Source: a virus. Taken from it: 57,029 nucleotides of DNA. Under the pieces are notes generated by a model. That model was not told the origin of the DNA, ran no database searches, and saw only the letters and a program-made list of their open reading frames with translations. The position numbers were made by a program, and so were the translations under genes. Where the stretch lies: IMG/VR virus record IMGVR_UViG_3300005528_000068, positions 1 through 57,029 of that record, one strand, 5' to 3'. How positions within the stretch are numbered: the stretch's first letter is position 1; each line of letters opens with the position of its first letter. Positions 1 to 57,029 of the stretch are shown in pieces.

Positions 1-515
1 TGTTTCTTAATCTCAATGACCTGTTCTTCTGTAAGCTTAGCCATTCTATGATTAGCCCCAGCCTTCCAGTTCTTTGATAAGTTCTCTAGGTGTTTAGTCC
101 TATAGGTTTCATCTTTCCAGTTTTCCTTCTGAGAAGCTGACTTTTTAAGCTTTGTTTCTTCAGTTCTCTTTATCCCAAGATTACTACCAGCAATCTTAGC
201 TACATTATAGTGTGGCTTTAGATTGTCAATATATTCTTGTTCTGTTTTAAGAATCTCTTCAGTAGGACATTCACAAACAATCTCAAACTTAAAGTGGTTC
301 TCTCCATGTTTATTAACTGCTCTGATTAGTTTTACACAACTATTCTTACCAGTTCTTATATGATTTACATGGGTGTAATACCTTTTTATTAAATTGTTTG
401 TACTCCCTATATAAAACTTACCATCTATCCCATTAGTAATTTTGTAAATAACTCCTCCTTTTTGTTTCTCAGAGAAGTATTTTTGTTTACTTTCACTACT
501 AATAGCTAATATCAT
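1..515 (-). CDS. GIY-YIG homing endonuclease, partial (C-terminus outside window)
   Basis: The reading frame begins with ATG at 515 and stays open to the window edge, giving about 171 residues. Near the N-terminus GVIYKITN and, about ten residues on, KFYIGSTNN followed by an R-x-x-x-H stretch form the GIY-YIG nuclease core; a conserved E in 'TEQEYIDNL' fits the catalytic glutamate region. After a basic linker, the last visible residues (AKLTEEQVIEIKK) match the start of the helix-turn-helix DNA-binding repeats common at the C-terminus of phage homing endonucleases. The ATG overlaps the TGA of the upstream small gene (ATGA), so translation is probably coupled. Such genes are usually selfish, free-standing endonucleases that spread into related phages lacking them. 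The family assignment is firm; the DNA target is unknown. Confidence 0.9.
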   Translation of the reverse strand, partial: MILAISSESKQKYFSEKQKGGVIYKITNGIDGKFYIGSTNNLIKRYYTHVNHIRTGKNSCVKLIRAVNKHGENHFKFEIVCECPTEEILKTEQEYIDNLKPHYNVAKIAGSNLGIKRTEETKLKKSASQKENWKDETYRTKHLENLSKNWKAGANHRMAKLTEEQVIEIKK

Positions 516-679
516 TTTCCTTTAGCTTTGATCTTTTTCTCCTGAGATAACATGGCTTTACTAGGAGCCTTAGGTTTAGCACCAGTTGCTTTATTTTTAG
601 CAGCTTTGCTTCTCAAGTTATCCCAGAGACCTCTCTGAGAAACACTTCCATCTTTGCGTTTGATCATTTCCTTTGCCAT
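512..679 (-). CDS. Small basic phage protein (55 aa)
   Basis: A 55-residue reading frame starts MAKEMIKRKDGSVSQRGLWD and is rich in Lys and Ala, with predicted pI well above 10. Short proteins with the pattern K-R-x-D-G-S-x-S-Q-R-G-L-W-D-N are common in phages of environmental Bacteroidetes, but I know no function; nucleic-acid binding is a guess from the charge. Its ATG shares its A with the TAA stop of the upstream gene (TAATG), and its TGA overlaps the ATG of the GIY-YIG gene, so it lies in a tightly coupled operon. The overlaps and the conserved motif both support the frame as real. Confidence 0.75.
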   Translation of the reverse strand: MAKEMIKRKDGSVSQRGLWDNLRSKAAKNKATGAKPKAPSKAMLSQEKKIKAKGK

Positions 680-945
680 TATAATGAGCTTTTATCTTCT
701 TCAGGAACTTCCTTAACAACACCATTTTCTACAGCTCTAGCCAGGGCTTGTTCAACAATTTGATTAGCCTTGTCAGCTAGAAGGATTCTCTGGGATTCTG
801 GAGTGTTTAGGACAGCACGAAGAGCGTTTAATAATACACCAAATTCACCTCCAGATACGACAAATAGATCATCCTGTGACCATGTATACTTCTTGTTTGG
901 GTCATAGCTGGGTTGCTGTGTTTGTTCGTCTTTTACAATTTCCAT
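679..945 (-). CDS. Conserved small phage protein, acidic (88 aa)
   Basis: This 88-residue protein has a polar N-terminus, then 'KYTWSQDDLFVVSGGEFGVLLNA', a helical segment (LLNALRAVLNTPESQRILLADKANQIVEQALARAVENG) and an acidic tail. Small proteins with this arrangement recur in environmental phages near structural genes. I do not recognise a function. The helical, soluble character fits a scaffold, chaperone or assembly helper, but that is inference. A TAAATTTG box lies about 50 bases upstream of the ATG and could be the -10-like element of a promoter, though no -33 partner is visible. The start is the ATG at 945, in an AT-rich context without Shine-Dalgarno. Confidence 0.75.
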   Translation of the reverse strand: MEIVKDEQTQQPSYDPNKKYTWSQDDLFVVSGGEFGVLLNALRAVLNTPESQRILLADKANQIVEQALARAVENGVVKEVPEEDKSSL

Positions 946-997
946 ATACTAAATTTTTGGTTTTAGGAGCGAATGTATGTAATTTTTATGAATTCAC

Positions 998-1005
998 CAA
1001 ATTTA
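998..1005 (-). promoter_or_regulatory. Possible Bacteroidetes -7 box (TAAATTTG)
   Basis: Read on the minus strand this is TAAATTTG, a perfect TAnnTTTG. It overlaps the stop codon of the metalloprotease gene and lies 52 bases upstream of the ATG at 945. No TTTG is found 19-21 bases further upstream, so the call is weak. Confidence 0.25.
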
Positions 1006-1890
1006 TTTTACCCCTACATTAGCCTTAATTATAGCACTGTCATTCTGTATATCTGTACATGCTGTAGGAGTTGGTCCCACCCACCAGAGAGGAAGACAAT
1101 TACCTCCTATAGATCCCATTATAGGTCCAGATAGGTAGTCACATGGTTTATATGTATATAGTAGATTGCAGTTTGCGTCATATTGGGCCTGATGTTGTAA
1201 GCCTATTGTATGTCCAGATTCATGGGAAACAGTCACTCTGATTCTCAATGGATTAAATGACATGGTGTTGGAGAATACAAATCCTGGAGTTTCGCTTCCC
1301 CAGAACATACTTCCTCTATATGCTATACCTGCCACCCCTGGATATATCTCACTCGATGTTGTAACAACGATCCTCATTCTTTTATATCTATTGGCAGCAT
1401 TGTATACGTTCTCATCTGTAGTGACAATAAGATTGAATCTATTGTAGTCTTTGGATACACTATCTAATATTGTTTGTACATCTGCTGGATAGAGACCACT
1501 AGGCTGACACTGAATAGGAATACCATTGTTCCAGGATGGACTATTTAAATAATACCCATCAAAATCTAGAAGAATTACACCCTGTGTTGTCACTGGTACA
1601 GAGAAAGGAGAGCTGTCACAGACATCTCCTATACCATCTCCATCACTGTCCTTTTGGTCAGCATTGGCTTTTCTGGGACAGTTATCTATATTATCAGCCA
1701 CCCCATCTCTATCTGAATCTTTTATACGTACAGATCCAGATCTGGCAAGTTCAAACTCCTCTCTGGGATATACAGCATTATCCAATTCTCCAAAGTTACA
1801 AATTTCTGGAGGATAAATAACTCTACTAGGTTCCTTTTGACAGGAAAACGGTAAAGCAATTAATAATACAATAAGTATTAGGTTTTTCAT
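1003..1890 (-). CDS. Lipoprotein metzincin metalloprotease with TSP3-type calcium repeats
   Basis: The 295-residue protein starts with a lipoprotein signal peptide (hydrophobic residues 4-14, lipobox-like PFSC with Cys17). Residues 58-91 carry two thrombospondin type 3-like calcium repeats (DSDRDGVADNIDNCP and DSDGDGIGDVC). The C-terminal half is a zinc protease: HESGHTIGLQH at 223-233 is a full metzincin HExxHxxGxxH site, and Met258 (PIMGS) is placed as the Met-turn. By family knowledge this is a secreted, lipid-anchored endopeptidase stabilised by calcium. It ends a run of adhesin and small genes and overlaps the upstream gene by four bases. The protease may act at the host surface, for example on rival receptors or matrix protein, or be a cargo ('moron') gene from a Bacteroidetes host. 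The role is inference; the protease assignment is strong. Confidence 0.88.
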   Translation of the reverse strand: MKNLILIVLLIALPFSCQKEPSRVIYPPEICNFGELDNAVYPREEFELARSGSVRIKDSDRDGVADNIDNCPRKANADQKDSDGDGIGDVCDSSPFSVPVTTQGVILLDFDGYYLNSPSWNNGIPIQCQPSGLYPADVQTILDSVSKDYNRFNLIVTTDENVYNAANRYKRMRIVVTTSSEIYPGVAGIAYRGSMFWGSETPGFVFSNTMSFNPLRIRVTVSHESGHTIGLQHQAQYDANCNLLYTYKPCDYLSGPIMGSIGGNCLPLWWVGPTPTACTDIQNDSAIIKANVGVK

Positions 1891-2168
1891 ATTTCTATTT
1901 CAAAAACAATTGTTGCTGAGCTTTTTATGCTCTTTGACAAATTCAATTTAATTTGTAATAGGTTATGGAGTTTTAATATTTCTTCCAGCAATAATTGGTT
2001 GTATTTTGGAAGGGAGGGAGCAAGCCTAAAATGGTATGCATTAGGGTGCTTTGTCACTTCCAATATTGAAAGCTCATCTACAGAGTCTATTACACCCTGT
2101 AGATGAGAGAAATATGCTAGTTCGTTATCCTGCATTACAGGAGGAAAGAACTTTCTGTGTAATTGCAT
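1887..2168 (-). CDS. Hypothetical protein (93 aa)
   Basis: A 93-residue protein with no signal peptide or membrane segment and no motif I recognise. It has an N-terminal mixed region, a helical C-terminal part (QLLLEEILKLHNLLQIKLNLSKSIKSS) and ends in a beta-like hydrophobic strand (TIVFEIEI). Its ATG overlaps the stop of the Dps-like gene (TAATG) and its stop overlaps the start of the metalloprotease gene by four bases. The gene is therefore embedded in a translationally coupled operon, which is the main support for it being real. Confidence 0.65.
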   Translation of the reverse strand: MQLHRKFFPPVMQDNELAYFSHLQGVIDSVDELSILEVTKHPNAYHFRLAPSLPKYNQLLLEEILKLHNLLQIKLNLSKSIKSSATIVFEIEI

Positions 2169-2578
2169 TAACTAAGAGTTAATAGATATTTGGTTTTTGC
2201 AGCTTCTCCAGAGAGAGAATCAGCGAGGTTTGATATGTCGTGATAGCCATTACTCTCTGCATAGCTTTTTAAACTAGATGCAAAAGATAAAAGATTTGCC
2301 ACACATTCATTTCCTGTACAGTTTATTAGAGGTTCTATTTTATAAGGTGCAGGACGTTTACCTGTATAGCCCATAAGCTTCTCAACTACCCCATCTTTAA
2401 AGTCATGTACATAATCATACAATCCTCCAAGAGCTTGGTGTTCTGCATAACTAGTTGTGTTCCAATGTAATAGATGCAATTGCTCATGGAAGTAGGTGAG
2501 CTTTCCAGCAATGCCTTCAAGCGTCATTTCACCAGCTCCACTGTTCAACATCTCTGAAGGAAATAATGATTTTGCCAT
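2168..2578 (-). CDS. Dps/ferritin-like helical phage protein
   Basis: The 136-residue protein is almost all helical. It contains 'LHLLHWNTTSYAEHQALGGLYDYVHDFKD', the H-W-x-T...H...D-x-x-D pattern of a family of phage proteins related to Dps/ferritin-like four-helix bundles (DUF5856-type, from memory). In Dps the equivalent residues bind iron, and the protein protects DNA. Whether this phage version binds metal is not known; His, Asp and Glu residues in the right pattern are present (His after LHLL, His in AEH, Asp in YVHDFKD). It lies between leucine-rich adhesin and hypothetical genes, 12 bases after the former. Alternative: a structural helper with only the fold conserved. Confidence 0.65.
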   Translation of the reverse strand: MAKSLFPSEMLNSGAGEMTLEGIAGKLTYFHEQLHLLHWNTTSYAEHQALGGLYDYVHDFKDGVVEKLMGYTGKRPAPYKIEPLINCTGNECVANLLSFASSLKSYAESNGYHDISNLADSLSGEAAKTKYLLTLS

Positions 2579-2590
2579 TTTGTTAGTTTA

Positions 2591-3181
2591 TTAATTTACA
2601 TTCACTACCCATCCATTGCCCTCAAGAACAGCTTTTGCAGCTAGTCCTGTAGCACTTGGAGGAGCGCTTGTTCCCTCAGAAAGATCAACATTTCCACCTG
2701 CCTGACCATTGTTGCTTAATACAACAAGAATGTCATCTACAGCTGTTTCTGTTAAAGCACACTCAATTCCATTAAAGTCTGTAATAGGTTGTGAATCAGC
2801 TATTACCACTGATGTCATTGCTAGATTTCCAGACACGTCTAAATTAATCAAAGATGTAAGTCCAGAAAGATCTAATACACCAGAAATATCACATTGGTCT
2901 AAGTCTAATGTTTCAAGAGCAGTGAGCGCTGATAAATTAGGAACTCCTCCAGAGAAGTTGCTATCATCAAGACGAAGTTGCTGAATGGCTGTAGATCCTG
3001 AAAAGTTAACAGATGTTAAACTGCTAGTGTTAGTTCCAGGAATATCACAGTCACTAATGTCAACCTCTACTAGATTAGGAAGATTGGACAAATTAACAGA
3101 TTGAAAACTATTCCAATCTATATAAATTCTTTGTAGGTTTACAAGATTCTGTAAGCCTGTTATTGATACTATTTGTGCCAT
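2591..3181 (-). CDS. Leucine-rich-repeat-like tail/adhesin protein
   Basis: The 196-residue protein consists of about seven leucine-rich-like repeats of roughly 22-25 residues ('LQNLVNLQRIYIDWN', 'LPNLVEVDISDCDI', 'LTALETLDLDQCDI', 'LTSLINLDVSGN'). The last 55 residues form a separate small domain (TETAVDDILVVLSNNG...LEGNGWVVNVN) that I have seen in other phage repeat proteins. It lacks a signal peptide, which fits a virion protein made in the cytoplasm. It follows the PKD-domain adhesin gene by nine bases. LRR folds are binding surfaces, so a receptor-binding or decoration role is likely. The repeat assignment is seen directly; the role is inferred from neighbours. Confidence 0.75.
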   Translation of the reverse strand: MAQIVSITGLQNLVNLQRIYIDWNSFQSVNLSNLPNLVEVDISDCDIPGTNTSSLTSVNFSGSTAIQQLRLDDSNFSGGVPNLSALTALETLDLDQCDISGVLDLSGLTSLINLDVSGNLAMTSVVIADSQPITDFNGIECALTETAVDDILVVLSNNGQAGGNVDLSEGTSAPPSATGLAAKAVLEGNGWVVNVN

Positions 3182-3190
3182 GTTTTAAGT

Positions 3191-3586
3191 TTAATCAGGT
3201 GAAGAGGTAAATTCAATAACACTATTTATATCATCAAAGCACACTCTAACAGTGTACTGGGTATCAGACTCTGGAAAAGTATGTTCTTCATAATCATATC
3301 CACCAAATCCTGCGTCTACATGTGTAGTACCATCACCCCAATCAACAGTGAAGTTGATAGGTCCTGTAGTGGTAAAACTAAAACCAAAGAATGTACCCTC
3401 TGTAGTGTCTACAACAAACTCAATACAGTTTGAGGGTAGAGGTAAGGGGTTGCAACATTCGTAAGTATTAATTTCTTTCCAATTGCCTACACCTGGCTTA
3501 AACCTATTAAGAATATTACTTCCTGGAATCACTCTACCAGATCCGTCATATCTAATATAAGATTTAAGGTCTCTTCTATTACTCAT
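3191..3586 (-). CDS. Module-A protein with PKD-like domain
   Basis: Residues 1-47 are the family A N-terminal module (D-L-K-S-Y-I-R-Y-D-G-S-G-R-V-I-P-G-S-N-I, then a K-P-x-V-G-x-W-x-E-I stretch and a CC pair). It is shared with the genes at 3583, 5140 and 6344. The remainder of the 131 residues is one beta-sandwich of PKD type: 'FTVDWGDGT' is the PKD signature, followed by 'EHTFPESDTQYTVRVCF'. PKD domains are immunoglobulin-like spacers or carbohydrate/protein binding domains of surface proteins. The gene overlaps the upstream family member by four bases. Probable role: a small virion surface protein attached through module A. The module is directly visible; its attachment function is inference. 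Confidence 0.75.
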   Translation of the reverse strand: MSNRRDLKSYIRYDGSGRVIPGSNILNRFKPGVGNWKEINTYECCNPLPLPSNCIEFVVDTTEGTFFGFSFTTTGPINFTVDWGDGTTHVDAGFGGYDYEEHTFPESDTQYTVRVCFDDINSVIEFTSSPD

Positions 3587-5121
3587 AATGGTGTGTTTAT
3601 TGTTGTGTAGGTTCCTTCAAATGTTAGATAGGTTATTGGTATTACAGTTGTGGGTACATCATAATAATTTGCTACACTATCAATAAATGTAGGTGTGGGA
3701 CTTGATGTTGTCCACAAGTTAGTGATGTCTGTAAATTTGTAACTACCGTATACACCATCAGCCACAGGAGTTAATGGGAGTTTGAAAAGCTGAGCATTAT
3801 ACGGATCAGTGTTATCATAGAATGCAAGAACAAGAGAGTTGTTCACCAAATTTCCCACTATAGGGCTTCCCCAAAAATAACCAGCTATATCATTAGGACT
3901 TTCTATTATATACGCCCATTCAAAAGATCCATTTGATAATAGCTTAGCTATTATTAACGGAGAACTACTATAAGTTAAAGTGTATCCTGGAATTGGTGTA
4001 TTTGGAAGATATGAGGATATATAAATATTTCCATCACCATCAGAATTAAGTTGAAAGGTTCCTAGAACATACTCATTACCATATATAGTATTGATGTTGC
4101 TTATTTTAGTAGTCCAAATAACATTTCCTTCGGGAGACATCTTTATGTATGCTCCATATAAAGGGTTAGAATAATATGATTGGTTGGCCCCATTTCCTAT
4201 TTGAAGCACTATATTCTCATCTTTATCAAACGCAATACCATATGCACCTGAAAGATTACCTGCTGAAAAACTTTTATTCCAAATCTCAATTAATGAGGAG
4301 TCTAATTTTACAATATAACTTTTATCAGTATCTGGAGTGGTACAAACTAAATATACCTCCCCAGCAGAATTTACATTTATTAAAGGGCTAAAAACATTAT
4401 CGATAAATGTTACAGTTTTTGATGCTAACACTACGCCTGCTGGACTAATTTTTCTAACAATTACAATATTATTACCAATACCACCAAGAGGTTGAATAAG
4501 AAAAGAAACATACATGTTATTAGCTGCATCAAATGCTACACTTTCAACATATTCTATATTAGCACTATAAACAGATCTATCTAAAACAATAGACCACAAC
4601 TCATTGCCATCGTTATCAAATTTTGTAATAGCAGTTGTAGTAAGAATATCAAGTTCTCCACCATAAACAGTAAAAAAACAAATTGGATTATCCTCTTTAT
4701 CTATAGCAATAGTTTCAGTTTCTATATATAGACTTGTACCGTTCTCTGCAAAATCAAACGTTCTACTCCAAACTAACTCACCAGCATCGTTAAACTTTTG
4801 TAATAAAGAGTTTACATAAGAGTTTTGGTTGGGATTGTTTGGACTTAGCCAATAGTCAACCATCAACATGAATGAATTACAATTGGAGTCTATTGCAGAT
4901 CCTAAAGCATAAAGAGTATCTGCACTTTCTGAATTAACTGTTTGATTAATCCAGAAATTAGAGCAAATTGTTGGTGCTGGTCCATTGCAACATTTATAGG
5001 CATCAATTTCTGACCAATCACCCACTTTAGGTTTAGATCTACTCAAGATGAGACTACCAGGAATCATCTTGCCAGATCCATCATATTTCAAATAGGCTTT
5101 TAAATCTGTTTTATTTGCCAC
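3583..5121 (-). CDS. Module-A protein with beta-propeller-like repeats
   Basis: Residues 1-48 are the family A module ending in CCNG. The rest of the 512-residue protein holds recurring strands of the type 'ITKFDNDGNELWSIVLD', 'VRKISPAGVVLASKTV', 'YIKMSPEGNVIWTTKIS' and 'IAKLLSNGSFEWAYIIE'. These are spaced 50-60 residues apart, with D-N-D-G-N/D-G-D-G-N turns. This is typical of SBBP/NHL-like propeller blades of bacterial surface proteins, and I count six to seven. The last 60 residues do not follow the repeat. The likely role is receptor recognition on the virion. It precedes the PKD gene with a four-base overlap and follows the DUF285 adhesin by 18 bases. Which propeller family it belongs to is uncertain. 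Confidence 0.7.
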   Translation of the reverse strand: MANKTDLKAYLKYDGSGKMIPGSLILSRSKPKVGDWSEIDAYKCCNGPAPTICSNFWINQTVNSESADTLYALGSAIDSNCNSFMLMVDYWLSPNNPNQNSYVNSLLQKFNDAGELVWSRTFDFAENGTSLYIETETIAIDKEDNPICFFTVYGGELDILTTTAITKFDNDGNELWSIVLDRSVYSANIEYVESVAFDAANNMYVSFLIQPLGGIGNNIVIVRKISPAGVVLASKTVTFIDNVFSPLINVNSAGEVYLVCTTPDTDKSYIVKLDSSLIEIWNKSFSAGNLSGAYGIAFDKDENIVLQIGNGANQSYYSNPLYGAYIKMSPEGNVIWTTKISNINTIYGNEYVLGTFQLNSDGDGNIYISSYLPNTPIPGYTLTYSSSPLIIAKLLSNGSFEWAYIIESPNDIAGYFWGSPIVGNLVNNSLVLAFYDNTDPYNAQLFKLPLTPVADGVYGSYKFTDITNLWTTSSPTPTFIDSVANYYDVPTTVIPITYLTFEGTYTTINTPL

Positions 5122-5139
5122 TGCTTTTTGTTTTAATTA

Positions 5140-6330
5140 TTATGGAGGACATGTTCCCCACACTGGTTTAGGTAACACCCACGCTGTTGCACCTGTAGCA
5201 AAATCTGTAGGTGTTGAAGGAATGTTTGTTACACACCATCCACTTAAATCTTGATTGAATGCTGTTGCGTTTTGAAACATTTGTCCCATATTAAAGACAT
5301 TGCTAACATCCCATCCACTTATATTCTGATTAAAAGGTGTATTACTAAACATGCCAGACATGTTTGTAACATCAACAGTGTTCCATACACCAATACTTTG
5401 GTTGAAGGGTGTACTGTTGAACATCAAACTCATGTTGGTGACATTACTGACATCCCAAATTCCTATCGGTTGATTGAAGATTGAATTGTCAAACATTTGT
5501 CTCATGTTTAACACACTTGATGTGTCCCAACCACTTACATCTTGATTAAAACTGCTTGCATCCAAAAACATTGATTCCATGGTTGTGACACTAGATGTAT
5601 CCCATCCACCAATGTTTTGATTAAACAATGAAGCATTTCGGAACATAGATGTCATATTGGTGACACTAGAAGTGTTCCACCCACTTATATTCTGATTGAA
5701 CTGAGTAGCATCATAAAAGACACCCTCCATATTAGTGACATTACTAACATTCCACTCATTTATCCTGTTCACTGTTGTTAATGATGAACAACCAAAAAAC
5801 ATAAAAGATAAATTACTAGCAGCAGTTAGGTCTAGTATATCGGTGACACCACTTAAATCTAAATTTGAACATCCACTAAAATAACCACCGTCATTACCTA
5901 ATCTGAATCTATTACCCCATTGAGATACACTTATCATCTTGGTTGGGTCTCCTCCATGAACATCAAAAGACCACCCTCTAGTGGTTCCTGATATAGTGAT
6001 GGTGTAGTCACCAGGGACAGCATACGTGTGTGTTCTGTTAGCATATGAATTTGCTGTAACAGTTCCATCACCCCAATCAATAGTTCCAACATATACACCA
6101 CCCAAATTATATGGAAGGGTGACAGATTCATCAGGAGATGTAGTTCTCCATACACTTATAAAAGGAATAGGCGCAGCAGTGGTGGTGTTAGTAGTACAAC
6201 ACTTGTATGCTGGTATCTCTTCCCAGTCACCAATCTTTGGTATATATTTGCTAAAAATATTACTTCCAGGGACGGCTCTTTTTAAAACATCATACCTAAC
6301 GTACGCTTTTAAATCCCTTTTATTACTCAC
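5140..6330 (-). CDS. Module-A adhesin with PKD-like domain and BspA/DUF285 repeats
   Basis: The 396-residue protein begins with the family A module (residues 1-46), followed by a short Thr/Ala linker (TTNTTTAAP). A PKD-like segment has 'GTIDWGDGTV' and 'NRTHTYAVPGDYTITISG'. From about residue 160 there are eight repeats of about 24 residues with the core F-N-Q-x-I-x-x-W-x-x-S-x-V-x-x-M-x-x-M-F. This is the DUF285/BspA-type leucine-rich repeat known from surface proteins of Mycoplasma, Bacteroidetes and protists, where it mediates adhesion. Some repeats are shortened by four to five residues. A cytoplasmic, signal-less start fits a virion fibre. This is one of the clearest adhesin domains in the window; its receptor is unknown. 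Confidence 0.85.
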   Translation of the reverse strand: MSNKRDLKAYVRYDVLKRAVPGSNIFSKYIPKIGDWEEIPAYKCCTTNTTTAAPIPFISVWRTTSPDESVTLPYNLGGVYVGTIDWGDGTVTANSYANRTHTYAVPGDYTITISGTTRGWSFDVHGGDPTKMISVSQWGNRFRLGNDGGYFSGCSNLDLSGVTDILDLTAASNLSFMFFGCSSLTTVNRINEWNVSNVTNMEGVFYDATQFNQNISGWNTSSVTNMTSMFRNASLFNQNIGGWDTSSVTTMESMFLDASSFNQDVSGWDTSSVLNMRQMFDNSIFNQPIGIWDVSNVTNMSLMFNSTPFNQSIGVWNTVDVTNMSGMFSNTPFNQNISGWDVSNVFNMGQMFQNATAFNQDLSGWCVTNIPSTPTDFATGATAWVLPKPVWGTCPP

Positions 6331-6343
6331 GATTTGTCAGATT

Positions 6344-6565
6344 TTATAGTGGACCTGCTGTGGTAGTGGTAGTTGTTGTGCTAGTGCTAGTGCTAGTGCT
6401 AGTAGTGGTGGTAGTGGTTTCATTGCAGCACTCATATGCTGGAATCTCTGTCCAATTTCCCACCTTAGGCTTCTTCCTTCTGAGGATCAGGCTGCTGGGA
6501 ACTACTCTCCCAGAACCATCAAAGCGTACATAAGCTTTGAGAGGGCGTTTGTTAATTGTGGCCAT
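6344..6565 (-). CDS. Module-A stub with Thr/Ser-rich C-terminal tail
   Basis: This 73-residue protein is a family A module (residues 1-48, ending ECC) followed only by a tract of about 20 Thr and Ser residues and the ending TAGPL. No globular domain follows. The tract is encoded by ACN/AGC triplets. The same module heads three longer proteins directly downstream, so this gene is either a minimal member that is used as such, or an anchor whose adhesin domain was lost or exchanged. Its start lies inside the 3' end of the glycosyltransferase gene (14-base overlap), so both are probably translated together. The Thr/Ser tail is a plausible O-glycosylation substrate; this is inference. Confidence 0.8.
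   Translation of the reverse strand: MATINKRPLKAYVRFDGSGRVVPSSLILRRKKPKVGNWTEIPAYECCNETTTTTTSTSTSTSTTTTTTTAGPL
6380..6403 (-). repeat. Hexanucleotide microsatellite (GCTAGT)4 in Thr/Ser tail
   Basis: Four perfect tandem copies of GCTAGT (plus strand) encode the alternating Ser-Thr part of the tail of the module-A stub. The unit is six bases, so copy-number change by slippage would lengthen or shorten the tail without breaking the frame. It sits within a longer Thr/Ser-coding tract at 6359-6418. Confidence 0.85.
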
Positions 6566-7580
6566 AATCTAAATTGTATTTGTTTTTAATGTTGAATAAT
6601 TGTTTTAAGTAGTAGTGGTTGCAGAGTGTCCTACTCTTCTCACTATCAAGCACCTCGTAGATGTGTGGGTCTTTAAAAGGATTATCCCCTGTGTGGTATT
6701 TACCCTTGTAGAATGTAGGAATGTCACCCTGACTATCTCCTACAATTCCTGCATTGTGCAGGATGCCCACTCTCTCAAGTCTGGATATATGATCTGAGCT
6801 CCATGCAAATTCCAGTTCTGGAATCACCTTTGTCTCTTGTTCCCTCAACCAGAGGTTCCAGAGAACAGCCCACATGTCCGCACACCAAGATTGATATCCT
6901 TTACTCTCGTTCTCGAAGTAATCTTTATTTATATTTCTGAGATAGGTTCTGATGATTAAGCAATCACCCAACACCTTTTCCCAGAAACTTGCACCTATAT
7001 TTTTCAGGAGATACTGTGCACCGCCTGAATTTTCCTCATTGCGCTCACAAATCTCTCTTGTTATACCAATCATGCTGGTCACTTCTGCCAGCACATCCCT
7101 GGTTTTATATTCTTTCAGCTTGTCAGGAAGTACATCCTTCACCTTGCTGTCAAAATATGAGGCACTTATATAACTGTTTGTATCTGATAGATAGCATACA
7201 TCATCTTCCAGATAAGCATCTACATTGAAGTTCTCTGTAAACACCACATCACTATCACAATAAAACACTGCCTTATTCACCATATCTGGATTAGCCTGGA
7301 AGTATTTCATCAGAGAATAAGGACGTAATACAGGAATGTAAACCTTGAGCATCTGGCTAATCTCATCCTCATCCTTTACATAAAAGAACTCAGCTTCTGG
7401 ATAGAGGTCAGCAACCTTTTTCCATTCCTGATTCCTTTCTCTGAAGTTGGGAGTGAAAACAAGAACAATAGCTTTGTCAGAATGTCCAAGCGTTTTCAGA
7501 CTTTCTAGCCACATGTGCACTTGCCAGATGTAATAGTTATCATCGGGCTGGGCGGTCACGAATTTTAGTTCTTTACTCAT
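6552..7580 (-). CDS. GT-A-fold glycosyltransferase
   Basis: The 342-residue protein has an N-terminal Rossmann-like half (KFVTAQPDDNYYIWQVHMWLESLKTLG; 'AIVLVFTP') and a DxD motif at 109-111 (FYCDSDVVF), the metal/nucleotide-sugar site of GT-A glycosyltransferases. Downstream are GGAQYLLK and a His-containing 'GILHNAGI', both reminiscent of the acceptor/metal region in such enzymes. There is no membrane segment, so it acts in the host cytoplasm. Its gene overlaps by one base with the HNH endonuclease upstream and by 14 bases with the Thr-tail gene downstream. That context suggests that it modifies a virion protein such as the Thr/Ser-rich tails. The alternative is modification of a host surface glycan or of DNA. 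The sugar and acceptor cannot be read from sequence. Confidence 0.8.
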   Translation of the reverse strand: MSKELKFVTAQPDDNYYIWQVHMWLESLKTLGHSDKAIVLVFTPNFRERNQEWKKVADLYPEAEFFYVKDEDEISQMLKVYIPVLRPYSLMKYFQANPDMVNKAVFYCDSDVVFTENFNVDAYLEDDVCYLSDTNSYISASYFDSKVKDVLPDKLKEYKTRDVLAEVTSMIGITREICERNEENSGGAQYLLKNIGASFWEKVLGDCLIIRTYLRNINKDYFENESKGYQSWCADMWAVLWNLWLREQETKVIPELEFAWSSDHISRLERVGILHNAGIVGDSQGDIPTFYKGKYHTGDNPFKDPHIYEVLDSEKSRTLCNHYYLKQLFNIKNKYNLDYGHN

Positions 7581-8170
7581 TATATAGTTGGTTTAAATCT
7601 TTCATCTCTTCTAACTACTTTGGTAGTGTTTGATTTCCAAGTTTGTCCATAAATAATTTGTCTTACAGTATATAAATTTATGTTTGTTATTTTAGAAATC
7701 TCTTTTATACTTTTTCCTGAATTATATAATTCTTTTAAAGCAGTAACCTTTTCATCATTAAGTTTTGCTCTACCATTTCCTTCACCAGCTCTACTAGGTT
7801 GTAAACCAAGTTTATAGGCATGTAGTTGATTTTCTGATTGAGTAACCCACTCCAAGTTTTCTAACCTATTATCTGTTTTTACACCATTAATATGGTTAAT
7901 CTGGGTACAACCTTCAGGTTTTGTCAGAAAGGCACTAGCCACAAGTTTATGAACTAGTCTAGTGTGACAACCTTCTTTACGAAACCTTACCTCAGGATAT
8001 CCTTTTTTATTAAAAGATTGTTTTAAATCTTTTCCTTTTAGCAAACATAGTCCATTTTTACCTTTTCTAAGTCTGTTTATGCCTCTAACATTACCTAGAC
8101 TACTAACTTCATATCCATCAAATTCTGGAATAATTTTCCATTCTTCACAGATAAATTTTAAGTCCCTCAT
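7580..8170 (-). CDS. HNH homing endonuclease with NUMOD4 domain
   Basis: The 196-residue protein has three parts. Residues 9-33 are a NUMOD4 motif (EEWKIIPEFDGYEVSSLGNVR). The central HNH nuclease contains 'LVHKLVASAF' and 'INHINGVKTDNRLENLEWVT', with His, Asn and the second Asn placed as in the family. From about residue 128 a helix-turn-helix segment begins (GRAKLNDEKV, then 'SIKEISKITNINLYTVRQII'). This is the classic layout of free-standing phage homing endonucleases. It lies between a module-C stub gene and the glycosyltransferase gene and shares a stop/start overlap with the latter, so it seems inserted cleanly into an operon. It resembles the GIY-YIG gene at the left edge in lifestyle but not in fold. 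Confidence 0.92.
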   Translation of the reverse strand: MRDLKFICEEWKIIPEFDGYEVSSLGNVRGINRLRKGKNGLCLLKGKDLKQSFNKKGYPEVRFRKEGCHTRLVHKLVASAFLTKPEGCTQINHINGVKTDNRLENLEWVTQSENQLHAYKLGLQPSRAGEGNGRAKLNDEKVTALKELYNSGKSIKEISKITNINLYTVRQIIYGQTWKSNTTKVVRRDERFKPTI

Positions 8171-8201
8171 ATATGTAGATGTTGTTGGTTTTATGTTTGC
8201 T

Positions 8202-8339
8202 CTATGGAGCTGCTGTTGTTGTGGTGGTAGTGGTAGACAATGCTGCTGTCACCTTAATCAATTGATCCAATTGCTTAGATATTTGATAAAGCAGATTAGC
8301 CTCATTACTCCATCCTATTTGTCTATTTGGTACTGACAT
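8202..8339 (-). CDS. Module-C stub with Thr tail (45 aa)
   Basis: A 45-residue reading frame begins MSVPNRQIGWSNEANLLYQI and continues with a short amphipathic helix, then ends in seven threonines and AAP. The first 30 residues align with the N-terminus of the much larger protein encoded immediately upstream (start at 9695): both have a P-x-x-Q-I-G-W-S-x-E-x-N-L-L motif followed by a helix ending D-x-L-I-x-V. It is therefore a shared N-terminal module (family C) carrying only a Thr tail, like the family A and B stubs. It ends in TAG. The gene is 16 bases from its larger relative. Its pattern match makes a chance reading frame unlikely. Confidence 0.8.
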   Translation of the reverse strand: MSVPNRQIGWSNEANLLYQISKQLDQLIKVTAALSTTTTTTTAAP

Positions 8340-8354
8340 GATATATTAAATTTA

Positions 8355-9695
8355 TTATCTACTGATTTCTTCCCAATCTATAGAAGCATATGCACCCTCA
8401 CCACCAGATGTTGTGGCTACAGCCATTTCTACTACAATCTCGTAAGGTGTGCCTGTTAACCCATTTCTTTCAAGCTGATTAGCAAAAAGAGCTTCCTTGA
8501 GAATATTAATTGAAGGAGATCCTTGGTTAGATGAATTAACAAATCCACTAGCTAACACTCTTCCTCCTGATGCAGAAGTGGCTGTAATATTATATTCTAC
8601 GGAAGAATCAGCTGCTGCAGTTAACCATGATCCTCCAGTGGTTGTAACACCACCATTCACCACTCTCCACTGGTAATTTTTACCATTACCTAGTCCTAAA
8701 ATAGAAACAGCTGTTGCAATTGCAATAGCATCTAGTCTTGTAGATTTAAGTCTTATTGATACAATAGGGTAGTAGGTTCCTGGTAAAGCAAAGGTTCTTG
8801 GTGCAACAATAGATGTGCCAGCAGACAACTGTGCACCTCTAAGTTCATAACCACCCTCAGAAATCACTGTAGAACAAATTTGTTTCAATGTACTAGCTCC
8901 AGATGTACCAGCTGTGTTGAATATCTCGTAACGCAGAGGTAATGATGCACTTGTAATATATGTGCTAGTGATGATGTTAGCATGTTGGAACGTATGGCAT
9001 AAAATAAACTGTCCGTTTATTACAAATCCTATACGTACAGATCCTACACCCAACCACTCTAAATCCATCCAAAGTATCTGAGCCTTGGTGAGATCAAGTG
9101 TAAGTCCTGAAGGACCGTTACCATCAAGCTTATCTACATTCCAATCAGCTTGTAAAACTGGTGTATTTACAACAGATCCTGTTACATAGCTTCTTTTCAC
9201 AAAAGCTATGTCACTATTTGCTTGTTCCAGATAGAATCCATTTTCAACTCCATAATATCCAACACGTTGTGTAAGACCTGCTTTAGGAGCACTCATTACA
9301 AATGTGTTCATCACCAGGAGTGATTTACCTGGTTGATAAGCAAACACCTTGATTGTTTCTCTTGTAACAGAAGATCCAGAAGCAGCTGTAACATTTAGAT
9401 CTACAAGTCCTTGATTAGCATTAAATACAGCTGCACCGCTTGTAGCAGTGGCTGTAGACCAAAGATCATTATCATCAAACCTATGGCTAGAATCAAACAT
9501 TGTAAGAGGTTCTGAAACTCTAAGCCTACCAAAGGCATCCTGTGATGTGGAAGGAGCAAATGTAATAGCACTGTCTACGTTGACATTAGTGTTTACATTA
9601 GAAGTTACACCAATAAGTCTATCAGTCTTCCTAAGAAGTTCCCACAGGAGATTAGACTCCTGGCTCCAGCCTATTTGTTTAGGTATTATAGCCAT
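8355..9695 (-). CDS. Module-C virion surface protein (446 aa)
   Basis: Residues 1-32 form the family C module (IPKQIGWSQESNLLWELL, then a helix ending DRLIGV). The rest is rich in beta strands and small residues, with 'AFGRLRVSEPLTMFDSSHRF' and 'VRIGFVINGQFILCHTF'. These are features of a protein type widely found in environmental phage genomes next to tail fibre genes; no enzymatic motif is visible. I read it as a tail or capsid surface fibre. It is the first gene of an operon: a promoter box TAGATTTG ends only seven bases before the ATG, so the mRNA is probably leaderless or nearly so. The module-C stub follows at once. Confidence 0.7.
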   Translation of the reverse strand: MAIIPKQIGWSQESNLLWELLRKTDRLIGVTSNVNTNVNVDSAITFAPSTSQDAFGRLRVSEPLTMFDSSHRFDDNDLWSTATATSGAAVFNANQGLVDLNVTAASGSSVTRETIKVFAYQPGKSLLVMNTFVMSAPKAGLTQRVGYYGVENGFYLEQANSDIAFVKRSYVTGSVVNTPVLQADWNVDKLDGNGPSGLTLDLTKAQILWMDLEWLGVGSVRIGFVINGQFILCHTFQHANIITSTYITSASLPLRYEIFNTAGTSGASTLKQICSTVISEGGYELRGAQLSAGTSIVAPRTFALPGTYYPIVSIRLKSTRLDAIAIATAVSILGLGNGKNYQWRVVNGGVTTTGGSWLTAAADSSVEYNITATSASGGRVLASGFVNSSNQGSPSINILKEALFANQLERNGLTGTPYEIVVEMAVATTSGGEGAYASIDWEEISR

Positions 9696-9702
9696 AAGTT
9701 TA

Positions 9703-9733
9703 CAAATCTATACATTAATATTTGATTAGCAAT
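9703..9733 (-). promoter_or_regulatory. Promoter for module-C operon (ATTG-N19-TAGATTTG)
   Basis: On the minus strand a -7 box TAGATTTG (9710-9703) matches TAnnTTTG and is preceded, with a 19-base spacer, by ATTG (one mismatch to TTTG). Upstream of the -33 box the sequence reads TATAGCTC, nearly the same as in the promoter at 26646. The transcription start should fall within a few bases of the ATG at 9695. Confidence 0.65.
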
Positions 9734-9788
9734 GAGCTATAATAAATTCGATTAACAGAGTTAATTAAATTTAGTATAATCAAATTGA

Positions 9789-9917
9789 TTATTTTCCTTG
9801 ACCTCTGTATTTAGATACAGCTTTGTCTTTTGGACCTTTGGTCTTGGTAGCTTTGCCCTTTTTTCTTTTACCAAAAGATATCTTTCTGGACTCTCCTGAT
9901 GATTTTGATTTTGCCAT
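9789..9917 (-). CDS. Small very basic protein (42 aa)
   Basis: A 42-residue frame (MAKSKSSGESRKISFGKRKK at the start, ending SKYRGQGK) holds some 15 Lys/Arg and is rich in Gly and Ser. Its ATG shares a base with the stop of the upstream membrane-protein gene. Short Lys-rich proteins like this are common in Bacteroidetes phages, often with K-G-K-A-x-K-x-K-G-P-K patterns. A DNA-condensing or nucleic-acid binding role is a guess from charge alone. It is the last gene before the 93-base promoter region of the module-C operon. Confidence 0.65.
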   Translation of the reverse strand: MAKSKSSGESRKISFGKRKKGKATKTKGPKDKAVSKYRGQGK

Positions 9918-10285
9918 TACAATATAATTGATAGTATGGTGATGATTATAAAAATTCCATAATATGGAAAATATCCATATTTAGCCTGAAACCTATAGGA
10001 GAGTTTGTCTATTAAAGATCCAGTGGAGGATGATATGTAATCAAACCTCAACCCTCTCATAATGTTTAAGGATGTATCAAATACCACTCTTCTTAAACAT
10101 AACAGTCCTATTATAAAGAACCAATCTTTCAGATATATGTACACAGGGGCTAGGAGCAATGCATACACCAGAGTGTTTATTCCGTGATATATCCTTAAAT
10201 GGAGTTTGATGCGCTCAGCATCATGATATGCTAGGATGAGATTCATCCCAATAAAGAGGAAGGCTATGGCAAGTTTAACCAGCAT
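9917..10285 (-). CDS. Membrane protein, about four TM segments (122 aa)
   Basis: Hydrophobic segments lie at about residues 3-20, 35-53, 56-65 and 106-121, with a polar central stretch (RGLRFDYISSSTGSLIDKLSYRF) that I have seen in proteins of environmental phages. There is no enzyme motif. It is linked by one-base overlaps to the genes on either side and sits downstream of the endolysin, so it may be part of the lysis or membrane-remodelling set. Function unknown. Confidence 0.65.
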   Translation of the reverse strand: MLVKLAIAFLFIGMNLILAYHDAERIKLHLRIYHGINTLVYALLLAPVYIYLKDWFFIIGLLCLRRVVFDTSLNIMRGLRFDYISSSTGSLIDKLSYRFQAKYGYFPYYGIFIIITILSIIL

Positions 10286-10599
10286 TATGCCTCAAGCACT
10301 GCTTCAAGTGCAATTAGTAAACTAATGATTTCCAACAAGATAGCTACCAACCAGAAAGCAGAATAGATTCTGTTCCCTTGATCATCCTTAGCTGAAAACT
10401 TATCCTTAATCCCTATATATCCAACCATAATGGCTGCACCAACCAGGGAGTAAAAAGGTGTAAGTGCGAACACTAACCACTGTCCACCATTGTAGATCCA
10501 TTGTCTACCTTCATCTGTTTTCCAAATGGCTATTTGAAAGAGGGTTGCTACAAGAAACCCTATTACACCAAATACACCAGCTTCTCTAATCTTTTTCAT
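10285..10599 (-). CDS. Membrane protein, three TM segments (104 aa)
   Basis: Three hydrophobic helices are visible (about residues 7-25, 41-63 and 81-100), separated by short polar loops, one with 'GIKDKFSAKDDQGNRIYS'. This size and topology are compatible with a class I holin, but a better holin candidate sits upstream of the endolysin. The gene starts 17 bases after the endolysin stop and overlaps the next membrane protein by one base. It could be a second holin, an antiholin or an unrelated membrane factor. Confidence 0.6.
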   Translation of the reverse strand: MKKIREAGVFGVIGFLVATLFQIAIWKTDEGRQWIYNGGQWLVFALTPFYSLVGAAIMVGYIGIKDKFSAKDDQGNRIYSAFWLVAILLEIISLLIALEAVLEA

Positions 10600-10615
10600 A
10601 TTGTTGAGTTTTAAT

Positions 10616-11233
10616 TTACGATAGTTCAGCTATGAACAGTTTGAACTTGGATATGCGATCAGCAAGTCCGTGAGTTCCACCATTCACCTTTCTAGTCACT
10701 TCTGTAACTACAGCATCTGTAGTTCCTTTATCTGCAATAGCATTTATCTTTACACTATTCCAGAACCATGCTGCAGAGAGCAATGGATATTTTGATGCCA
10801 CCAGTTCAGGGCTAGCTATCAAATCTTCAGGTACAAACTGGTCAAATGCTTTATAATTATCCTTGCCTGTCAGCTGAATTGCACCCCTGCCTCTAAATTT
10901 GAACCCCTCTTTCGTAGCTTCTGGACCATTTCCCATGCGTCCACCATACACTCTAGATCCAATCTTTTCTGGATTACGTGCATATGCATCAGCCAAAGCT
11001 TTGTCAGGAGTTCCATCAGCTTTCCTGAAGTATCTAGGAAACACTTTAAGCAAACCGTCTGCAGAATAGTTCAGGTTCTCTGTAAACTTACTAAAGTTAC
11101 CAGATTCATGAGCACATTGTGCCAGGAAATGAGCTAGTCTGAGAGGAGTGTCAATCTTGAACTTCTCCATTACAGACGGTATTTCTTCCAGAATGTTAGC
11201 TGGAATTTTGGTTCTAAGCCTCTCCAGATTCAT
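10616..11233 (-). CDS. GH19 family endolysin
   Basis: The 205-residue protein is a complete GH19 (chitinase class I-like) lysozyme domain with no signal peptide. AHESGNFSKFTENLNYSA at 41-58 provides the two catalytic glutamates, Glu43 and Glu52. 'FRGRGAIQLTGKDNYKAF' is the conserved substrate-groove stretch. In phages this family cleaves the peptidoglycan glycan strand at the end of infection and relies on a holin to reach the wall. The start overlaps the holin-like gene by 20 bases, and the spanin-like genes follow upstream. The ATG at 11233 fits the family N-terminus. This is the most secure function of the lysis cassette. Confidence 0.93.
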   Translation of the reverse strand: MNLERLRTKIPANILEEIPSVMEKFKIDTPLRLAHFLAQCAHESGNFSKFTENLNYSADGLLKVFPRYFRKADGTPDKALADAYARNPEKIGSRVYGGRMGNGPEATKEGFKFRGRGAIQLTGKDNYKAFDQFVPEDLIASPELVASKYPLLSAAWFWNSVKINAIADKGTTDAVVTEVTRKVNGGTHGLADRISKFKLFIAELS

Positions 11234-11456
11234 TTTTGTTTGTTTTTATGGTTTGCCATGCAGATATTCCCAGGGAAAGAGCAGCAAATGCTGCTGTTGC
11301 CTCAACCAAAACATCAGAAGGTTTAACATCACCATGACTAAAACTGTTAGCCAATAAGGTGACACATAAAGATGTAGCAGCCATTCCTCCAAAGAAACGC
11401 TTACTGCTAATTTTTCCGTCCTCTGAAAAGAGGCTCCACAAAAAGTTCTTAATCAT
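11214..11456 (-). CDS. Holin-like protein (80 aa)
   Basis: The 80-residue protein has two hydrophobic helices, at about 21-38 (FFGGMAATSLCVTLLANSF) and 49-68 (DVLVEATAAFAALSLGISAW). A short charged N-terminus and a polar C-terminal tail (KTNKNESGEA) complete a class II holin-like topology. It is immediately upstream of the GH19 endolysin with overlapping ends. Holins form the membrane holes that release the endolysin. No sequence family is recognised, so the call rests on size, topology and position. Confidence 0.72.
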   Translation of the reverse strand: MIKNFLWSLFSEDGKISSKRFFGGMAATSLCVTLLANSFSHGDVKPSDVLVEATAAFAALSLGISAWQTIKTNKNESGEA

Positions 11457-11826
11457 GTTCTATAATTGTTGAGTCTATAGATTGTGTGCTGTCTGTGCTA
11501 ATTTTTTTCTTACCCCAGAAGTTTGTTTTCTCCTTGATGTAAATGGTGTCTCTGACAACAACAGTTTTTACAACCATTGCTTCCTTCTTTAAAGACTGAT
11601 TTTCCTTTTCTAAATCTTCCACCTTGTGAACTATACCCTTCTCAAGCTTCTCTATCTTCTCATCCACCTTTGGGATGTACACAAGAATAGAGTCGTGTAA
11701 TTTATGTGAAGCTATTATAATACTATCGTACGATGTTTTAATAACAACCTCTTCTTTTTTCTCAGCCACCTTTGCCATGCAAGAGGTGAAGAGAAAAGCA
11801 ACCGTTAGAATGTAATTGTATTTCAT
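11449..11826 (-). CDS. Lipoprotein with coiled coil, outer-membrane spanin candidate
   Basis: A lipoprotein signal (hydrophobic 5-13, FTSC with Cys16) is followed by about 100 periplasmic residues. Of these, roughly 45-85 form a charged coiled coil (VDEKIEKLEKGIVHKVEDLE, then 'KENQSLKKEAM'). The C-terminus carries several Ser/Thr/Asp residues. With the neighbouring membrane-anchored coiled-coil protein this makes a two-component spanin pair (o-spanin and i-spanin), which fuses the inner and outer membrane at lysis of Gram-negative hosts. The gene overlaps both neighbours by a few bases. The role is inferred from architecture and position. Confidence 0.68.
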   Translation of the reverse strand: MKYNYILTVAFLFTSCMAKVAEKKEEVVIKTSYDSIIIASHKLHDSILVYIPKVDEKIEKLEKGIVHKVEDLEKENQSLKKEAMVVKTVVVRDTIYIKEKTNFWGKKKISTDSTQSIDSTIIEHD

Positions 11827-12101
11827 TTTATTTTGCCAAGTTCTTGTAAGAGAATAAGTTTAGAAGTGGTAGCAGCAGCAATGCTGTCTGATTTCTTTAG
11901 CTGAGCCGTGAGCTCATCAATCTTCAATTCCAACTTTTCAATCTTAGCACTTTGCTTTTCAATGAGTTCACCATATTGCACTTTGGAGTCTACATAGAGA
12001 TAACCAATAGCAGCCAGGGTGATGAGAAGAAACGCTTTTACTGGTTCTTTTACAAACTGTTCAAAGCTGAAGGAGGGCACAATTGAGTTCTTTTTTTCCA
12101 T
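11823..12101 (-). CDS. Single-TM coiled-coil protein, inner-membrane spanin candidate
   Basis: This 92-residue protein has a short cytoplasmic N-terminus, one membrane helix at about 23-38 (KAFLLITLAAIGYLYV), and then a long coiled coil (ELIEKQSAKIEKLELKIDEL and following). This is the usual layout of an i-spanin with N-in, C-out topology. It overlaps the lipoprotein gene by four bases (ATGA-type). The pair fits a Gram-negative lysis cassette. No sequence family is recognised. Confidence 0.68.
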   Translation of the reverse strand: MEKKNSIVPSFSFEQFVKEPVKAFLLITLAAIGYLYVDSKVQYGELIEKQSAKIEKLELKIDELTAQLKKSDSIAAATTSKLILLQELGKIK

Positions 12102-12107
12102 TTTATT

Positions 12108-12713
12108 TTAAAGTTTAATATAAAAACTAGCTCCATAAACAGGTTGGCCATTTGGAGACACACCTGCAGAAATTCCATATAACCTATCACGTTTGGTTTT
12201 GAGCATCAGTCCCACGCTTGGGTTTTGAACTGAGCCCCCTTGTAGGTAATCCATTCTAGCACCTAGGAATAATTGTGCTTTTGGTTTTTCCTTAACGAAG
12301 GTTGTGTTGGTTATTGAGGGGAACATCAAATCTGCAGACATTGATCTACCTGCTAGTTTATTATATTGAACTGTATCCTTAATATATATTTGTCCAAACT
12401 TACCCACCTTTAGGGTGTCTTGGAAGATGTTTTTTGCGTAATACTTCGATAGGGCCTCCTGCATCTGTGCAGTGTCAAGCACAGGCACAGATACATAAAT
12501 AGTAGTGTCATGATAGATGTCTTCTCCTTTTTTGTATTTGGTTTCTTTTACTGTAACGTATTGAGTATCAATCACTTGTTTAATCACTTCGTACGTCTTA
12601 CCGCCCACAACAATATCCTTACCTGGAACAACAGGCTTGCCACATTCAGCCTTATACAGGAGAATCAATACAAACAGAGCTAGAAGGACATTAATTATAT
12701 TACTTATCTTCAT
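12108..12713 (-). CDS. Membrane-anchored phage protein, first gene of lysis operon (201 aa)
   Basis: I place the start at the ATG at 12713. It forms TAATG with a short upstream frame and puts a clean signal-anchor (MKISNIINVLLALFVLILLY) at the N-terminus. A GTG at 12734 would add seven residues but lies inside the terminator U-tract. After the membrane helix come about 120 polar residues, including 'DTQYVTVKETKYKKGEDIYHDTTIYVSVPV'. The C-terminal part is a beta-rich repeat region, 'AQLFLGARMDYLQGGSVQNPSVGLMLKTKRDRLYGISAGVS', which looks like outer-membrane beta hairpins ending in an aromatic-basic-aliphatic tail (FYIKL). Similar proteins accompany lysis genes in Bacteroidetes phages. Function unknown. 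Confidence 0.7.
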   Translation of the reverse strand: MKISNIINVLLALFVLILLYKAECGKPVVPGKDIVVGGKTYEVIKQVIDTQYVTVKETKYKKGEDIYHDTTIYVSVPVLDTAQMQEALSKYYAKNIFQDTLKVGKFGQIYIKDTVQYNKLAGRSMSADLMFPSITNTTFVKEKPKAQLFLGARMDYLQGGSVQNPSVGLMLKTKRDRLYGISAGVSPNGQPVYGASFYIKL

Positions 12714-12811
12714 TATATGGGAAATAAAAAACACACCATTCCCTCCGAAAAGAAATGATGTGTTATGTAATTATAGTCACTTAAATGCCCTTGTTGGGCA
12801 TAATATAGCAT
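12713..12811 (-). CDS. Possible leader peptide ORF (32 aa) across the attenuator
   Basis: ATG at 12811 opens a 32-codon frame whose TAA overlaps the ATG of the first lysis-operon gene (TAATG). The frame passes through both hairpins of the leader, including the intrinsic terminator at 12721-12764. Translating ribosomes would block formation of that hairpin, so the frame could couple translation to read-through. No homology is recognised and the encoded sequence is of unremarkable composition, so a chance frame remains quite possible. Confidence 0.25.
   Translation of the reverse strand: MLYYAQQGHLSDYNYITHHFFSEGMVCFLFPI
12721..12764 (-). terminator. Intrinsic terminator in the lysis-operon leader
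   Basis: In minus-strand RNA a 13-bp stem (AACACAUCAUUUC with GGAAUGGUGUGUU, two G-U pairs) closes a nine-base loop and is followed at once by UUUUAUUU. On the plus strand the two G-U pairs become C-A mismatches and there is no U-tract, so the structure points leftwards. It lies between the promoter at 12838-12869 and the first gene at 12713, which makes it an attenuator or the end of a short leader RNA. Confidence 0.75.
12785..12801 (-). other. Leader hairpin (ATGCCC-loop-GGGCAT)
   Basis: A perfect 6-bp inverted repeat with a five-base loop lies in the untranslated leader, about 20 bases upstream of the terminator hairpin. It has no U-tract on either strand. It could be an operator or an RNA structure that competes with the terminator; nothing more can be said. 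Confidence 0.45.
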
Positions 12812-12837
12812 TAAGTAGAAGGTACACCCTTAGGTAA

Positions 12838-12869
12838 CAAAACTATGTATTTTATTTGAAACTACCAAA
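12838..12869 (-). promoter_or_regulatory. Promoter of lysis operon (TTTG-N20-TAGTTTTG)
   Basis: On the minus strand TTTG (12869-12866), a 20-base spacer and TAGTTTTG (12845-12838) match the Bacteroidetes primary sigma consensus with no mismatch. Transcription should start near 12832 and give a leader of about 120 bases before the ATG at 12713. The promoter interleaves with the plus-strand promoter at 12855-12886. Confidence 0.8.
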
Positions 12870-12886
12870 TATTTTTTCTACATTTG
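12855..12886 (+). promoter_or_regulatory. Promoter of glycosyltransferase gene (TTTG-N20-TACATTTG)
   Basis: TTTG (12855-12858), a 20-base spacer and TACATTTG (12879-12886) match the Bacteroidetes consensus perfectly. Start of transcription is expected about five bases after the last G, right at the ATG at 12892. The mRNA should be leaderless. The -33 box covers the TTG at 12856, which rules that codon out as start. Confidence 0.8.
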
Positions 12887-12891
12887 CCTAT

Positions 12892-15800
12892 ATGCCAAAC
12901 AGTTATAACTTTTTCAAAGATGAGGTGAGGCAGTGGTTCATTGAGAACGTTCCCACTAGTAAGAGAATACTTGATGTTGGACCAGGGATAGGAACATATT
13001 CCAACCTACTTAGAGATCTGGGATATAGAATGGATGCCATAGAAATATGGGAACCGTATGTAAATCAGTTTCAGCTGAGACAGAAATATGACAATGTCTA
13101 TATTGGTGATATCACCGATTTTGATTATAAGGACTACGACTTTATTATTTTAGGAGATGTTCTGGAACATATAGAAACCACCAAAGCCCAGGAGCTTATT
13201 AAGAACATACGCTATTGGAATAAGGAATGTATGGTGGCTATTCCATACACCATGGAGCAGGATGGGGAGGAATATGGGAATATATATGAAACCCATCTTC
13301 AGCCAGACTTAACTAAAGAAGTGATGAAGGAGAGATATCCTTTCCTCACTCCTATATTCACCAACGAGTACTATGGATATTATTCCATGTTAGAGAGTAT
13401 GGTGGATAAGGTGTATGTCCTGTGTACAACATCTTCCTATTTGGAGACAGCAAAAGCTTGTGTAGCATCTATAAATAAGTTCAGCAAAATTCCCGTAGTG
13501 GTGTACACTATCAACTTTGATGCTGATATAGATGGGGCTACCACTAGATACTGGTTCTCTAGAGTGTCAGCAAATAGTAAATCTGACTATATTGATAGAT
13601 TAGATGGTGATATTTATAGACTATTGATAGAACGCCCAGCTATTGTAAAAGATACATTAGGATATGCTCGCACTGTAGCATATATAGACAGTGATAGTGT
13701 TGTCACTCCATACATAGACAATATATTCTCCCTCTATCCAAAGAATGTAGACTATCCATATTTCACAGAGGGGATATATGAATATTTGTTTGCAAATGGT
13801 AGAGGTGCGGCTAAAGATAAGAACGATTTATCCATGACACTAGAAGCTCCAGCATGTGAGTTGTTTGGTGTAGACCAATACGTCAGAACCAAATACAGAC
13901 AAACTGGATACTTTGTAGCCAATACTAATTGTATAAAGTTTCTGGATGAGTGGTATTGGATGTGTAAGCATCCTGAGGTGATGAAGAATCCTCAATACTA
14001 TGCACCATTCCATGAGGAAACCATTGTAAATATACTTCTTTGGAAAAAGAAAATACTTACAGGACTTCCATACGTTTATGTAAATGGTACACTTGATACT
14101 ATTGACAAGATATATAATGAGTTAGGCTTCACTGGTGTAGCTAGAGAGATATCTAGCTGGTTTAAGATTCCAGCTAAGAAAGAATATCTGTTTGCTTTCC
14201 ATGGTGAGAAAAAGAGCAATGTAATGCACGAAATGATACATGAACTGGAAAAGACAGTGAAAAAGTCTATGAAAGTGCTGTTCCTTGCACCCCACCTATC
14301 TACAGGTGGTATGCCTGGATTCCTGTTAAAACGTATACAGGTGCTGAAGAAATACAGCAACGTAGAGATATTTGTTGTAGAATATACAGATTATGGTCCA
14401 GCATATGTAGTGCAGAAGAACCAGATAAGAGAACTGGTGAATAATTTTTACACCTTATCAGATAACAAACATGAGATCATCGATATTATTAAAAACAATA
14501 ATATTGATATAGTGCATATAGATGAGATAGTAGAAGGATTTGATAGTTACAATCATATACCTCAGGATCTACTTGCTAAGTTATATGACAACAACAGAAC
14601 TTGGAGAATTGTAGAAACTTGTCACAATGTGTGGTTTGAACCAGACAAACATAAGATGTACCACCCAGAAGCATATGCCTTCTGTACCCCCCATCATCTG
14701 AAGACATTTGCAAACATGCCTAGCTACAAACAAGTATTGGAGTTTCCCATAGAAATCAATCCTGTATCATTTGAAACAAGACAGGCTGCTAGACAGAAGC
14801 TTGGGTTTAGTAGTGATAAGAAACATGTTGTTAATATAGGACTATGGACTCCAGGTAAGAATCAGGGTGAAGGATTAGAAATAGCTCGTAAGTACCCACA
14901 CATGATGTTTCATTTTGTTGGAAACCAGGCACCAAACTTCCAGCACTACTGGGAACCATTAATGAAAGATGTTCCAAAGAATGTGATAGTGTGGGGAGAA
15001 AGAAATGATACAGAAACATTCCTTGAGGCTGCTGACGTATTCATGTTCAATAGTACATGGGAATGTAATCCATTGGTGTTGAGAGAAGCAATCTCCCATC
15101 AGCTACCAATTATAGCAAGAAACCTTCCTCAGTATGAGGATATGTTCACTCCATATCTGCAACCAATTGATACAGATCTGGATACAATTATATGTGACTA
15201 CACTGTTCCCATCAACAATACGTCCTATCATTTTGCTATGGGGCACAATGAGTTATATAAGTATATAGTGACCTTGCCTATAACAAGACAGAAACCAAAG
15301 AGCAATGTAACTATTTCCCAAAACTTTGTTGAACATCCATTCCTGGAAATCAAAGGAACAAGTGTAAACAAGTTCAAGGTGTGTTTTTATGATGATAAAG
15401 GAGCTCTGTATTATGCTAATGAGATAGGACCAAACTGCTGGGTGAAACTAAACAGAAGTTATTTTACCAGATGGATAACCAGAGTGTGGGAGAATAACGA
15501 TCTTATATATGAAAACGTTCTGAATCTAGAAGGAAGGAGAGTGTACATAGCATTTGAGAGCAACTCTCTGGGAGATAATATTGCTTGGATACCTTATTGT
15601 TTAGAGTTTAAAAAGAAACACAACTGCCATGTAATAGTGAGCACATTCAAGAACTTCCTATTCCAGGACGTCTATCCAGAACTGGAGTTTGTAAATCCAG
15701 GAGATGTAATTCCAGATGTGTACGCAATGTATAAGATTGGTTGGTTCTATGATGCAGATAGAGAACCAGCTTTACCAAACACTGTAAACCTCCAAAAGTG

Positions 15801-16350
15801 TGCAGCTAACATCTTAGGTCTTGATTATCAAGAGATTAAACCAAGAATAAGTTACCAAATTGGTAACAATCCATATGGTAAATATGTCACCATAGCTACA
15901 AATTCTACAGCTGGGTGTAAGTTCTGGACCAAAGAAGGATGGCAGGGAGTGATTGATTATCTGGTAGAACAGGGATATGGTGTGATAAATGTATCTAAAG
16001 AGAAGAACCCATTTAATAATTGTCTTCAAATAGATGATACATCTATAGAGAACACAATGAATGTTATACATCATTCTGAGTTCTTCATAGGACTAAGCTC
16101 AGGATTGAGCTGGTTAGCATGGGCTATGGATAAAAAAGTGATAATGATTAGTAATTTCACCCAACCTGATCATGAGTTTACATGTACAAGAGTGGTGAAG
16201 AAAGATGTATGCAATGGATGTTGGAACAATCCCAATTTCAAGTTTGATAAAGGAGATTGGAACTGGTGTCCTATACATAAGGGAACAGACAGACAGTTTG
16301 AATGTCACACATCAATAACAACTCAGGATGTAATAGATGTTATAAAATAA
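12892..16350 (+). CDS. Four-domain methyltransferase-glycosyltransferase fusion
   Basis: The 1152-residue protein (start ATG 12892, directly after the promoter) has four enzymatic parts. Residues 1-165 are a class I SAM-dependent methyltransferase (ILDVGPGIGTYS at 26-37; GDVLEHIE near 88-95). Residues 170-390 are a GT-A domain with DxD at 266-268 (AYIDSDSVV) and a GT8-like 'GYFVANTNCIKFLDEW'. Residues 460-800 are a GT4-type GT-B enzyme with 'FLAPHLSTGGMPGF', 'GLWTPGKNQGEGLEIARKY' and an E-x7-E (ECNPLVLRE). Residues 880-1152 are a GT9-like domain (SNSLGDNIAWIPY; 'GLSSGLSWLAWAMDKKVIMI') resembling autotransporter heptosyltransferases. It is the only plus-strand gene here and is flanked by Thr/Ser-rich adhesin genes. 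Likely role: build a glycan on virion fibres; modification of host surface sugar is the alternative. Confidence 0.82.
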   Translation: MPNSYNFFKDEVRQWFIENVPTSKRILDVGPGIGTYSNLLRDLGYRMDAIEIWEPYVNQFQLRQKYDNVYIGDITDFDYKDYDFIILGDVLEHIETTKAQELIKNIRYWNKECMVAIPYTMEQDGEEYGNIYETHLQPDLTKEVMKERYPFLTPIFTNEYYGYYSMLESMVDKVYVLCTTSSYLETAKACVASINKFSKIPVVVYTINFDADIDGATTRYWFSRVSANSKSDYIDRLDGDIYRLLIERPAIVKDTLGYARTVAYIDSDSVVTPYIDNIFSLYPKNVDYPYFTEGIYEYLFANGRGAAKDKNDLSMTLEAPACELFGVDQYVRTKYRQTGYFVANTNCIKFLDEWYWMCKHPEVMKNPQYYAPFHEETIVNILLWKKKILTGLPYVYVNGTLDTIDKIYNELGFTGVAREISSWFKIPAKKEYLFAFHGEKKSNVMHEMIHELEKTVKKSMKVLFLAPHLSTGGMPGFLLKRIQVLKKYSNVEIFVVEYTDYGPAYVVQKNQIRELVNNFYTLSDNKHEIIDIIKNNNIDIVHIDEIVEGFDSYNHIPQDLLAKLYDNNRTWRIVETCHNVWFEPDKHKMYHPEAYAFCTPHHLKTFANMPSYKQVLEFPIEINPVSFETRQAARQKLGFSSDKKHVVNIGLWTPGKNQGEGLEIARKYPHMMFHFVGNQAPNFQHYWEPLMKDVPKNVIVWGERNDTETFLEAADVFMFNSTWECNPLVLREAISHQLPIIARNLPQYEDMFTPYLQPIDTDLDTIICDYTVPINNTSYHFAMGHNELYKYIVTLPITRQKPKSNVTISQNFVEHPFLEIKGTSVNKFKVCFYDDKGALYYANEIGPNCWVKLNRSYFTRWITRVWENNDLIYENVLNLEGRRVYIAFESNSLGDNIAWIPYCLEFKKKHNCHVIVSTFKNFLFQDVYPELEFVNPGDVIPDVYAMYKIGWFYDADREPALPNTVNLQKCAANILGLDYQEIKPRISYQIGNNPYGKYVTIATNSTAGCKFWTKEGWQGVIDYLVEQGYGVINVSKEKNPFNNCLQIDDTSIENTMNVIHHSEFFIGLSSGLSWLAWAMDKKVIMISNFTQPDHEFTCTRVVKKDVCNGCWNNPNFKFDKGDWNWCPIHKGTDRQFECHTSITTQDVIDVIK

Positions 16351-16352
16351 GA

Positions 16353-16375
16353 AAGGGTGGTTATTCACCACCCTT
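16353..16375. terminator. Hairpin between convergent genes
   Basis: AAGGGTGGT and ACCACCCTT form a perfect 9-bp stem with a five-base loop. It lies three bases after the stop of the plus-strand fusion gene and overlaps the last codons of the convergent small minus-strand gene. A T-rich run follows only on the minus strand (CTTATTTTAT), and it is modest. It probably ends transcription from both sides. Confidence 0.6.
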
Positions 16376-16498
16376 CATAGCTTCTTGTTCTTGAATTTTC
16401 ACAGCAATTTGCTGATTAGTTTCTTGTAACAGCTTCTGTAAATACTCAATCTGACTAATGATATCATAGGCTTTAGCCTTTAATTCAACTAATTCCAT
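16361..16498 (-). CDS. Small helical phage protein (45 aa)
   Basis: A 45-residue frame, MELVELKAKAYDIISQIEYL then KLLQETNQQIAVKIQEQE, predicts a single long amphipathic helix. Proteins with the K-A-x-A-Y-D-x-I-x-x-I-E-x-L-Q pattern are common small genes in phages of Bacteroidetes, which supports the frame. It may form a coiled coil with a structural partner; the function is unknown. A TACATTTG box 14 bases upstream of the ATG may be its promoter element. Its stop codon lies within the convergent terminator hairpin. Confidence 0.7.
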   Translation of the reverse strand: MELVELKAKAYDIISQIEYLQKLLQETNQQIAVKIQEQEAMKGGE

Positions 16499-16512
16499 AT
16501 ATTAGATTTTAG

Positions 16513-16520
16513 CAAATGTA
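16513..16520 (-). promoter_or_regulatory. Possible -7 box (TACATTTG)
   Basis: On the minus strand TACATTTG fits TAnnTTTG and lies 14 bases upstream of the ATG at 16498, the same distance as for the promoter before 48469. No TTTG is present 19-21 bases further upstream, so the call is tentative. Confidence 0.35.
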
Positions 16521-16536
16521 CTGAAAATTATCTAAT

Positions 16537-16839
16537 TTAAGGATTTTGTTCTTGTACAGGCGGTACAAATTCCCCTGTAATAGTCAAATTAAGTTTACTT
16601 GAAATATAATCCCAAGCATAAGTGTCTTGTTCCCACGATTGATAGTCTACCCCTTCCATAGACAAATTACCTTCAGCCACTTGCTCACCTTGTGTGCCAT
16701 CTGTGTTCTCTACAAAAATTGCCCAATAGAATCTAGCAGATTGGTTAAGTGTGAGTCTAGTTACATAAGAATCTAAAATCTTTGCTTGTTTGTTTTGTCC
16801 GTTTACCCATACATTAATGGGTGTAATTGTTTTTGCCAT
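16537..16839 (-). CDS. Hypothetical phage protein (100 aa)
   Basis: The 100-residue protein starts MAKTITPINVWVNGQNKQAK and consists mainly of beta strands ('YVTRLTLNQSARFYWAIFVEN', 'QVAEGNLSMEGVDYQSW') with a Pro-rich end. Similar small proteins occur next to tail fibre genes in environmental phages, where they are unannotated. It is the gene after the 841-residue fibre, 13 bases downstream, and could be a fibre chaperone or a minor virion component. I do not recognise a domain. Confidence 0.6.
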   Translation of the reverse strand: MAKTITPINVWVNGQNKQAKILDSYVTRLTLNQSARFYWAIFVENTDGTQGEQVAEGNLSMEGVDYQSWEQDTYAWDYISSKLNLTITGEFVPPVQEQNP

Positions 16840-16852
16840 TTTATATATTATT

Positions 16853-19378
16853 TTAAGTTGATGCTAAAAGTTTATAAAGAACCCCATTAACTTCCACCTC
16901 TATATATCCAGTGGCAGTGGGAGCAGTTGCATTATATTGCCCAAGCTTCCATGTTCTTGCAGTACCTCCAGCAGGCGAATCTGTAGATAAACCACCAACA
17001 GCGTGCAATACTCCTAATCCAGGATCAGTGGTAGTGCCAATCAAAATCTTACCTGCAAAGTAGTTGTTAAAGTTAGACTGTGTTTGATGAATGCCCCAGT
17101 TTCCAGTAGGTATTGTAACAGTTCCAAGTAGTGCATACACATTATTGGTTCCAGATAATGCAACACAGGCAAACCCAGCCCTATTAGTTCCTTGCATTGT
17201 GTTAACACGTATAGCCCTATTATTTGTTACAGTTCCATTAGCTTGATTACCCCTCTCTATAAATATTTGGTCAAGGTCTGTAGTTATACTTCCCGCTTGA
17301 GTGCTAGATGCTACGTTCCATACTCTATGATTGGTAACTGCTCCACCACCCGTTAGGTTGTTGTTGCTACCAAATGACATTGCTCTTATTACAAGTTCAT
17401 TGGTTGCTGATGTTGCAGATATACTATGAGATACAGATACAGCACCATCGCCCACGTCTGTAGAATTAGCCTGAGTTTGAGTGGTTGAAATAATTGTCCC
17501 GAATCCAGAAGAAAGTGTATTTGCCAATCTTGATGTTCCAGACACATCTAGCTTATATCCAGCAAGTGTAGTAGTACCAATGACAACATTCCCGTTTAAG
17601 TAGTGACTCATTGCGGAGTCTGGAGCGTATACTCCCCATCGATTTGTGATTACACCTGTTGCCCCAACAGTTGGGGTATTAAGAAACAAACCATAGTAAT
17701 TTGTAACAGTAGAAGAGCCCCCACTCGCAGAACCTATTGTTGCTTCTGCATAAAAAGCATAATGGTTTGTTAATGTATTTGTTTGCGATGTGGTTAAAGA
17801 ACCTTGTGACAGACTAGAAAAATATCCATAAGCATTACTTACATTCCCAATATAATTAACAATTGTGCTGTAAAAGCTTTGTATATTATTTGTATTAATC
17901 TGTACTGTTGTTGATTGAGAGCCAGCGTATCTATGGCCAATATTTGACCAAATCCCACGCATTACAGAAGCGGTAGCAGTAGATGTATCTAATGTACTAC
18001 CTCTACCTGTAAAAAATGTTTGATTATAAATGTTAGTAAAGGAAGTAGATTCTGAAGTAATATCTGCAAAGGTTTCTTGAACCCAAAGATTATTATTTGT
18101 AGCTGAAGTGTTTCTTCCCCATACTCTCGTATTGAATATTTGAGGACCCGTTCCAGGTACAATATTATACTGACCTTCATACACAAAAGACGATGGCCAA
18201 GTAGGTGCTGTCACACCCGTAGGCACACCAACTGAATATGTATAGTTAGTTAAGGTAGCATTAGTGTCCCTAAATATTAACCGCTTAGAATCAAGGCTCA
18301 TCACACGATTACCAGTAAGTGTACCATCTGAGTTATATATGTTTGTAATTGACGGACTTACACCAGAAGTACCAGAAGTACCAGATGTTGTTGATACTGC
18401 AGGAAAAGCTGCTAATGATCCATCACCTCTTATATACTGAGATGTATCACCATTAGCTACAATATTTATTGTACCAAATGATGTTATGGGAGCTGATGTT
18501 ACAGAGAATGCTGGTGGTACAGATGCTTGTACACTGGTTACAGTGCCTACGTTCCAGGTTCTATCAGCTGTTAAATCTTTTGTTAATCCATTGATTGTCA
18601 GAGTTCTACTATCTGGAACAGGCATAAACCCAAGAACAGATGTCAAATCTCCTAATACAACAGGTGTGGCAGAGGTTACTAGTCCTTTACCATTAACTGC
18701 AAACTTCAGGAATGTGTTTGATCCATATACATTTGAGTTAACTGTGGCTAGTGTTGCTGTAATATTAGTACCAGTTACACCAACAGCACTCACATCTCCA
18801 ACAAGAACAATTGAATCAGCAGGAATAGATATTGCAATAGGGGTGATGTTTGTAACCAATCCTTTTGCATTCACTGTAACTACAGGAACTGTAACTGCAT
18901 TTCCATAAGTTCCAGGGTTAGCATTTACAGTAGCTAGTGTCAATGGTACATTACCTGGACCAGATGCTATACCATCCCCTGTAAGTCCTGTAATATATGA
19001 ACCTGCAGGTTGATATGTTGTTGAATCTAGAGATCCATCTCCTTTAACAAATTGTGAGGATGTACCCCCAGTGGTAATATGTGCACCACTTTGAATTGAT
19101 CCAGATATAGTGAATGTATACCCTGCACTATTGATTGTGGTGTTCTGCATTAGAGAACCACCCAATCTTACAGGCTGACCTGGACTAAGTTGAATTATAC
19201 CATTCTCAAATATATATCCTAGCCCAACATCTTGAAACTTCCCATCGATTTTCTCAAGGGCAGTTTGCAAGTTGTCGTTCATATTGATGCCAGTGTAAAT
19301 GAGATTCTCTCCCTTGTAAAAAACACAAGTGGCACTCAGTATCACTGGACAAGGAGTAGCTTCACAACTGACAATCAT
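16853..19378 (-). CDS. Module-B tail fibre-like protein (841 aa)
   Basis: Residues 1-50 are the family B module (C-x-x-x-P-C-P-V-I-L, a second Cys, then 'NLIYTGI' and a helix 'LQTALEKIDGKF'). Residues 50-115 contain 'PVRLGGSLMQNTTINSAGYTF' and 'GGTSSQFVKGDGSLD', a stretch repeated almost word for word in the 1807-residue protein at 20979-26402. The middle has a short Gly-Thr-Ser run. The rest is a long beta-rich fibre with many Asn/Thr/Gly and 'VVIGTTTLAGYKLDVSGTSRL', a motif common in phage fibres near their C-terminal part. No peptidase-type chaperone ending is seen. It is most likely a receptor-binding fibre. Confidence 0.78.
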   Translation of the reverse strand: MIVSCEATPCPVILSATCVFYKGENLIYTGINMNDNLQTALEKIDGKFQDVGLGYIFENGIIQLSPGQPVRLGGSLMQNTTINSAGYTFTISGSIQSGAHITTGGTSSQFVKGDGSLDSTTYQPAGSYITGLTGDGIASGPGNVPLTLATVNANPGTYGNAVTVPVVTVNAKGLVTNITPIAISIPADSIVLVGDVSAVGVTGTNITATLATVNSNVYGSNTFLKFAVNGKGLVTSATPVVLGDLTSVLGFMPVPDSRTLTINGLTKDLTADRTWNVGTVTSVQASVPPAFSVTSAPITSFGTINIVANGDTSQYIRGDGSLAAFPAVSTTSGTSGTSGVSPSITNIYNSDGTLTGNRVMSLDSKRLIFRDTNATLTNYTYSVGVPTGVTAPTWPSSFVYEGQYNIVPGTGPQIFNTRVWGRNTSATNNNLWVQETFADITSESTSFTNIYNQTFFTGRGSTLDTSTATASVMRGIWSNIGHRYAGSQSTTVQINTNNIQSFYSTIVNYIGNVSNAYGYFSSLSQGSLTTSQTNTLTNHYAFYAEATIGSASGGSSTVTNYYGLFLNTPTVGATGVITNRWGVYAPDSAMSHYLNGNVVIGTTTLAGYKLDVSGTSRLANTLSSGFGTIISTTQTQANSTDVGDGAVSVSHSISATSATNELVIRAMSFGSNNNLTGGGAVTNHRVWNVASSTQAGSITTDLDQIFIERGNQANGTVTNNRAIRVNTMQGTNRAGFACVALSGTNNVYALLGTVTIPTGNWGIHQTQSNFNNYFAGKILIGTTTDPGLGVLHAVGGLSTDSPAGGTARTWKLGQYNATAPTATGYIEVEVNGVLYKLLAST

Positions 19379-19405
19379 TTTTTATTATTTTAAAATTAAA
19401 ACATT

Positions 19406-19675
19406 TTATAAACTATCAATCCAACCTTGCACTATAGAATGGTCTTGATTGAATATTTTTCTACGTTCATGGTGAGCATCTATCTCTGCTTCTGTTGGAG
19501 GTGTTGGCCAATTTAGGTAAGAATCAGGTCTTTCCCCTTTTACATATTGCAACTGTCCTTCAAAACAGCGAGCATAGTATAGAAAGTTCTCACACTTAAA
19601 AGTTACTTCTTTATCTGACCCATGTATATCAGGATCTAATATATCTGTGCTTATATGTGTAAAAATATATGACAT
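19406..19675 (-). CDS. Hypothetical protein between fibre genes (89 aa)
   Basis: An 89-residue soluble protein with 'FKCENFLYYARCFEGQLQYVKGERPDSYLNWPTPPTEAEIDAHHERR' and a Trp-containing end (QGWIDSL). The mix of aromatic and charged residues is like that of small accessory proteins found beside phage fibres. It has no visible domain. It lies between two fibre-like genes, four bases after the 431-residue gene, so it may be an assembly helper or fibre-tip protein. Confidence 0.6.
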   Translation of the reverse strand: MSYIFTHISTDILDPDIHGSDKEVTFKCENFLYYARCFEGQLQYVKGERPDSYLNWPTPPTEAEIDAHHERRKIFNQDHSIVQGWIDSL

Positions 19676-19678
19676 AAA

Positions 19679-20974
19679 TTAAGCTATAAATGGATGTCCT
19701 ACAGAAACAGGTCTTTTTAAATCGCCAAATATTAGATATCCAATCCATTCATTTGCAACACCACCTGCTGTATCTGTTGTTAATGTTAAACTATTAGCAC
19801 TTAAACTACTTATATCATAAGCTGTTTGCAGTGTACCAGTGACACTTGGATATACTAACACCTGATCATAATACACACTTAAATCAATTTCAGCGTTAGC
19901 AGTACCATTCTCATCTAATACAGCAGCTGAGTTTCTAGATGTTGGTGATACTCCTGATCCAAATCCAATTCTGTCTTGAACAGTGGATGTGCCTGCTGTA
20001 CTTATGGTTTTCATAGCACCTATTAAAGAAACTCCTTTTATATTAAAAGGAACCCCACTTATTGTGGCTGTTGAGTTAAGCGTGTTACCTGCTATTGTTA
20101 TAGATCCAGCCTGCCAATATCCTCCTTTAATTGCCATATAGATGCTTCTACGGTTTGTTGTAGTACGAAGTGACCAGTTTAATTGAAATGTATTATTATT
20201 CCAAGAACTGAGAGAAGCCCTTGCATTAGGGTTTCCACCAGCAATAACAATCATGGATATACAATCACCTGTAAAGTTATATCCATCAGTGTCCATTGTT
20301 GCTGAAGCATCATCAGAATTTCCACACACTGTAATATTATTATCTGTCGCATTCCTAGTAAGAAATCCTACATGTAGCCCAGAATCTTGTTGTTCACCAA
20401 CATCAGTGGCACTCACTGCTTGTACACCAGCAAACATTACACATTGATCTTGATATGCTTGGCTAGCTGATACCTGAAAACCAGTGGCTGTGTAGGTCTG
20501 TATACCAGTTGCTGCTGGTTCTGCTATTTCTCCTATTGTTACATTTCTTATATCATCCCCACCCCATGCTTCCCAAAATACAGTTATGTTAGCAGGGGTT
20601 ACGTCATCAACAATTAATGTAAATCCATCTGTGTCTATACTACTAATATCCAAAGCTCCATCTTTAGCACCTGTAAGGGCATCCACTGTGATGACACATT
20701 GTGTGTTTGACCAAATAGATCCACAGTCAGCAGCAGCTGAGTTATCTATTGAAGATGTGCCCACACATGCTCTTGATGTTGTACTTGAAGCAAATCCAAC
20801 ACCCCTTCTTTCATTCACTGCTTCTGAATTTAGGTTTGTTGGAGAGTTCGATTGCAAACCCACCCAATAGAATCTAATTGCTTTAGGAATGAAACCTAAT
20901 CCTGTGACAGGTATTGTTGTGTTCAATGCCTGTGTTGTTAACCATTGAACTGCTCCATGTGCAAAATTTAGCAT
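19679..20974 (-). CDS. Duplicated-domain virion surface protein (431 aa)
   Basis: The 431-residue protein has no signal peptide and is built of beta strands. Two regions are alike. Around residues 55-155 there is R-x-G-V-G-F-A-S..., a D-I-S-S-I motif and W-E-A-W-G-G-D. Around residues 320-420 there is R-I-G-F-G-S-G..., D-I-S-S-L, L-T-T-D and L-I-F-G-D. A related middle part has 'DSGLHVGFLTRNATDNNITV' and 'CISMIVIAGG'. This suggests tandem copies of one beta-sandwich of about 100 residues. Such proteins occur beside tail fibres in environmental phages. Its role in the virion is inferred only from the neighbourhood. Confidence 0.65.
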   Translation of the reverse strand: MLNFAHGAVQWLTTQALNTTIPVTGLGFIPKAIRFYWVGLQSNSPTNLNSEAVNERRGVGFASSTTSRACVGTSSIDNSAAADCGSIWSNTQCVITVDALTGAKDGALDISSIDTDGFTLIVDDVTPANITVFWEAWGGDDIRNVTIGEIAEPAATGIQTYTATGFQVSASQAYQDQCVMFAGVQAVSATDVGEQQDSGLHVGFLTRNATDNNITVCGNSDDASATMDTDGYNFTGDCISMIVIAGGNPNARASLSSWNNNTFQLNWSLRTTTNRRSIYMAIKGGYWQAGSITIAGNTLNSTATISGVPFNIKGVSLIGAMKTISTAGTSTVQDRIGFGSGVSPTSRNSAAVLDENGTANAEIDLSVYYDQVLVYPSVTGTLQTAYDISSLSANSLTLTTDTAGGVANEWIGYLIFGDLKRPVSVGHPFIA

Positions 20975-20978
20975 ACTA

Positions 20979-23900
20979 TTAAGCTCTTGTGTAGGTTATT
21001 CTTATTTGTAATAATTCTGCTATTGCTGCTAATGTATCACCACCAGCACCACCTTGTCTTTCCGCTCTAAATTGTACATAGTTACCTGCAGCTGGTGTTC
21101 CCCCAATTGTAATAGCTGGTGTTGCTGCTGATATATTTACTATATCGTTTCCCTGATTAGCATCTGTTACAGTTTGTACAGTACCAAATGCTTGATCCAA
21201 AGCTTGGTTGTCAGCAAATGCTCTAGCTGATAACCCCCAAACAACACTATTTGTTGATGCTACACCTGCCACCCAATAGAACACAGCTGTTATAGTGCCT
21301 CCATTATAATCTGAAGGCATAGCTAATGCCCAGTTACAATACGATGTAACAACATCTGCAAATCCTACATAATAAAAGTTAACGTCATTTGTTATTGTTT
21401 CACTTTGTATTGGAGAGTTAGCACCCGATGTTATTGAAGGCCAGCTACCAGCTGCTGTTAATATAATTTGACCTGTTGGTGATATACCTGATGTACCACT
21501 AGTACCACTTGTTCCATTACTTCCTACAATACCATCTACACCACTTGTACCAGAAGTTCCAGAAGAGCCAGAAGAACCGTTAGATCCTATAACACCATTC
21601 ACACCGCTGGTTCCACTTGTTCCGCTTGTACCATTAGTTCCAAGAAAAGAACCATCTACACCACTAGATCCACTACTACCAGATGTTCCAGATGTACCAT
21701 TGGTACCATTTGCTCCGTTTATTCCACTAGTGCCACTGGTGCCAGATGTACCATTAGTGCCCTGTATACCACTTGTACCACTCGTACCACTTGTGCCAGT
21801 TGTACCAGAAGTTCCATTGGTTCCGTTTACACCATTAATGCCACTAGAACCGCTAGTGCCAGATGTACCAGTTGTACCACTAGTTCCTGATGTACCGTTA
21901 GTTCCATTTATGCCAGAGCTTCCACTTGTACCAGACGTACCAGTTGTTCCACTTGTCCCACTGGTACCATTCGTACCATTAATACCACTTGTCCCACTGG
22001 TTCCGTTAGTTCCTGCAACACCATCTGTACCACTGGTCCCACTAGTACCACTAGTACCATTGGTGCCATTCACAGAAACACCACTTGTACCTGAGGTACC
22101 TGTTGTGCCACTAGTGCCACTAGTTCCATTTGTACCATTTACTCCATTCTGACCAGAAGTTCCACTTGTACCTGTGGTACCAGATGTACCGTTGGTACCG
22201 TTAACACCACTTGTTCCACTTGTTCCAGTGGTACCTGAAGTGCCATTGGTTCCATTTATACCAGACGATCCGCTGGTTCCACTAGTACCGTTTGTACCAT
22301 TAACACCATTTATACCAGATGATCCAGAGCTGCCTGATGTGCCAGAGGTTCCTGTAGTTCCTGAAGTACCAGTGGTGCCTGAGGTTCCGTTTGTACCATT
22401 GATTCCTGATGTACCACTAGTTCCATTAGTACCGTTAATACCAGACGTACCACTAGTTCCTGTTGTGCCGCTAGTTCCTGTTGTTCCACTAGAACCACTG
22501 CTTCCTGAAGTACCGTTTGTTCCATCCACCCCACTAGTTCCAGACGTACCATTGGTTCCGTTAATTCCACTAGAACCACTACTTCCACTGGTTCCTGATG
22601 TACCTGTGGTTCCTGAAGAGCCCGATGTACCTGTAGTACCTGAGGTACCATTAGTGCCATTTATTCCATCAGTACCACTTGATCCACTACTACCAGAGCT
22701 ACCAGATGTCCCAGAACTACCATCAGTACCGCTAGTTCCACTGGTACCTGTAGTACCAGAACTACCACTAGTACCAGATGTACCTCCAGTGCCCCCCACT
22801 CCTGAAGTTTTATAATATGTATTACCAGAAGAGTCTACAACAACAACTCTTGTTTGTAGCTCATCGTTTGTAATACCACTAATCTTAAGTGTATTGGTAT
22901 CTGTGAGAGCAGAAGCAGTTATGTTAGATGCATTGAATATATCATTACCTCCTAGTCCAAGATCACCAGACATTTGTCTGGTTCCATCTACAAGGAGATA
23001 TTGAATGTGGTCATCAGCAGCTAAACCCAAAAGGTTTCCATGTACAGCTGTAGCAGATACACCACTAGCTTTGAAACCAATCACTGGGCGAATATCCTCA
23101 ATCTGTACAATATTTGTGTCTCCCTGCTGAATATATATGGATGCAATGGGAACTACACCATCTGTAAAATATGTAGGAGGTGTAGGCAAATCAGCACCTT
23201 CCGCTGCTACAAGTGTAGAATATTCAGCTTGTCCAAGTACAAGGAAGTATTTTTCATTAGCTCCCTGACCTACAACATACAGTGTATGTTTAGTATAATA
23301 CAATGCTGTCAGGGAAGCAAGCGTTCCTGTACCATTATCGTATTGTGTATTATTAACTGTGTTCGTAGAACTTATAGTCCAACCAGTTCCACCATCTCTA
23401 TAATACTGATTAAATGTAATTGCTGTTCCACCTGAAGGAAGGAAGTTGTTTTCAGAGAAATAATAATTACCTGAACCAACATCTAGTCTGAATGGTGTAA
23501 CATTCTCTGCTACAGAAGATCCTGAAACATATACAGATCCAAGGGCATTTCTATTGAATGTAGAAAGCTTATTAGACATGTGATCTGCTTGGTAAGGAGA
23601 GTCATCTATGAGCTCAATTGTAGTGGAATTTGTCACCACTCTACCAAGGATAATATTTGTCAAGCTGCTTGGTGGTGTACCAGAAGCAGACAATATAGCA
23701 CTGTCGTTAATGTATATATAATTGTCTGTATTTGCAGATAGTGTTAGGTTGGTATTTGTCCAATCTATTCTTTTATATATATCTGGAGAAATTGAATCTT
23801 CCAGATAACCATATCCTGCATCTACTAGTATTTGTAGTCCACTTACAACAGTGATATTACCTCCATCCATAAGTCCCATAGGACTACCGTTGAATATGAG

Positions 23901-26402
23901 TGTTGATGCATCTGTATGTGTTCCATCTTGAAATGTTACAGATAGTTTTCTTGTAATATCATTCTCACCATCTGTATCATCCAAGAAGTTCCAGAAGAAA
24001 TTATTACTTTGATTATTTATCTTAGTATGATCAGACACACCCTGGAATCTGCCTATACATAATGTGTCTTGTACATCAATGTCATAAGTGCTGGAATTAT
24101 GAATCATGCTACCTACAACCTTAAAAGAACATGGATTGCCCACATTCAATACTTGTATACCATAATCCCAATCAGGAATATCTAGTCCAGCTGTCTCTAG
24201 ATCAGCACCATCTTGCAGCTGAATACACACAGAACCTGTAGCTCCTTCTCCTGCAAAGGAACAAGTGTACATAGATAGTTCAGCACCTGATCCTGAAGCA
24301 TATGTACCAATGGCAGCACCTGCTCCAACAGGAAACAGATAGTAGTTCTCTAGGTTGGCTGTAGCAAAAAATCCATTTGTAGCCTCCACCTTAACACCAT
24401 AACTGAACACCTCATTCATGTCCAGATATTCACCAAAGAACACTGTGTCTTGTGTAGAAGATTTAATCCATACACCAGTGTCACAATTGTAGAATGACAC
24501 CTTGTGCGCTTGAGCAAAGTCACCAATATCATCACAATATATAGCAGCATATCCAGCAGGAGCATTTGCCAAACTCAAAAACGAAACCTCGTTATTCTGA
24601 CCTATCCTGATAAGATGTTGTGTAGCAGAATTAGGGAATATCTGTGTTGTCTGAATGTTACTACCAACAATACTTACGTATGGTTTGGATGTTAGATCAA
24701 TCTCATCTTCAAAAAACTGACCAGGACCCACCTGTACAACAAACCTATTACTTGCACTTGATCCAGTGATCCAGTCAACAGCAGCTTTAATTGATGTGAA
24801 GTCAGCACCCTTTGTTCCCACCGTGATCACCCTAGGATCTGTATTCACCTCATACAGAGGAGCAGGGATGGGAATTTCTGTTTTAAGGAATGAATCTGTA
24901 CCTTCTATATGACCAGTTGCTGTAGGATGTTGTACAACAACGTCTTTTGTATTGTTTTCAAAGTTGAGGGCAGATCCAAATATACTTGGAGCTGATCCCA
25001 CATTAGGAGCATAAATTGCTGTTGCCCATCTCTGGAAGTTTACAGCTGTAAGACGTAGAGAACCACCGTTCTCAACCCAGAAACCTGTACCAGCAGGAGC
25101 ACCTACTGCTTTTGTAAGTAAACATCCGTTTACAATAAATGTACAACCTGGCTGATCTGCCAAAGCAAATATCAATCCTGCAGTGGTAACAACGCCACCA
25201 TTGGTGGAAGTTACGTTTCTCAACTGCATCCTACCAATACCACCACCGCTATTCGTTACATGGAAACCTACAGTGAATGGATAACCGCCATATTTAACGT
25301 TGGAACATTGTAATATACAGTTACCACCAGGTACACCGATCACCTTTGCGTGGGTGTAGTTAGCACCAAATCTTACGTTCTCTACGTAAGCAATTGCATT
25401 TGTCTGAGGAGTGGTTGGGGAAGAATATACAACAGCAGCTGCACCAGTTCCTGTTGATCCTTGTATCTGCACATCAATCACAAGAGACTGATCCGCCATT
25501 ACAAACACAGGATTATTCGGATTACTTGCTTGGATAACAGTGGTAGTGTGACTTTCACCTTTAACACTAATCCAAGACTTCATTGTAATAGTATTCTCTA
25601 TATAGAGTCCAGGATATACCTTAACTGTCCAAGGACTACTTGCTGTAGCTGTAGTGATACTATTAACTGCAGCTTCTACAGAATTAAAGTCAACACCTAT
25701 ACTTCCAGGTAGACCAACAGTTACATAGTTCATTGGGTCCGAACCAGCCCCATCTGTACCAGATGTTCCACTAGATCCAGAGGAACCATTTGATCCTATA
25801 ATACCATCTACGCCACTAGTACCTGATGTACCATTGCTACCATTAGTGCCATTAAGTCCACTAGTACCACTTGTCCCTGAAGTGCCAGAGGTTCCTCTAG
25901 TTCCAGAAGAACCAGATGTTCCAGACGTACCATGTGTTCCAGGAGCACCACTTGATCCACTAGTACCAGATGTACCTGTGGTACCAGACGTACCTCTAGT
26001 TCCACTACTACCACTAGAGCCAGAGGTACCACTTGTAGCAATAGGAATATTACCAAGTGTACCATCTCCCCTGACAAATTGAGAAGCTGTGCCTCCAGTT
26101 GTTCTGAAAGCAGCAGACTCAATTGTTCCCGTTAGTTTAAACAAATATCCACTACTATTAATAGTAGTGTTTTCAATTAAACTTCCTCCCAACTTTACAG
26201 GCTGAGAAGGGAGCTGAACTATACCGTTATCAAATACGTATATTAATCCTGATGATTGGAAAGCTGCATCTATCTTCTCAAGAGCAGTTTCCAGATTATC
26301 ATTGGTGTTGATACCTGTATAAACTAGATTAGCACCTTCGTAAAATACGCAGGTGCTATTCAGTATAACTGGACAGGGGGTAGCTCCACAATTAACGTTC
26401 AT
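20979..26402 (-). CDS. Giant module-B adhesin with collagen-like repeats and twin beta-helices
   Basis: The 1807-residue protein starts with the family B module (residues 1-50; C-x-x-x-P-C-P-V-I-L) and the 'GGSLIENTTINSSGY' stretch. A first collagen-like G-x-y block follows at about 121-219. Then come two parallel beta-helix domains, each opened by a copy of a pectate-lyase-like start (N-Y-V-T-V-G...DFNSVEAAV and R-V-I-T-V-G...DFTSIKAAV). Next are a jelly-roll-like region and a second collagen-like block at about 1201-1641 (Gly in every third position, with Thr, Ser and Asn). A C-terminal globular domain of about 165 residues ends the protein. There is no signal peptide. It fits a long flexible host-recognition or glycan-cleaving fibre. 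The N-G-T and G-T-S triplets are dense potential O-glycosylation sites. Confidence 0.82.
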   Translation of the reverse strand: MNVNCGATPCPVILNSTCVFYEGANLVYTGINTNDNLETALEKIDAAFQSSGLIYVFDNGIVQLPSQPVKLGGSLIENTTINSSGYLFKLTGTIESAAFRTTGGTASQFVRGDGTLGNIPIATSGTSGSSGSSGTRGTSGTTGTSGTSGSSGAPGTHGTSGTSGSSGTRGTSGTSGTSGTSGLNGTNGSNGTSGTSGVDGIIGSNGSSGSSGTSGTDGAGSDPMNYVTVGLPGSIGVDFNSVEAAVNSITTATASSPWTVKVYPGLYIENTITMKSWISVKGESHTTTVIQASNPNNPVFVMADQSLVIDVQIQGSTGTGAAAVVYSSPTTPQTNAIAYVENVRFGANYTHAKVIGVPGGNCILQCSNVKYGGYPFTVGFHVTNSGGGIGRMQLRNVTSTNGGVVTTAGLIFALADQPGCTFIVNGCLLTKAVGAPAGTGFWVENGGSLRLTAVNFQRWATAIYAPNVGSAPSIFGSALNFENNTKDVVVQHPTATGHIEGTDSFLKTEIPIPAPLYEVNTDPRVITVGTKGADFTSIKAAVDWITGSSASNRFVVQVGPGQFFEDEIDLTSKPYVSIVGSNIQTTQIFPNSATQHLIRIGQNNEVSFLSLANAPAGYAAIYCDDIGDFAQAHKVSFYNCDTGVWIKSSTQDTVFFGEYLDMNEVFSYGVKVEATNGFFATANLENYYLFPVGAGAAIGTYASGSGAELSMYTCSFAGEGATGSVCIQLQDGADLETAGLDIPDWDYGIQVLNVGNPCSFKVVGSMIHNSSTYDIDVQDTLCIGRFQGVSDHTKINNQSNNFFWNFLDDTDGENDITRKLSVTFQDGTHTDASTLIFNGSPMGLMDGGNITVVSGLQILVDAGYGYLEDSISPDIYKRIDWTNTNLTLSANTDNYIYINDSAILSASGTPPSSLTNIILGRVVTNSTTIELIDDSPYQADHMSNKLSTFNRNALGSVYVSGSSVAENVTPFRLDVGSGNYYFSENNFLPSGGTAITFNQYYRDGGTGWTISSTNTVNNTQYDNGTGTLASLTALYYTKHTLYVVGQGANEKYFLVLGQAEYSTLVAAEGADLPTPPTYFTDGVVPIASIYIQQGDTNIVQIEDIRPVIGFKASGVSATAVHGNLLGLAADDHIQYLLVDGTRQMSGDLGLGGNDIFNASNITASALTDTNTLKISGITNDELQTRVVVVDSSGNTYYKTSGVGGTGGTSGTSGSSGTTGTSGTSGTDGSSGTSGSSGSSGSSGTDGINGTNGTSGTTGTSGSSGTTGTSGTSGSSGSSGINGTNGTSGTSGVDGTNGTSGSSGSSGTTGTSGTTGTSGTSGINGTNGTSGTSGINGTNGTSGTTGTSGTTGTSGTSGSSGSSGINGVNGTNGTSGTSGSSGINGTNGTSGTTGTSGTSGVNGTNGTSGTTGTSGTSGQNGVNGTNGTSGTSGTTGTSGTSGVSVNGTNGTSGTSGTSGTDGVAGTNGTSGTSGINGTNGTSGTSGTTGTSGTSGSSGINGTNGTSGTSGTTGTSGTSGSSGINGVNGTNGTSGTTGTSGTSGTSGIQGTNGTSGTSGTSGINGANGTNGTSGTSGSSGSSGVDGSFLGTNGTSGTSGTSGVNGVIGSNGSSGSSGTSGTSGVDGIVGSNGTSGTSGTSGISPTGQIILTAAGSWPSITSGANSPIQSETITNDVNFYYVGFADVVTSYCNWALAMPSDYNGGTITAVFYWVAGVASTNSVVWGLSARAFADNQALDQAFGTVQTVTDANQGNDIVNISAATPAITIGGTPAAGNYVQFRAERQGGAGGDTLAAIAELLQIRITYTRA
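21480..22810 (-). repeat. Collagen-like Gly-Thr-Ser coding repeat (long block)
   Basis: About 440 codons on the minus strand follow a strict G-x-y pattern, mostly GTS, GSS, GTT, GTN and GIN, with rare V, D or Q. At DNA level the block is a degenerate nine-base repeat whose synonymous codons vary. It should be prone to recombination with the block at 25745-26040 and with related phages. On the plus strand it mimics V-P-L repeats, which are not genes. Confidence 0.9.
25745..26040 (-). repeat. Collagen-like Gly-Thr-Ser coding repeat (short block)
   Basis: About 98 codons of G-x-y triplets, near the N-terminus of the 1807-residue adhesin, have the same composition as the longer block. The two blocks are in direct orientation about 3 kb apart and flank the beta-helix domains. 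Recombination between them would delete those domains in frame. Confidence 0.85.
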
Positions 26403-26412
26403 CTATATATTA

Positions 26413-26640
26413 TTATAAAGGAGAAGTGGTGGTAGTTGTTGTTGTGCTGGTACTACTACTTGTACTAGTAGTGGTAGTTGTAGGAGGCACACAGGCACAG
26501 CTATCATTTATTTTCTTGAGAATATCTTCTAAAGTGTCTCCAGGGGATACATCTAGATTTTCCAGATATTCGCCATCATAAATGACGCAAACTGAATTAA
26601 TGTTTGTTGCACAAGTTGGGCAAATTACAGCGACACGCAT
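26413..26640 (-). CDS. Module-B stub with Thr/Ser tail (75 aa)
   Basis: Residues 1-50 are a divergent family B module (C-x-x-C near residue 10, 'SVCVIYDGEYLENLDV', helix 'LEDILKKINDSCAC'). After VPP the protein continues as about 19 Thr and Ser residues and ends SPL. There is no further domain. It is the B-family counterpart of the module-A stub at 6344 and module-C stub at 8202. It is the first gene of the adhesin operon, with the -7 box of a promoter ending five bases before its ATG, and it is followed after ten bases by the giant module-B adhesin. Confidence 0.8.
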   Translation of the reverse strand: MRVAVICPTCATNINSVCVIYDGEYLENLDVSPGDTLEDILKKINDSCACVPPTTTTTSTSSSTSTTTTTTTSPL

Positions 26641-26645
26641 GGTTG

Positions 26646-26676
26646 CAAATTTAATTGTTTCTAAATGATTTACAAT
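26646..26676 (-). promoter_or_regulatory. Promoter for module-B operon (ATTG-N19-TAAATTTG)
   Basis: On the minus strand TAAATTTG (26653-26646) is preceded by ATTG with a 19-base spacer. Just upstream, TATAACTC matches TATAGCTC in the promoter at 9703. The ATG at 26640 is five bases from the box, so the mRNA is expected to be leaderless. Confidence 0.68.
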
Positions 26677-26709
26677 GAGTTATATAAAATTTTGGACATA
26701 ATATAGCTA

Positions 26710-29700
26710 TTAACGTCTGTTTTCTTTCTGTATGGTTACATCAAATTCTTTAGCAAAATCTTCATTGAATATAGCAAGATAGGTTACCAAAGACTTAGTT
26801 ACAGGAGCCACCTTCATAAGATTTTTAATTGGTTGAGCTTTCTTTCTAACATCCTCTATAGATGTTTGAGGATCTAAATCCATACCTGTAGTTTCCATGG
26901 CAAAGTGTTTAGTGAACCTACCAATGTCCTCAGCAAGACCTAGTGCTGGAAAAACTCCACCACTTAAGGTTCCAGATATCCCACTTGGGGTGTAGAAGAA
27001 TAGAAGTTCATCAGCAAACTTACTAAACACCTTTTGAGAATATCTGTGGAAGTTTTTAGTTGCTTTATCCTCATCATCGTCAGGAGCTACAAATCCTAGA
27101 GAAAGCAATACTCCCATTAGAGAAACTAGTATAGCAAGTTCCTTCACCTGATTCCTAAGATTGGTTCTAATAAGATCAATGAAGTCTTCTCTGGATATAT
27201 TTAATGTTTCTCCAGTTTCACGTTCATATTTTTCTCTAAACTCTTCAAACATCTGATCAAGTCTTTCCAAACCAGCATCATTTAGATAAAGTATATTTTT
27301 TAGATTGGCTGCACCTGTAATTATACCATCACCTAACACATGGGTTAGAAGCCTAATTCTACCAATATCATATTTCTGACCTTCAATAAATCCATCGTCT
27401 GTAACCCTTACAGAGAAATCATCCACCACCTTTCTAAACTCTCCAAACCTTGTATCAATAAGCTTAGGAATCCAGTTTTTGAACACCATCATGGACTTTG
27501 TCCATACAGACATTGACATTCTATTGATATTCTCTTTGGTCATTGAACCTGTAGCATTTGCTGCTATACGTCTAGACAGGTTTGTTAGACGTTGAAGTTC
27601 TTCTATATTATTTAAATTAAGTCCAGGTATTTCAAGTTTTCCATCAACAAGTTTCTTTGTCTTATCTATAGACTTTGTTCTTTTGAGTTCATTTATTTCA
27701 TTTTCAATATCATCTTTTACAGCATTGTAACTTGCTGCTGAGTCATACCTGCCTTTATACTTATTTCTTACATGCTCCCTGATATTTACAATCTGACCAT
27801 TTACCACCATGGAGTTTTGCAACAAGGTTAGGAATACAGACTTTTCAATCAGTATTTCAGGCTGTCTCATAAAGAACATCAATGTATCGCTTAGATTTCC
27901 CTGAGTGAGTTTTGACATACCTGCTTGTTTGTACATTTTATAAGAAGGATCATCCTTCAAAGGCATAAATGTATTGATGAGTTGTACAAACATTTCTTTG
28001 TCCTCATTACTATCAAATCTCTGAAATGTAAGTTTTGCCTCATTTTTGGCAAACTCCCTAGCTTTAAAATAGTTACCTGCTTGGGTACTTAACTGAATGT
28101 TTCCACCAAACATGTTCACAGCTCCAGATATAAAATCAAATCCCAAGGTTTTTAGTTGGAACGCCCTATTAGCAGCATCTATTGTTTTGATTAATGAACT
28201 TGGTTTAGGATCTTCGTCTTTTTTCCAAACTTCTCTTCCAGCCACCTTGTTAACACCATCTTTAACAAAGTTTAAGACCTTTCCAATATTAAATGGTAAA
28301 TCAGAATCATCAATTACATATTTCTGATCATACAACATTACTCTCAGGAAATCATCGTATATTTTTGTATTACGTTCATTACCCTCAATTTCTTTAGGTT
28401 TTCCGTTTTCATAAACAACGTTACCAAGTCTGTCAGTGTTAAGATGACTCTTGAATTCTTCAATTGTTTTAACAAGTTTAAGCTGACCCTCAACATCTGT
28501 TAAGTATTTGTACTTATTAACTTGTTGAATATACAATATAAGATTCTTAAACAAATCTTCACTTACATCAGAATAATCATTCACCCCATCCTTAAATGTA
28601 AAGTCTTTTGTATAGTATTTAGGAATACTATTCTCAAGGGCACCAGTAATTTCATTAAATTCCCCATATCCTGTATCATCAGGATTGAGTTGTATACTCT
28701 TATAAAAATTGTCCATAACAGACAATCTATTATCCCAAACTAGCTCTTCAGCCATAGACTTCCTTACAAAAGGAAGGAATATCTTTGACATCTGATTACT
28801 TATGTATCCAGTATCTTCAGCCTTCTTGTTAAACTTTACAATAAAGTTATAAAGCTCCATCAATTCAGGATCTTTCTGAAGATTTTTATATTCTTCAGAA
28901 TACCATTTTGCAAGAGGGTGTCTTTTTATGATATGGTTTTTCCATCCATCAAAGTCAATCCTATCTATATCCCACTTACGCTTAGCCTCTTCTATAAGCC
29001 TTTCTTTTGTAGCCTTTTCTTCTTCTGGCGTACCTGCATATCTGTTTCCTTGTATCTTCTTTATCTGATCTTTTAGTTTTTCTTCAGCTTCTTTCTTATA
29101 TGCTTCTACATCAATGTTTTGTAAAATCCAATTCTTATCTCCACCATCTTCAGCTTTTTTATCCACTTCACTAAAGAATTCTTTTTTGTATTTATATATC
29201 AGTTTGTTTACAATCTTACCCTTGTCATCTTTCTGATACACTTGTTGAACAAGTTTTCTAAGATCTCCTCCTCTTTTAGCAAGCTTCTCCCTAATAGACA
29301 TAAGTTGCTCCACTTCACTTAAAGCATCCTTGGTAGCTAAACTTTGAGCATTATTTACAAGTTTTGTAAGAATCTCTACAGACCTAAGTGATATATCTGC
29401 AGCACCTCTAAACATAGAGGCCAATCCCTTTAACACCTTTTCTGCTTTAAGAAGTCCAAATACTAAGTTTCTTTCACCAATATGTTTATCAGCAAAATCA
29501 AGAGTTGCTTTTTTTATAGCTTCTCTAGAATCATAGATAGCATCAGATTCTTCTCTTAGTTTTCTTAAAACTTCTTTTCTTTGAGCAACGTCAGCTTTCT
29601 CTTCCTCTGTAGTGACTTCAGCTTCCATTTGAGGAGTGTATACAAGTGTTCCTATTTTTCTACCAATATTCACAAATATATCAGAAAGCTTGATATAGTT

Positions 29701-32700
29701 ATTCATGTCATCTGCAAAATCAGATAATTCAGCATTCTTAGAATCACTAGATCTAGCAGGCCTATTTTTGTAAATAGCATTGTAATCATCGAGGATTCTA
29801 TCACCCTCTTTTCTCATCACCTCAATCACATCAATAAGAGGAGCAATATTCATTGTTGTTTGAGCCAAACGAATTGCTTTTCTAAGTGTGTTCAAACGCT
29901 CTATCTTAAACTCACGCTCTTCTTCATCCCCTACCTTCTCTTTACCAATCTGAGCAAGAAGACCGTTCATCTTTCTAAGAATCTCATCCAATGCTTCAAA
30001 TCCTGTGGATTCTGTTTCTTCAGATATAGGAACTAGCCTCAGGTCTTCAATCTTGCTAACATCCACTGAACCAATAGCTATACCTCCAAGGTATGAGCCA
30101 GACTTAGGATCTCTGGGATTTTTGAGTTTAAACTCCATAGCTATTGGAATAGCTCTTGTCATTCCAAACTCTTTAATACCATAGTTCTCACGAAGCATCT
30201 TCTTGTATGTACCAAGCTGAATGTTGAATGCTCCCTGCTTAAACCAGGCAACATCGTCTCCCTTAATATGCATAAACTTCCAGTCAAGGATGTGTGCTTT
30301 ACCAGAAGGTTCAATAGCAAGAAAGTCTATCGTACCAGCTTCTTTATTTTTCTTGTCATAAACAATCACCTCAGAAAGAACAATTGTTTTAGGATCAAGT
30401 GTTTTCAGAAGATCTGTAAAATACGTTTCGAGCTTGTCATACATTTCCTCAGATAGGTTACTAAACTTAGTAGGTCTTGGTCCAGGAGAAGCTCTTCTTG
30501 TTCCATCCTTGTGAAAATATCTACCATGTATTTCTTCTAAGTCTTTGTGACCTTGTATACCAAGATCTCTCTTTAGCTCATTAAACTTCTTCTCTTCAGG
30601 AGTGAATTGTTTGTCACCAAACTTACGCTTATACCAAGCCTTCACCCTATCTGTAACCCTCTTCTTAATTGTTTCAAAGGTACCATCTGGTTTCTTTCTT
30701 CTGTAATAGTTACGTGCTTCTTCTGAATCAAGTAATACAGGTTCCACCTTAGTCTCATCTTCTACCACCTTTTCAATTTCATCCTGTGTAGCAAGAATCT
30801 TTTCTTGTATAGTTTTCTGATTATCAGAGAGTTGAAACATTACACCACCTTCTGTTATATCAGCAACTGTACCTATCTCACCAGCAACAATCTGAGCAGC
30901 AGCTTCTTCAAATAGAGAGATGTTAGATTTCCTATATATTCCTCTAATCCAATCAAGGATAGTGTTCCACCAGTTCCTTACAATAGATTGATTTATTTCT
31001 TCTCTGAGCTCTGGGTATTGTTCAATATTTTCGTTCTTGTTAATAATCACCTCAGTTATAAGCTTATCGACAGCTTCTTTCTTAATCTTACGGATATCTG
31101 GTTTACCGTTAGGAAGTTGATAGTTCTTATTGTTCTTATACTTATCAAGTGTTTCTTTATAGATTTTAAACCTATCAATCTTGCTTATCATTTCTGTGAC
31201 AAGCTTAGGATTGGTTTGCTCTAATATAGCTGTAGCAATATGCACAGTTTCTTCCGTAAGAGCTACACCCTCTTTTCCTTCAGCTAATGCAATTATGCCT
31301 CTGGTAAGATCTGCCAAACCATTAACCCCTCTAGTATCCATATCTGGATTACCTTTAGCATAGTCTGCAAGTTCCTGAATATCAATACCCATTTTCCTAG
31401 CAGCCTCTTTCACCTTATTTAAGGTTTCTGCAGAAGCTCTAGAGGCAGGCACTTCTTCTGTTTGTAAATATTTAAATTCACCACCAGTTTGGTAGATTCT
31501 CCTAGGTTTACTTAACCTATAATCTTCCTGATCTTTTTCTCTTTGAAATAATCTTTCTGCATTTCCTATTGGACTAAGTGTAAGTTTTCCAAAAAATATA
31601 TCAGAGAAAGATTTGAATACAGAATTATCTGATTTTGCTAAACCATCCTTATAAACAAAAAAGTCTACAGCCATATGGTTCTTAGAAGTTTTTTTCACAA
31701 TATTACCATTCTCATCTAAGACGTCGTAACTTGTAACCCAACCATTACCTCTTAAATGATCTCTGTCGTAAACTTTTATAGTATATCCTTTTGCTGGAAT
31801 AATATATGCATATGTAGTGTAATCTTTTTGCTTATTACTCCATCCAAAATGATAATGCACAGCATTTAGTTTATCTAATTCCTCCTCAAGATCATTAAAT
31901 TCTTGTACAGAATTTACAGCAAAATCAACATCGTGGATTGGTTCTTCTGAACTTCTATATATATCTTCTCCTTGTCCAGCAATTGCTATAGACCCTGTAA
32001 GTTTTGCTCCTTTACCTGTAAAAAACTCTATTATAGTTTTAGCTAAAGGATTACCGTTTAATGCTTTTTTATAATCAAGCTTTGGTGTATTTGTTGTAAG
32101 TTTGCCAATATATTCAGTATTTCCACTAAGAACATTTATCGCAATATGATCAGCAAGTTTCTCATTATATTGCATTGCTGCAACAAGATTTGAATTAGTA
32201 AACATGCTGTCAATAAATTTTTCAATAGCATCTAACATTTTTTCTAGCAATGATTTATCTAAACCACTTGCTTTATAATTCCTCACAAGAGATTTTGCAA
32301 TAAGTTTACCAATTGCTTCAAGCTTTACTTGCTTCTCATTATTATAAATTGGCATATATGTTTTTTCAATATCACTATACTCATGCCAATTTTTTATTTC
32401 AAAAAGTAATTCTTTAATCATTGAATTATTCTCACCCATCAAGGCAACTATCATGTGACCAGCTTCTTCTGGAACAGTTTCTTCGTTTCTATTTTTAGTT
32501 ACCCAAATCAGCTTATTTAAAATATCTGTAGCACCAAGAGCATCTACACCAAGTCTAGATTTAAGTTCATCAAATTCTTTTGACCTAACTCCAAATTGCT
32601 TTAAAAATTTTAGAAGAAAGTCATCCAACTCTTGTATTGCAGGTTCTATTATTTCTTTGGAGTTTAATTGAAAAAGAAGATCTTCTCCTTTTGTAACTAT

Positions 32701-33051
32701 TTCAACTTTTCTTCCAGTTTTAGTAAACCCATTTTGAAGAAGTGCTGTAAGAGGAATATTAAATATTGGATCAATTCCACCTAACACCACAGTTGCTTCT
32801 CCTACAGGATCAAGGTTATAGACAGGAATACTATCAAGAGCATTCAATCTTTCAGCAGCAGCATCTTCACCATCTTCATAGATTGCTAACTGTGATTCGC
32901 CTTTAAGAAGTTGAGAGCCACTAATTCCAGCATCTCTAACAATATATTCAATACCATCATATTCAATAATCTCACCTTCTTTAGGAATATATTTTTCAAT
33001 AAATTCCTTCTCTGGCATTTGCTGATTGTTGTATGTTACTATGCAACTCAT
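26710..33051 (-). CDS. Giant virion protein with nucleotidyltransferase-like and PD-(D/E)XK-like domains
   Basis: The 2113-residue protein is one of the chain of giant proteins after the RNA polymerase gene and shares a TAATG overlap with it. Near 350-470 a DNA polymerase beta-like nucleotidyltransferase pattern is seen: G-S-I-A-I-A, then HDVDFAV with Asp374 and Asp376. At about 880-930 a PD-(D/E)XK nuclease core is seen: Glu in 'VLSEVIVYD', GTIDFL with Asp909, and ILDWKF with Asp923 and Lys925. EExxH motifs occur at 195-199 and 600-604. The remaining 1100 residues are mostly long helices, with one hydrophobic helix (ELAILVSLMGVLLSLGFV) near the C-terminus. By analogy with crAss-like phages I infer a cargo protein delivered into the cell with the DNA. 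The domain calls are by motif only. Confidence 0.68.
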   Translation of the reverse strand: MSCIVTYNNQQMPEKEFIEKYIPKEGEIIEYDGIEYIVRDAGISGSQLLKGESQLAIYEDGEDAAAERLNALDSIPVYNLDPVGEATVVLGGIDPIFNIPLTALLQNGFTKTGRKVEIVTKGEDLLFQLNSKEIIEPAIQELDDFLLKFLKQFGVRSKEFDELKSRLGVDALGATDILNKLIWVTKNRNEETVPEEAGHMIVALMGENNSMIKELLFEIKNWHEYSDIEKTYMPIYNNEKQVKLEAIGKLIAKSLVRNYKASGLDKSLLEKMLDAIEKFIDSMFTNSNLVAAMQYNEKLADHIAINVLSGNTEYIGKLTTNTPKLDYKKALNGNPLAKTIIEFFTGKGAKLTGSIAIAGQGEDIYRSSEEPIHDVDFAVNSVQEFNDLEEELDKLNAVHYHFGWSNKQKDYTTYAYIIPAKGYTIKVYDRDHLRGNGWVTSYDVLDENGNIVKKTSKNHMAVDFFVYKDGLAKSDNSVFKSFSDIFFGKLTLSPIGNAERLFQREKDQEDYRLSKPRRIYQTGGEFKYLQTEEVPASRASAETLNKVKEAARKMGIDIQELADYAKGNPDMDTRGVNGLADLTRGIIALAEGKEGVALTEETVHIATAILEQTNPKLVTEMISKIDRFKIYKETLDKYKNNKNYQLPNGKPDIRKIKKEAVDKLITEVIINKNENIEQYPELREEINQSIVRNWWNTILDWIRGIYRKSNISLFEEAAAQIVAGEIGTVADITEGGVMFQLSDNQKTIQEKILATQDEIEKVVEDETKVEPVLLDSEEARNYYRRKKPDGTFETIKKRVTDRVKAWYKRKFGDKQFTPEEKKFNELKRDLGIQGHKDLEEIHGRYFHKDGTRRASPGPRPTKFSNLSEEMYDKLETYFTDLLKTLDPKTIVLSEVIVYDKKNKEAGTIDFLAIEPSGKAHILDWKFMHIKGDDVAWFKQGAFNIQLGTYKKMLRENYGIKEFGMTRAIPIAMEFKLKNPRDPKSGSYLGGIAIGSVDVSKIEDLRLVPISEETESTGFEALDEILRKMNGLLAQIGKEKVGDEEEREFKIERLNTLRKAIRLAQTTMNIAPLIDVIEVMRKEGDRILDDYNAIYKNRPARSSDSKNAELSDFADDMNNYIKLSDIFVNIGRKIGTLVYTPQMEAEVTTEEEKADVAQRKEVLRKLREESDAIYDSREAIKKATLDFADKHIGERNLVFGLLKAEKVLKGLASMFRGAADISLRSVEILTKLVNNAQSLATKDALSEVEQLMSIREKLAKRGGDLRKLVQQVYQKDDKGKIVNKLIYKYKKEFFSEVDKKAEDGGDKNWILQNIDVEAYKKEAEEKLKDQIKKIQGNRYAGTPEEEKATKERLIEEAKRKWDIDRIDFDGWKNHIIKRHPLAKWYSEEYKNLQKDPELMELYNFIVKFNKKAEDTGYISNQMSKIFLPFVRKSMAEELVWDNRLSVMDNFYKSIQLNPDDTGYGEFNEITGALENSIPKYYTKDFTFKDGVNDYSDVSEDLFKNLILYIQQVNKYKYLTDVEGQLKLVKTIEEFKSHLNTDRLGNVVYENGKPKEIEGNERNTKIYDDFLRVMLYDQKYVIDDSDLPFNIGKVLNFVKDGVNKVAGREVWKKDEDPKPSSLIKTIDAANRAFQLKTLGFDFISGAVNMFGGNIQLSTQAGNYFKAREFAKNEAKLTFQRFDSNEDKEMFVQLINTFMPLKDDPSYKMYKQAGMSKLTQGNLSDTLMFFMRQPEILIEKSVFLTLLQNSMVVNGQIVNIREHVRNKYKGRYDSAASYNAVKDDIENEINELKRTKSIDKTKKLVDGKLEIPGLNLNNIEELQRLTNLSRRIAANATGSMTKENINRMSMSVWTKSMMVFKNWIPKLIDTRFGEFRKVVDDFSVRVTDDGFIEGQKYDIGRIRLLTHVLGDGIITGAANLKNILYLNDAGLERLDQMFEEFREKYERETGETLNISREDFIDLIRTNLRNQVKELAILVSLMGVLLSLGFVAPDDDEDKATKNFHRYSQKVFSKFADELLFFYTPSGISGTLSGGVFPALGLAEDIGRFTKHFAMETTGMDLDPQTSIEDVRKKAQPIKNLMKVAPVTKSLVTYLAIFNEDFAKEFDVTIQKENRR

Positions 33052-36000
33052 TAGCTATTACATTTTTTGTCTATAGTATTAGTTTTCTTCAAGGCATTCA
33101 CTACATCTTTATTTGAAGGTGTTCCTGATGCAGGAGCTGGTGAAGTAGATTCTTTATCTGTGCTAAATGGTCCAGCTGTTCCTTCAAAGAATGCCACCAC
33201 TGTTGTATCATCCACCTCATTTTCTACAGGGATGAATCCGTTGTTTATCTTGCTTTTTCTTGCATGATCATAGAACTCATTAGCACTGAAGTATCTACCT
33301 TCTTCCTGATGACTATCTCCCCAGGCATTTATCATCTTGTATACAAACTGAGGATTACCAAAATAGTCTTCAATTATGTAAGGTTGACCTCCATTATACA
33401 CCTTCTTGAATAGCCCTTTTTGAATGTAAGACAAATCACCTCTAGCCCTAGCTTCTTGCTTATCTTTCTTTGTACCTACCTCCCAAGAGAACACAATTAC
33501 ATCATCTCCTGCTTGTTTAGAGCGACTATCAAGTCTGATGAGCTGTGGGATTTTACCATCTGTCATTGCTTTTTTGACATCACCAAAACCTCTACCCCAT
33601 CTAAGTTCACTGTAATAAGGAGGTCCAGTGTATATAGTTTTTCCCTCTGGTGTAATTTCTTTAGGAAACTTCATCTTACCTTTTCTATATGGTACTATAT
33701 CATCATCGTTCCAGTTGTTTCTTTGGAAAACATCCAGATCTGCGAAGTCCTCTAAGTTAGTAATTTTTTCCAACTTAGATAGAACTTCGTTGTATTCTTC
33801 TTTAAAATCCTGATAAGGAAGAAGAGATGTAAATGATATAGGAGAGTTTGACAAACCACTCTGAAGAACAGCAAGTTTCACAATCTTCTTATAGAGAGGA
33901 CTATTAATACCATTCAGGTATTTTCTGAGCTCCTCAAAAGAGTAGATTACCTGGTTCTGATCATAAACCTTATTTGTCTTATTGTTCAGTTTCAGGTTCT
34001 GTACACTATTGTCCCTACTAGAGAAGTGAGGAGTGAACATGTTTATCACCTGATTATTGTACAGAGGATGTTTACTGTTAGCTTTCACCTCTTTAACAAA
34101 CTTGTCCACTTCTTTAGCAGCGTTATTATCAGACAGTAATATTGACTCAATCTGAGAATTTGCCCCTCCTTTTACCTGCACAGCCCAATCAAATAGGTCG
34201 TTCACAATCTTTTGTGCTATCTTAACAAACTCCCTATCTGGCATATCCACATATGGATCAAGCACCTTCTGAACTACATTTCTAACAGTTGGGTGGTCAG
34301 ACTTAAGAATTTCTGCAAAAGCACCTCTTATATTGTCCAGCTTCTCACGAAGATCACCTATGAAAGAATTGTCCAATATTTTATCTACAGAAGAAATGAT
34401 TGTATTCTGAGCTTTCTCATATTGTCTTAGCTTCTTGAAGATCAGATATGGATCGTTGAATGTTGAGGTATCAAAGTTTGACCCTTGTGTCACCTGGAAC
34501 ATTTGGTTAGCCATGGTGGCATATTTCAAGAACTCATTCAGTACAAAGTGCTGGTTGATTCTCTCATCTTGGTCAAGCTTTTCCTTACCTATAGTTTCAT
34601 ACATCTTTGTTGCTGATGGTAAGGTTCTAACATCATTAATAGACCTAGATGTTCTATATTTATCAGACTCTTTAATTTCTTTTACAAAGTCATCAATAAA
34701 CAACCATGAATATCCCTCATTCTCAATCTTGCGCAGATAATCACGAATGATAGGTTGGTTCATGAAATAAGCCACAGTTTTAATAGGAACACCAGCTTTA
34801 ACCAAGAACAACCATGTAGAAGCTACATTCGGTGTGGCACCAAGTTCCATAATCCATGGACCCTTAGAGATGTCTACATATCCATCGATAAACATACCAA
34901 TGATATCAGAGATGTTCTCATTAGCTTTGTTCTTAATCATAGACAAAGTGGTAACCGATTTACCATCTACATCAATCTGATTAAATTCATTGTCCTTAAA
35001 CTTAAGAACAGCATCTTTTCTATCTTTAGTTCCTCCAGTTATCCAGAACTTATCTGTCTCATTGAGATTGTCAAATCTGTCAAGATCAATATAAATAGGT
35101 ACTCTCTGGTTCAAAGAATGGTTTGTTTGGTTCACAGCAGCAATACCAATTGCATACTTACCTGTAACAAATGCATGTCTCAACCTTGTCATATAATCCC
35201 TACTAATCAAACTACTAGTGGAGGAAGAATCAAGTTTTTGCAAACCAAGCTTTCTGGTAATATCACCAGCAAGGTCCTTCAGAGGATCTGCTGAGTTTGG
35301 TTTGATGAGGTTGTCGAAGTTGAGAGGATGAGAGATAAGATTTTGCATAGATTGGATGTACTCATTCTCAAGAGACTTCTTGTACATTCTATCCATAAAT
35401 TCATCAAGAAGTATTTCTTGAATATCATAGTCAGTAAGCTTGTCTAGTTTCTTTCCAAGCTTCTGAAGTCTCATCATGAATATGTCCTCAACATTCCTAA
35501 CATTCAATTTACCATCTACCACTTCTTCAGAGAAGAACTGTTTGAATAAAGGAACCCATTTAGCTGTGGTTTTTTCTTTTGCTTGTCCTAGGGCAATATC
35601 TCCAAACATTGCCTGAAGATTTGTTTGAGAAAGCTTCTTAGCTTCAGCTTTGTCAATTTTGCTTTGAAGAATGTCATAGAATATGGGCTCATATTTACTT
35701 CTTGCATCATCTCCAATTCCAAAATAAGGAATCAATTTGAGCTGCCCCTTTGCATCTATATATGTATTCTTCAGATAGATGAAGAGTTTATCTATATCAA
35801 AGTCAGATCCCACCTTCTTAACAAGCTCTGAAGGAATCACAACAGAATCACCAAATTCCCTAGGGAGGAACTTCTTGATTACAAAGCTATCAATAGAGTT
35901 TTGTTTCTGTGTAGGAATACGGAAAGCTACACCAGATAGTATCTTCTTTCCTTCTTCTGTTAGTTTTGTACTTCTTGTACCATCCTCATTCTTCTCATAC

Positions 36001-39000
36001 CACATGTCAAGAAGTTCTTCATCAGACAAAGGACTATCAAACCATCTACCAATCATTATCTCACATACACGCTCACCATCTTTCTCATAGAACTTAAGAC
36101 CATTCTCTGTAGAGAAAACCTTACCCTCTTTACCTTCAGCCTTCAGACGATTGGATTCCATAAATGTAGAAGGAATCTGTACCTTCTGACTACCACTGAT
36201 TTTAGTACTAATTACATTCTTGTCAGCAATAGAATAAAGAATATTCCTTACCTGTTGATATGCAGGTGTGGCTTCAAGAACTGCATCACCTTCCAAGAAT
36301 CCAGCTAAAGAATCAGAAACATTATCATTCACTTCTCTTTTGAGAATCTCATCACGTAGGGTTTCAGCAACTTTTGAGAAATCTTTAATTTTAAACTCTG
36401 GCTTACCATCTACAATAGTTTCCTCAATACCCATCTTCTTCAGAAGGGTTTTGTATCCAAAATCTGTAAGAGCTTTGAGTAGTTTTTCGTTAGTCTTTAT
36501 TTCATTATAAAGATTGTCACCACCATTATAAGAAGTTTTATCAGCAAGAGCATTCCAAGCTATATACCTCTTTGTAAAGTCTTTTTCATTAGACATAAAG
36601 TCAATAGGCACACCTGCTTGCATGTAGTCCATGGTAACAAGTTTAGTCACCTGAGAACCTCTTGTTACAACAGCTTCTTCTTTAGAAGGAACCTCTGATT
36701 GTACAGATATGATGTTGAATGGAACATTTACAATTCCTTCATATTCAGATTCATTGAATGATGCATCTTCATTATACACTTGATTAGTTCCCTCAGCTCC
36801 CACCTTTCTACCACTCTGGAACACAACATAGTCAATGTTTTCATTCTGCATTTTCTCATAGAGCTTAACACCATTTGAAGAGTTGTTAATCTCTTTCATG
36901 ATTCTATAGGACAGAGGATAGAGAGCAAATTTATCAAGCACCACATCATTGAAGCTTTGACCATTAGCTTTATCACCAGCCACAATAGGCTTATATGGAG
37001 TGTATGCACTCATCACTTCTGGATTACCAGCATTCAGAAGCTTTTGCTCTTCAGGAGAAACAGGTAAACCCTTATCTCTTTTCATCCAGGCTATATCATA
37101 CCTATATTGTTTTTCCTCATTATCAGTCCAGTCAGCAGCCCTAATTCTAAGATTGCGATAGGCTTTCATTGCTATGATACCACTGCCATCTGTCTCATCA
37201 TATATTCCATAATCCTTTAGAGCACTGGTTGCTTTCACATCAGCAAGAGTGGTTGTACGGAAGAACTCCTGAGTCATGTCTGTATATCCAACATCATCCT
37301 TTTCATATCCCTTGTTCCAAACCCTATCAAACACCTTGTTCATTTCTTCTGAACTATGAACAATAGCTTGGCGTGGTGAAAGGAAGCTCTTAATACGTTT
37401 GAGCTCATCTGAATATTGATATGGATCAGAATACAAAAGTTTATGCAGTTCAATATTATTGATTACATAATTGATTGTCAGTGAGTTAAGTTGTCTATTC
37501 AATGCTTCATCTGAAACATTGTCAGTTTCTTGAAAACCAATATTTTCTACAGAATATCCTTCAGGAGATACACTAATAATATTATAGTCTGTGAGAGTCT
37601 TCTTCAGATTATCAGATTCATTTTTAATAAACTGTTGTACAGCAGCACTTATCTTTTTCTCAAAAGAATTATAAACCTCTAATGCAGATCTCTTATCCTT
37701 CAATATCTCTTTGTGCAGGGAAGGATCATATGCATCTAGAATGGGTTTGAGGAACCTCAAGTCTTTATTGTTCCTATCTTTTGCCACCCTTCTATCAGAT
37801 CTAGAGAGTTCCAACTCAGATATGAAATAACCTTTGAATATGTTATTGAGTGTGTTATATCCAGTGGTCAACAGTTCATCTGGGTTAATATGATTACCCA
37901 TAAATGTCATATGCTGAATGGAAGCATCTCCAGGTACAAGATTGTAATAGTATCCTTTTAGATTCAGATTAATCTCTTGTATAAGACGCTCTCTGAAATT
38001 CAACTTGGAAGACTCTTTCTTTTTACCATTGCTACGATTGATGGTACCATCAGCATAACCAGGCTTCATAATATTCTCTGTCTTACCCTTACGTTCTCCA
38101 GATTTATAGTTGAAAATCTTAGAAAGGATTACAGATGTTGAAACTTGATTTCCTTCAGCATCAGTGTATGACTTAGAAAATGCATCAGTGACTAGGTATT
38201 CATATGGAGTACCAATTAGATCATCGAGACTTTCCACTTTGGACAAATAATCAAACAGATCGGAGGATGGGTTAGTTCCTATGAATGTTTGTGTGCGCTC
38301 ACCCTTAACATTAAAGAATGTGCTATCAAACTCAGGATTATCAATTGTGGCTTTAATTGTAGCAAGAGACATAAGCCTACCATCAATCTTCAGCACCTTA
38401 CCACCCATTGTAACAATCATGTCAGTCTTCTCAATACTTCTCTTGATGCCTTTTACAGCATCTTTGAATGTATCTTGTACATTTCCAGGGAGCTTGGCTA
38501 CATCTTCTGCTTTAAATTCAATGCCCAAAGTTTTGAGGAAAGCCACCATCTTATCAATTTCTGTAAGAGCTCCCTCTGGTTTGAATTCACCAAATTTTGC
38601 AACACCAGCAGGATTACCTATATATGCTTTCCTATCCTGAGAGTATACAAAGTATGGATTCTTTCTTTTTACAAGATCAATGAGTTCATTAACATATCCA
38701 CTCTTCACTTGTCTGGCTGCTGTAGCAAGATTGGAATCACCCACCTCAACAGCTCCATCTTCAAATATAAATACATTCTTTACATCTGGATTGTATTTCT
38801 TGAATGTTCTCCAGAAGGAAGCCAAGAGTTGACCATCATGCACCTCTGTGATACCATCGAGACTATCTGTGTTTGCAGAATAATCCACCTTTGTCAAACG
38901 CCTATACAGTGTACGATAGTTTGGATCATTTTCAGCCATCTCACGAAGCCTTTCTAACATTTCATCAGGGGTGCGAGATGTATGAACATTATTCATAACA

Positions 39001-42000
39001 GATATAAATGCCTGGCTTGCAGGAACCAACTTATATCCATTTATAGAAGAATAAACAGGTTTGTCATTAGTATCCTTCACTGGGAGTGTAGAGAACAAAA
39101 GCTTAATGGCAGAATTAGCTTTCTTGAAAGCATCAATTTTTCTAGCATCCACATAATCACTCTCCTTCACTTTATCCTCATCCTTGAATTGTAATTCATC
39201 ATTCTCATCAAACTCAATAGAATACACCTTCAGGTATTCCTGATGTTTGTCTACAAGGTCTTTCCAATTCTTAGTTACATCTTTCCAGAGCTGTACTGAT
39301 TTGTTAATCTGTTCGTTAGCAGCTGCCTCAGTTATCTTCTTAAGTTTCAAATTAGCTTGTGCTTCTTTTCTACCCTTTAGTACAGTTTTTTGGATAGCTG
39401 GCAGAAGTCTATTGTACAAATCAGTTTTACTCATTGTTGGAATATTGAACAAACTTTCATTGTCTTCAATAATTCCCCTGAGAGTCTGATAGGTCATTTC
39501 CTGCATAATATCATGCACAGTGTCTGCTGGCATGTTTACACGAAGTTCACTATCTGCTGTAATATATGCCTCTTCAATATCAATAAGTCCTTGTTTAGCA
39601 AAAGCTAAAGCTCCTGCTTCTGGAACATATTGTTTATAATATCCTGTGCCTATTTTTTCAAATAGGTTTGCAGTGTTAACCTGTGCTTTGTTTCCAGTGA
39701 AGAAGGTTTTGATAAAGTTTACAAGATCTGCAAACAGTCTGAGGATGAAGGGTTTGCCTTGTGTAGGCTTAGCAGGAATCTTCTTATACAATACATAATC
39801 CCTGAATTCCTCAGCCAGTTGTTCTTTTATTTGCTCATTTGTAGCTTCTGAAAACTTAACCTTTTGTCCTGTTGGTCTGTCTACAAACTCACCTTTTCTC
39901 TCTCTGAATTCTTTCAGAATTGCTTCTTTCTCAGCAGGATCAGCAAACAATTTCCATACACCTTCAAACACCTCATGATAGATTGTTCCCACCTCAGCAT
40001 TCTCATATACATAAATAGCACCATTCTTTAACATACCCCAGGCTTGCAAACCATTTGCACCCTTGAGAATATTCTTCACTCTATAGACAGGAATGTTGGG
40101 GAAGTTTGCCTTGAGCCAAGCTTCAACTTTTTTCCAATCTTCTCTTTCAAATTTATTAGCTTGTTCTTCAATAACCTTACGCAACACAACATCATCTTCT
40201 GTCTCATCCATTTGTTTTTGCATCAATGCTTCTTCTTCAGAAGTTACAGTAATGGTTGCTGGAAGTCTCTCTTCTTTTGCAGGTTTAGCTACTACATCAG
40301 AAACAGGAGCTTCTTCTTCTACCACCAATTCCTCTTCTTCTGGAACTTGCATTGCTTCCTCTTCTACAACTAATGTTGTTTCCTCTTCTTCCTCTTCTCC
40401 TGGAACAAAAAGTTCTTCTTCACCTTCTGTCTCCTTTATTTTTGTAGCAACGTATTGTTTAACAGCATTTCTTATAGCTTCTTTTGCTTCATCCAGGGTT
40501 TTACCACTGTCTGTAAGTTCTTTCAAAACAGCCTCCAAATCTCCACCTGGGAATATACCCAAAGCTTTAGGATTCTTTAAAGCTGCTCTTGTAGCTGCAA
40601 ATTTAATCTTCTTTCCTTTTGGAGAAGTGTATGTGTTTATAGTTTTACCATCTAGCTCAACAGTTCCCTCAGGAGCTTCTTGAGCAGCTGGTTTAGCAGC
40701 AGGAGCTGCTGGTTTGGGAGCAGCAGGAGTAGGCACCACCTTAGGAGCTAAGGTTTTTGGTGTCACTACAGCTTTTACAGGAGGATTACCATATCTCTTA
40801 GCATCTGCTGTATCTGACAGAGTGAAATATATACCTGTCCTATTGACATCACCTTCAACATCTCTTACAGGTCTGATACGAGTGGACAGGGGAACTTCCT
40901 CTGGTTTCCTTCCTTTTGAAGAAAGCAGATAGGTTTGATAGTTAGGCCAAATCTTTGATTCCACCTTACCATCTTCTGATACAGACAGGATTTCTTCATA
41001 TGGCTGTTTCCATGAATAACTACCATCATCTTTCTTAACCATGGTGCTATTCACGTTGTTATACATCATCTGAAGAGTGTCAATCAGTTCACCCTTGTTT
41101 TCTCTAATGGCTGTGGGAGTGAATGGGTAGGTTTTACCTTTTCCAGATACATAGAGCATAAGTCCATCCTCTGTATCTTCAAAGAATATACTGTTATATC
41201 CCACTGCATTTCTTACCTTTCCCCAATAAACAACAGACTTAAGCCAGTTGTAATATCTCTTAGCAGTTTCAGATTTAAGATTACCATTCTTATTAATATC
41301 AACAGCAAGTTGATAGATGGCTCCATAGATAGCTTCTGCTTCTTTCTTATTAAACAATCTGTTTTTCAGATTGACATAAGCGTCATTAAGAATCAGGAAT
41401 GGTCTACCCAATGGGCTATCATAAGTTGTAGATCCCCTAGATACAGTGTTGTCTGTTGTAGGAATGTATATAACATTATCATCTTCGAGATTGGACTCAT
41501 CAATAAGTCCAGCATCTACCACAGAAACAACAGCATCATAGTTTGGTGTACCGTCACTATTCATTACATACTGAGGGGTACCAAAAGATGCTTCTATTGA
41601 ATGCACATTACTTGATGGGTTATCAAGAGTTTCATTTACCCACTCCTGATATTGTTTCTTATAATATTCTACTCTAGGTATATCTTGAGCAGTTTCTCTT
41701 CTGAACATAGATCCCCCACCATACTGCGCACTCCACTCCAAACTTGGATCAGGGAACACTTGATAAAGAGCATTATTTACAGATACATCCTCCAGAATAT
41801 TACCATCCTGATCAACAGGTTTATATACACCATCAGTGTCTTGTTTTACAATAACAAGAGCTATTGTCTTTTTTGGATCAATCTTTGCTTTTTCTGATTC
41901 AGGGAGTTCACTCTGGTCCTTAAGATGTTGTGTAAGTCCTCCAAGTTTAAAGTCAGCCTCATTCTTAGAAGTGACTATCACTGCCTTGTATTTTTTCTTT

Positions 42001-45000
42001 TTAGACGGACTCATTTTATTAAACAGTACACCAAATAGGTTTGTACGTTTAGCATGAGGAGCCTCTGACTTACTAGAGAGTTTTGTAGAAAGAAGCACAG
42101 CTAAGTCAGTTTTCTTAGCCTGTGGTTCATACTCCTTACTATACACCCTGGTCTGCAAACCAGGATCAGCAGATCCTAATATCTCATCTTTAAGAGCCTG
42201 ATTCTTTTGTATTTTTTGTTCTTCAGCTTTCTTTGCTTCATATTGTCTAGCAGCTTTCTGGAACTCTTCCAGTATTGCAGCTTTTGCTATCTGCTCCTTA
42301 ATCAATTCATCAGCTTCAGAAGATAATTTTCCTAATTGTTCTTTTAATTTCTGAACTTTATTTGTAAGTTCAGGAATCTTAAGTTCTTCTTTAAATGAAT
42401 CAATTTGGTCTTCAAGCTCCATTACAGCTTCCGTATAACCAAGCTTGTCCTGTATAAACAATTTAGCACCTTCCTCCCCAAGATACTTTTCAAGTTTCTG
42501 TTGTAAATCTTCTACAAACAATGGGGTGTTAGGATTTTCTTCCTTTAGTCTTTTTACAAAGTCATTGAATAGTGATAGTGCTTGTTGAAGAGCTGCATCA
42601 ACAGACTCCAATAAAGATTTACCATTCTTAATGGCATTTGTTGTATTATCTATAAGTTCTTCCAGTGTATTCACATCATCTCTCAACTCATCAATAATTC
42701 CCCTTTCGTCAGGAAATTCTGATATATTTGAGATCATGTCACTGAAGTAAGCAAGGTTCACTTCTAGTTCATCTTGTTCACTTTCTAATTGAGCATTCTC
42801 ATTTTCAAGGAATGTCTTTGTGCTAGTGAGACTATTTATAGTTGCCTTAATAGCTTTTGTAAAAGACTTACGTGGAAGACCTTTTGCTGTTTTAGATAGA
42901 TTATCTAATGCTTCTTCAGCATCAGATATTTTCTTCTTGTTGCTCTCAAGTTTTTTACTTACTTCTTCAAGCCTAGCTTTTGATCTTGTGTAAAGATCAT
43001 TTATAATAGCAAGCCTGTTTGCAACCTTATCTACCTTTCTAACATCTTCCTCTGATTCAAACTCTTGAAGCAATTGTTGTTCAGCTGCAGTGTATTCACC
43101 AACCTTTTCAATCAATGGTTTAGCATAACCTTCCCTAGCAACAAATTGATCTCCAGTCACCTCAATACGTCTCTCTTCTCCTTTATAATCCTCATATACA
43201 AAATCAAGAATTCCTTTTTTAGAATTGTATTCAAGTCTCCCTCTAAGAGGATCTTTTCCTCCCTTACGTTTCATCTCAAAGATGTTATTTACATTCTCCA
43301 AGAACCACTTAGCTTTCTTATTAGTCAACGTATCACTCACCTTACCAAGCTTGAAATTAGCAAGCTCAGCTTTGGTCATGTTGTGGAAGTTTCCTTCAGA
43401 ATCTTTGATTTTAATTGTACCATCTTCATTTTCTCCAAGGATAGTAAGTCTTGGAAATCCATAAACTGGCTTATTGTCCTTGGTCTTTTTAGCTATTCTA
43501 CCAAGGAAATATTCCGTACCTATCTCAACATCTTCCTCACCATCTTTTGTCTTTAACTTGATTTTCTTTTTTGGAACACCTGCTGCTTCTTCCTTAGCAA
43601 GCATTTCCTCTTCTTCAGATACAGGTGCTTCTTTAAATTTCTCAGGATCATTCTTTATATCAGAGTATTCCTGAATCATAAGTTTTCTACGAAGAGCAAG
43701 TTCTGAAAGATCAGAAAGATCTGTAATTAAATCTTGTTTCTGATCAGCATTTATTTTATACTTTGCTTCAAGTTCATTTATTTTTGCAAGGGCTGCATCA
43801 TATGCATCACTTTCATTATTCATTGCACCATCAATCACAGCATCAACATCTATGTTAGCAGCAATGAGTTTATTCGATAGCTGAGGAATCCTACTATCAT
43901 AATCTGCCACCTTTGTTGCAGCATATATCATCTTATCCATCACTTCTGATGAATATAGAGGAGTTTTACCATCCTTTCCAACTAGATTACCGTAACGAAG
44001 ATTTAGTGATTGATATAGAGATTTTATATCATTTGCAGTAGCTTCAAGATTGTTTATCCTTTGCAGATAAGCTTCTCTTGTATCACCTTCTACCACCTTA
44101 CCCTCTTTTACAAGTTGGTCAAATCCTTCCTCTGTAGAGGCAAGTCTTCTATAATCTTCTATATCACTTCTTACAAGATCAAACCTACCATACTTAATAC
44201 GAGGAGTGAGATAGTTGATGATGTAGTCTCTCTCAGCTTCTTTACTCATAAGAACATCTCCTCTTCTCAGATAAGCCTCCCTATCTTGCTGGATAGCTGT
44301 TCCTCTTTCTACAGCATCTATTGTTTCTTTTGTGAAGTCAGAGAATTTCCAATTATTCATTGCCTGAAGAGCATCGGCTGTATTCTTTGATTTCTCTATG
44401 GCTTCTCTATACTTACCCCTTGCTTGCATTAATGCACCAGAAAGTCCCCCAATGAGAACATTCTCCATACCTTCATTAGTTCCTAATGTTTGGCTAATCC
44501 CTGTAGAAAGACTATCAAAAAAGTCTGCATTCTTTCCTTTTGCCTTTTTGGTGTAATAATCATTTACTGCCTGACCAATAGCGTATTGAGCACCTTCTTC
44601 AAATGCTTCTGACGCAGAGAATGTGTAAGGAGTTACTTTCTTAGCTGCAGCAAATAGTCTTCCACCAAAACCCCTACCTGCCTCTTTTATAGAAGCTCTT
44701 GTAACCAGATTTCCTGCTTCATCTTGAACCACATCCTCAATCTCTCTTGTAAGAGAATTAACTATTCCTTTCTCAGCCCTGTATGAGGAACCAAGTATTC
44801 TTGGAAACTGAATATAGTTGGTGGCTGTAAGTAGTCCTGTGTTTAACAATAGTGATGTATTACCAACACTATCAGCAGCAGCATTGATTGCTGCCAAGTC
44901 TTCACCTGATGGTTCTAGTCCACCATGTGCATCTTTCCATTCCTGAATCTTTTCATTTCTGAATTGATTAAGATTTTGGAAAGCTTCAAACCCAGCCTCA

Positions 45001-45881
45001 CCTGTTGTAGCAAGACCTGCAACAACTGCTCTTCCACCAGGACTGAGTATATTATATGATGTTAAGAATCTATCAGAAAGACTTTTTATCTTACCTACAC
45101 TACTAACTGCGTTAGCAGAAAGCAATGCTTCTTCTTGAGCAGCTAACACTTCAGCTGCTTTTCCTACAGAAACAAGTCTTGATAATCCAGGGAGAGCTGC
45201 AAGTCCTCTTACAGCTGCAGCATAAACATTACCAGATAAAGCAGCACCTGCTGCAAATCCCATGTTCTTTACAATTCCATCCCAAAGGAAGTTTGCACTA
45301 AAAAGTTTAGTTCCAGAATACCAAGCAGCATTTCTTTCAGCATCTGAATAGTAGTTTGGAAGAACATCTTCCAACTTTTTATAAAGATCATCAACTGCCC
45401 TATTCTCAGGATTGTCATAGAAAGATGCAATTCTACCATCTTGTGCCCATCTAGCCACACCATTGACCATGCCAAAAGTGGATTGGAGAAAAGTTCCTGC
45501 TGTTAAAGCAAGTCCTTTACCAACTCCATTAACCATCTTAGCAGTCCACCCCTGTCCTTGAGCGTAAGCATCCTCATTATTATAATCTCCAGGAATAAAG
45601 TTATCATACCTAGAAGAAGTTACTTCAGCAAGAGTCCTTGGAATAGATCCACCAAATTGTCTTGGGTCACCTTTCCTTGCTGCCAGTACAGAATTCTCTA
45701 TAGCACTTATGGCCATAGGAGTAGGTTCACCATCAACTTGAGGAAGAGGTGTACTTATTGGGACATGAGCAACTGTAGGTAATAGTGGTTCAGGAAAACC
45801 TTTAGGTTCATACCCACCAAGAGATTGTTCCAGTGATGCCCTGTCAACCAACGGTACTTGTGGAGTAATATTATCTGGCAT
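33051..45881 (-). CDS. Giant virion RNA polymerase-type protein (4276 aa)
   Basis: The polymerase signature is at residues 3321-3364: FRIPTQ, a hydrophobic stretch, then GSDFDID with Asp3360, Asp3362 and Asp3364. This parallels RNAP beta' (R-x-P...NADFDGD) and the DxDxD loop of crAss-like virion RNAP such as phi14:2 gp66. Upstream, GDKANG and SGRKVG (Lys3026) could be the lysines of the other barrel. The N-terminal 400 residues have several hydrophobic helices that may insert in membranes. About 960-1225 is a long coiled coil. About 1715-1870 is an Ala/Pro- and Glu-rich linker. A degenerate zincin-like HEVFE lies at 1969-1973. The protein is twice the length of phi14:2 gp66, so it may be a fusion of genes that are separate elsewhere. 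It probably is packaged, injected and transcribes early genes. Confidence 0.85.
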   Translation of the reverse strand: MPDNITPQVPLVDRASLEQSLGGYEPKGFPEPLLPTVAHVPISTPLPQVDGEPTPMAISAIENSVLAARKGDPRQFGGSIPRTLAEVTSSRYDNFIPGDYNNEDAYAQGQGWTAKMVNGVGKGLALTAGTFLQSTFGMVNGVARWAQDGRIASFYDNPENRAVDDLYKKLEDVLPNYYSDAERNAAWYSGTKLFSANFLWDGIVKNMGFAAGAALSGNVYAAAVRGLAALPGLSRLVSVGKAAEVLAAQEEALLSANAVSSVGKIKSLSDRFLTSYNILSPGGRAVVAGLATTGEAGFEAFQNLNQFRNEKIQEWKDAHGGLEPSGEDLAAINAAADSVGNTSLLLNTGLLTATNYIQFPRILGSSYRAEKGIVNSLTREIEDVVQDEAGNLVTRASIKEAGRGFGGRLFAAAKKVTPYTFSASEAFEEGAQYAIGQAVNDYYTKKAKGKNADFFDSLSTGISQTLGTNEGMENVLIGGLSGALMQARGKYREAIEKSKNTADALQAMNNWKFSDFTKETIDAVERGTAIQQDREAYLRRGDVLMSKEAERDYIINYLTPRIKYGRFDLVRSDIEDYRRLASTEEGFDQLVKEGKVVEGDTREAYLQRINNLEATANDIKSLYQSLNLRYGNLVGKDGKTPLYSSEVMDKMIYAATKVADYDSRIPQLSNKLIAANIDVDAVIDGAMNNESDAYDAALAKINELEAKYKINADQKQDLITDLSDLSELALRRKLMIQEYSDIKNDPEKFKEAPVSEEEEMLAKEEAAGVPKKKIKLKTKDGEEDVEIGTEYFLGRIAKKTKDNKPVYGFPRLTILGENEDGTIKIKDSEGNFHNMTKAELANFKLGKVSDTLTNKKAKWFLENVNNIFEMKRKGGKDPLRGRLEYNSKKGILDFVYEDYKGEERRIEVTGDQFVAREGYAKPLIEKVGEYTAAEQQLLQEFESEEDVRKVDKVANRLAIINDLYTRSKARLEEVSKKLESNKKKISDAEEALDNLSKTAKGLPRKSFTKAIKATINSLTSTKTFLENENAQLESEQDELEVNLAYFSDMISNISEFPDERGIIDELRDDVNTLEELIDNTTNAIKNGKSLLESVDAALQQALSLFNDFVKRLKEENPNTPLFVEDLQQKLEKYLGEEGAKLFIQDKLGYTEAVMELEDQIDSFKEELKIPELTNKVQKLKEQLGKLSSEADELIKEQIAKAAILEEFQKAARQYEAKKAEEQKIQKNQALKDEILGSADPGLQTRVYSKEYEPQAKKTDLAVLLSTKLSSKSEAPHAKRTNLFGVLFNKMSPSKKKKYKAVIVTSKNEADFKLGGLTQHLKDQSELPESEKAKIDPKKTIALVIVKQDTDGVYKPVDQDGNILEDVSVNNALYQVFPDPSLEWSAQYGGGSMFRRETAQDIPRVEYYKKQYQEWVNETLDNPSSNVHSIEASFGTPQYVMNSDGTPNYDAVVSVVDAGLIDESNLEDDNVIYIPTTDNTVSRGSTTYDSPLGRPFLILNDAYVNLKNRLFNKKEAEAIYGAIYQLAVDINKNGNLKSETAKRYYNWLKSVVYWGKVRNAVGYNSIFFEDTEDGLMLYVSGKGKTYPFTPTAIRENKGELIDTLQMMYNNVNSTMVKKDDGSYSWKQPYEEILSVSEDGKVESKIWPNYQTYLLSSKGRKPEEVPLSTRIRPVRDVEGDVNRTGIYFTLSDTADAKRYGNPPVKAVVTPKTLAPKVVPTPAAPKPAAPAAKPAAQEAPEGTVELDGKTINTYTSPKGKKIKFAATRAALKNPKALGIFPGGDLEAVLKELTDSGKTLDEAKEAIRNAVKQYVATKIKETEGEEELFVPGEEEEEETTLVVEEEAMQVPEEEELVVEEEAPVSDVVAKPAKEERLPATITVTSEEEALMQKQMDETEDDVVLRKVIEEQANKFEREDWKKVEAWLKANFPNIPVYRVKNILKGANGLQAWGMLKNGAIYVYENAEVGTIYHEVFEGVWKLFADPAEKEAILKEFRERKGEFVDRPTGQKVKFSEATNEQIKEQLAEEFRDYVLYKKIPAKPTQGKPFILRLFADLVNFIKTFFTGNKAQVNTANLFEKIGTGYYKQYVPEAGALAFAKQGLIDIEEAYITADSELRVNMPADTVHDIMQEMTYQTLRGIIEDNESLFNIPTMSKTDLYNRLLPAIQKTVLKGRKEAQANLKLKKITEAAANEQINKSVQLWKDVTKNWKDLVDKHQEYLKVYSIEFDENDELQFKDEDKVKESDYVDARKIDAFKKANSAIKLLFSTLPVKDTNDKPVYSSINGYKLVPASQAFISVMNNVHTSRTPDEMLERLREMAENDPNYRTLYRRLTKVDYSANTDSLDGITEVHDGQLLASFWRTFKKYNPDVKNVFIFEDGAVEVGDSNLATAARQVKSGYVNELIDLVKRKNPYFVYSQDRKAYIGNPAGVAKFGEFKPEGALTEIDKMVAFLKTLGIEFKAEDVAKLPGNVQDTFKDAVKGIKRSIEKTDMIVTMGGKVLKIDGRLMSLATIKATIDNPEFDSTFFNVKGERTQTFIGTNPSSDLFDYLSKVESLDDLIGTPYEYLVTDAFSKSYTDAEGNQVSTSVILSKIFNYKSGERKGKTENIMKPGYADGTINRSNGKKKESSKLNFRERLIQEINLNLKGYYYNLVPGDASIQHMTFMGNHINPDELLTTGYNTLNNIFKGYFISELELSRSDRRVAKDRNNKDLRFLKPILDAYDPSLHKEILKDKRSALEVYNSFEKKISAAVQQFIKNESDNLKKTLTDYNIISVSPEGYSVENIGFQETDNVSDEALNRQLNSLTINYVINNIELHKLLYSDPYQYSDELKRIKSFLSPRQAIVHSSEEMNKVFDRVWNKGYEKDDVGYTDMTQEFFRTTTLADVKATSALKDYGIYDETDGSGIIAMKAYRNLRIRAADWTDNEEKQYRYDIAWMKRDKGLPVSPEEQKLLNAGNPEVMSAYTPYKPIVAGDKANGQSFNDVVLDKFALYPLSYRIMKEINNSSNGVKLYEKMQNENIDYVVFQSGRKVGAEGTNQVYNEDASFNESEYEGIVNVPFNIISVQSEVPSKEEAVVTRGSQVTKLVTMDYMQAGVPIDFMSNEKDFTKRYIAWNALADKTSYNGGDNLYNEIKTNEKLLKALTDFGYKTLLKKMGIEETIVDGKPEFKIKDFSKVAETLRDEILKREVNDNVSDSLAGFLEGDAVLEATPAYQQVRNILYSIADKNVISTKISGSQKVQIPSTFMESNRLKAEGKEGKVFSTENGLKFYEKDGERVCEIMIGRWFDSPLSDEELLDMWYEKNEDGTRSTKLTEEGKKILSGVAFRIPTQKQNSIDSFVIKKFLPREFGDSVVIPSELVKKVGSDFDIDKLFIYLKNTYIDAKGQLKLIPYFGIGDDARSKYEPIFYDILQSKIDKAEAKKLSQTNLQAMFGDIALGQAKEKTTAKWVPLFKQFFSEEVVDGKLNVRNVEDIFMMRLQKLGKKLDKLTDYDIQEILLDEFMDRMYKKSLENEYIQSMQNLISHPLNFDNLIKPNSADPLKDLAGDITRKLGLQKLDSSSTSSLISRDYMTRLRHAFVTGKYAIGIAAVNQTNHSLNQRVPIYIDLDRFDNLNETDKFWITGGTKDRKDAVLKFKDNEFNQIDVDGKSVTTLSMIKNKANENISDIIGMFIDGYVDISKGPWIMELGATPNVASTWLFLVKAGVPIKTVAYFMNQPIIRDYLRKIENEGYSWLFIDDFVKEIKESDKYRTSRSINDVRTLPSATKMYETIGKEKLDQDERINQHFVLNEFLKYATMANQMFQVTQGSNFDTSTFNDPYLIFKKLRQYEKAQNTIISSVDKILDNSFIGDLREKLDNIRGAFAEILKSDHPTVRNVVQKVLDPYVDMPDREFVKIAQKIVNDLFDWAVQVKGGANSQIESILLSDNNAAKEVDKFVKEVKANSKHPLYNNQVINMFTPHFSSRDNSVQNLKLNNKTNKVYDQNQVIYSFEELRKYLNGINSPLYKKIVKLAVLQSGLSNSPISFTSLLPYQDFKEEYNEVLSKLEKITNLEDFADLDVFQRNNWNDDDIVPYRKGKMKFPKEITPEGKTIYTGPPYYSELRWGRGFGDVKKAMTDGKIPQLIRLDSRSKQAGDDVIVFSWEVGTKKDKQEARARGDLSYIQKGLFKKVYNGGQPYIIEDYFGNPQFVYKMINAWGDSHQEEGRYFSANEFYDHARKSKINNGFIPVENEVDDTTVVAFFEGTAGPFSTDKESTSPAPASGTPSNKDVVNALKKTNTIDKKCNS

Positions 45882-48469
45882 TAGAAAGGTTTAGTTTGAG
45901 CTTTTTGTAATTGTTTAATTTCTGCTGCACTTGGAGATCTACCATACAATAATTCAAATGCAGTGATATTATTCACTTGCCTCATGTAAGTCATTGCTTC
46001 TTTTTCTGTAGCTAAGCTACGTTGTGGCCATGGTAAATCTTCTACTACTTCTCCTGTTCTAGGATCTCTTATATTTAATCTTATTGAATATTGTCCTGGT
46101 AAAGTTTGTTCAATATTTCCAGTTACACCAAATACATCAACATATGGAAAATCTATCTTACCCAGTTTTGAATTTGACCAAGAGGTTTTTTCTTCTGGAT
46201 TGGGTGCAGTGGTTAATCCTCCATTTTTATTGATCATTTCTTGATAAGGTCTAAATGCTTGAACCTCTGGAGGTGCTTCAAACAAATTACCAAACATTGA
46301 CATCTTTTGTTCTGGTGTCACTCTAAATCTTGTAGTGGTACCATCCTTGCCTACAGCACTTATCTCATACATTGCTGGAGCATATGTTGTTCCTTCTACA
46401 ACAGTCATGTTAGCTGAAGCTAAATCTGCAGATATCTTCCTTAAATCTGCACTATTAAAATCAGGAGAATATGGAAGTTTTCCTTTTTGTTTATCTGCAA
46501 GATCTGCAAATTGAACAAGAGCAGATCCAAGAGCAGCCTTTTCTTCAGTCTTACCTGCAGGGAAACTATACTTCACCCCTTGCATATTTGTCACTCTCTT
46601 AGTCACTTCATCTGCTATATAATCACGTTGAGCAGCAATAAGTTTATTATGAGCTGATCCAGTGACTTTACCAATATCCTGGAGCTTTTTAATAACTGCT
46701 TCATCTCCAGCTGTTCTAGGTCCTGTCTTTGTAAATATTTTAAATAAGGAATATTCTTTATCAGACATATCCTTTCTAGCTTCAGCATCATTAACTGTTA
46801 CCACAGGTCTCACACCAGGACCACCTCCTGTTGAAGATATATAAGCACTTTTCTTTGCATTAAATTCAACAAGTTCCTGTGGGGTGTAATTAAGAGTTTT
46901 ACCACCTGTAGTTTTAATACTCATTCCTGTTGTACCAGCAGGGATTATTGTAGATAGATCAACTGCTGAAACTTCCTTACCGTCAACAATGTATTTTTTA
47001 TTTTTAGCTTCTCTCTCTATATCTAGAACCATCTTCTGGTCCGTCTCCATATTTCTTCTTTTACCCTCAGTTTGGTTAAAGTAGGCTGCTATTGTAGGAT
47101 CAGCTTTTCCTTCTTGCCATTTATTTCTTTGTTCTGATATCCATTGTTCATTTGATTTATTAGGATCTTTATTGTTCCTTTTTGCAAAGGCTGCATCACT
47201 ATTAGCTAGTTCAGTTCTTGTTCTATTAACTGTTTCTGTAATTTGACCAAGTGTGAATTTAGGAAGATCCTCTTGAGAAACAGGTTGAGGAAGACCACCA
47301 TACATAGGTGTTGCTTCTGCTTTAATCTTTCTTTCCTCTTGCTCATATTCTTTCTTTTTCCACTTCTCTGTTTGCTCATATGTAAGCATGAACTTTTGCC
47401 AATCTTTATTTGCCTGTTCTCTTTTAAATGCCATCTCAGCAGCATAGTTCTGACCAAAGGTTTGTTCAGTTTCTGTAAAAGAAAAAGCTTTAGCAAAATT
47501 GGTTAACTGATTGGCTGTGAACAAGTTAGCTTTAGCTCCTTCTACATTTCCTTTTTCCAGAGATTCTGCTAATCCTGCATATTGGGATTGAACACCAGCT
47601 ATCATTTTATCCAGAGAAGAGATCTGTTGATTTAGTTTTTGAATTTGTTCTCCAGAAGTCGTGTTAAGCTTTGCGTTCTCAAGAGCATTTTTTTGCTTAA
47701 TAAAATAGTCAGCTCTTTGTTTAAAATCATTATATACAGTGGCCTTAAACTCATCAGGAGTTTTATTAGCATATGTATATATACCATCTATTTGCATTTG
47801 CTCCATTGCAGCAGGTGTAAGTCCTACTAACAATGCCTCCTGAATTTTCTCTGGAGACAGTCCTGCAAATTTGTTTTTTACAACATAATCTGCCAACCTC
47901 CCATCAGGAGTGAACATTTCCTCTGTAATGGTAGAATCTTTTGTAAGAGCTTTTAATACCTCAACTGCTTCCTTTTTCCAGTTAGTATAGGGTTTATATG
48001 TAGCACCAAATGGTCTACTTATATCTTTGCTGTTTAACCATTCATTAGCTGCTGTATTAAAAACATACTCATTTGAAGGAGATGATTTTCCCTCTTTTCT
48101 AGCTGCTTCCATTTCCAAAAGTGACTTTCTGTACTTGGTTGTAGAAGCTACAGCATTTTGAATATTCTCATCTCTGATGAGTTGTTTAGCCATACCCCCT
48201 ACAGAGTTAACCAATTGAAAGTTGGAGAAGTCACCAGCAGCTACAGTTTTAAGTTTGCTACCAAGTTCATTCAATCTGGATTGAAGGTACTGTTTGTCAA
48301 TATCTCTGACAACATCCATTCCAGCAACTTTGTCAATTTCTCCCTGGATTTTTTGTACCCCTTCCTCATATTTGGCCTGTTTATACATACCTACTTCCCT
48401 CATTGCTTCCACGGGAAGTTGAGATACGTAGGGTCTAAACTGTGATATTGCGTCTGTAAAGCTTGCCAT
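45881..48469 (-). CDS. crAss-like virion cargo protein (862 aa)
   Basis: The 862-residue protein starts MASFTDAISQFRPYVSQLPV and continues 'GMYKQAKYEEGVQKIQGEID' and 'VVRDIDKQYLQSRLNELGSK'. I recognise this N-terminal pattern from large internal virion proteins of crAss-like phages. It is largely helical and has long coiled coils (about 270-420). Its C-terminal part is more globular ('YSIRLNIRDPRTGEVVEDLPWPQRS'). No enzymatic motif was seen. It is the first gene after a terminator and a promoter and shares a TAATG overlap with the polymerase gene, so the two are co-expressed. The role as cargo ejected ahead of the genome is inferred from related phages. Confidence 0.72.
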   Translation of the reverse strand: MASFTDAISQFRPYVSQLPVEAMREVGMYKQAKYEEGVQKIQGEIDKVAGMDVVRDIDKQYLQSRLNELGSKLKTVAAGDFSNFQLVNSVGGMAKQLIRDENIQNAVASTTKYRKSLLEMEAARKEGKSSPSNEYVFNTAANEWLNSKDISRPFGATYKPYTNWKKEAVEVLKALTKDSTITEEMFTPDGRLADYVVKNKFAGLSPEKIQEALLVGLTPAAMEQMQIDGIYTYANKTPDEFKATVYNDFKQRADYFIKQKNALENAKLNTTSGEQIQKLNQQISSLDKMIAGVQSQYAGLAESLEKGNVEGAKANLFTANQLTNFAKAFSFTETEQTFGQNYAAEMAFKREQANKDWQKFMLTYEQTEKWKKKEYEQEERKIKAEATPMYGGLPQPVSQEDLPKFTLGQITETVNRTRTELANSDAAFAKRNNKDPNKSNEQWISEQRNKWQEGKADPTIAAYFNQTEGKRRNMETDQKMVLDIEREAKNKKYIVDGKEVSAVDLSTIIPAGTTGMSIKTTGGKTLNYTPQELVEFNAKKSAYISSTGGGPGVRPVVTVNDAEARKDMSDKEYSLFKIFTKTGPRTAGDEAVIKKLQDIGKVTGSAHNKLIAAQRDYIADEVTKRVTNMQGVKYSFPAGKTEEKAALGSALVQFADLADKQKGKLPYSPDFNSADLRKISADLASANMTVVEGTTYAPAMYEISAVGKDGTTTRFRVTPEQKMSMFGNLFEAPPEVQAFRPYQEMINKNGGLTTAPNPEEKTSWSNSKLGKIDFPYVDVFGVTGNIEQTLPGQYSIRLNIRDPRTGEVVEDLPWPQRSLATEKEAMTYMRQVNNITAFELLYGRSPSAAEIKQLQKAQTKPF

Positions 48470-48483
48470 GAGTATTAAGTTAG

Positions 48484-48515
48484 CAAATTTAATTTAAAAT
48501 ATTATACCAACCAAG
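48484..48515 (-). promoter_or_regulatory. Promoter of cargo/RNA polymerase operon (CTTG-N20-TAAATTTG)
   Basis: On the minus strand TAAATTTG (48491-48484) lies 20 bases after CTTG (48515-48512; one mismatch to TTTG). The ATG at 48469 is 14 bases from the -7 box. The -33 box sits in the loop of the terminator hairpin at 48502-48547. Confidence 0.6.
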
Positions 48516-48547
48516 AGACTGTAACGGTTTCTGTTAAGTTGGTATAA
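48502..48547 (-). terminator. Terminator after the 1495-aa gene
   Basis: TTATACCAAC and GTTGGTATAA form a perfect 10-bp stem enclosing 26 bases that can pair further (AGAAAC with GTCTCT, one mismatch). On the minus strand it is followed by TATTTTAAATTAAATTT. It begins ten bases after the stop of the 1495-residue gene. It should separate that operon from the cargo/polymerase operon. Confidence 0.65.
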
Positions 48548-48556
48548 CTGAATTAG

Positions 48557-51500
48557 TTATAAGTTTTTGATCGCTTTGACAAGTGAACCATTCTTGGACA
48601 CATTATCATTTTTTACTTTATATTCTATAATGTCACCTTTTGTGTTTTTAACTGGTATCAGGTTATCTGTAGAGGCATACCTATCTGTGGAAAACTCATA
48701 TGGAGCATTAATGTTAATTGCCTGTCCTTTAGGACCAAATCTGTAGTTGTACATATTCTCATATACACCCAAAGTCCTATTTTCCAGCTTATGTTTTGCA
48801 ATTTTTTCAGCTATTGAACTAAGAGCTTCTCTAGATTCTTGCTTTGTTTTAGACTCAGCTATGGATTGTCTTTCGTACTGCTGATCTCGGAGAGCTAGAT
48901 TTTTGAGCATTGCCTCATTCAAAGCACCAAGATTCCTTCTCTTTGTATCCAACTCCAACTGTTGATTAATTCTCAATTGCTCACCCAGAACCTTATTTTT
49001 GGCTGCAGCAGCCTGAGAAGCAATAGCTGCTTGGGCAGCAGGATTGTTTCCTGTAAGCCTCATAGCAGCATTAGTTTGAGCCTGGATTTCATTCAATTGA
49101 TCCTGGAGAGACACTGAGGTGATGTCCTCAAGCAGGGGCATATAGGTTTGGGCCTGCACTGGTACTCTCTGATTTGTTGCCATGGAATACAGTTCTGGTG
49201 CAATTTGACGATAATCAAAATCTTCCTGATTACTAAATCTCATTAAAGGAAGCACCTGACTCAACAACATTTGTGCGGTGGAAGGCTTTTTGATAGGAGT
49301 AACTTTTACGCTACCAGGAGTTTCTTTTACTTTTTCTGGAATATCTCCAATTGGCTGAATAGGGTTTTCTTGAAGAGGAACTTTGTCATAATCAGAAGCA
49401 CCTTGCCACCCTGCTCCAAGAAGCTCATCTATAAATGGAGCTTTTCCATAAAGAGATTTGTGTCTTTGTATAATAAATGGAAGAGTTTTAGGATTGTTTA
49501 CAAGAAATTTTTGAAACTCTTTGTTTCCTTTTCCTGTAAATCCAAGTTCATCAGCAATCTTATCCCATTGTTGTGTAGTGAATTGTGATGCTGTTTTTTT
49601 ACCAAGACCATATTTATTACCCTGCCAAGGTTGAAGATCGTACCTACTTTTATATCCATCTTGTGCCATTGAGAACTTACTGCCCATAGCTGCTTGTTGT
49701 TTCATTTTACCCTTTTTAATATCTGATAGGAATGTAGGAGTGTCATCATATCCACGTTCTTTCGCAGCATCATGGTATGCAGTTTGGGTATCAGCTGCAT
49801 TTTGCTGAATTTTATTCAATTCTTTATATTGCATTTTAACTCCCAGTTCCCCTGCCTTAGCTGTACTTAGTTTTAACTGATCATCAATCGAATCACCATC
49901 TACGGAGTCAGCCAAATCTATGAACTTACTCTCTGCTTTGTTCAATTTTCCAGTCAGTTTAGCCACTTCATTACCAAGATGTTTAAACTTGACATCTTTG
50001 ATATTTTTACCTTTCAATACTTTCTTAGCCACCTTTTCATTAACACCCTCTAAAATCTCTTCTCCAAATGGTCCAGTGTACATATCTCCAAGAATCAACA
50101 TAGATTTATCTGAGCCTAATACTCCACCTTCTTTCTTCTCCATCACTGTTTCATTTCCTTCAACTTCCACTTTATTTCCACCATAAGCTACGTTAAATCC
50201 ACCATTATCATGGGAAGGACCTCTGGTTATTCCTATATATCCACTAGCTCCTGTTTTGGCTGCTTCTGGATTATATCCTATAAAATCTATATCTCCTCTA
50301 TTATCTATTTGTAAATCTCCACCCATTGCGTAAGTTTGCATAGCCCTTTCACTGGGTTCTGTGTAATTCTTAAGATGACCGCCAGCTCTGAGCATATCTG
50401 CATCTTTTGGAGGAGCAAGTAAGTCTTTCAAATCATATTCACCAAACTTAGCAATCACTTGTGGCTGCCAATCATTGCTCAGATATTTGAGTCCTCCACC
50501 ATCTTCCATATATCCAGATAGCCTATTTTGCATTCCCAGGACATTTTGCTGAAGTCCAAAATTGTTTATTTTTTGTTGTTGGGCTTTGATTTTTTGTTCT
50601 TGTCCTCCACCAATAACACCACCAACAATTCCACCTAAGGCACTTCCTACCACCCCACCAAGTGGACCACCTACTAGTGTTCCAGCAACCTGTCCCACTC
50701 CACTAAGAGTTCTACTAGCACCTGATTCTTGACCACTTCCACCACCTAGAAAACTACCAATTCCACCACCAAGTGTTCCAGCATCTTGTGCACCAAAATC
50801 AAGAAATCCCTGTTGCCAATTAGAAAATATGTTTCCACCAGTCTGAAACTGTTTAACTTTATCACTTTCTTCCATGGGTTCATATCCCAAGTCAGAATAT
50901 AAATCACCAGGATTGTACATGTTTTGAATCTCTGTAAGATTACCACCTACCTGCATACCATATTCAGCAGACCCAAGCACACTCTTACCAGTTCCATAGT
51001 TTGAACTTTGTACGTAGTCTTCTGGACGAACCCATTTATTTTTTTCTCTTTCTGTTGTAGCTAGAGATTTTACGGCAAGATCAGAAATTTTACCCCACTG
51101 TTTAGCTCTTTTTACATCAGTTGCATCTTCTTTCCATTGAGCTGCTCCTGATATAATGTTCTGTACACCTCCTAAAATATCACCTGTTGGGCTACTCTTG
51201 GATGGTTTTTTGTTACCAAGAGATTTTCCATAATATCTACTTGCTCCAGTGATATCGTATACAGATGGACTCACTATATCTTCAGACCTACTATCAGGAA
51301 GACCAATAGGTGTATATCCAAGTGTAGACTTTTTATTCAGATTAATTGGTTTCATGAACGAAGGCATTTGAAGATCTGCCTTCAAAGGCTTACCTGAATT
51401 TTGGTACTTTGGTAATTTCTTACCTTGTTTAGCTTTAGCCATGTCATTATAATTTGTAAAGTTCAGTAGTTGGTCTAATTTTTTCAGGGGAGCCTCATCA

Positions 51501-53044
51501 GCTCTATTTACACTTATCCCTTGTGCTGCCATGGGATATTCTGTTACATATGTACCATCAAATGTATAATTCTCACCAGGATACATCATCCTTGTTTCTC
51601 CTGTATCACTCACACCAAGAACAGGATATGGAACACCCTCCATAGTAATATTGTTGGAGGGGATAGTTGTAATCTCACCAGGATATTCCCACTGTCCATA
51701 TGGAGTGATGATTGATCCATCCTGACTGATAGTCTTAGGTTTGAAATCTAGTCCTTCTTGGTAGTATTTCATTTCTCCACCATTCTGCATTTTAGGTTTT
51801 CCTGTTTTAGGATCTAAATATATTCTACCATATATTTCAAAAGGGTTACCAACCCAATCTAGAGGATTATCGTAATCATTTATATCATAGTACGATATAT
51901 AATCACCTTTCTCATCTTTACCTTTTGAATATTTAAAGTTCTTCAAAGCTCCTTGAGCAACTAAACTACCTTTAACCTTTCTTTCTTTTTCAGAAGATTT
52001 AATAAAGTCTTTATTTCCATAAGTAGTTAGATCTTCTAAGATTTCTTTTTCCAATTCTGGAGACAAAGAATAGTATGCAGAATTTGGATCTTTAGAAGTT
52101 GTTGGTCTATAAGATGATTTAATAAATGAATTATGCTTTTGTGGCAATCCTTGATGTATATATAAAGCATCATAAGATGCATTTAAATTAGAAGGATCGA
52201 CAGTTGGCATAGACATTTTTCTATTCCAGGTTTCAGATAACTTTTTTCCTTTTTTATTATATGAATTTTGTGCAATTTTTTCTTTATATTCTTTTAAGGT
52301 TAGTTCACCATCCTTTAATTGTTGACTTAATCCTCTTTGTATAGAGTTGTCAATTTTATATTCAGATTCACTGTGTCCAAATCCACCATAAGGATATACA
52401 TTTTCTGCTATCAGTTTATTTAACCAATTACCATTCTGTGCACTAGCCTTTGTCTTCTTTGCATAAGGACCATTAGAAGGAATTCCTCCTGTACGTGCGT
52501 ATTGAAATCCTGTAGAGCCAGGAAGGGTTCCACCCATTTGATAATCTTTCCCCCATCTCCTAAAAGGTGTAGGAATGTTTTGTCCTTTCTCTACATAAGG
52601 ATGTCTCACTGTTCTTTCCCACTCATCAGCTTCTTGCCATGTTTTAAATGGACCACCGAGATGTTCTCCTGTTTTATTAAATTCAGCTTTAGCATCTTTA
52701 TCTGTTAAATATTTACCATACTTAAAAGATGGAATTAAATAAGCTGGTTCTCCATCCTCTCCACCTACAGAAATTGCTAACTCTGTACTAGGATCAATCT
52801 TTGGAATAACATGTCCTTTTGGTAACTTTCTACTTGTTGGTTCAAGAAATGTCAATCCACCATTTTGCATAGAAGGACCACCCCATGCACCATTATAATC
52901 AAAGCCTTGATCTGTCAATCCACCCATTGTTCCCTCAATGCCATTCTCTGCTTGTGGTACATAGTTAGTTGGATAGACAAATCCACCTAATTGTAACTCA
53001 TCATCATAGGCATCTAACCATCCTTGTGTTTTCTTCTTTGCCAT
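48557..53044 (-). CDS. Giant virion protein with glycine zipper (1495 aa)
   Basis: The N-terminal two thirds contain scattered motifs of the type M-Q-N-G-G/M-Q-V-G-G, which I associate with internal virion proteins of crAss-like phages. At about 745-800 a run of small residues (GTLVGGPLGGVVGSALGGIV, then GGVIGGG) forms a glycine zipper, a membrane-inserting helix type used by pore-forming ejection proteins. The C-terminal 200 residues are helical, with 'QTYMPLLEDITSVSLQDQLNEIQAQTNAAM' and many Gln/Ala. There is no known enzyme motif. It is followed by a terminator and preceded by module-D proteins with a stop/start contact. I infer an ejection protein that helps the genome or polymerase cross the envelope. 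Confidence 0.7.
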   Translation of the reverse strand: MAKKKTQGWLDAYDDELQLGGFVYPTNYVPQAENGIEGTMGGLTDQGFDYNGAWGGPSMQNGGLTFLEPTSRKLPKGHVIPKIDPSTELAISVGGEDGEPAYLIPSFKYGKYLTDKDAKAEFNKTGEHLGGPFKTWQEADEWERTVRHPYVEKGQNIPTPFRRWGKDYQMGGTLPGSTGFQYARTGGIPSNGPYAKKTKASAQNGNWLNKLIAENVYPYGGFGHSESEYKIDNSIQRGLSQQLKDGELTLKEYKEKIAQNSYNKKGKKLSETWNRKMSMPTVDPSNLNASYDALYIHQGLPQKHNSFIKSSYRPTTSKDPNSAYYSLSPELEKEILEDLTTYGNKDFIKSSEKERKVKGSLVAQGALKNFKYSKGKDEKGDYISYYDINDYDNPLDWVGNPFEIYGRIYLDPKTGKPKMQNGGEMKYYQEGLDFKPKTISQDGSIITPYGQWEYPGEITTIPSNNITMEGVPYPVLGVSDTGETRMMYPGENYTFDGTYVTEYPMAAQGISVNRADEAPLKKLDQLLNFTNYNDMAKAKQGKKLPKYQNSGKPLKADLQMPSFMKPINLNKKSTLGYTPIGLPDSRSEDIVSPSVYDITGASRYYGKSLGNKKPSKSSPTGDILGGVQNIISGAAQWKEDATDVKRAKQWGKISDLAVKSLATTEREKNKWVRPEDYVQSSNYGTGKSVLGSAEYGMQVGGNLTEIQNMYNPGDLYSDLGYEPMEESDKVKQFQTGGNIFSNWQQGFLDFGAQDAGTLGGGIGSFLGGGSGQESGASRTLSGVGQVAGTLVGGPLGGVVGSALGGIVGGVIGGGQEQKIKAQQQKINNFGLQQNVLGMQNRLSGYMEDGGGLKYLSNDWQPQVIAKFGEYDLKDLLAPPKDADMLRAGGHLKNYTEPSERAMQTYAMGGDLQIDNRGDIDFIGYNPEAAKTGASGYIGITRGPSHDNGGFNVAYGGNKVEVEGNETVMEKKEGGVLGSDKSMLILGDMYTGPFGEEILEGVNEKVAKKVLKGKNIKDVKFKHLGNEVAKLTGKLNKAESKFIDLADSVDGDSIDDQLKLSTAKAGELGVKMQYKELNKIQQNAADTQTAYHDAAKERGYDDTPTFLSDIKKGKMKQQAAMGSKFSMAQDGYKSRYDLQPWQGNKYGLGKKTASQFTTQQWDKIADELGFTGKGNKEFQKFLVNNPKTLPFIIQRHKSLYGKAPFIDELLGAGWQGASDYDKVPLQENPIQPIGDIPEKVKETPGSVKVTPIKKPSTAQMLLSQVLPLMRFSNQEDFDYRQIAPELYSMATNQRVPVQAQTYMPLLEDITSVSLQDQLNEIQAQTNAAMRLTGNNPAAQAAIASQAAAAKNKVLGEQLRINQQLELDTKRRNLGALNEAMLKNLALRDQQYERQSIAESKTKQESREALSSIAEKIAKHKLENRTLGVYENMYNYRFGPKGQAININAPYEFSTDRYASTDNLIPVKNTKGDIIEYKVKNDNVSKNGSLVKAIKNL

Positions 53045-53913
53045 TATTTGTAAGAGATTTGGCTTGGTGTAACAATAAATTGGCTTGTTAGGTGGACATT
53101 AGATTTGTCATCTAGAATATGTCTCACCTTTAAATCTTTAGCTCTTAGAGGTTCTTTTTTGAAACTGCGTTTGGAATAGTCCATATTAGCTTGGTTTACA
53201 ATCTTGTCTATAGACATAGACTCACAACTCTTTGTAAACAAAGGTAGGGATTTATCTTTTACTAGTCCCCAGAACGTATTATATTGATAGAAATTATCAC
53301 TCTTTGTATACGTAATTGTCTTACTATCAGCGTTGTATACAGGATATTTCAAGTATTCCTTCAGGTTGTTCATAGGTTTGGCAACAAGTTCAAGTATTCC
53401 TGTACTCTGTTGATCATTGTACAACACTGCTTTGTTGAAATATCCGTTGATAGATATTTTCCTATTATCATTAAATACACCATCATCTGAAGGAAGATAG
53501 GTGTATGCTTTTGTATAATCTTTTACATTCTGAAGAATCTCATCATTATATTGATATGCGAATGGATATTCAATAATGTATGGTCTGATGCATCCGTAAT
53601 ATGTATTGTATATTACAGGATTGGCAAGATGTCTCCAGAGAGATGCTGTATTTGATTCTGTGTATTGAATGTTTGCGATTTCCTCAACTGTAGCAGTTGA
53701 AATAGGTATGTTCCATGAATAAGAACAACAATCTTTCCCAGAAGAACTAACTACTACAACGTTCACAGAACTATCTACACTTAGAGCAAGTCCTGAAATG
53801 AGCTCACTCTTAGGTACGTTAGTAGCAAGCACATTCCCCTTATCATCAGATATTGAGAATATACTTAGTCTACTTCCAGCCTTTTTTAACTTTATGACAA
53901 TTGTTTTAGCCAT
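53044..53913 (-). CDS. Module-D virion protein (289 aa)
   Basis: The ATG at 53913 is preferred over a TTG at 53922, because it aligns with the N-terminus of the neighbouring gene (MAKTIVIKL and MAQTVLITL). Residues 1-75 are the family D module: T-I-V-I-K-L...AG, 'FSISDDKGNVLA', 'SELISGLALSV', 'VVVVSSSGKDCCSYSWNIPIS'. The remaining 210 residues, rich in Tyr and Asn, show no known domain ('YGCIRPYIIEYPFAYQYND'). It lies between the module-D/Thr-linker gene and the 1495-residue protein, and its last codons contact the start of the latter. It is probably a minor virion protein. Confidence 0.68.
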   Translation of the reverse strand: MAKTIVIKLKKAGSRLSIFSISDDKGNVLATNVPKSELISGLALSVDSSVNVVVVSSSGKDCCSYSWNIPISTATVEEIANIQYTESNTASLWRHLANPVIYNTYYGCIRPYIIEYPFAYQYNDEILQNVKDYTKAYTYLPSDDGVFNDNRKISINGYFNKAVLYNDQQSTGILELVAKPMNNLKEYLKYPVYNADSKTITYTKSDNFYQYNTFWGLVKDKSLPLFTKSCESMSIDKIVNQANMDYSKRSFKKEPLRAKDLKVRHILDDKSNVHLTSQFIVTPSQISYK

Positions 53914-53915
53914 TA

Positions 53916-54545
53916 TTAACAAACTCCTTGGTTATCACCGTTTACAGTGAAATAGTAAGTAATAGTATTATTGCTAGTCACAGCAGACCATGCACAAGCT
54001 GTTCCAGAGAATGCAGGACATCCTGATGTGCTTCTTGCGCTCTGCCATACATTATTAACATTTCCATCTTCTGTAATCTTTACAGACAAGCTTGTATTTC
54101 TTTGAATGTTAATAATTGCTCTTTGCGTACAACTTGTGTCACTAAAGGAAGATCCTATAGCTGTCCAGCTTGAACCACCATCTACAGAATATGCAAATGC
54201 TAATAGAGGGAATGTGGAAGCTCCTGGATCGTGCCTAGCATACAACACCACATCAACTAAGTCTTGAGAAGTTGTTGTGGTTGTTGTACTACTGCTACTA
54301 GTAGTTGTAGTTGTTATTCCTGAAATAGGTATATCAATATAGTTTGTACACAGTGCACTAACTGACTTCACTCTTATAATACTTGCTCCATCAGGAACAA
54401 GTATAGATGTATATCCTGATACAAGAGATGCTTTAGCCACTCCTGTTTCAAATGCTGCAACATAACCATCTGCATCTGAATACAGATTGAATGGTCCCGT
54501 ATCAGCACCAGCTGTGGTTAATGTTATCAATACTGTTTGTGCCAT
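53916..54545 (-). CDS. Module-D protein with Thr/Ser linker and beta domain (209 aa)
   Basis: Residues 1-77 are a second copy of the family D module ('FNLYSDADGYVAAFETG', 'SLVSGYTSILV', 'IRVKSVSALCTNYIDIPIS'). Then follow about 16 Thr/Ser residues and a C-terminal beta-rich domain of about 110 residues (VDVVLYARHDPGASTFPLL, 'RAIINIQRNTSLSVKITEDGN', ending NGDNQGVC). Its structure (module, Thr linker, globular domain) shows the complete version of what the stub genes carry only in part. It is 11 bases after the Thr-tailed large gene. It is likely a virion surface protein. Confidence 0.7.
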   Translation of the reverse strand: MAQTVLITLTTAGADTGPFNLYSDADGYVAAFETGVAKASLVSGYTSILVPDGASIIRVKSVSALCTNYIDIPISGITTTTTSSSSTTTTTTSQDLVDVVLYARHDPGASTFPLLAFAYSVDGGSSWTAIGSSFSDTSCTQRAIINIQRNTSLSVKITEDGNVNNVWQSARSTSGCPAFSGTACAWSAVTSNNTITYYFTVNGDNQGVC

Positions 54546-54555
54546 ATATTATATT

Positions 54556-57029
54556 TTATGGTGCTATTGTTGTTGTAGTGGTGGTAGTATATATTACATC
54601 AGCTGTACCATCAAGATTACAATCTGGAGGGGTAGCAGTTGTTGTAGTGGTAGTTGTTGTATACACTATATCTGCAGTTCCATCTAGGTCACAATCTGGT
54701 GGAGCTTGAGTAGTTGTACTTGTTGTTGTTGTGGTTGGAGGAATTGTAGAAGTGGTTGTGGTTGTTGATGGTGTAGGTATCTCCTCAATAGCCAAAATTT
54801 CTAAATCACATCCCCCATTTATACCAGAGTAGAAGAAGTTGTTCTCAGCAATATACCAGTTAGGGATATAGCTGTGGAAACTCACCCAACTTTTTGTATT
54901 GAAGTTGAATGACAGAGTCCATGATTTGTTACAGAAATAATTAGGATCAGTCAATTCTACTATAGTACGAACCACAATTGGTGACATTGTTGTAGTGGTG
55001 GTTGTTGTTCCAGGAACAAGTGTCGTTGTGCTAGTAGTGGTTGGCGTAGAATAAGGAACCTGAGGAGTGATTGTTTCTATGTAAAATTCCTCATTTACAC
55101 CATCATATTTAATATCACTCCTAAGCGGTATATAATCTAGCTTACTAATTATAATTCTGTCATACTTGCTATCATACACTCCATGTAAACCTACACCATT
55201 GAAATGGTTATCTGTGTTTACATTTGGGAAATATCTCAGGATTTCAAAAGCCAAATGGTCTGTAAAGAACCTGTTAACTCCTGAACCAAATGCTGACAAA
55301 TCAGTAGCACCATTACCTGAAATCAAGAACACCTGTCCCCTCTTAGCATCTACAGTGATCTGTCCTTGAGGTATTTTAAGAAGCATCTTGTTCTGACTTC
55401 CTACATATCCTAAATCAGTTTCTGCAAAATCAATTGGAGGAGCACTCTTGAACAATGTATCGTTTCCTACATACGCAGCTTGAGGATTACTAGTGTCAAT
55501 TGTCAACATAGTGTTGTACAACAAACTCTTGTTCTCAAACCTGGCAAGCACAGCTCTATTCTGTATACCATCTAAACTTACCAAATTACCATAATTCTGT
55601 GGGAAGTCAAAGAAACTTACAGGACGATAGATTAACCAGCTGTTTATCCTGTTATCTGTAAAACTTTGTTGCCTATCAGAATAAATAGCTCTGAATGGGA
55701 AGTTTGTGAAACATTGATTATTATTCCAATTTACAGGGAGATGTGAGAAGAAGTTCTCTTCATTTTGTTTAGAGAACCCAGGATTGTAATAATAAGTGTT
55801 GTCCTGAGCAATTGTTACAAAACTTTCTTGGAACCATTCATCAGGAATACCTGTACTAACATGAGGCCAGAAATCACCTTCTCTATTATTATATGCTTGC
55901 CTAAGGTCCACGTTCACTGACGACTCACAGTAAAACGTAGGTACACCATAGGCAAACATGTACATTTTACCATCGTAATATGTTCTTCCAATATTTCCTG
56001 GATTATCTGCTTGACTGTTAGGACAATCAAAGTTGTGAGATTTATAGGAAATAATATTCTTTAAAGTGGGGGTTGTACCACTAGAAACATCAAAGTCAGT
56101 AAGAATTGATCTTGCAGAATGCCAGTATTTAGGATAGGCAACATTTCCAAGTTCATCATAGAATATGTCACTATCATCAGGTGCACCCACTCTATTATCA
56201 ATAAAGAATGGAAGCTTAGTTTTAAATGAGAATCTAGTAATGAATGTATCTCCACCAAAAACTGTGAATATGGTGGATGATGTTATCTCATCAAAGATTG
56301 ACTGAAATCCTGTATCAATTGTTTTATAGGAATACATTTGACCCCACTGGTTAACAAATATGTTCTTCAGTGAAGCATAGTAACTAACAACATTAATTAA
56401 TTCCTCTTTAGCAGGATTCAAACAGTTACCTTTATCTGATATAACAAATCTAGAACTATCAGAAACAAGACTTGCACCAGAAGAAAGTAGCATACTTGGT
56501 GTCTTGCTAGGAAAAGGTAAAGGTGTTCTATCTTTATCAGTTTTTAAATAAACTGATGATTCTCTCTGGAAATTATTTACATTACGGTTATCACCAACAT
56601 TCTGTACACCAGGAATAAGATATTGTTGTATGTCTAGTTGTCTTTGCTTGATTCCTAGATCATTATTAATTGGAGCAGAGTAACCATAATTAGCTATAGA
56701 GTTAAACGAATACCCATAGTTTTGTCTAGTGATACCATTGATATATATCTGCAAATATGATTGATATGCAGCAAACATTGCAGCTGCATCAAGAGTACCA
56801 GTCATCACTGCAATATTCTCACTTGATGCAAGAGCATCTTCCTGTGCTTCCTTGGTGATGAGTTTGTACATTGCATTTTTCTTCACTTCAACAAAATGAG
56901 CTCTACCTGCTCCAAACATCACATTCTCAAGTTTCAGCACATTTCCAAGGAAAGGACTTCCAAATGATGTTTCTGGAGAATTAAAAACGTGTCTGTATTT
57001 AGAATCATCTGAATCAAAACCATCAAGAT
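54556..57029 (-). CDS. Large virion protein with Thr-rich tail, 5' end outside window
   Basis: The frame remains open to the right edge: 29 codons upstream of the GTG at 56940 encode a plausible protein (GFDSDDSKYRHVFNSPETSF), so the true start lies beyond the window. The visible 823 residues comprise a large body with 'FGAGRAHFVEVKKNAMYKL' and many Tyr/Phe/Asn residues. From about residue 660 Thr-rich linkers alternate with small Cys-containing domains. The end has two repeats of 'PPDCDLDGTADIVY' type, each followed by a run of seven to eight Thr, finishing in IAP. By position upstream of cargo and polymerase genes it could be the tail muzzle or stabilisation protein of crAss-like phages. 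That is inference from order; I see no decisive motif. Confidence 0.7.
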   Translation of the reverse strand, partial: LDGFDSDDSKYRHVFNSPETSFGSPFLGNVLKLENVMFGAGRAHFVEVKKNAMYKLITKEAQEDALASSENIAVMTGTLDAAAMFAAYQSYLQIYINGITRQNYGYSFNSIANYGYSAPINNDLGIKQRQLDIQQYLIPGVQNVGDNRNVNNFQRESSVYLKTDKDRTPLPFPSKTPSMLLSSGASLVSDSSRFVISDKGNCLNPAKEELINVVSYYASLKNIFVNQWGQMYSYKTIDTGFQSIFDEITSSTIFTVFGGDTFITRFSFKTKLPFFIDNRVGAPDDSDIFYDELGNVAYPKYWHSARSILTDFDVSSGTTPTLKNIISYKSHNFDCPNSQADNPGNIGRTYYDGKMYMFAYGVPTFYCESSVNVDLRQAYNNREGDFWPHVSTGIPDEWFQESFVTIAQDNTYYYNPGFSKQNEENFFSHLPVNWNNNQCFTNFPFRAIYSDRQQSFTDNRINSWLIYRPVSFFDFPQNYGNLVSLDGIQNRAVLARFENKSLLYNTMLTIDTSNPQAAYVGNDTLFKSAPPIDFAETDLGYVGSQNKMLLKIPQGQITVDAKRGQVFLISGNGATDLSAFGSGVNRFFTDHLAFEILRYFPNVNTDNHFNGVGLHGVYDSKYDRIIISKLDYIPLRSDIKYDGVNEEFYIETITPQVPYSTPTTTSTTTLVPGTTTTTTTMSPIVVRTIVELTDPNYFCNKSWTLSFNFNTKSWVSFHSYIPNWYIAENNFFYSGINGGCDLEILAIEEIPTPSTTTTTSTIPPTTTTTSTTTQAPPDCDLDGTADIVYTTTTTTTTATPPDCNLDGTADVIYTTTTTTTIAP

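Follow-up and report, generated by a model that had tools for sequence, protein, structure and literature searches.

Four families of short N-terminal modules with exchangeable C-terminal domains, and a linked predicted glycosyltransferase, in an uncultured phage lineage

Several RBPs per phage, with conserved short N-termini and variable C-termini, have been described in the Klebsiella phages phiK64-1/RaK2 and in the Menlow group, and in systems of this type a truncated RBP was proposed to be a vacant docking site (PMC6872550, PMC10253068). Closely related phages can also have a near-identical RBP N-terminus in front of a non-homologous C-terminal domain, which points to ongoing domain shuffling (PMC10684548). 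In crAss001 the trimeric tail fibre gp22 docks in the tail hub via residues 1-26 (PMC10172136). Che8-type mycobacteriophages reportedly encode a glycosyltransferase and have modified virion proteins (cited in PMC11256854).

The stretch of DNA analyzed here, called the window below, is a linear IMG/VR virus record of 57,029 bases, and its source is a lake-type virus of bacteria. A sequence-only reading had singled out positions 2591-9695 and proposed that four short N-terminal modules (A to D) are each reused with different adhesin domains. That range does cover modules A and C; modules B and D lie outside it, and the LRR gene at 2591-3181 is without a module. The features are collected in Table 1, where a module is called bare if no C-terminal domain follows it.

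Table 1. Features of the window, in window coordinates.
Position	Strand	Feature	Basis or remark
2591..3181	-	LRR gene without a module, adjacent to the A cluster	In relatives, similar domains follow module A
3191..3586	-	Module A (about 3443-3586) and PKD-like domain	PKD from sequence, weak similarity to 5140
3583..5121	-	Module A (about 4978-5121) and ~460 aa domain, fold unassigned	Relatives have this domain after module A
5140..6330	-	Module A (about 6187-6330), weak PKD and DUF285/PARCEL repeats	Pfam, NCBIfam PARCEL
6344..6565	-	Bare module A (6419-6565) and Ser/Thr tract ending TTTTTTTAGPL	Sequence
6552..7580	-	Predicted GT-A glycosyltransferase (phrog_4417)	AF2 model, Foldseek, synteny
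7580..8170	-	NUMOD4/HNH homing endonuclease	Pfam NUMOD4, HNH_3; between bare C and glycosyltransferase
8202..8339	-	Bare module C (about 8235-8339) and TTTTTTTAAP	Module alignment, profile
8355..9695	-	Module C (about 9591-9695) and ~400 aa phrog_1645 domain	Homology to virion structural proteins
16853..19378	-	Module B (about 19223-19378) and fibre-like C-terminal region	Similarity to 20979 over ~117 aa
20979..26402	-	Module B (about 26247-26402) and long collagen-like fibre	Pfam Collagen E 4e-69
26413..26640	-	Bare divergent module B (about 26485-26640) and Ser/Thr tract	Relatives' profile E 4e-17
53044..53922	-	Module D (about 53683-53913) and conserved ~210 aa domain	Likely start ATG at 53913
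53916..54545	-	Module D (about 54318-54545), Ser/Thr linker and variable domain	Alignment, profile
54556..57027	-	Muzzle-like virion protein, cut by window end	tblastn; C-terminal extension with repeated Thr tracts

Module A (47-49 aa) was confirmed at the N-terminus of all four adjacent genes for which it had been proposed (3191-3586, 3583-5121, 5140-6330 and 6344-6565), the other three copies being 55-66% identical to the copy in 6344. The module B copies of 16853 and 20979 are 73% identical and that of 26413 is only 31% identical to 20979; a profile built from relatives detected all three (E 8e-25, 6e-23 and 4e-17). Module C is present in a 45 aa ORF at 8202-8339 and in 8355-9695 (43% identity; profile E 9e-21 and 2e-15), and module D in 53916 and 53044 (35% identity; profile E 4e-36 and 2e-24). 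When five pairs, at least one per module, were shuffled, the observed score was reached in 0 of 2000 shuffles for each pair; the proposed modules A to D are real. The relatives' profiles detected no extra copies of A to D in the window. By tblastn module A had no match in 50,697 phage records, and it had no relative among 84,980 prokaryote genomes. Against PDB sequences modules A and D gave no match, and B and C gave only weak coiled-coil/helical, chance-like matches; convincing relatives of A, C and D were not found among solved structures.

The earlier claim that the C-terminal domain changes completely within each family is nearly right, with the reservations that the similarity of 16853 and 20979 continues past module B for a further 65 residues at 66% identity and that 3191 and 5140 have a weak PKD match in common. 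In 5140-6330 the Pfam matches were DUF285 (E 4.5e-68) and PKD_4 (a weak E 0.001), and 3583-5121 had no Pfam, PHROG or NCBIfam match, so that the propeller ascribed to this gene is unconfirmed. All eleven candidate surface proteins that had been counted carry a module, although three of them (6344, 8202 and 26413) are bare, with a Ser/Thr tract in place of the C-terminal domain, and 53044 has a conserved domain. The Thr tail of 6344 had been recognized at first sight, whereas the bare state of 8202 and 26413 had been missed.

Scans of IMG/VR gave relatives with each of the modules (A 146, B 55, C 146, D 63), where the module is almost always at the N-terminus. All four modules were present in each of the 34 near-complete relatives (101-124 kb), with 7-12 module matches per genome, a number slightly above that of genes because some genes have two module matches in one frame. 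In the fetched loci we counted 204, 130, 200 and 91 distinct tails behind modules A, B, C and D, respectively. About half of those behind A (103) and over one third of those behind C (75) consist of a Thr tail or little else, and bare modules with a Thr tail are a regular class in relatives. The remaining tails fall into 210 architecture clusters (A 53, B 64, C 64, D 37), six of which mix modules. By Pfam they include collagen, Fib_succ_major, LRR/BspA/DUF285, Laminin_G_3, PKD, Lcl_C, C1q, BclA_C and Peptidase_S74 types. The search of metagenomic phages for the same modules with other C-termini thus returned dozens of unrelated architectures per module. Proteins of the 53044 type and a module B protein of ~370 aa behave as conserved whole proteins in relatives; these are orthologues, and duplication of whole proteins does not describe most other members.

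In the following we refer to the modules as sockets and to the domains behind them as plugs. The same plugs are found on different sockets. One plug of ~158 aa (about 48-76% identity) occurs behind A, C and D as well as within a protein of family B; sockets B, C and D are all found with a Fib_succ_major-like plug; and a plug common to one A and one C protein is 87% identical between them. The plug of window gene 16853 is also present behind module C in a relative (locus L075:6924-8111), and LRR domains like that of 2591 occur behind module A in relatives. Exchange was also visible between near-identical relatives. In one pair (L116 and L126) the DNA is 99.3% identical into module C, the plug is unalignable and identity returns with the initial base of the C module that follows; in another (L006 and L012) it breaks at the end of one C module and of one A module. 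Over all loci, 59 of the 311 ends of high-identity blocks lay no more than 45 nt from a module 3' end, compared with 36 of 1494 random positions. Of the 282 block starts, 38 were at a module 5' start, compared with 26 of 1494 random positions, and 9 were at a module end, which served as the control. DNA identity between near-identical relatives therefore breaks at module borders about 8-fold above random, where Fisher p values are indicative only because related pairs were pooled, which overstates independence.

These natural swap pairs keep the module and replace the rest, and therefore support the reading of a socket with an exchangeable plug, as had been suggested. At the level of sequence, the socket-and-plug organization is demonstrated. 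The rival that the N-termini are remnants of whole-gene duplication, with C-termini that have diverged past recognition and no swapping, could draw on the 53044-type and B-core proteins that are conserved as whole proteins. We regard it as very improbable, since it is already contradicted by swap pairs with flanks >90% identical and unrelated plugs, and since the same plugs with up to 87% identity on different sockets, the breakpoints at module borders and the 8355 plug, whose cyanophage homologues (about 62% identity) have different N-termini, all speak against it. Chimeric contigs that fuse a common N-terminal sequence to unrelated genes would be another way to obtain such a pattern, and the related loci are all metagenomic. 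An assembly artefact of this kind has a very low probability in our judgement: hundreds of loci from many samples have the same organization with intact frames, and another IMG/VR record matches the window at 100% identity in all compared stretches, among them those of the A genes, the C genes and two B genes.

Two other sources of variation were considered. Diversification by a DGR was rejected, as no retroelement reverse transcriptase (PF00078) was detected in the 34 near-complete relatives with a search that recovered its control. The Thr tract as a recombination hinge is disfavoured: 59 of 90 plug-bearing A proteins and 95 of 120 plug-bearing C proteins lack a tract, which makes it dispensable for swapping, and the breaks are at module borders.

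Several homologies link the modular proteins indirectly to the virion. The plug of 8355 (residues 44-446) has about 62% identity with proteins of cyanophages and HMO-2011 that are annotated as virion structural; the N-termini of these homologues are different and unrelated. By tblastn the muzzle-like protein at the window end is similar to large structural proteins in Cellulophaga phi17:2/phi4:1 and in csAssE-Sib, at about 27-31% identity, and also matches the Leptolyngbya phage Lbo-JY46. In Lbo-JY46 the C-part of 53044 forms the C-terminal end of the muzzle-like protein, which suggests that this part is a conserved virion domain and that 53044 is probably not an adhesin. A weak match to module B was found near the start of the tail fibre protein of Lbo-JY46 (E 5e-6) and of phi17:2 (E 0.003). 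In the AF2 model of 53044, module D is all-beta (pLDDT about 57-88) and the rest of the protein is poor, and neither this model nor a fold search with module D gave a match at E<=0.001. Major capsid, portal and terminase genes were not among the genes identified in the 57 kb fragment. From these sequence relationships and the crAss001 precedent we infer that the modular proteins would be located at the tail tip or fibre. Alternatively, they could be displayed on the infected cell or released, with roles in superinfection exclusion or biofilm interaction, and some plug types are indeed common bacterial surface adhesin domains. This appears improbable, as no signal peptides were noticed on reading the module sequences by eye, other phages have a plug homologue with the annotation virion structural protein, and a relative has a fusion of the 53044 C-part to its muzzle-like protein.

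Of the 128 loci that have both modules, 127 carry a homologue of 6552-7580 inside the C-to-A cluster. The nearest preceding C module is bare in 107 of 131 loci, and so is the nearest following A module in 89 of 140. The AF2 model of this protein (mean pLDDT 94.5) gave a GT-A fold in Foldseek, closest to glycogenin and alpha-1,3-galactosyltransferase (alpha-1,3-GalT; probability 1.00), and both Asp of the DxD motif are invariant; it is on this basis a predicted GT-A glycosyltransferase. The neighbouring homing endonuclease has homologues in 27 loci only and is outside the socket system. Thr runs have a length peak at 7 and are encoded by mixed ACA/ACT/ACC codons, both of which disfavour slippage on a DNA repeat as their origin.

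A restriction of the T7-[VA]-A-P motif to this lineage had to be rejected: poly-Thr with [VA]AP after it is frequent in other viral contigs, and 77 of 120 stretches among the matches listed are without a module. Sixteen of these 77 module-free poly-Thr-[VA]AP stretches, again among the matches listed, have a homologue of the enzyme (27-36% identity), and in all 16 of these loci a Thr-tract gene lies 0-38 nt away on the same strand. When loci were instead selected by the glycosyltransferase, a tract gene was present in 70 of 80 and immediately adjacent in 37 of 80, as compared to 82 of 415 other genes. The pairing is thus not universal, since adjacency is weaker when the enzyme is taken first (37/80) than when the tract is taken first (16/16).

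Distant homologues of the glycosyltransferase occur in unrelated phages of Enterococcus, Lactococcus, Lactobacillus and Chryseobacterium and usually abut a poly-Thr tail or capsid gene. In 9 of 13 isolates examined a Thr-rich gene is directly upstream of the enzyme gene: it encodes the major tail protein in phiFL1A, CHPC971 and 1706 and the capsid protein in CHPC836, and a Thr-rich gene has the same position in iLp84, Bacchae, LP65, SAC12B and MA9V-3. The sequences of SAC12B and LP65 are Thr-rich repeats, not pure runs. In 9183 and bIL285 Thr-rich sequence is found only in the major tail gene further down, and no Thr tract was seen near the enzyme gene in nattely and PT1-4. Taking gene order and the structural model together, the 6552-7580 enzyme most likely O-glycosylates Thr tracts. 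Possibly this extends well beyond the window: we give even odds to the proposal that phrog_4417 ('prophage pi2 protein 34') and poly-Thr tails constitute a general, previously unrecognized phage two-gene system, in which the enzyme would O-glycosylate Thr tracts of virion proteins (typical run 7-8), both in this lineage and in phages that infect Bacillota and Bacteroidota. In this lineage the glycosylated tails would also serve as linkers or caps for the swappable adhesin display on four sockets.

The link between enzyme and modules could also mean that the modules are processing signals, recognized for example by the glycosyltransferase or a chaperone of assembly, which direct the sorting or glycosylation of the proteins, and that attachment occurs by other regions. 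The C and A genes that flank the enzyme in nearly all loci fit this idea, and a bare module with a Thr tail would be a minimal glycosylation substrate. We nevertheless consider it unlikely, as the B and D genes are far from the glycosyltransferase and behave alike, many modular proteins are without a Thr tract, a single enzyme has no need of four unrelated signals, and the weak module B match is at the start of tail fibre genes in isolates.

Taken together, our results favour an explanation, to which we assign a probability of roughly 0.77, in which four socket families fix swappable plugs to the virion, recombination acts at the module borders and the glycosyltransferase of the cluster glycosylates Thr tracts. 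In it the lineage, tailed phages whose muzzle-like protein resembles that of crAss-like phages, would build its host-contact surface from four families of short N-terminal attachment modules. Each socket would anchor its protein on an invariant part of the virion, most probably in the tail-tip/fibre complex. Behind it would sit an interchangeable plug (C-lectin, LRR/DUF285, PKD, ConA-like, collagen fibre or phrog_1645), often joined via a Ser/Thr linker. Recombination with breakpoints at the module borders would replace the plug and keep the socket, plug-less copies would retain the socket with a Thr tail, and the glycosyltransferase of the C-to-A cluster would most likely O-glycosylate the Thr tracts. 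Physical docking, virion location, receptor binding and the glycosylation reaction are the steps that we infer.

An uncultured phage lineage thus appears to mount numerous host-contact proteins on an unchanging set of attachment modules, and to vary these proteins by replacement of whole domains and not by a retroelement. The socket sequences can be used as probes: a gene that starts with one is predicted to encode a surface protein with a candidate binding domain at the C-terminus. The glycosyltransferase linked to them further suggests that tail and capsid proteins with poly-Thr tails are O-glycosylated there in several groups of phages, some of them cultured (Lactococcus phages 1706 and CHPC971, for example).

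Like phages of the phiK64-1/RaK2 type, the window genome has several proteins with a common short N-terminus and unrelated C-termini, and in its lineage the C-terminal domain is naturally exchanged while the N-terminus is kept. In contrast to that type, the window lineage has four unrelated sockets with the same plug on several of them, bare Thr-tailed sockets form a regular class, and the plugs are of lectin, LRR, PKD, collagen and S74 types. Beta-helical depolymerase C-termini were not found by Pfam among these plugs, and T4gp10-like domains had no match, at Pfam depth, in the window proteins or in 121 representatives. The domain shuffling described for RBPs (PMC10684548) differs in that the window lineage has parallel socket families, plugs that cross between families and breakpoints mapped to the borders. 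With crAss001 the window has in common the short N-terminal segment and a muzzle-like relative of crAss-like phages, whereas modules A, C and D lack similarity to PDB chains and each module has several paralogues in the window. C-lectin-type plugs (Fib_succ_major, Lcl_C) recall the DGR C-lectin RBPs (PMC10743442), but whole domains are replaced here and the 34 relatives have no reverse transcriptase. As compared to the Che8 type (cited in PMC11256854), the enzyme of the window is a predicted phrog_4417 GT-A protein beside poly-Thr genes. Host recognition through multiple sockets is already known (PMC6872550, PMC10253068, PMC10684548); the build found here is a variation on it.

The small gene and the Dps-like gene near the cluster of adjacent module-A genes keep their position beside this cluster in other viral contigs, in 126 and 129 loci, respectively. 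Homologues of the predicted metalloprotease were found in 8 loci only, and the 1164-aa protein, encoded on the strand opposite to that of its neighbouring genes, has homologues in 70 fetched loci. Two giant genes lie side by side in the middle of the window; when both were compared with PHROG, the sole match was a weak one to an exonuclease, in the first of the pair.

Features of the window
Position	Product	Length (aa)
3-515	GIY-YIG homing endonuclease, gene cut by window edge	
1003-1890	protein with thrombospondin type 3 repeats, predicted to be a reprolysin/M57-like metalloprotease	
1887-2168	small gene	
2168-2578	Dps-like	
12856-16350 (+)	methyltransferase and two glycosyltransferase domains	1164
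26710-33051	giant gene	2113
33051-45881	giant gene	4276

Across the 34 near-complete related genomes, a module-B protein of about 360-400 aa with a tail-fibre-like C-terminus is conserved close to the genes headed by module D, and it is absent from the window, which is a cut fragment. Tandem matches to module A, or to module C, within a single reading frame were observed in three of these genomes (G003, G024 and G031) and in one viral-contig locus (L105, 7977-8228). Tracts of the form T7-[VA]-A-P are widespread in viral contigs among the matches listed (120 stretches, L278-L397), part of which have Thr runs much longer than seven.
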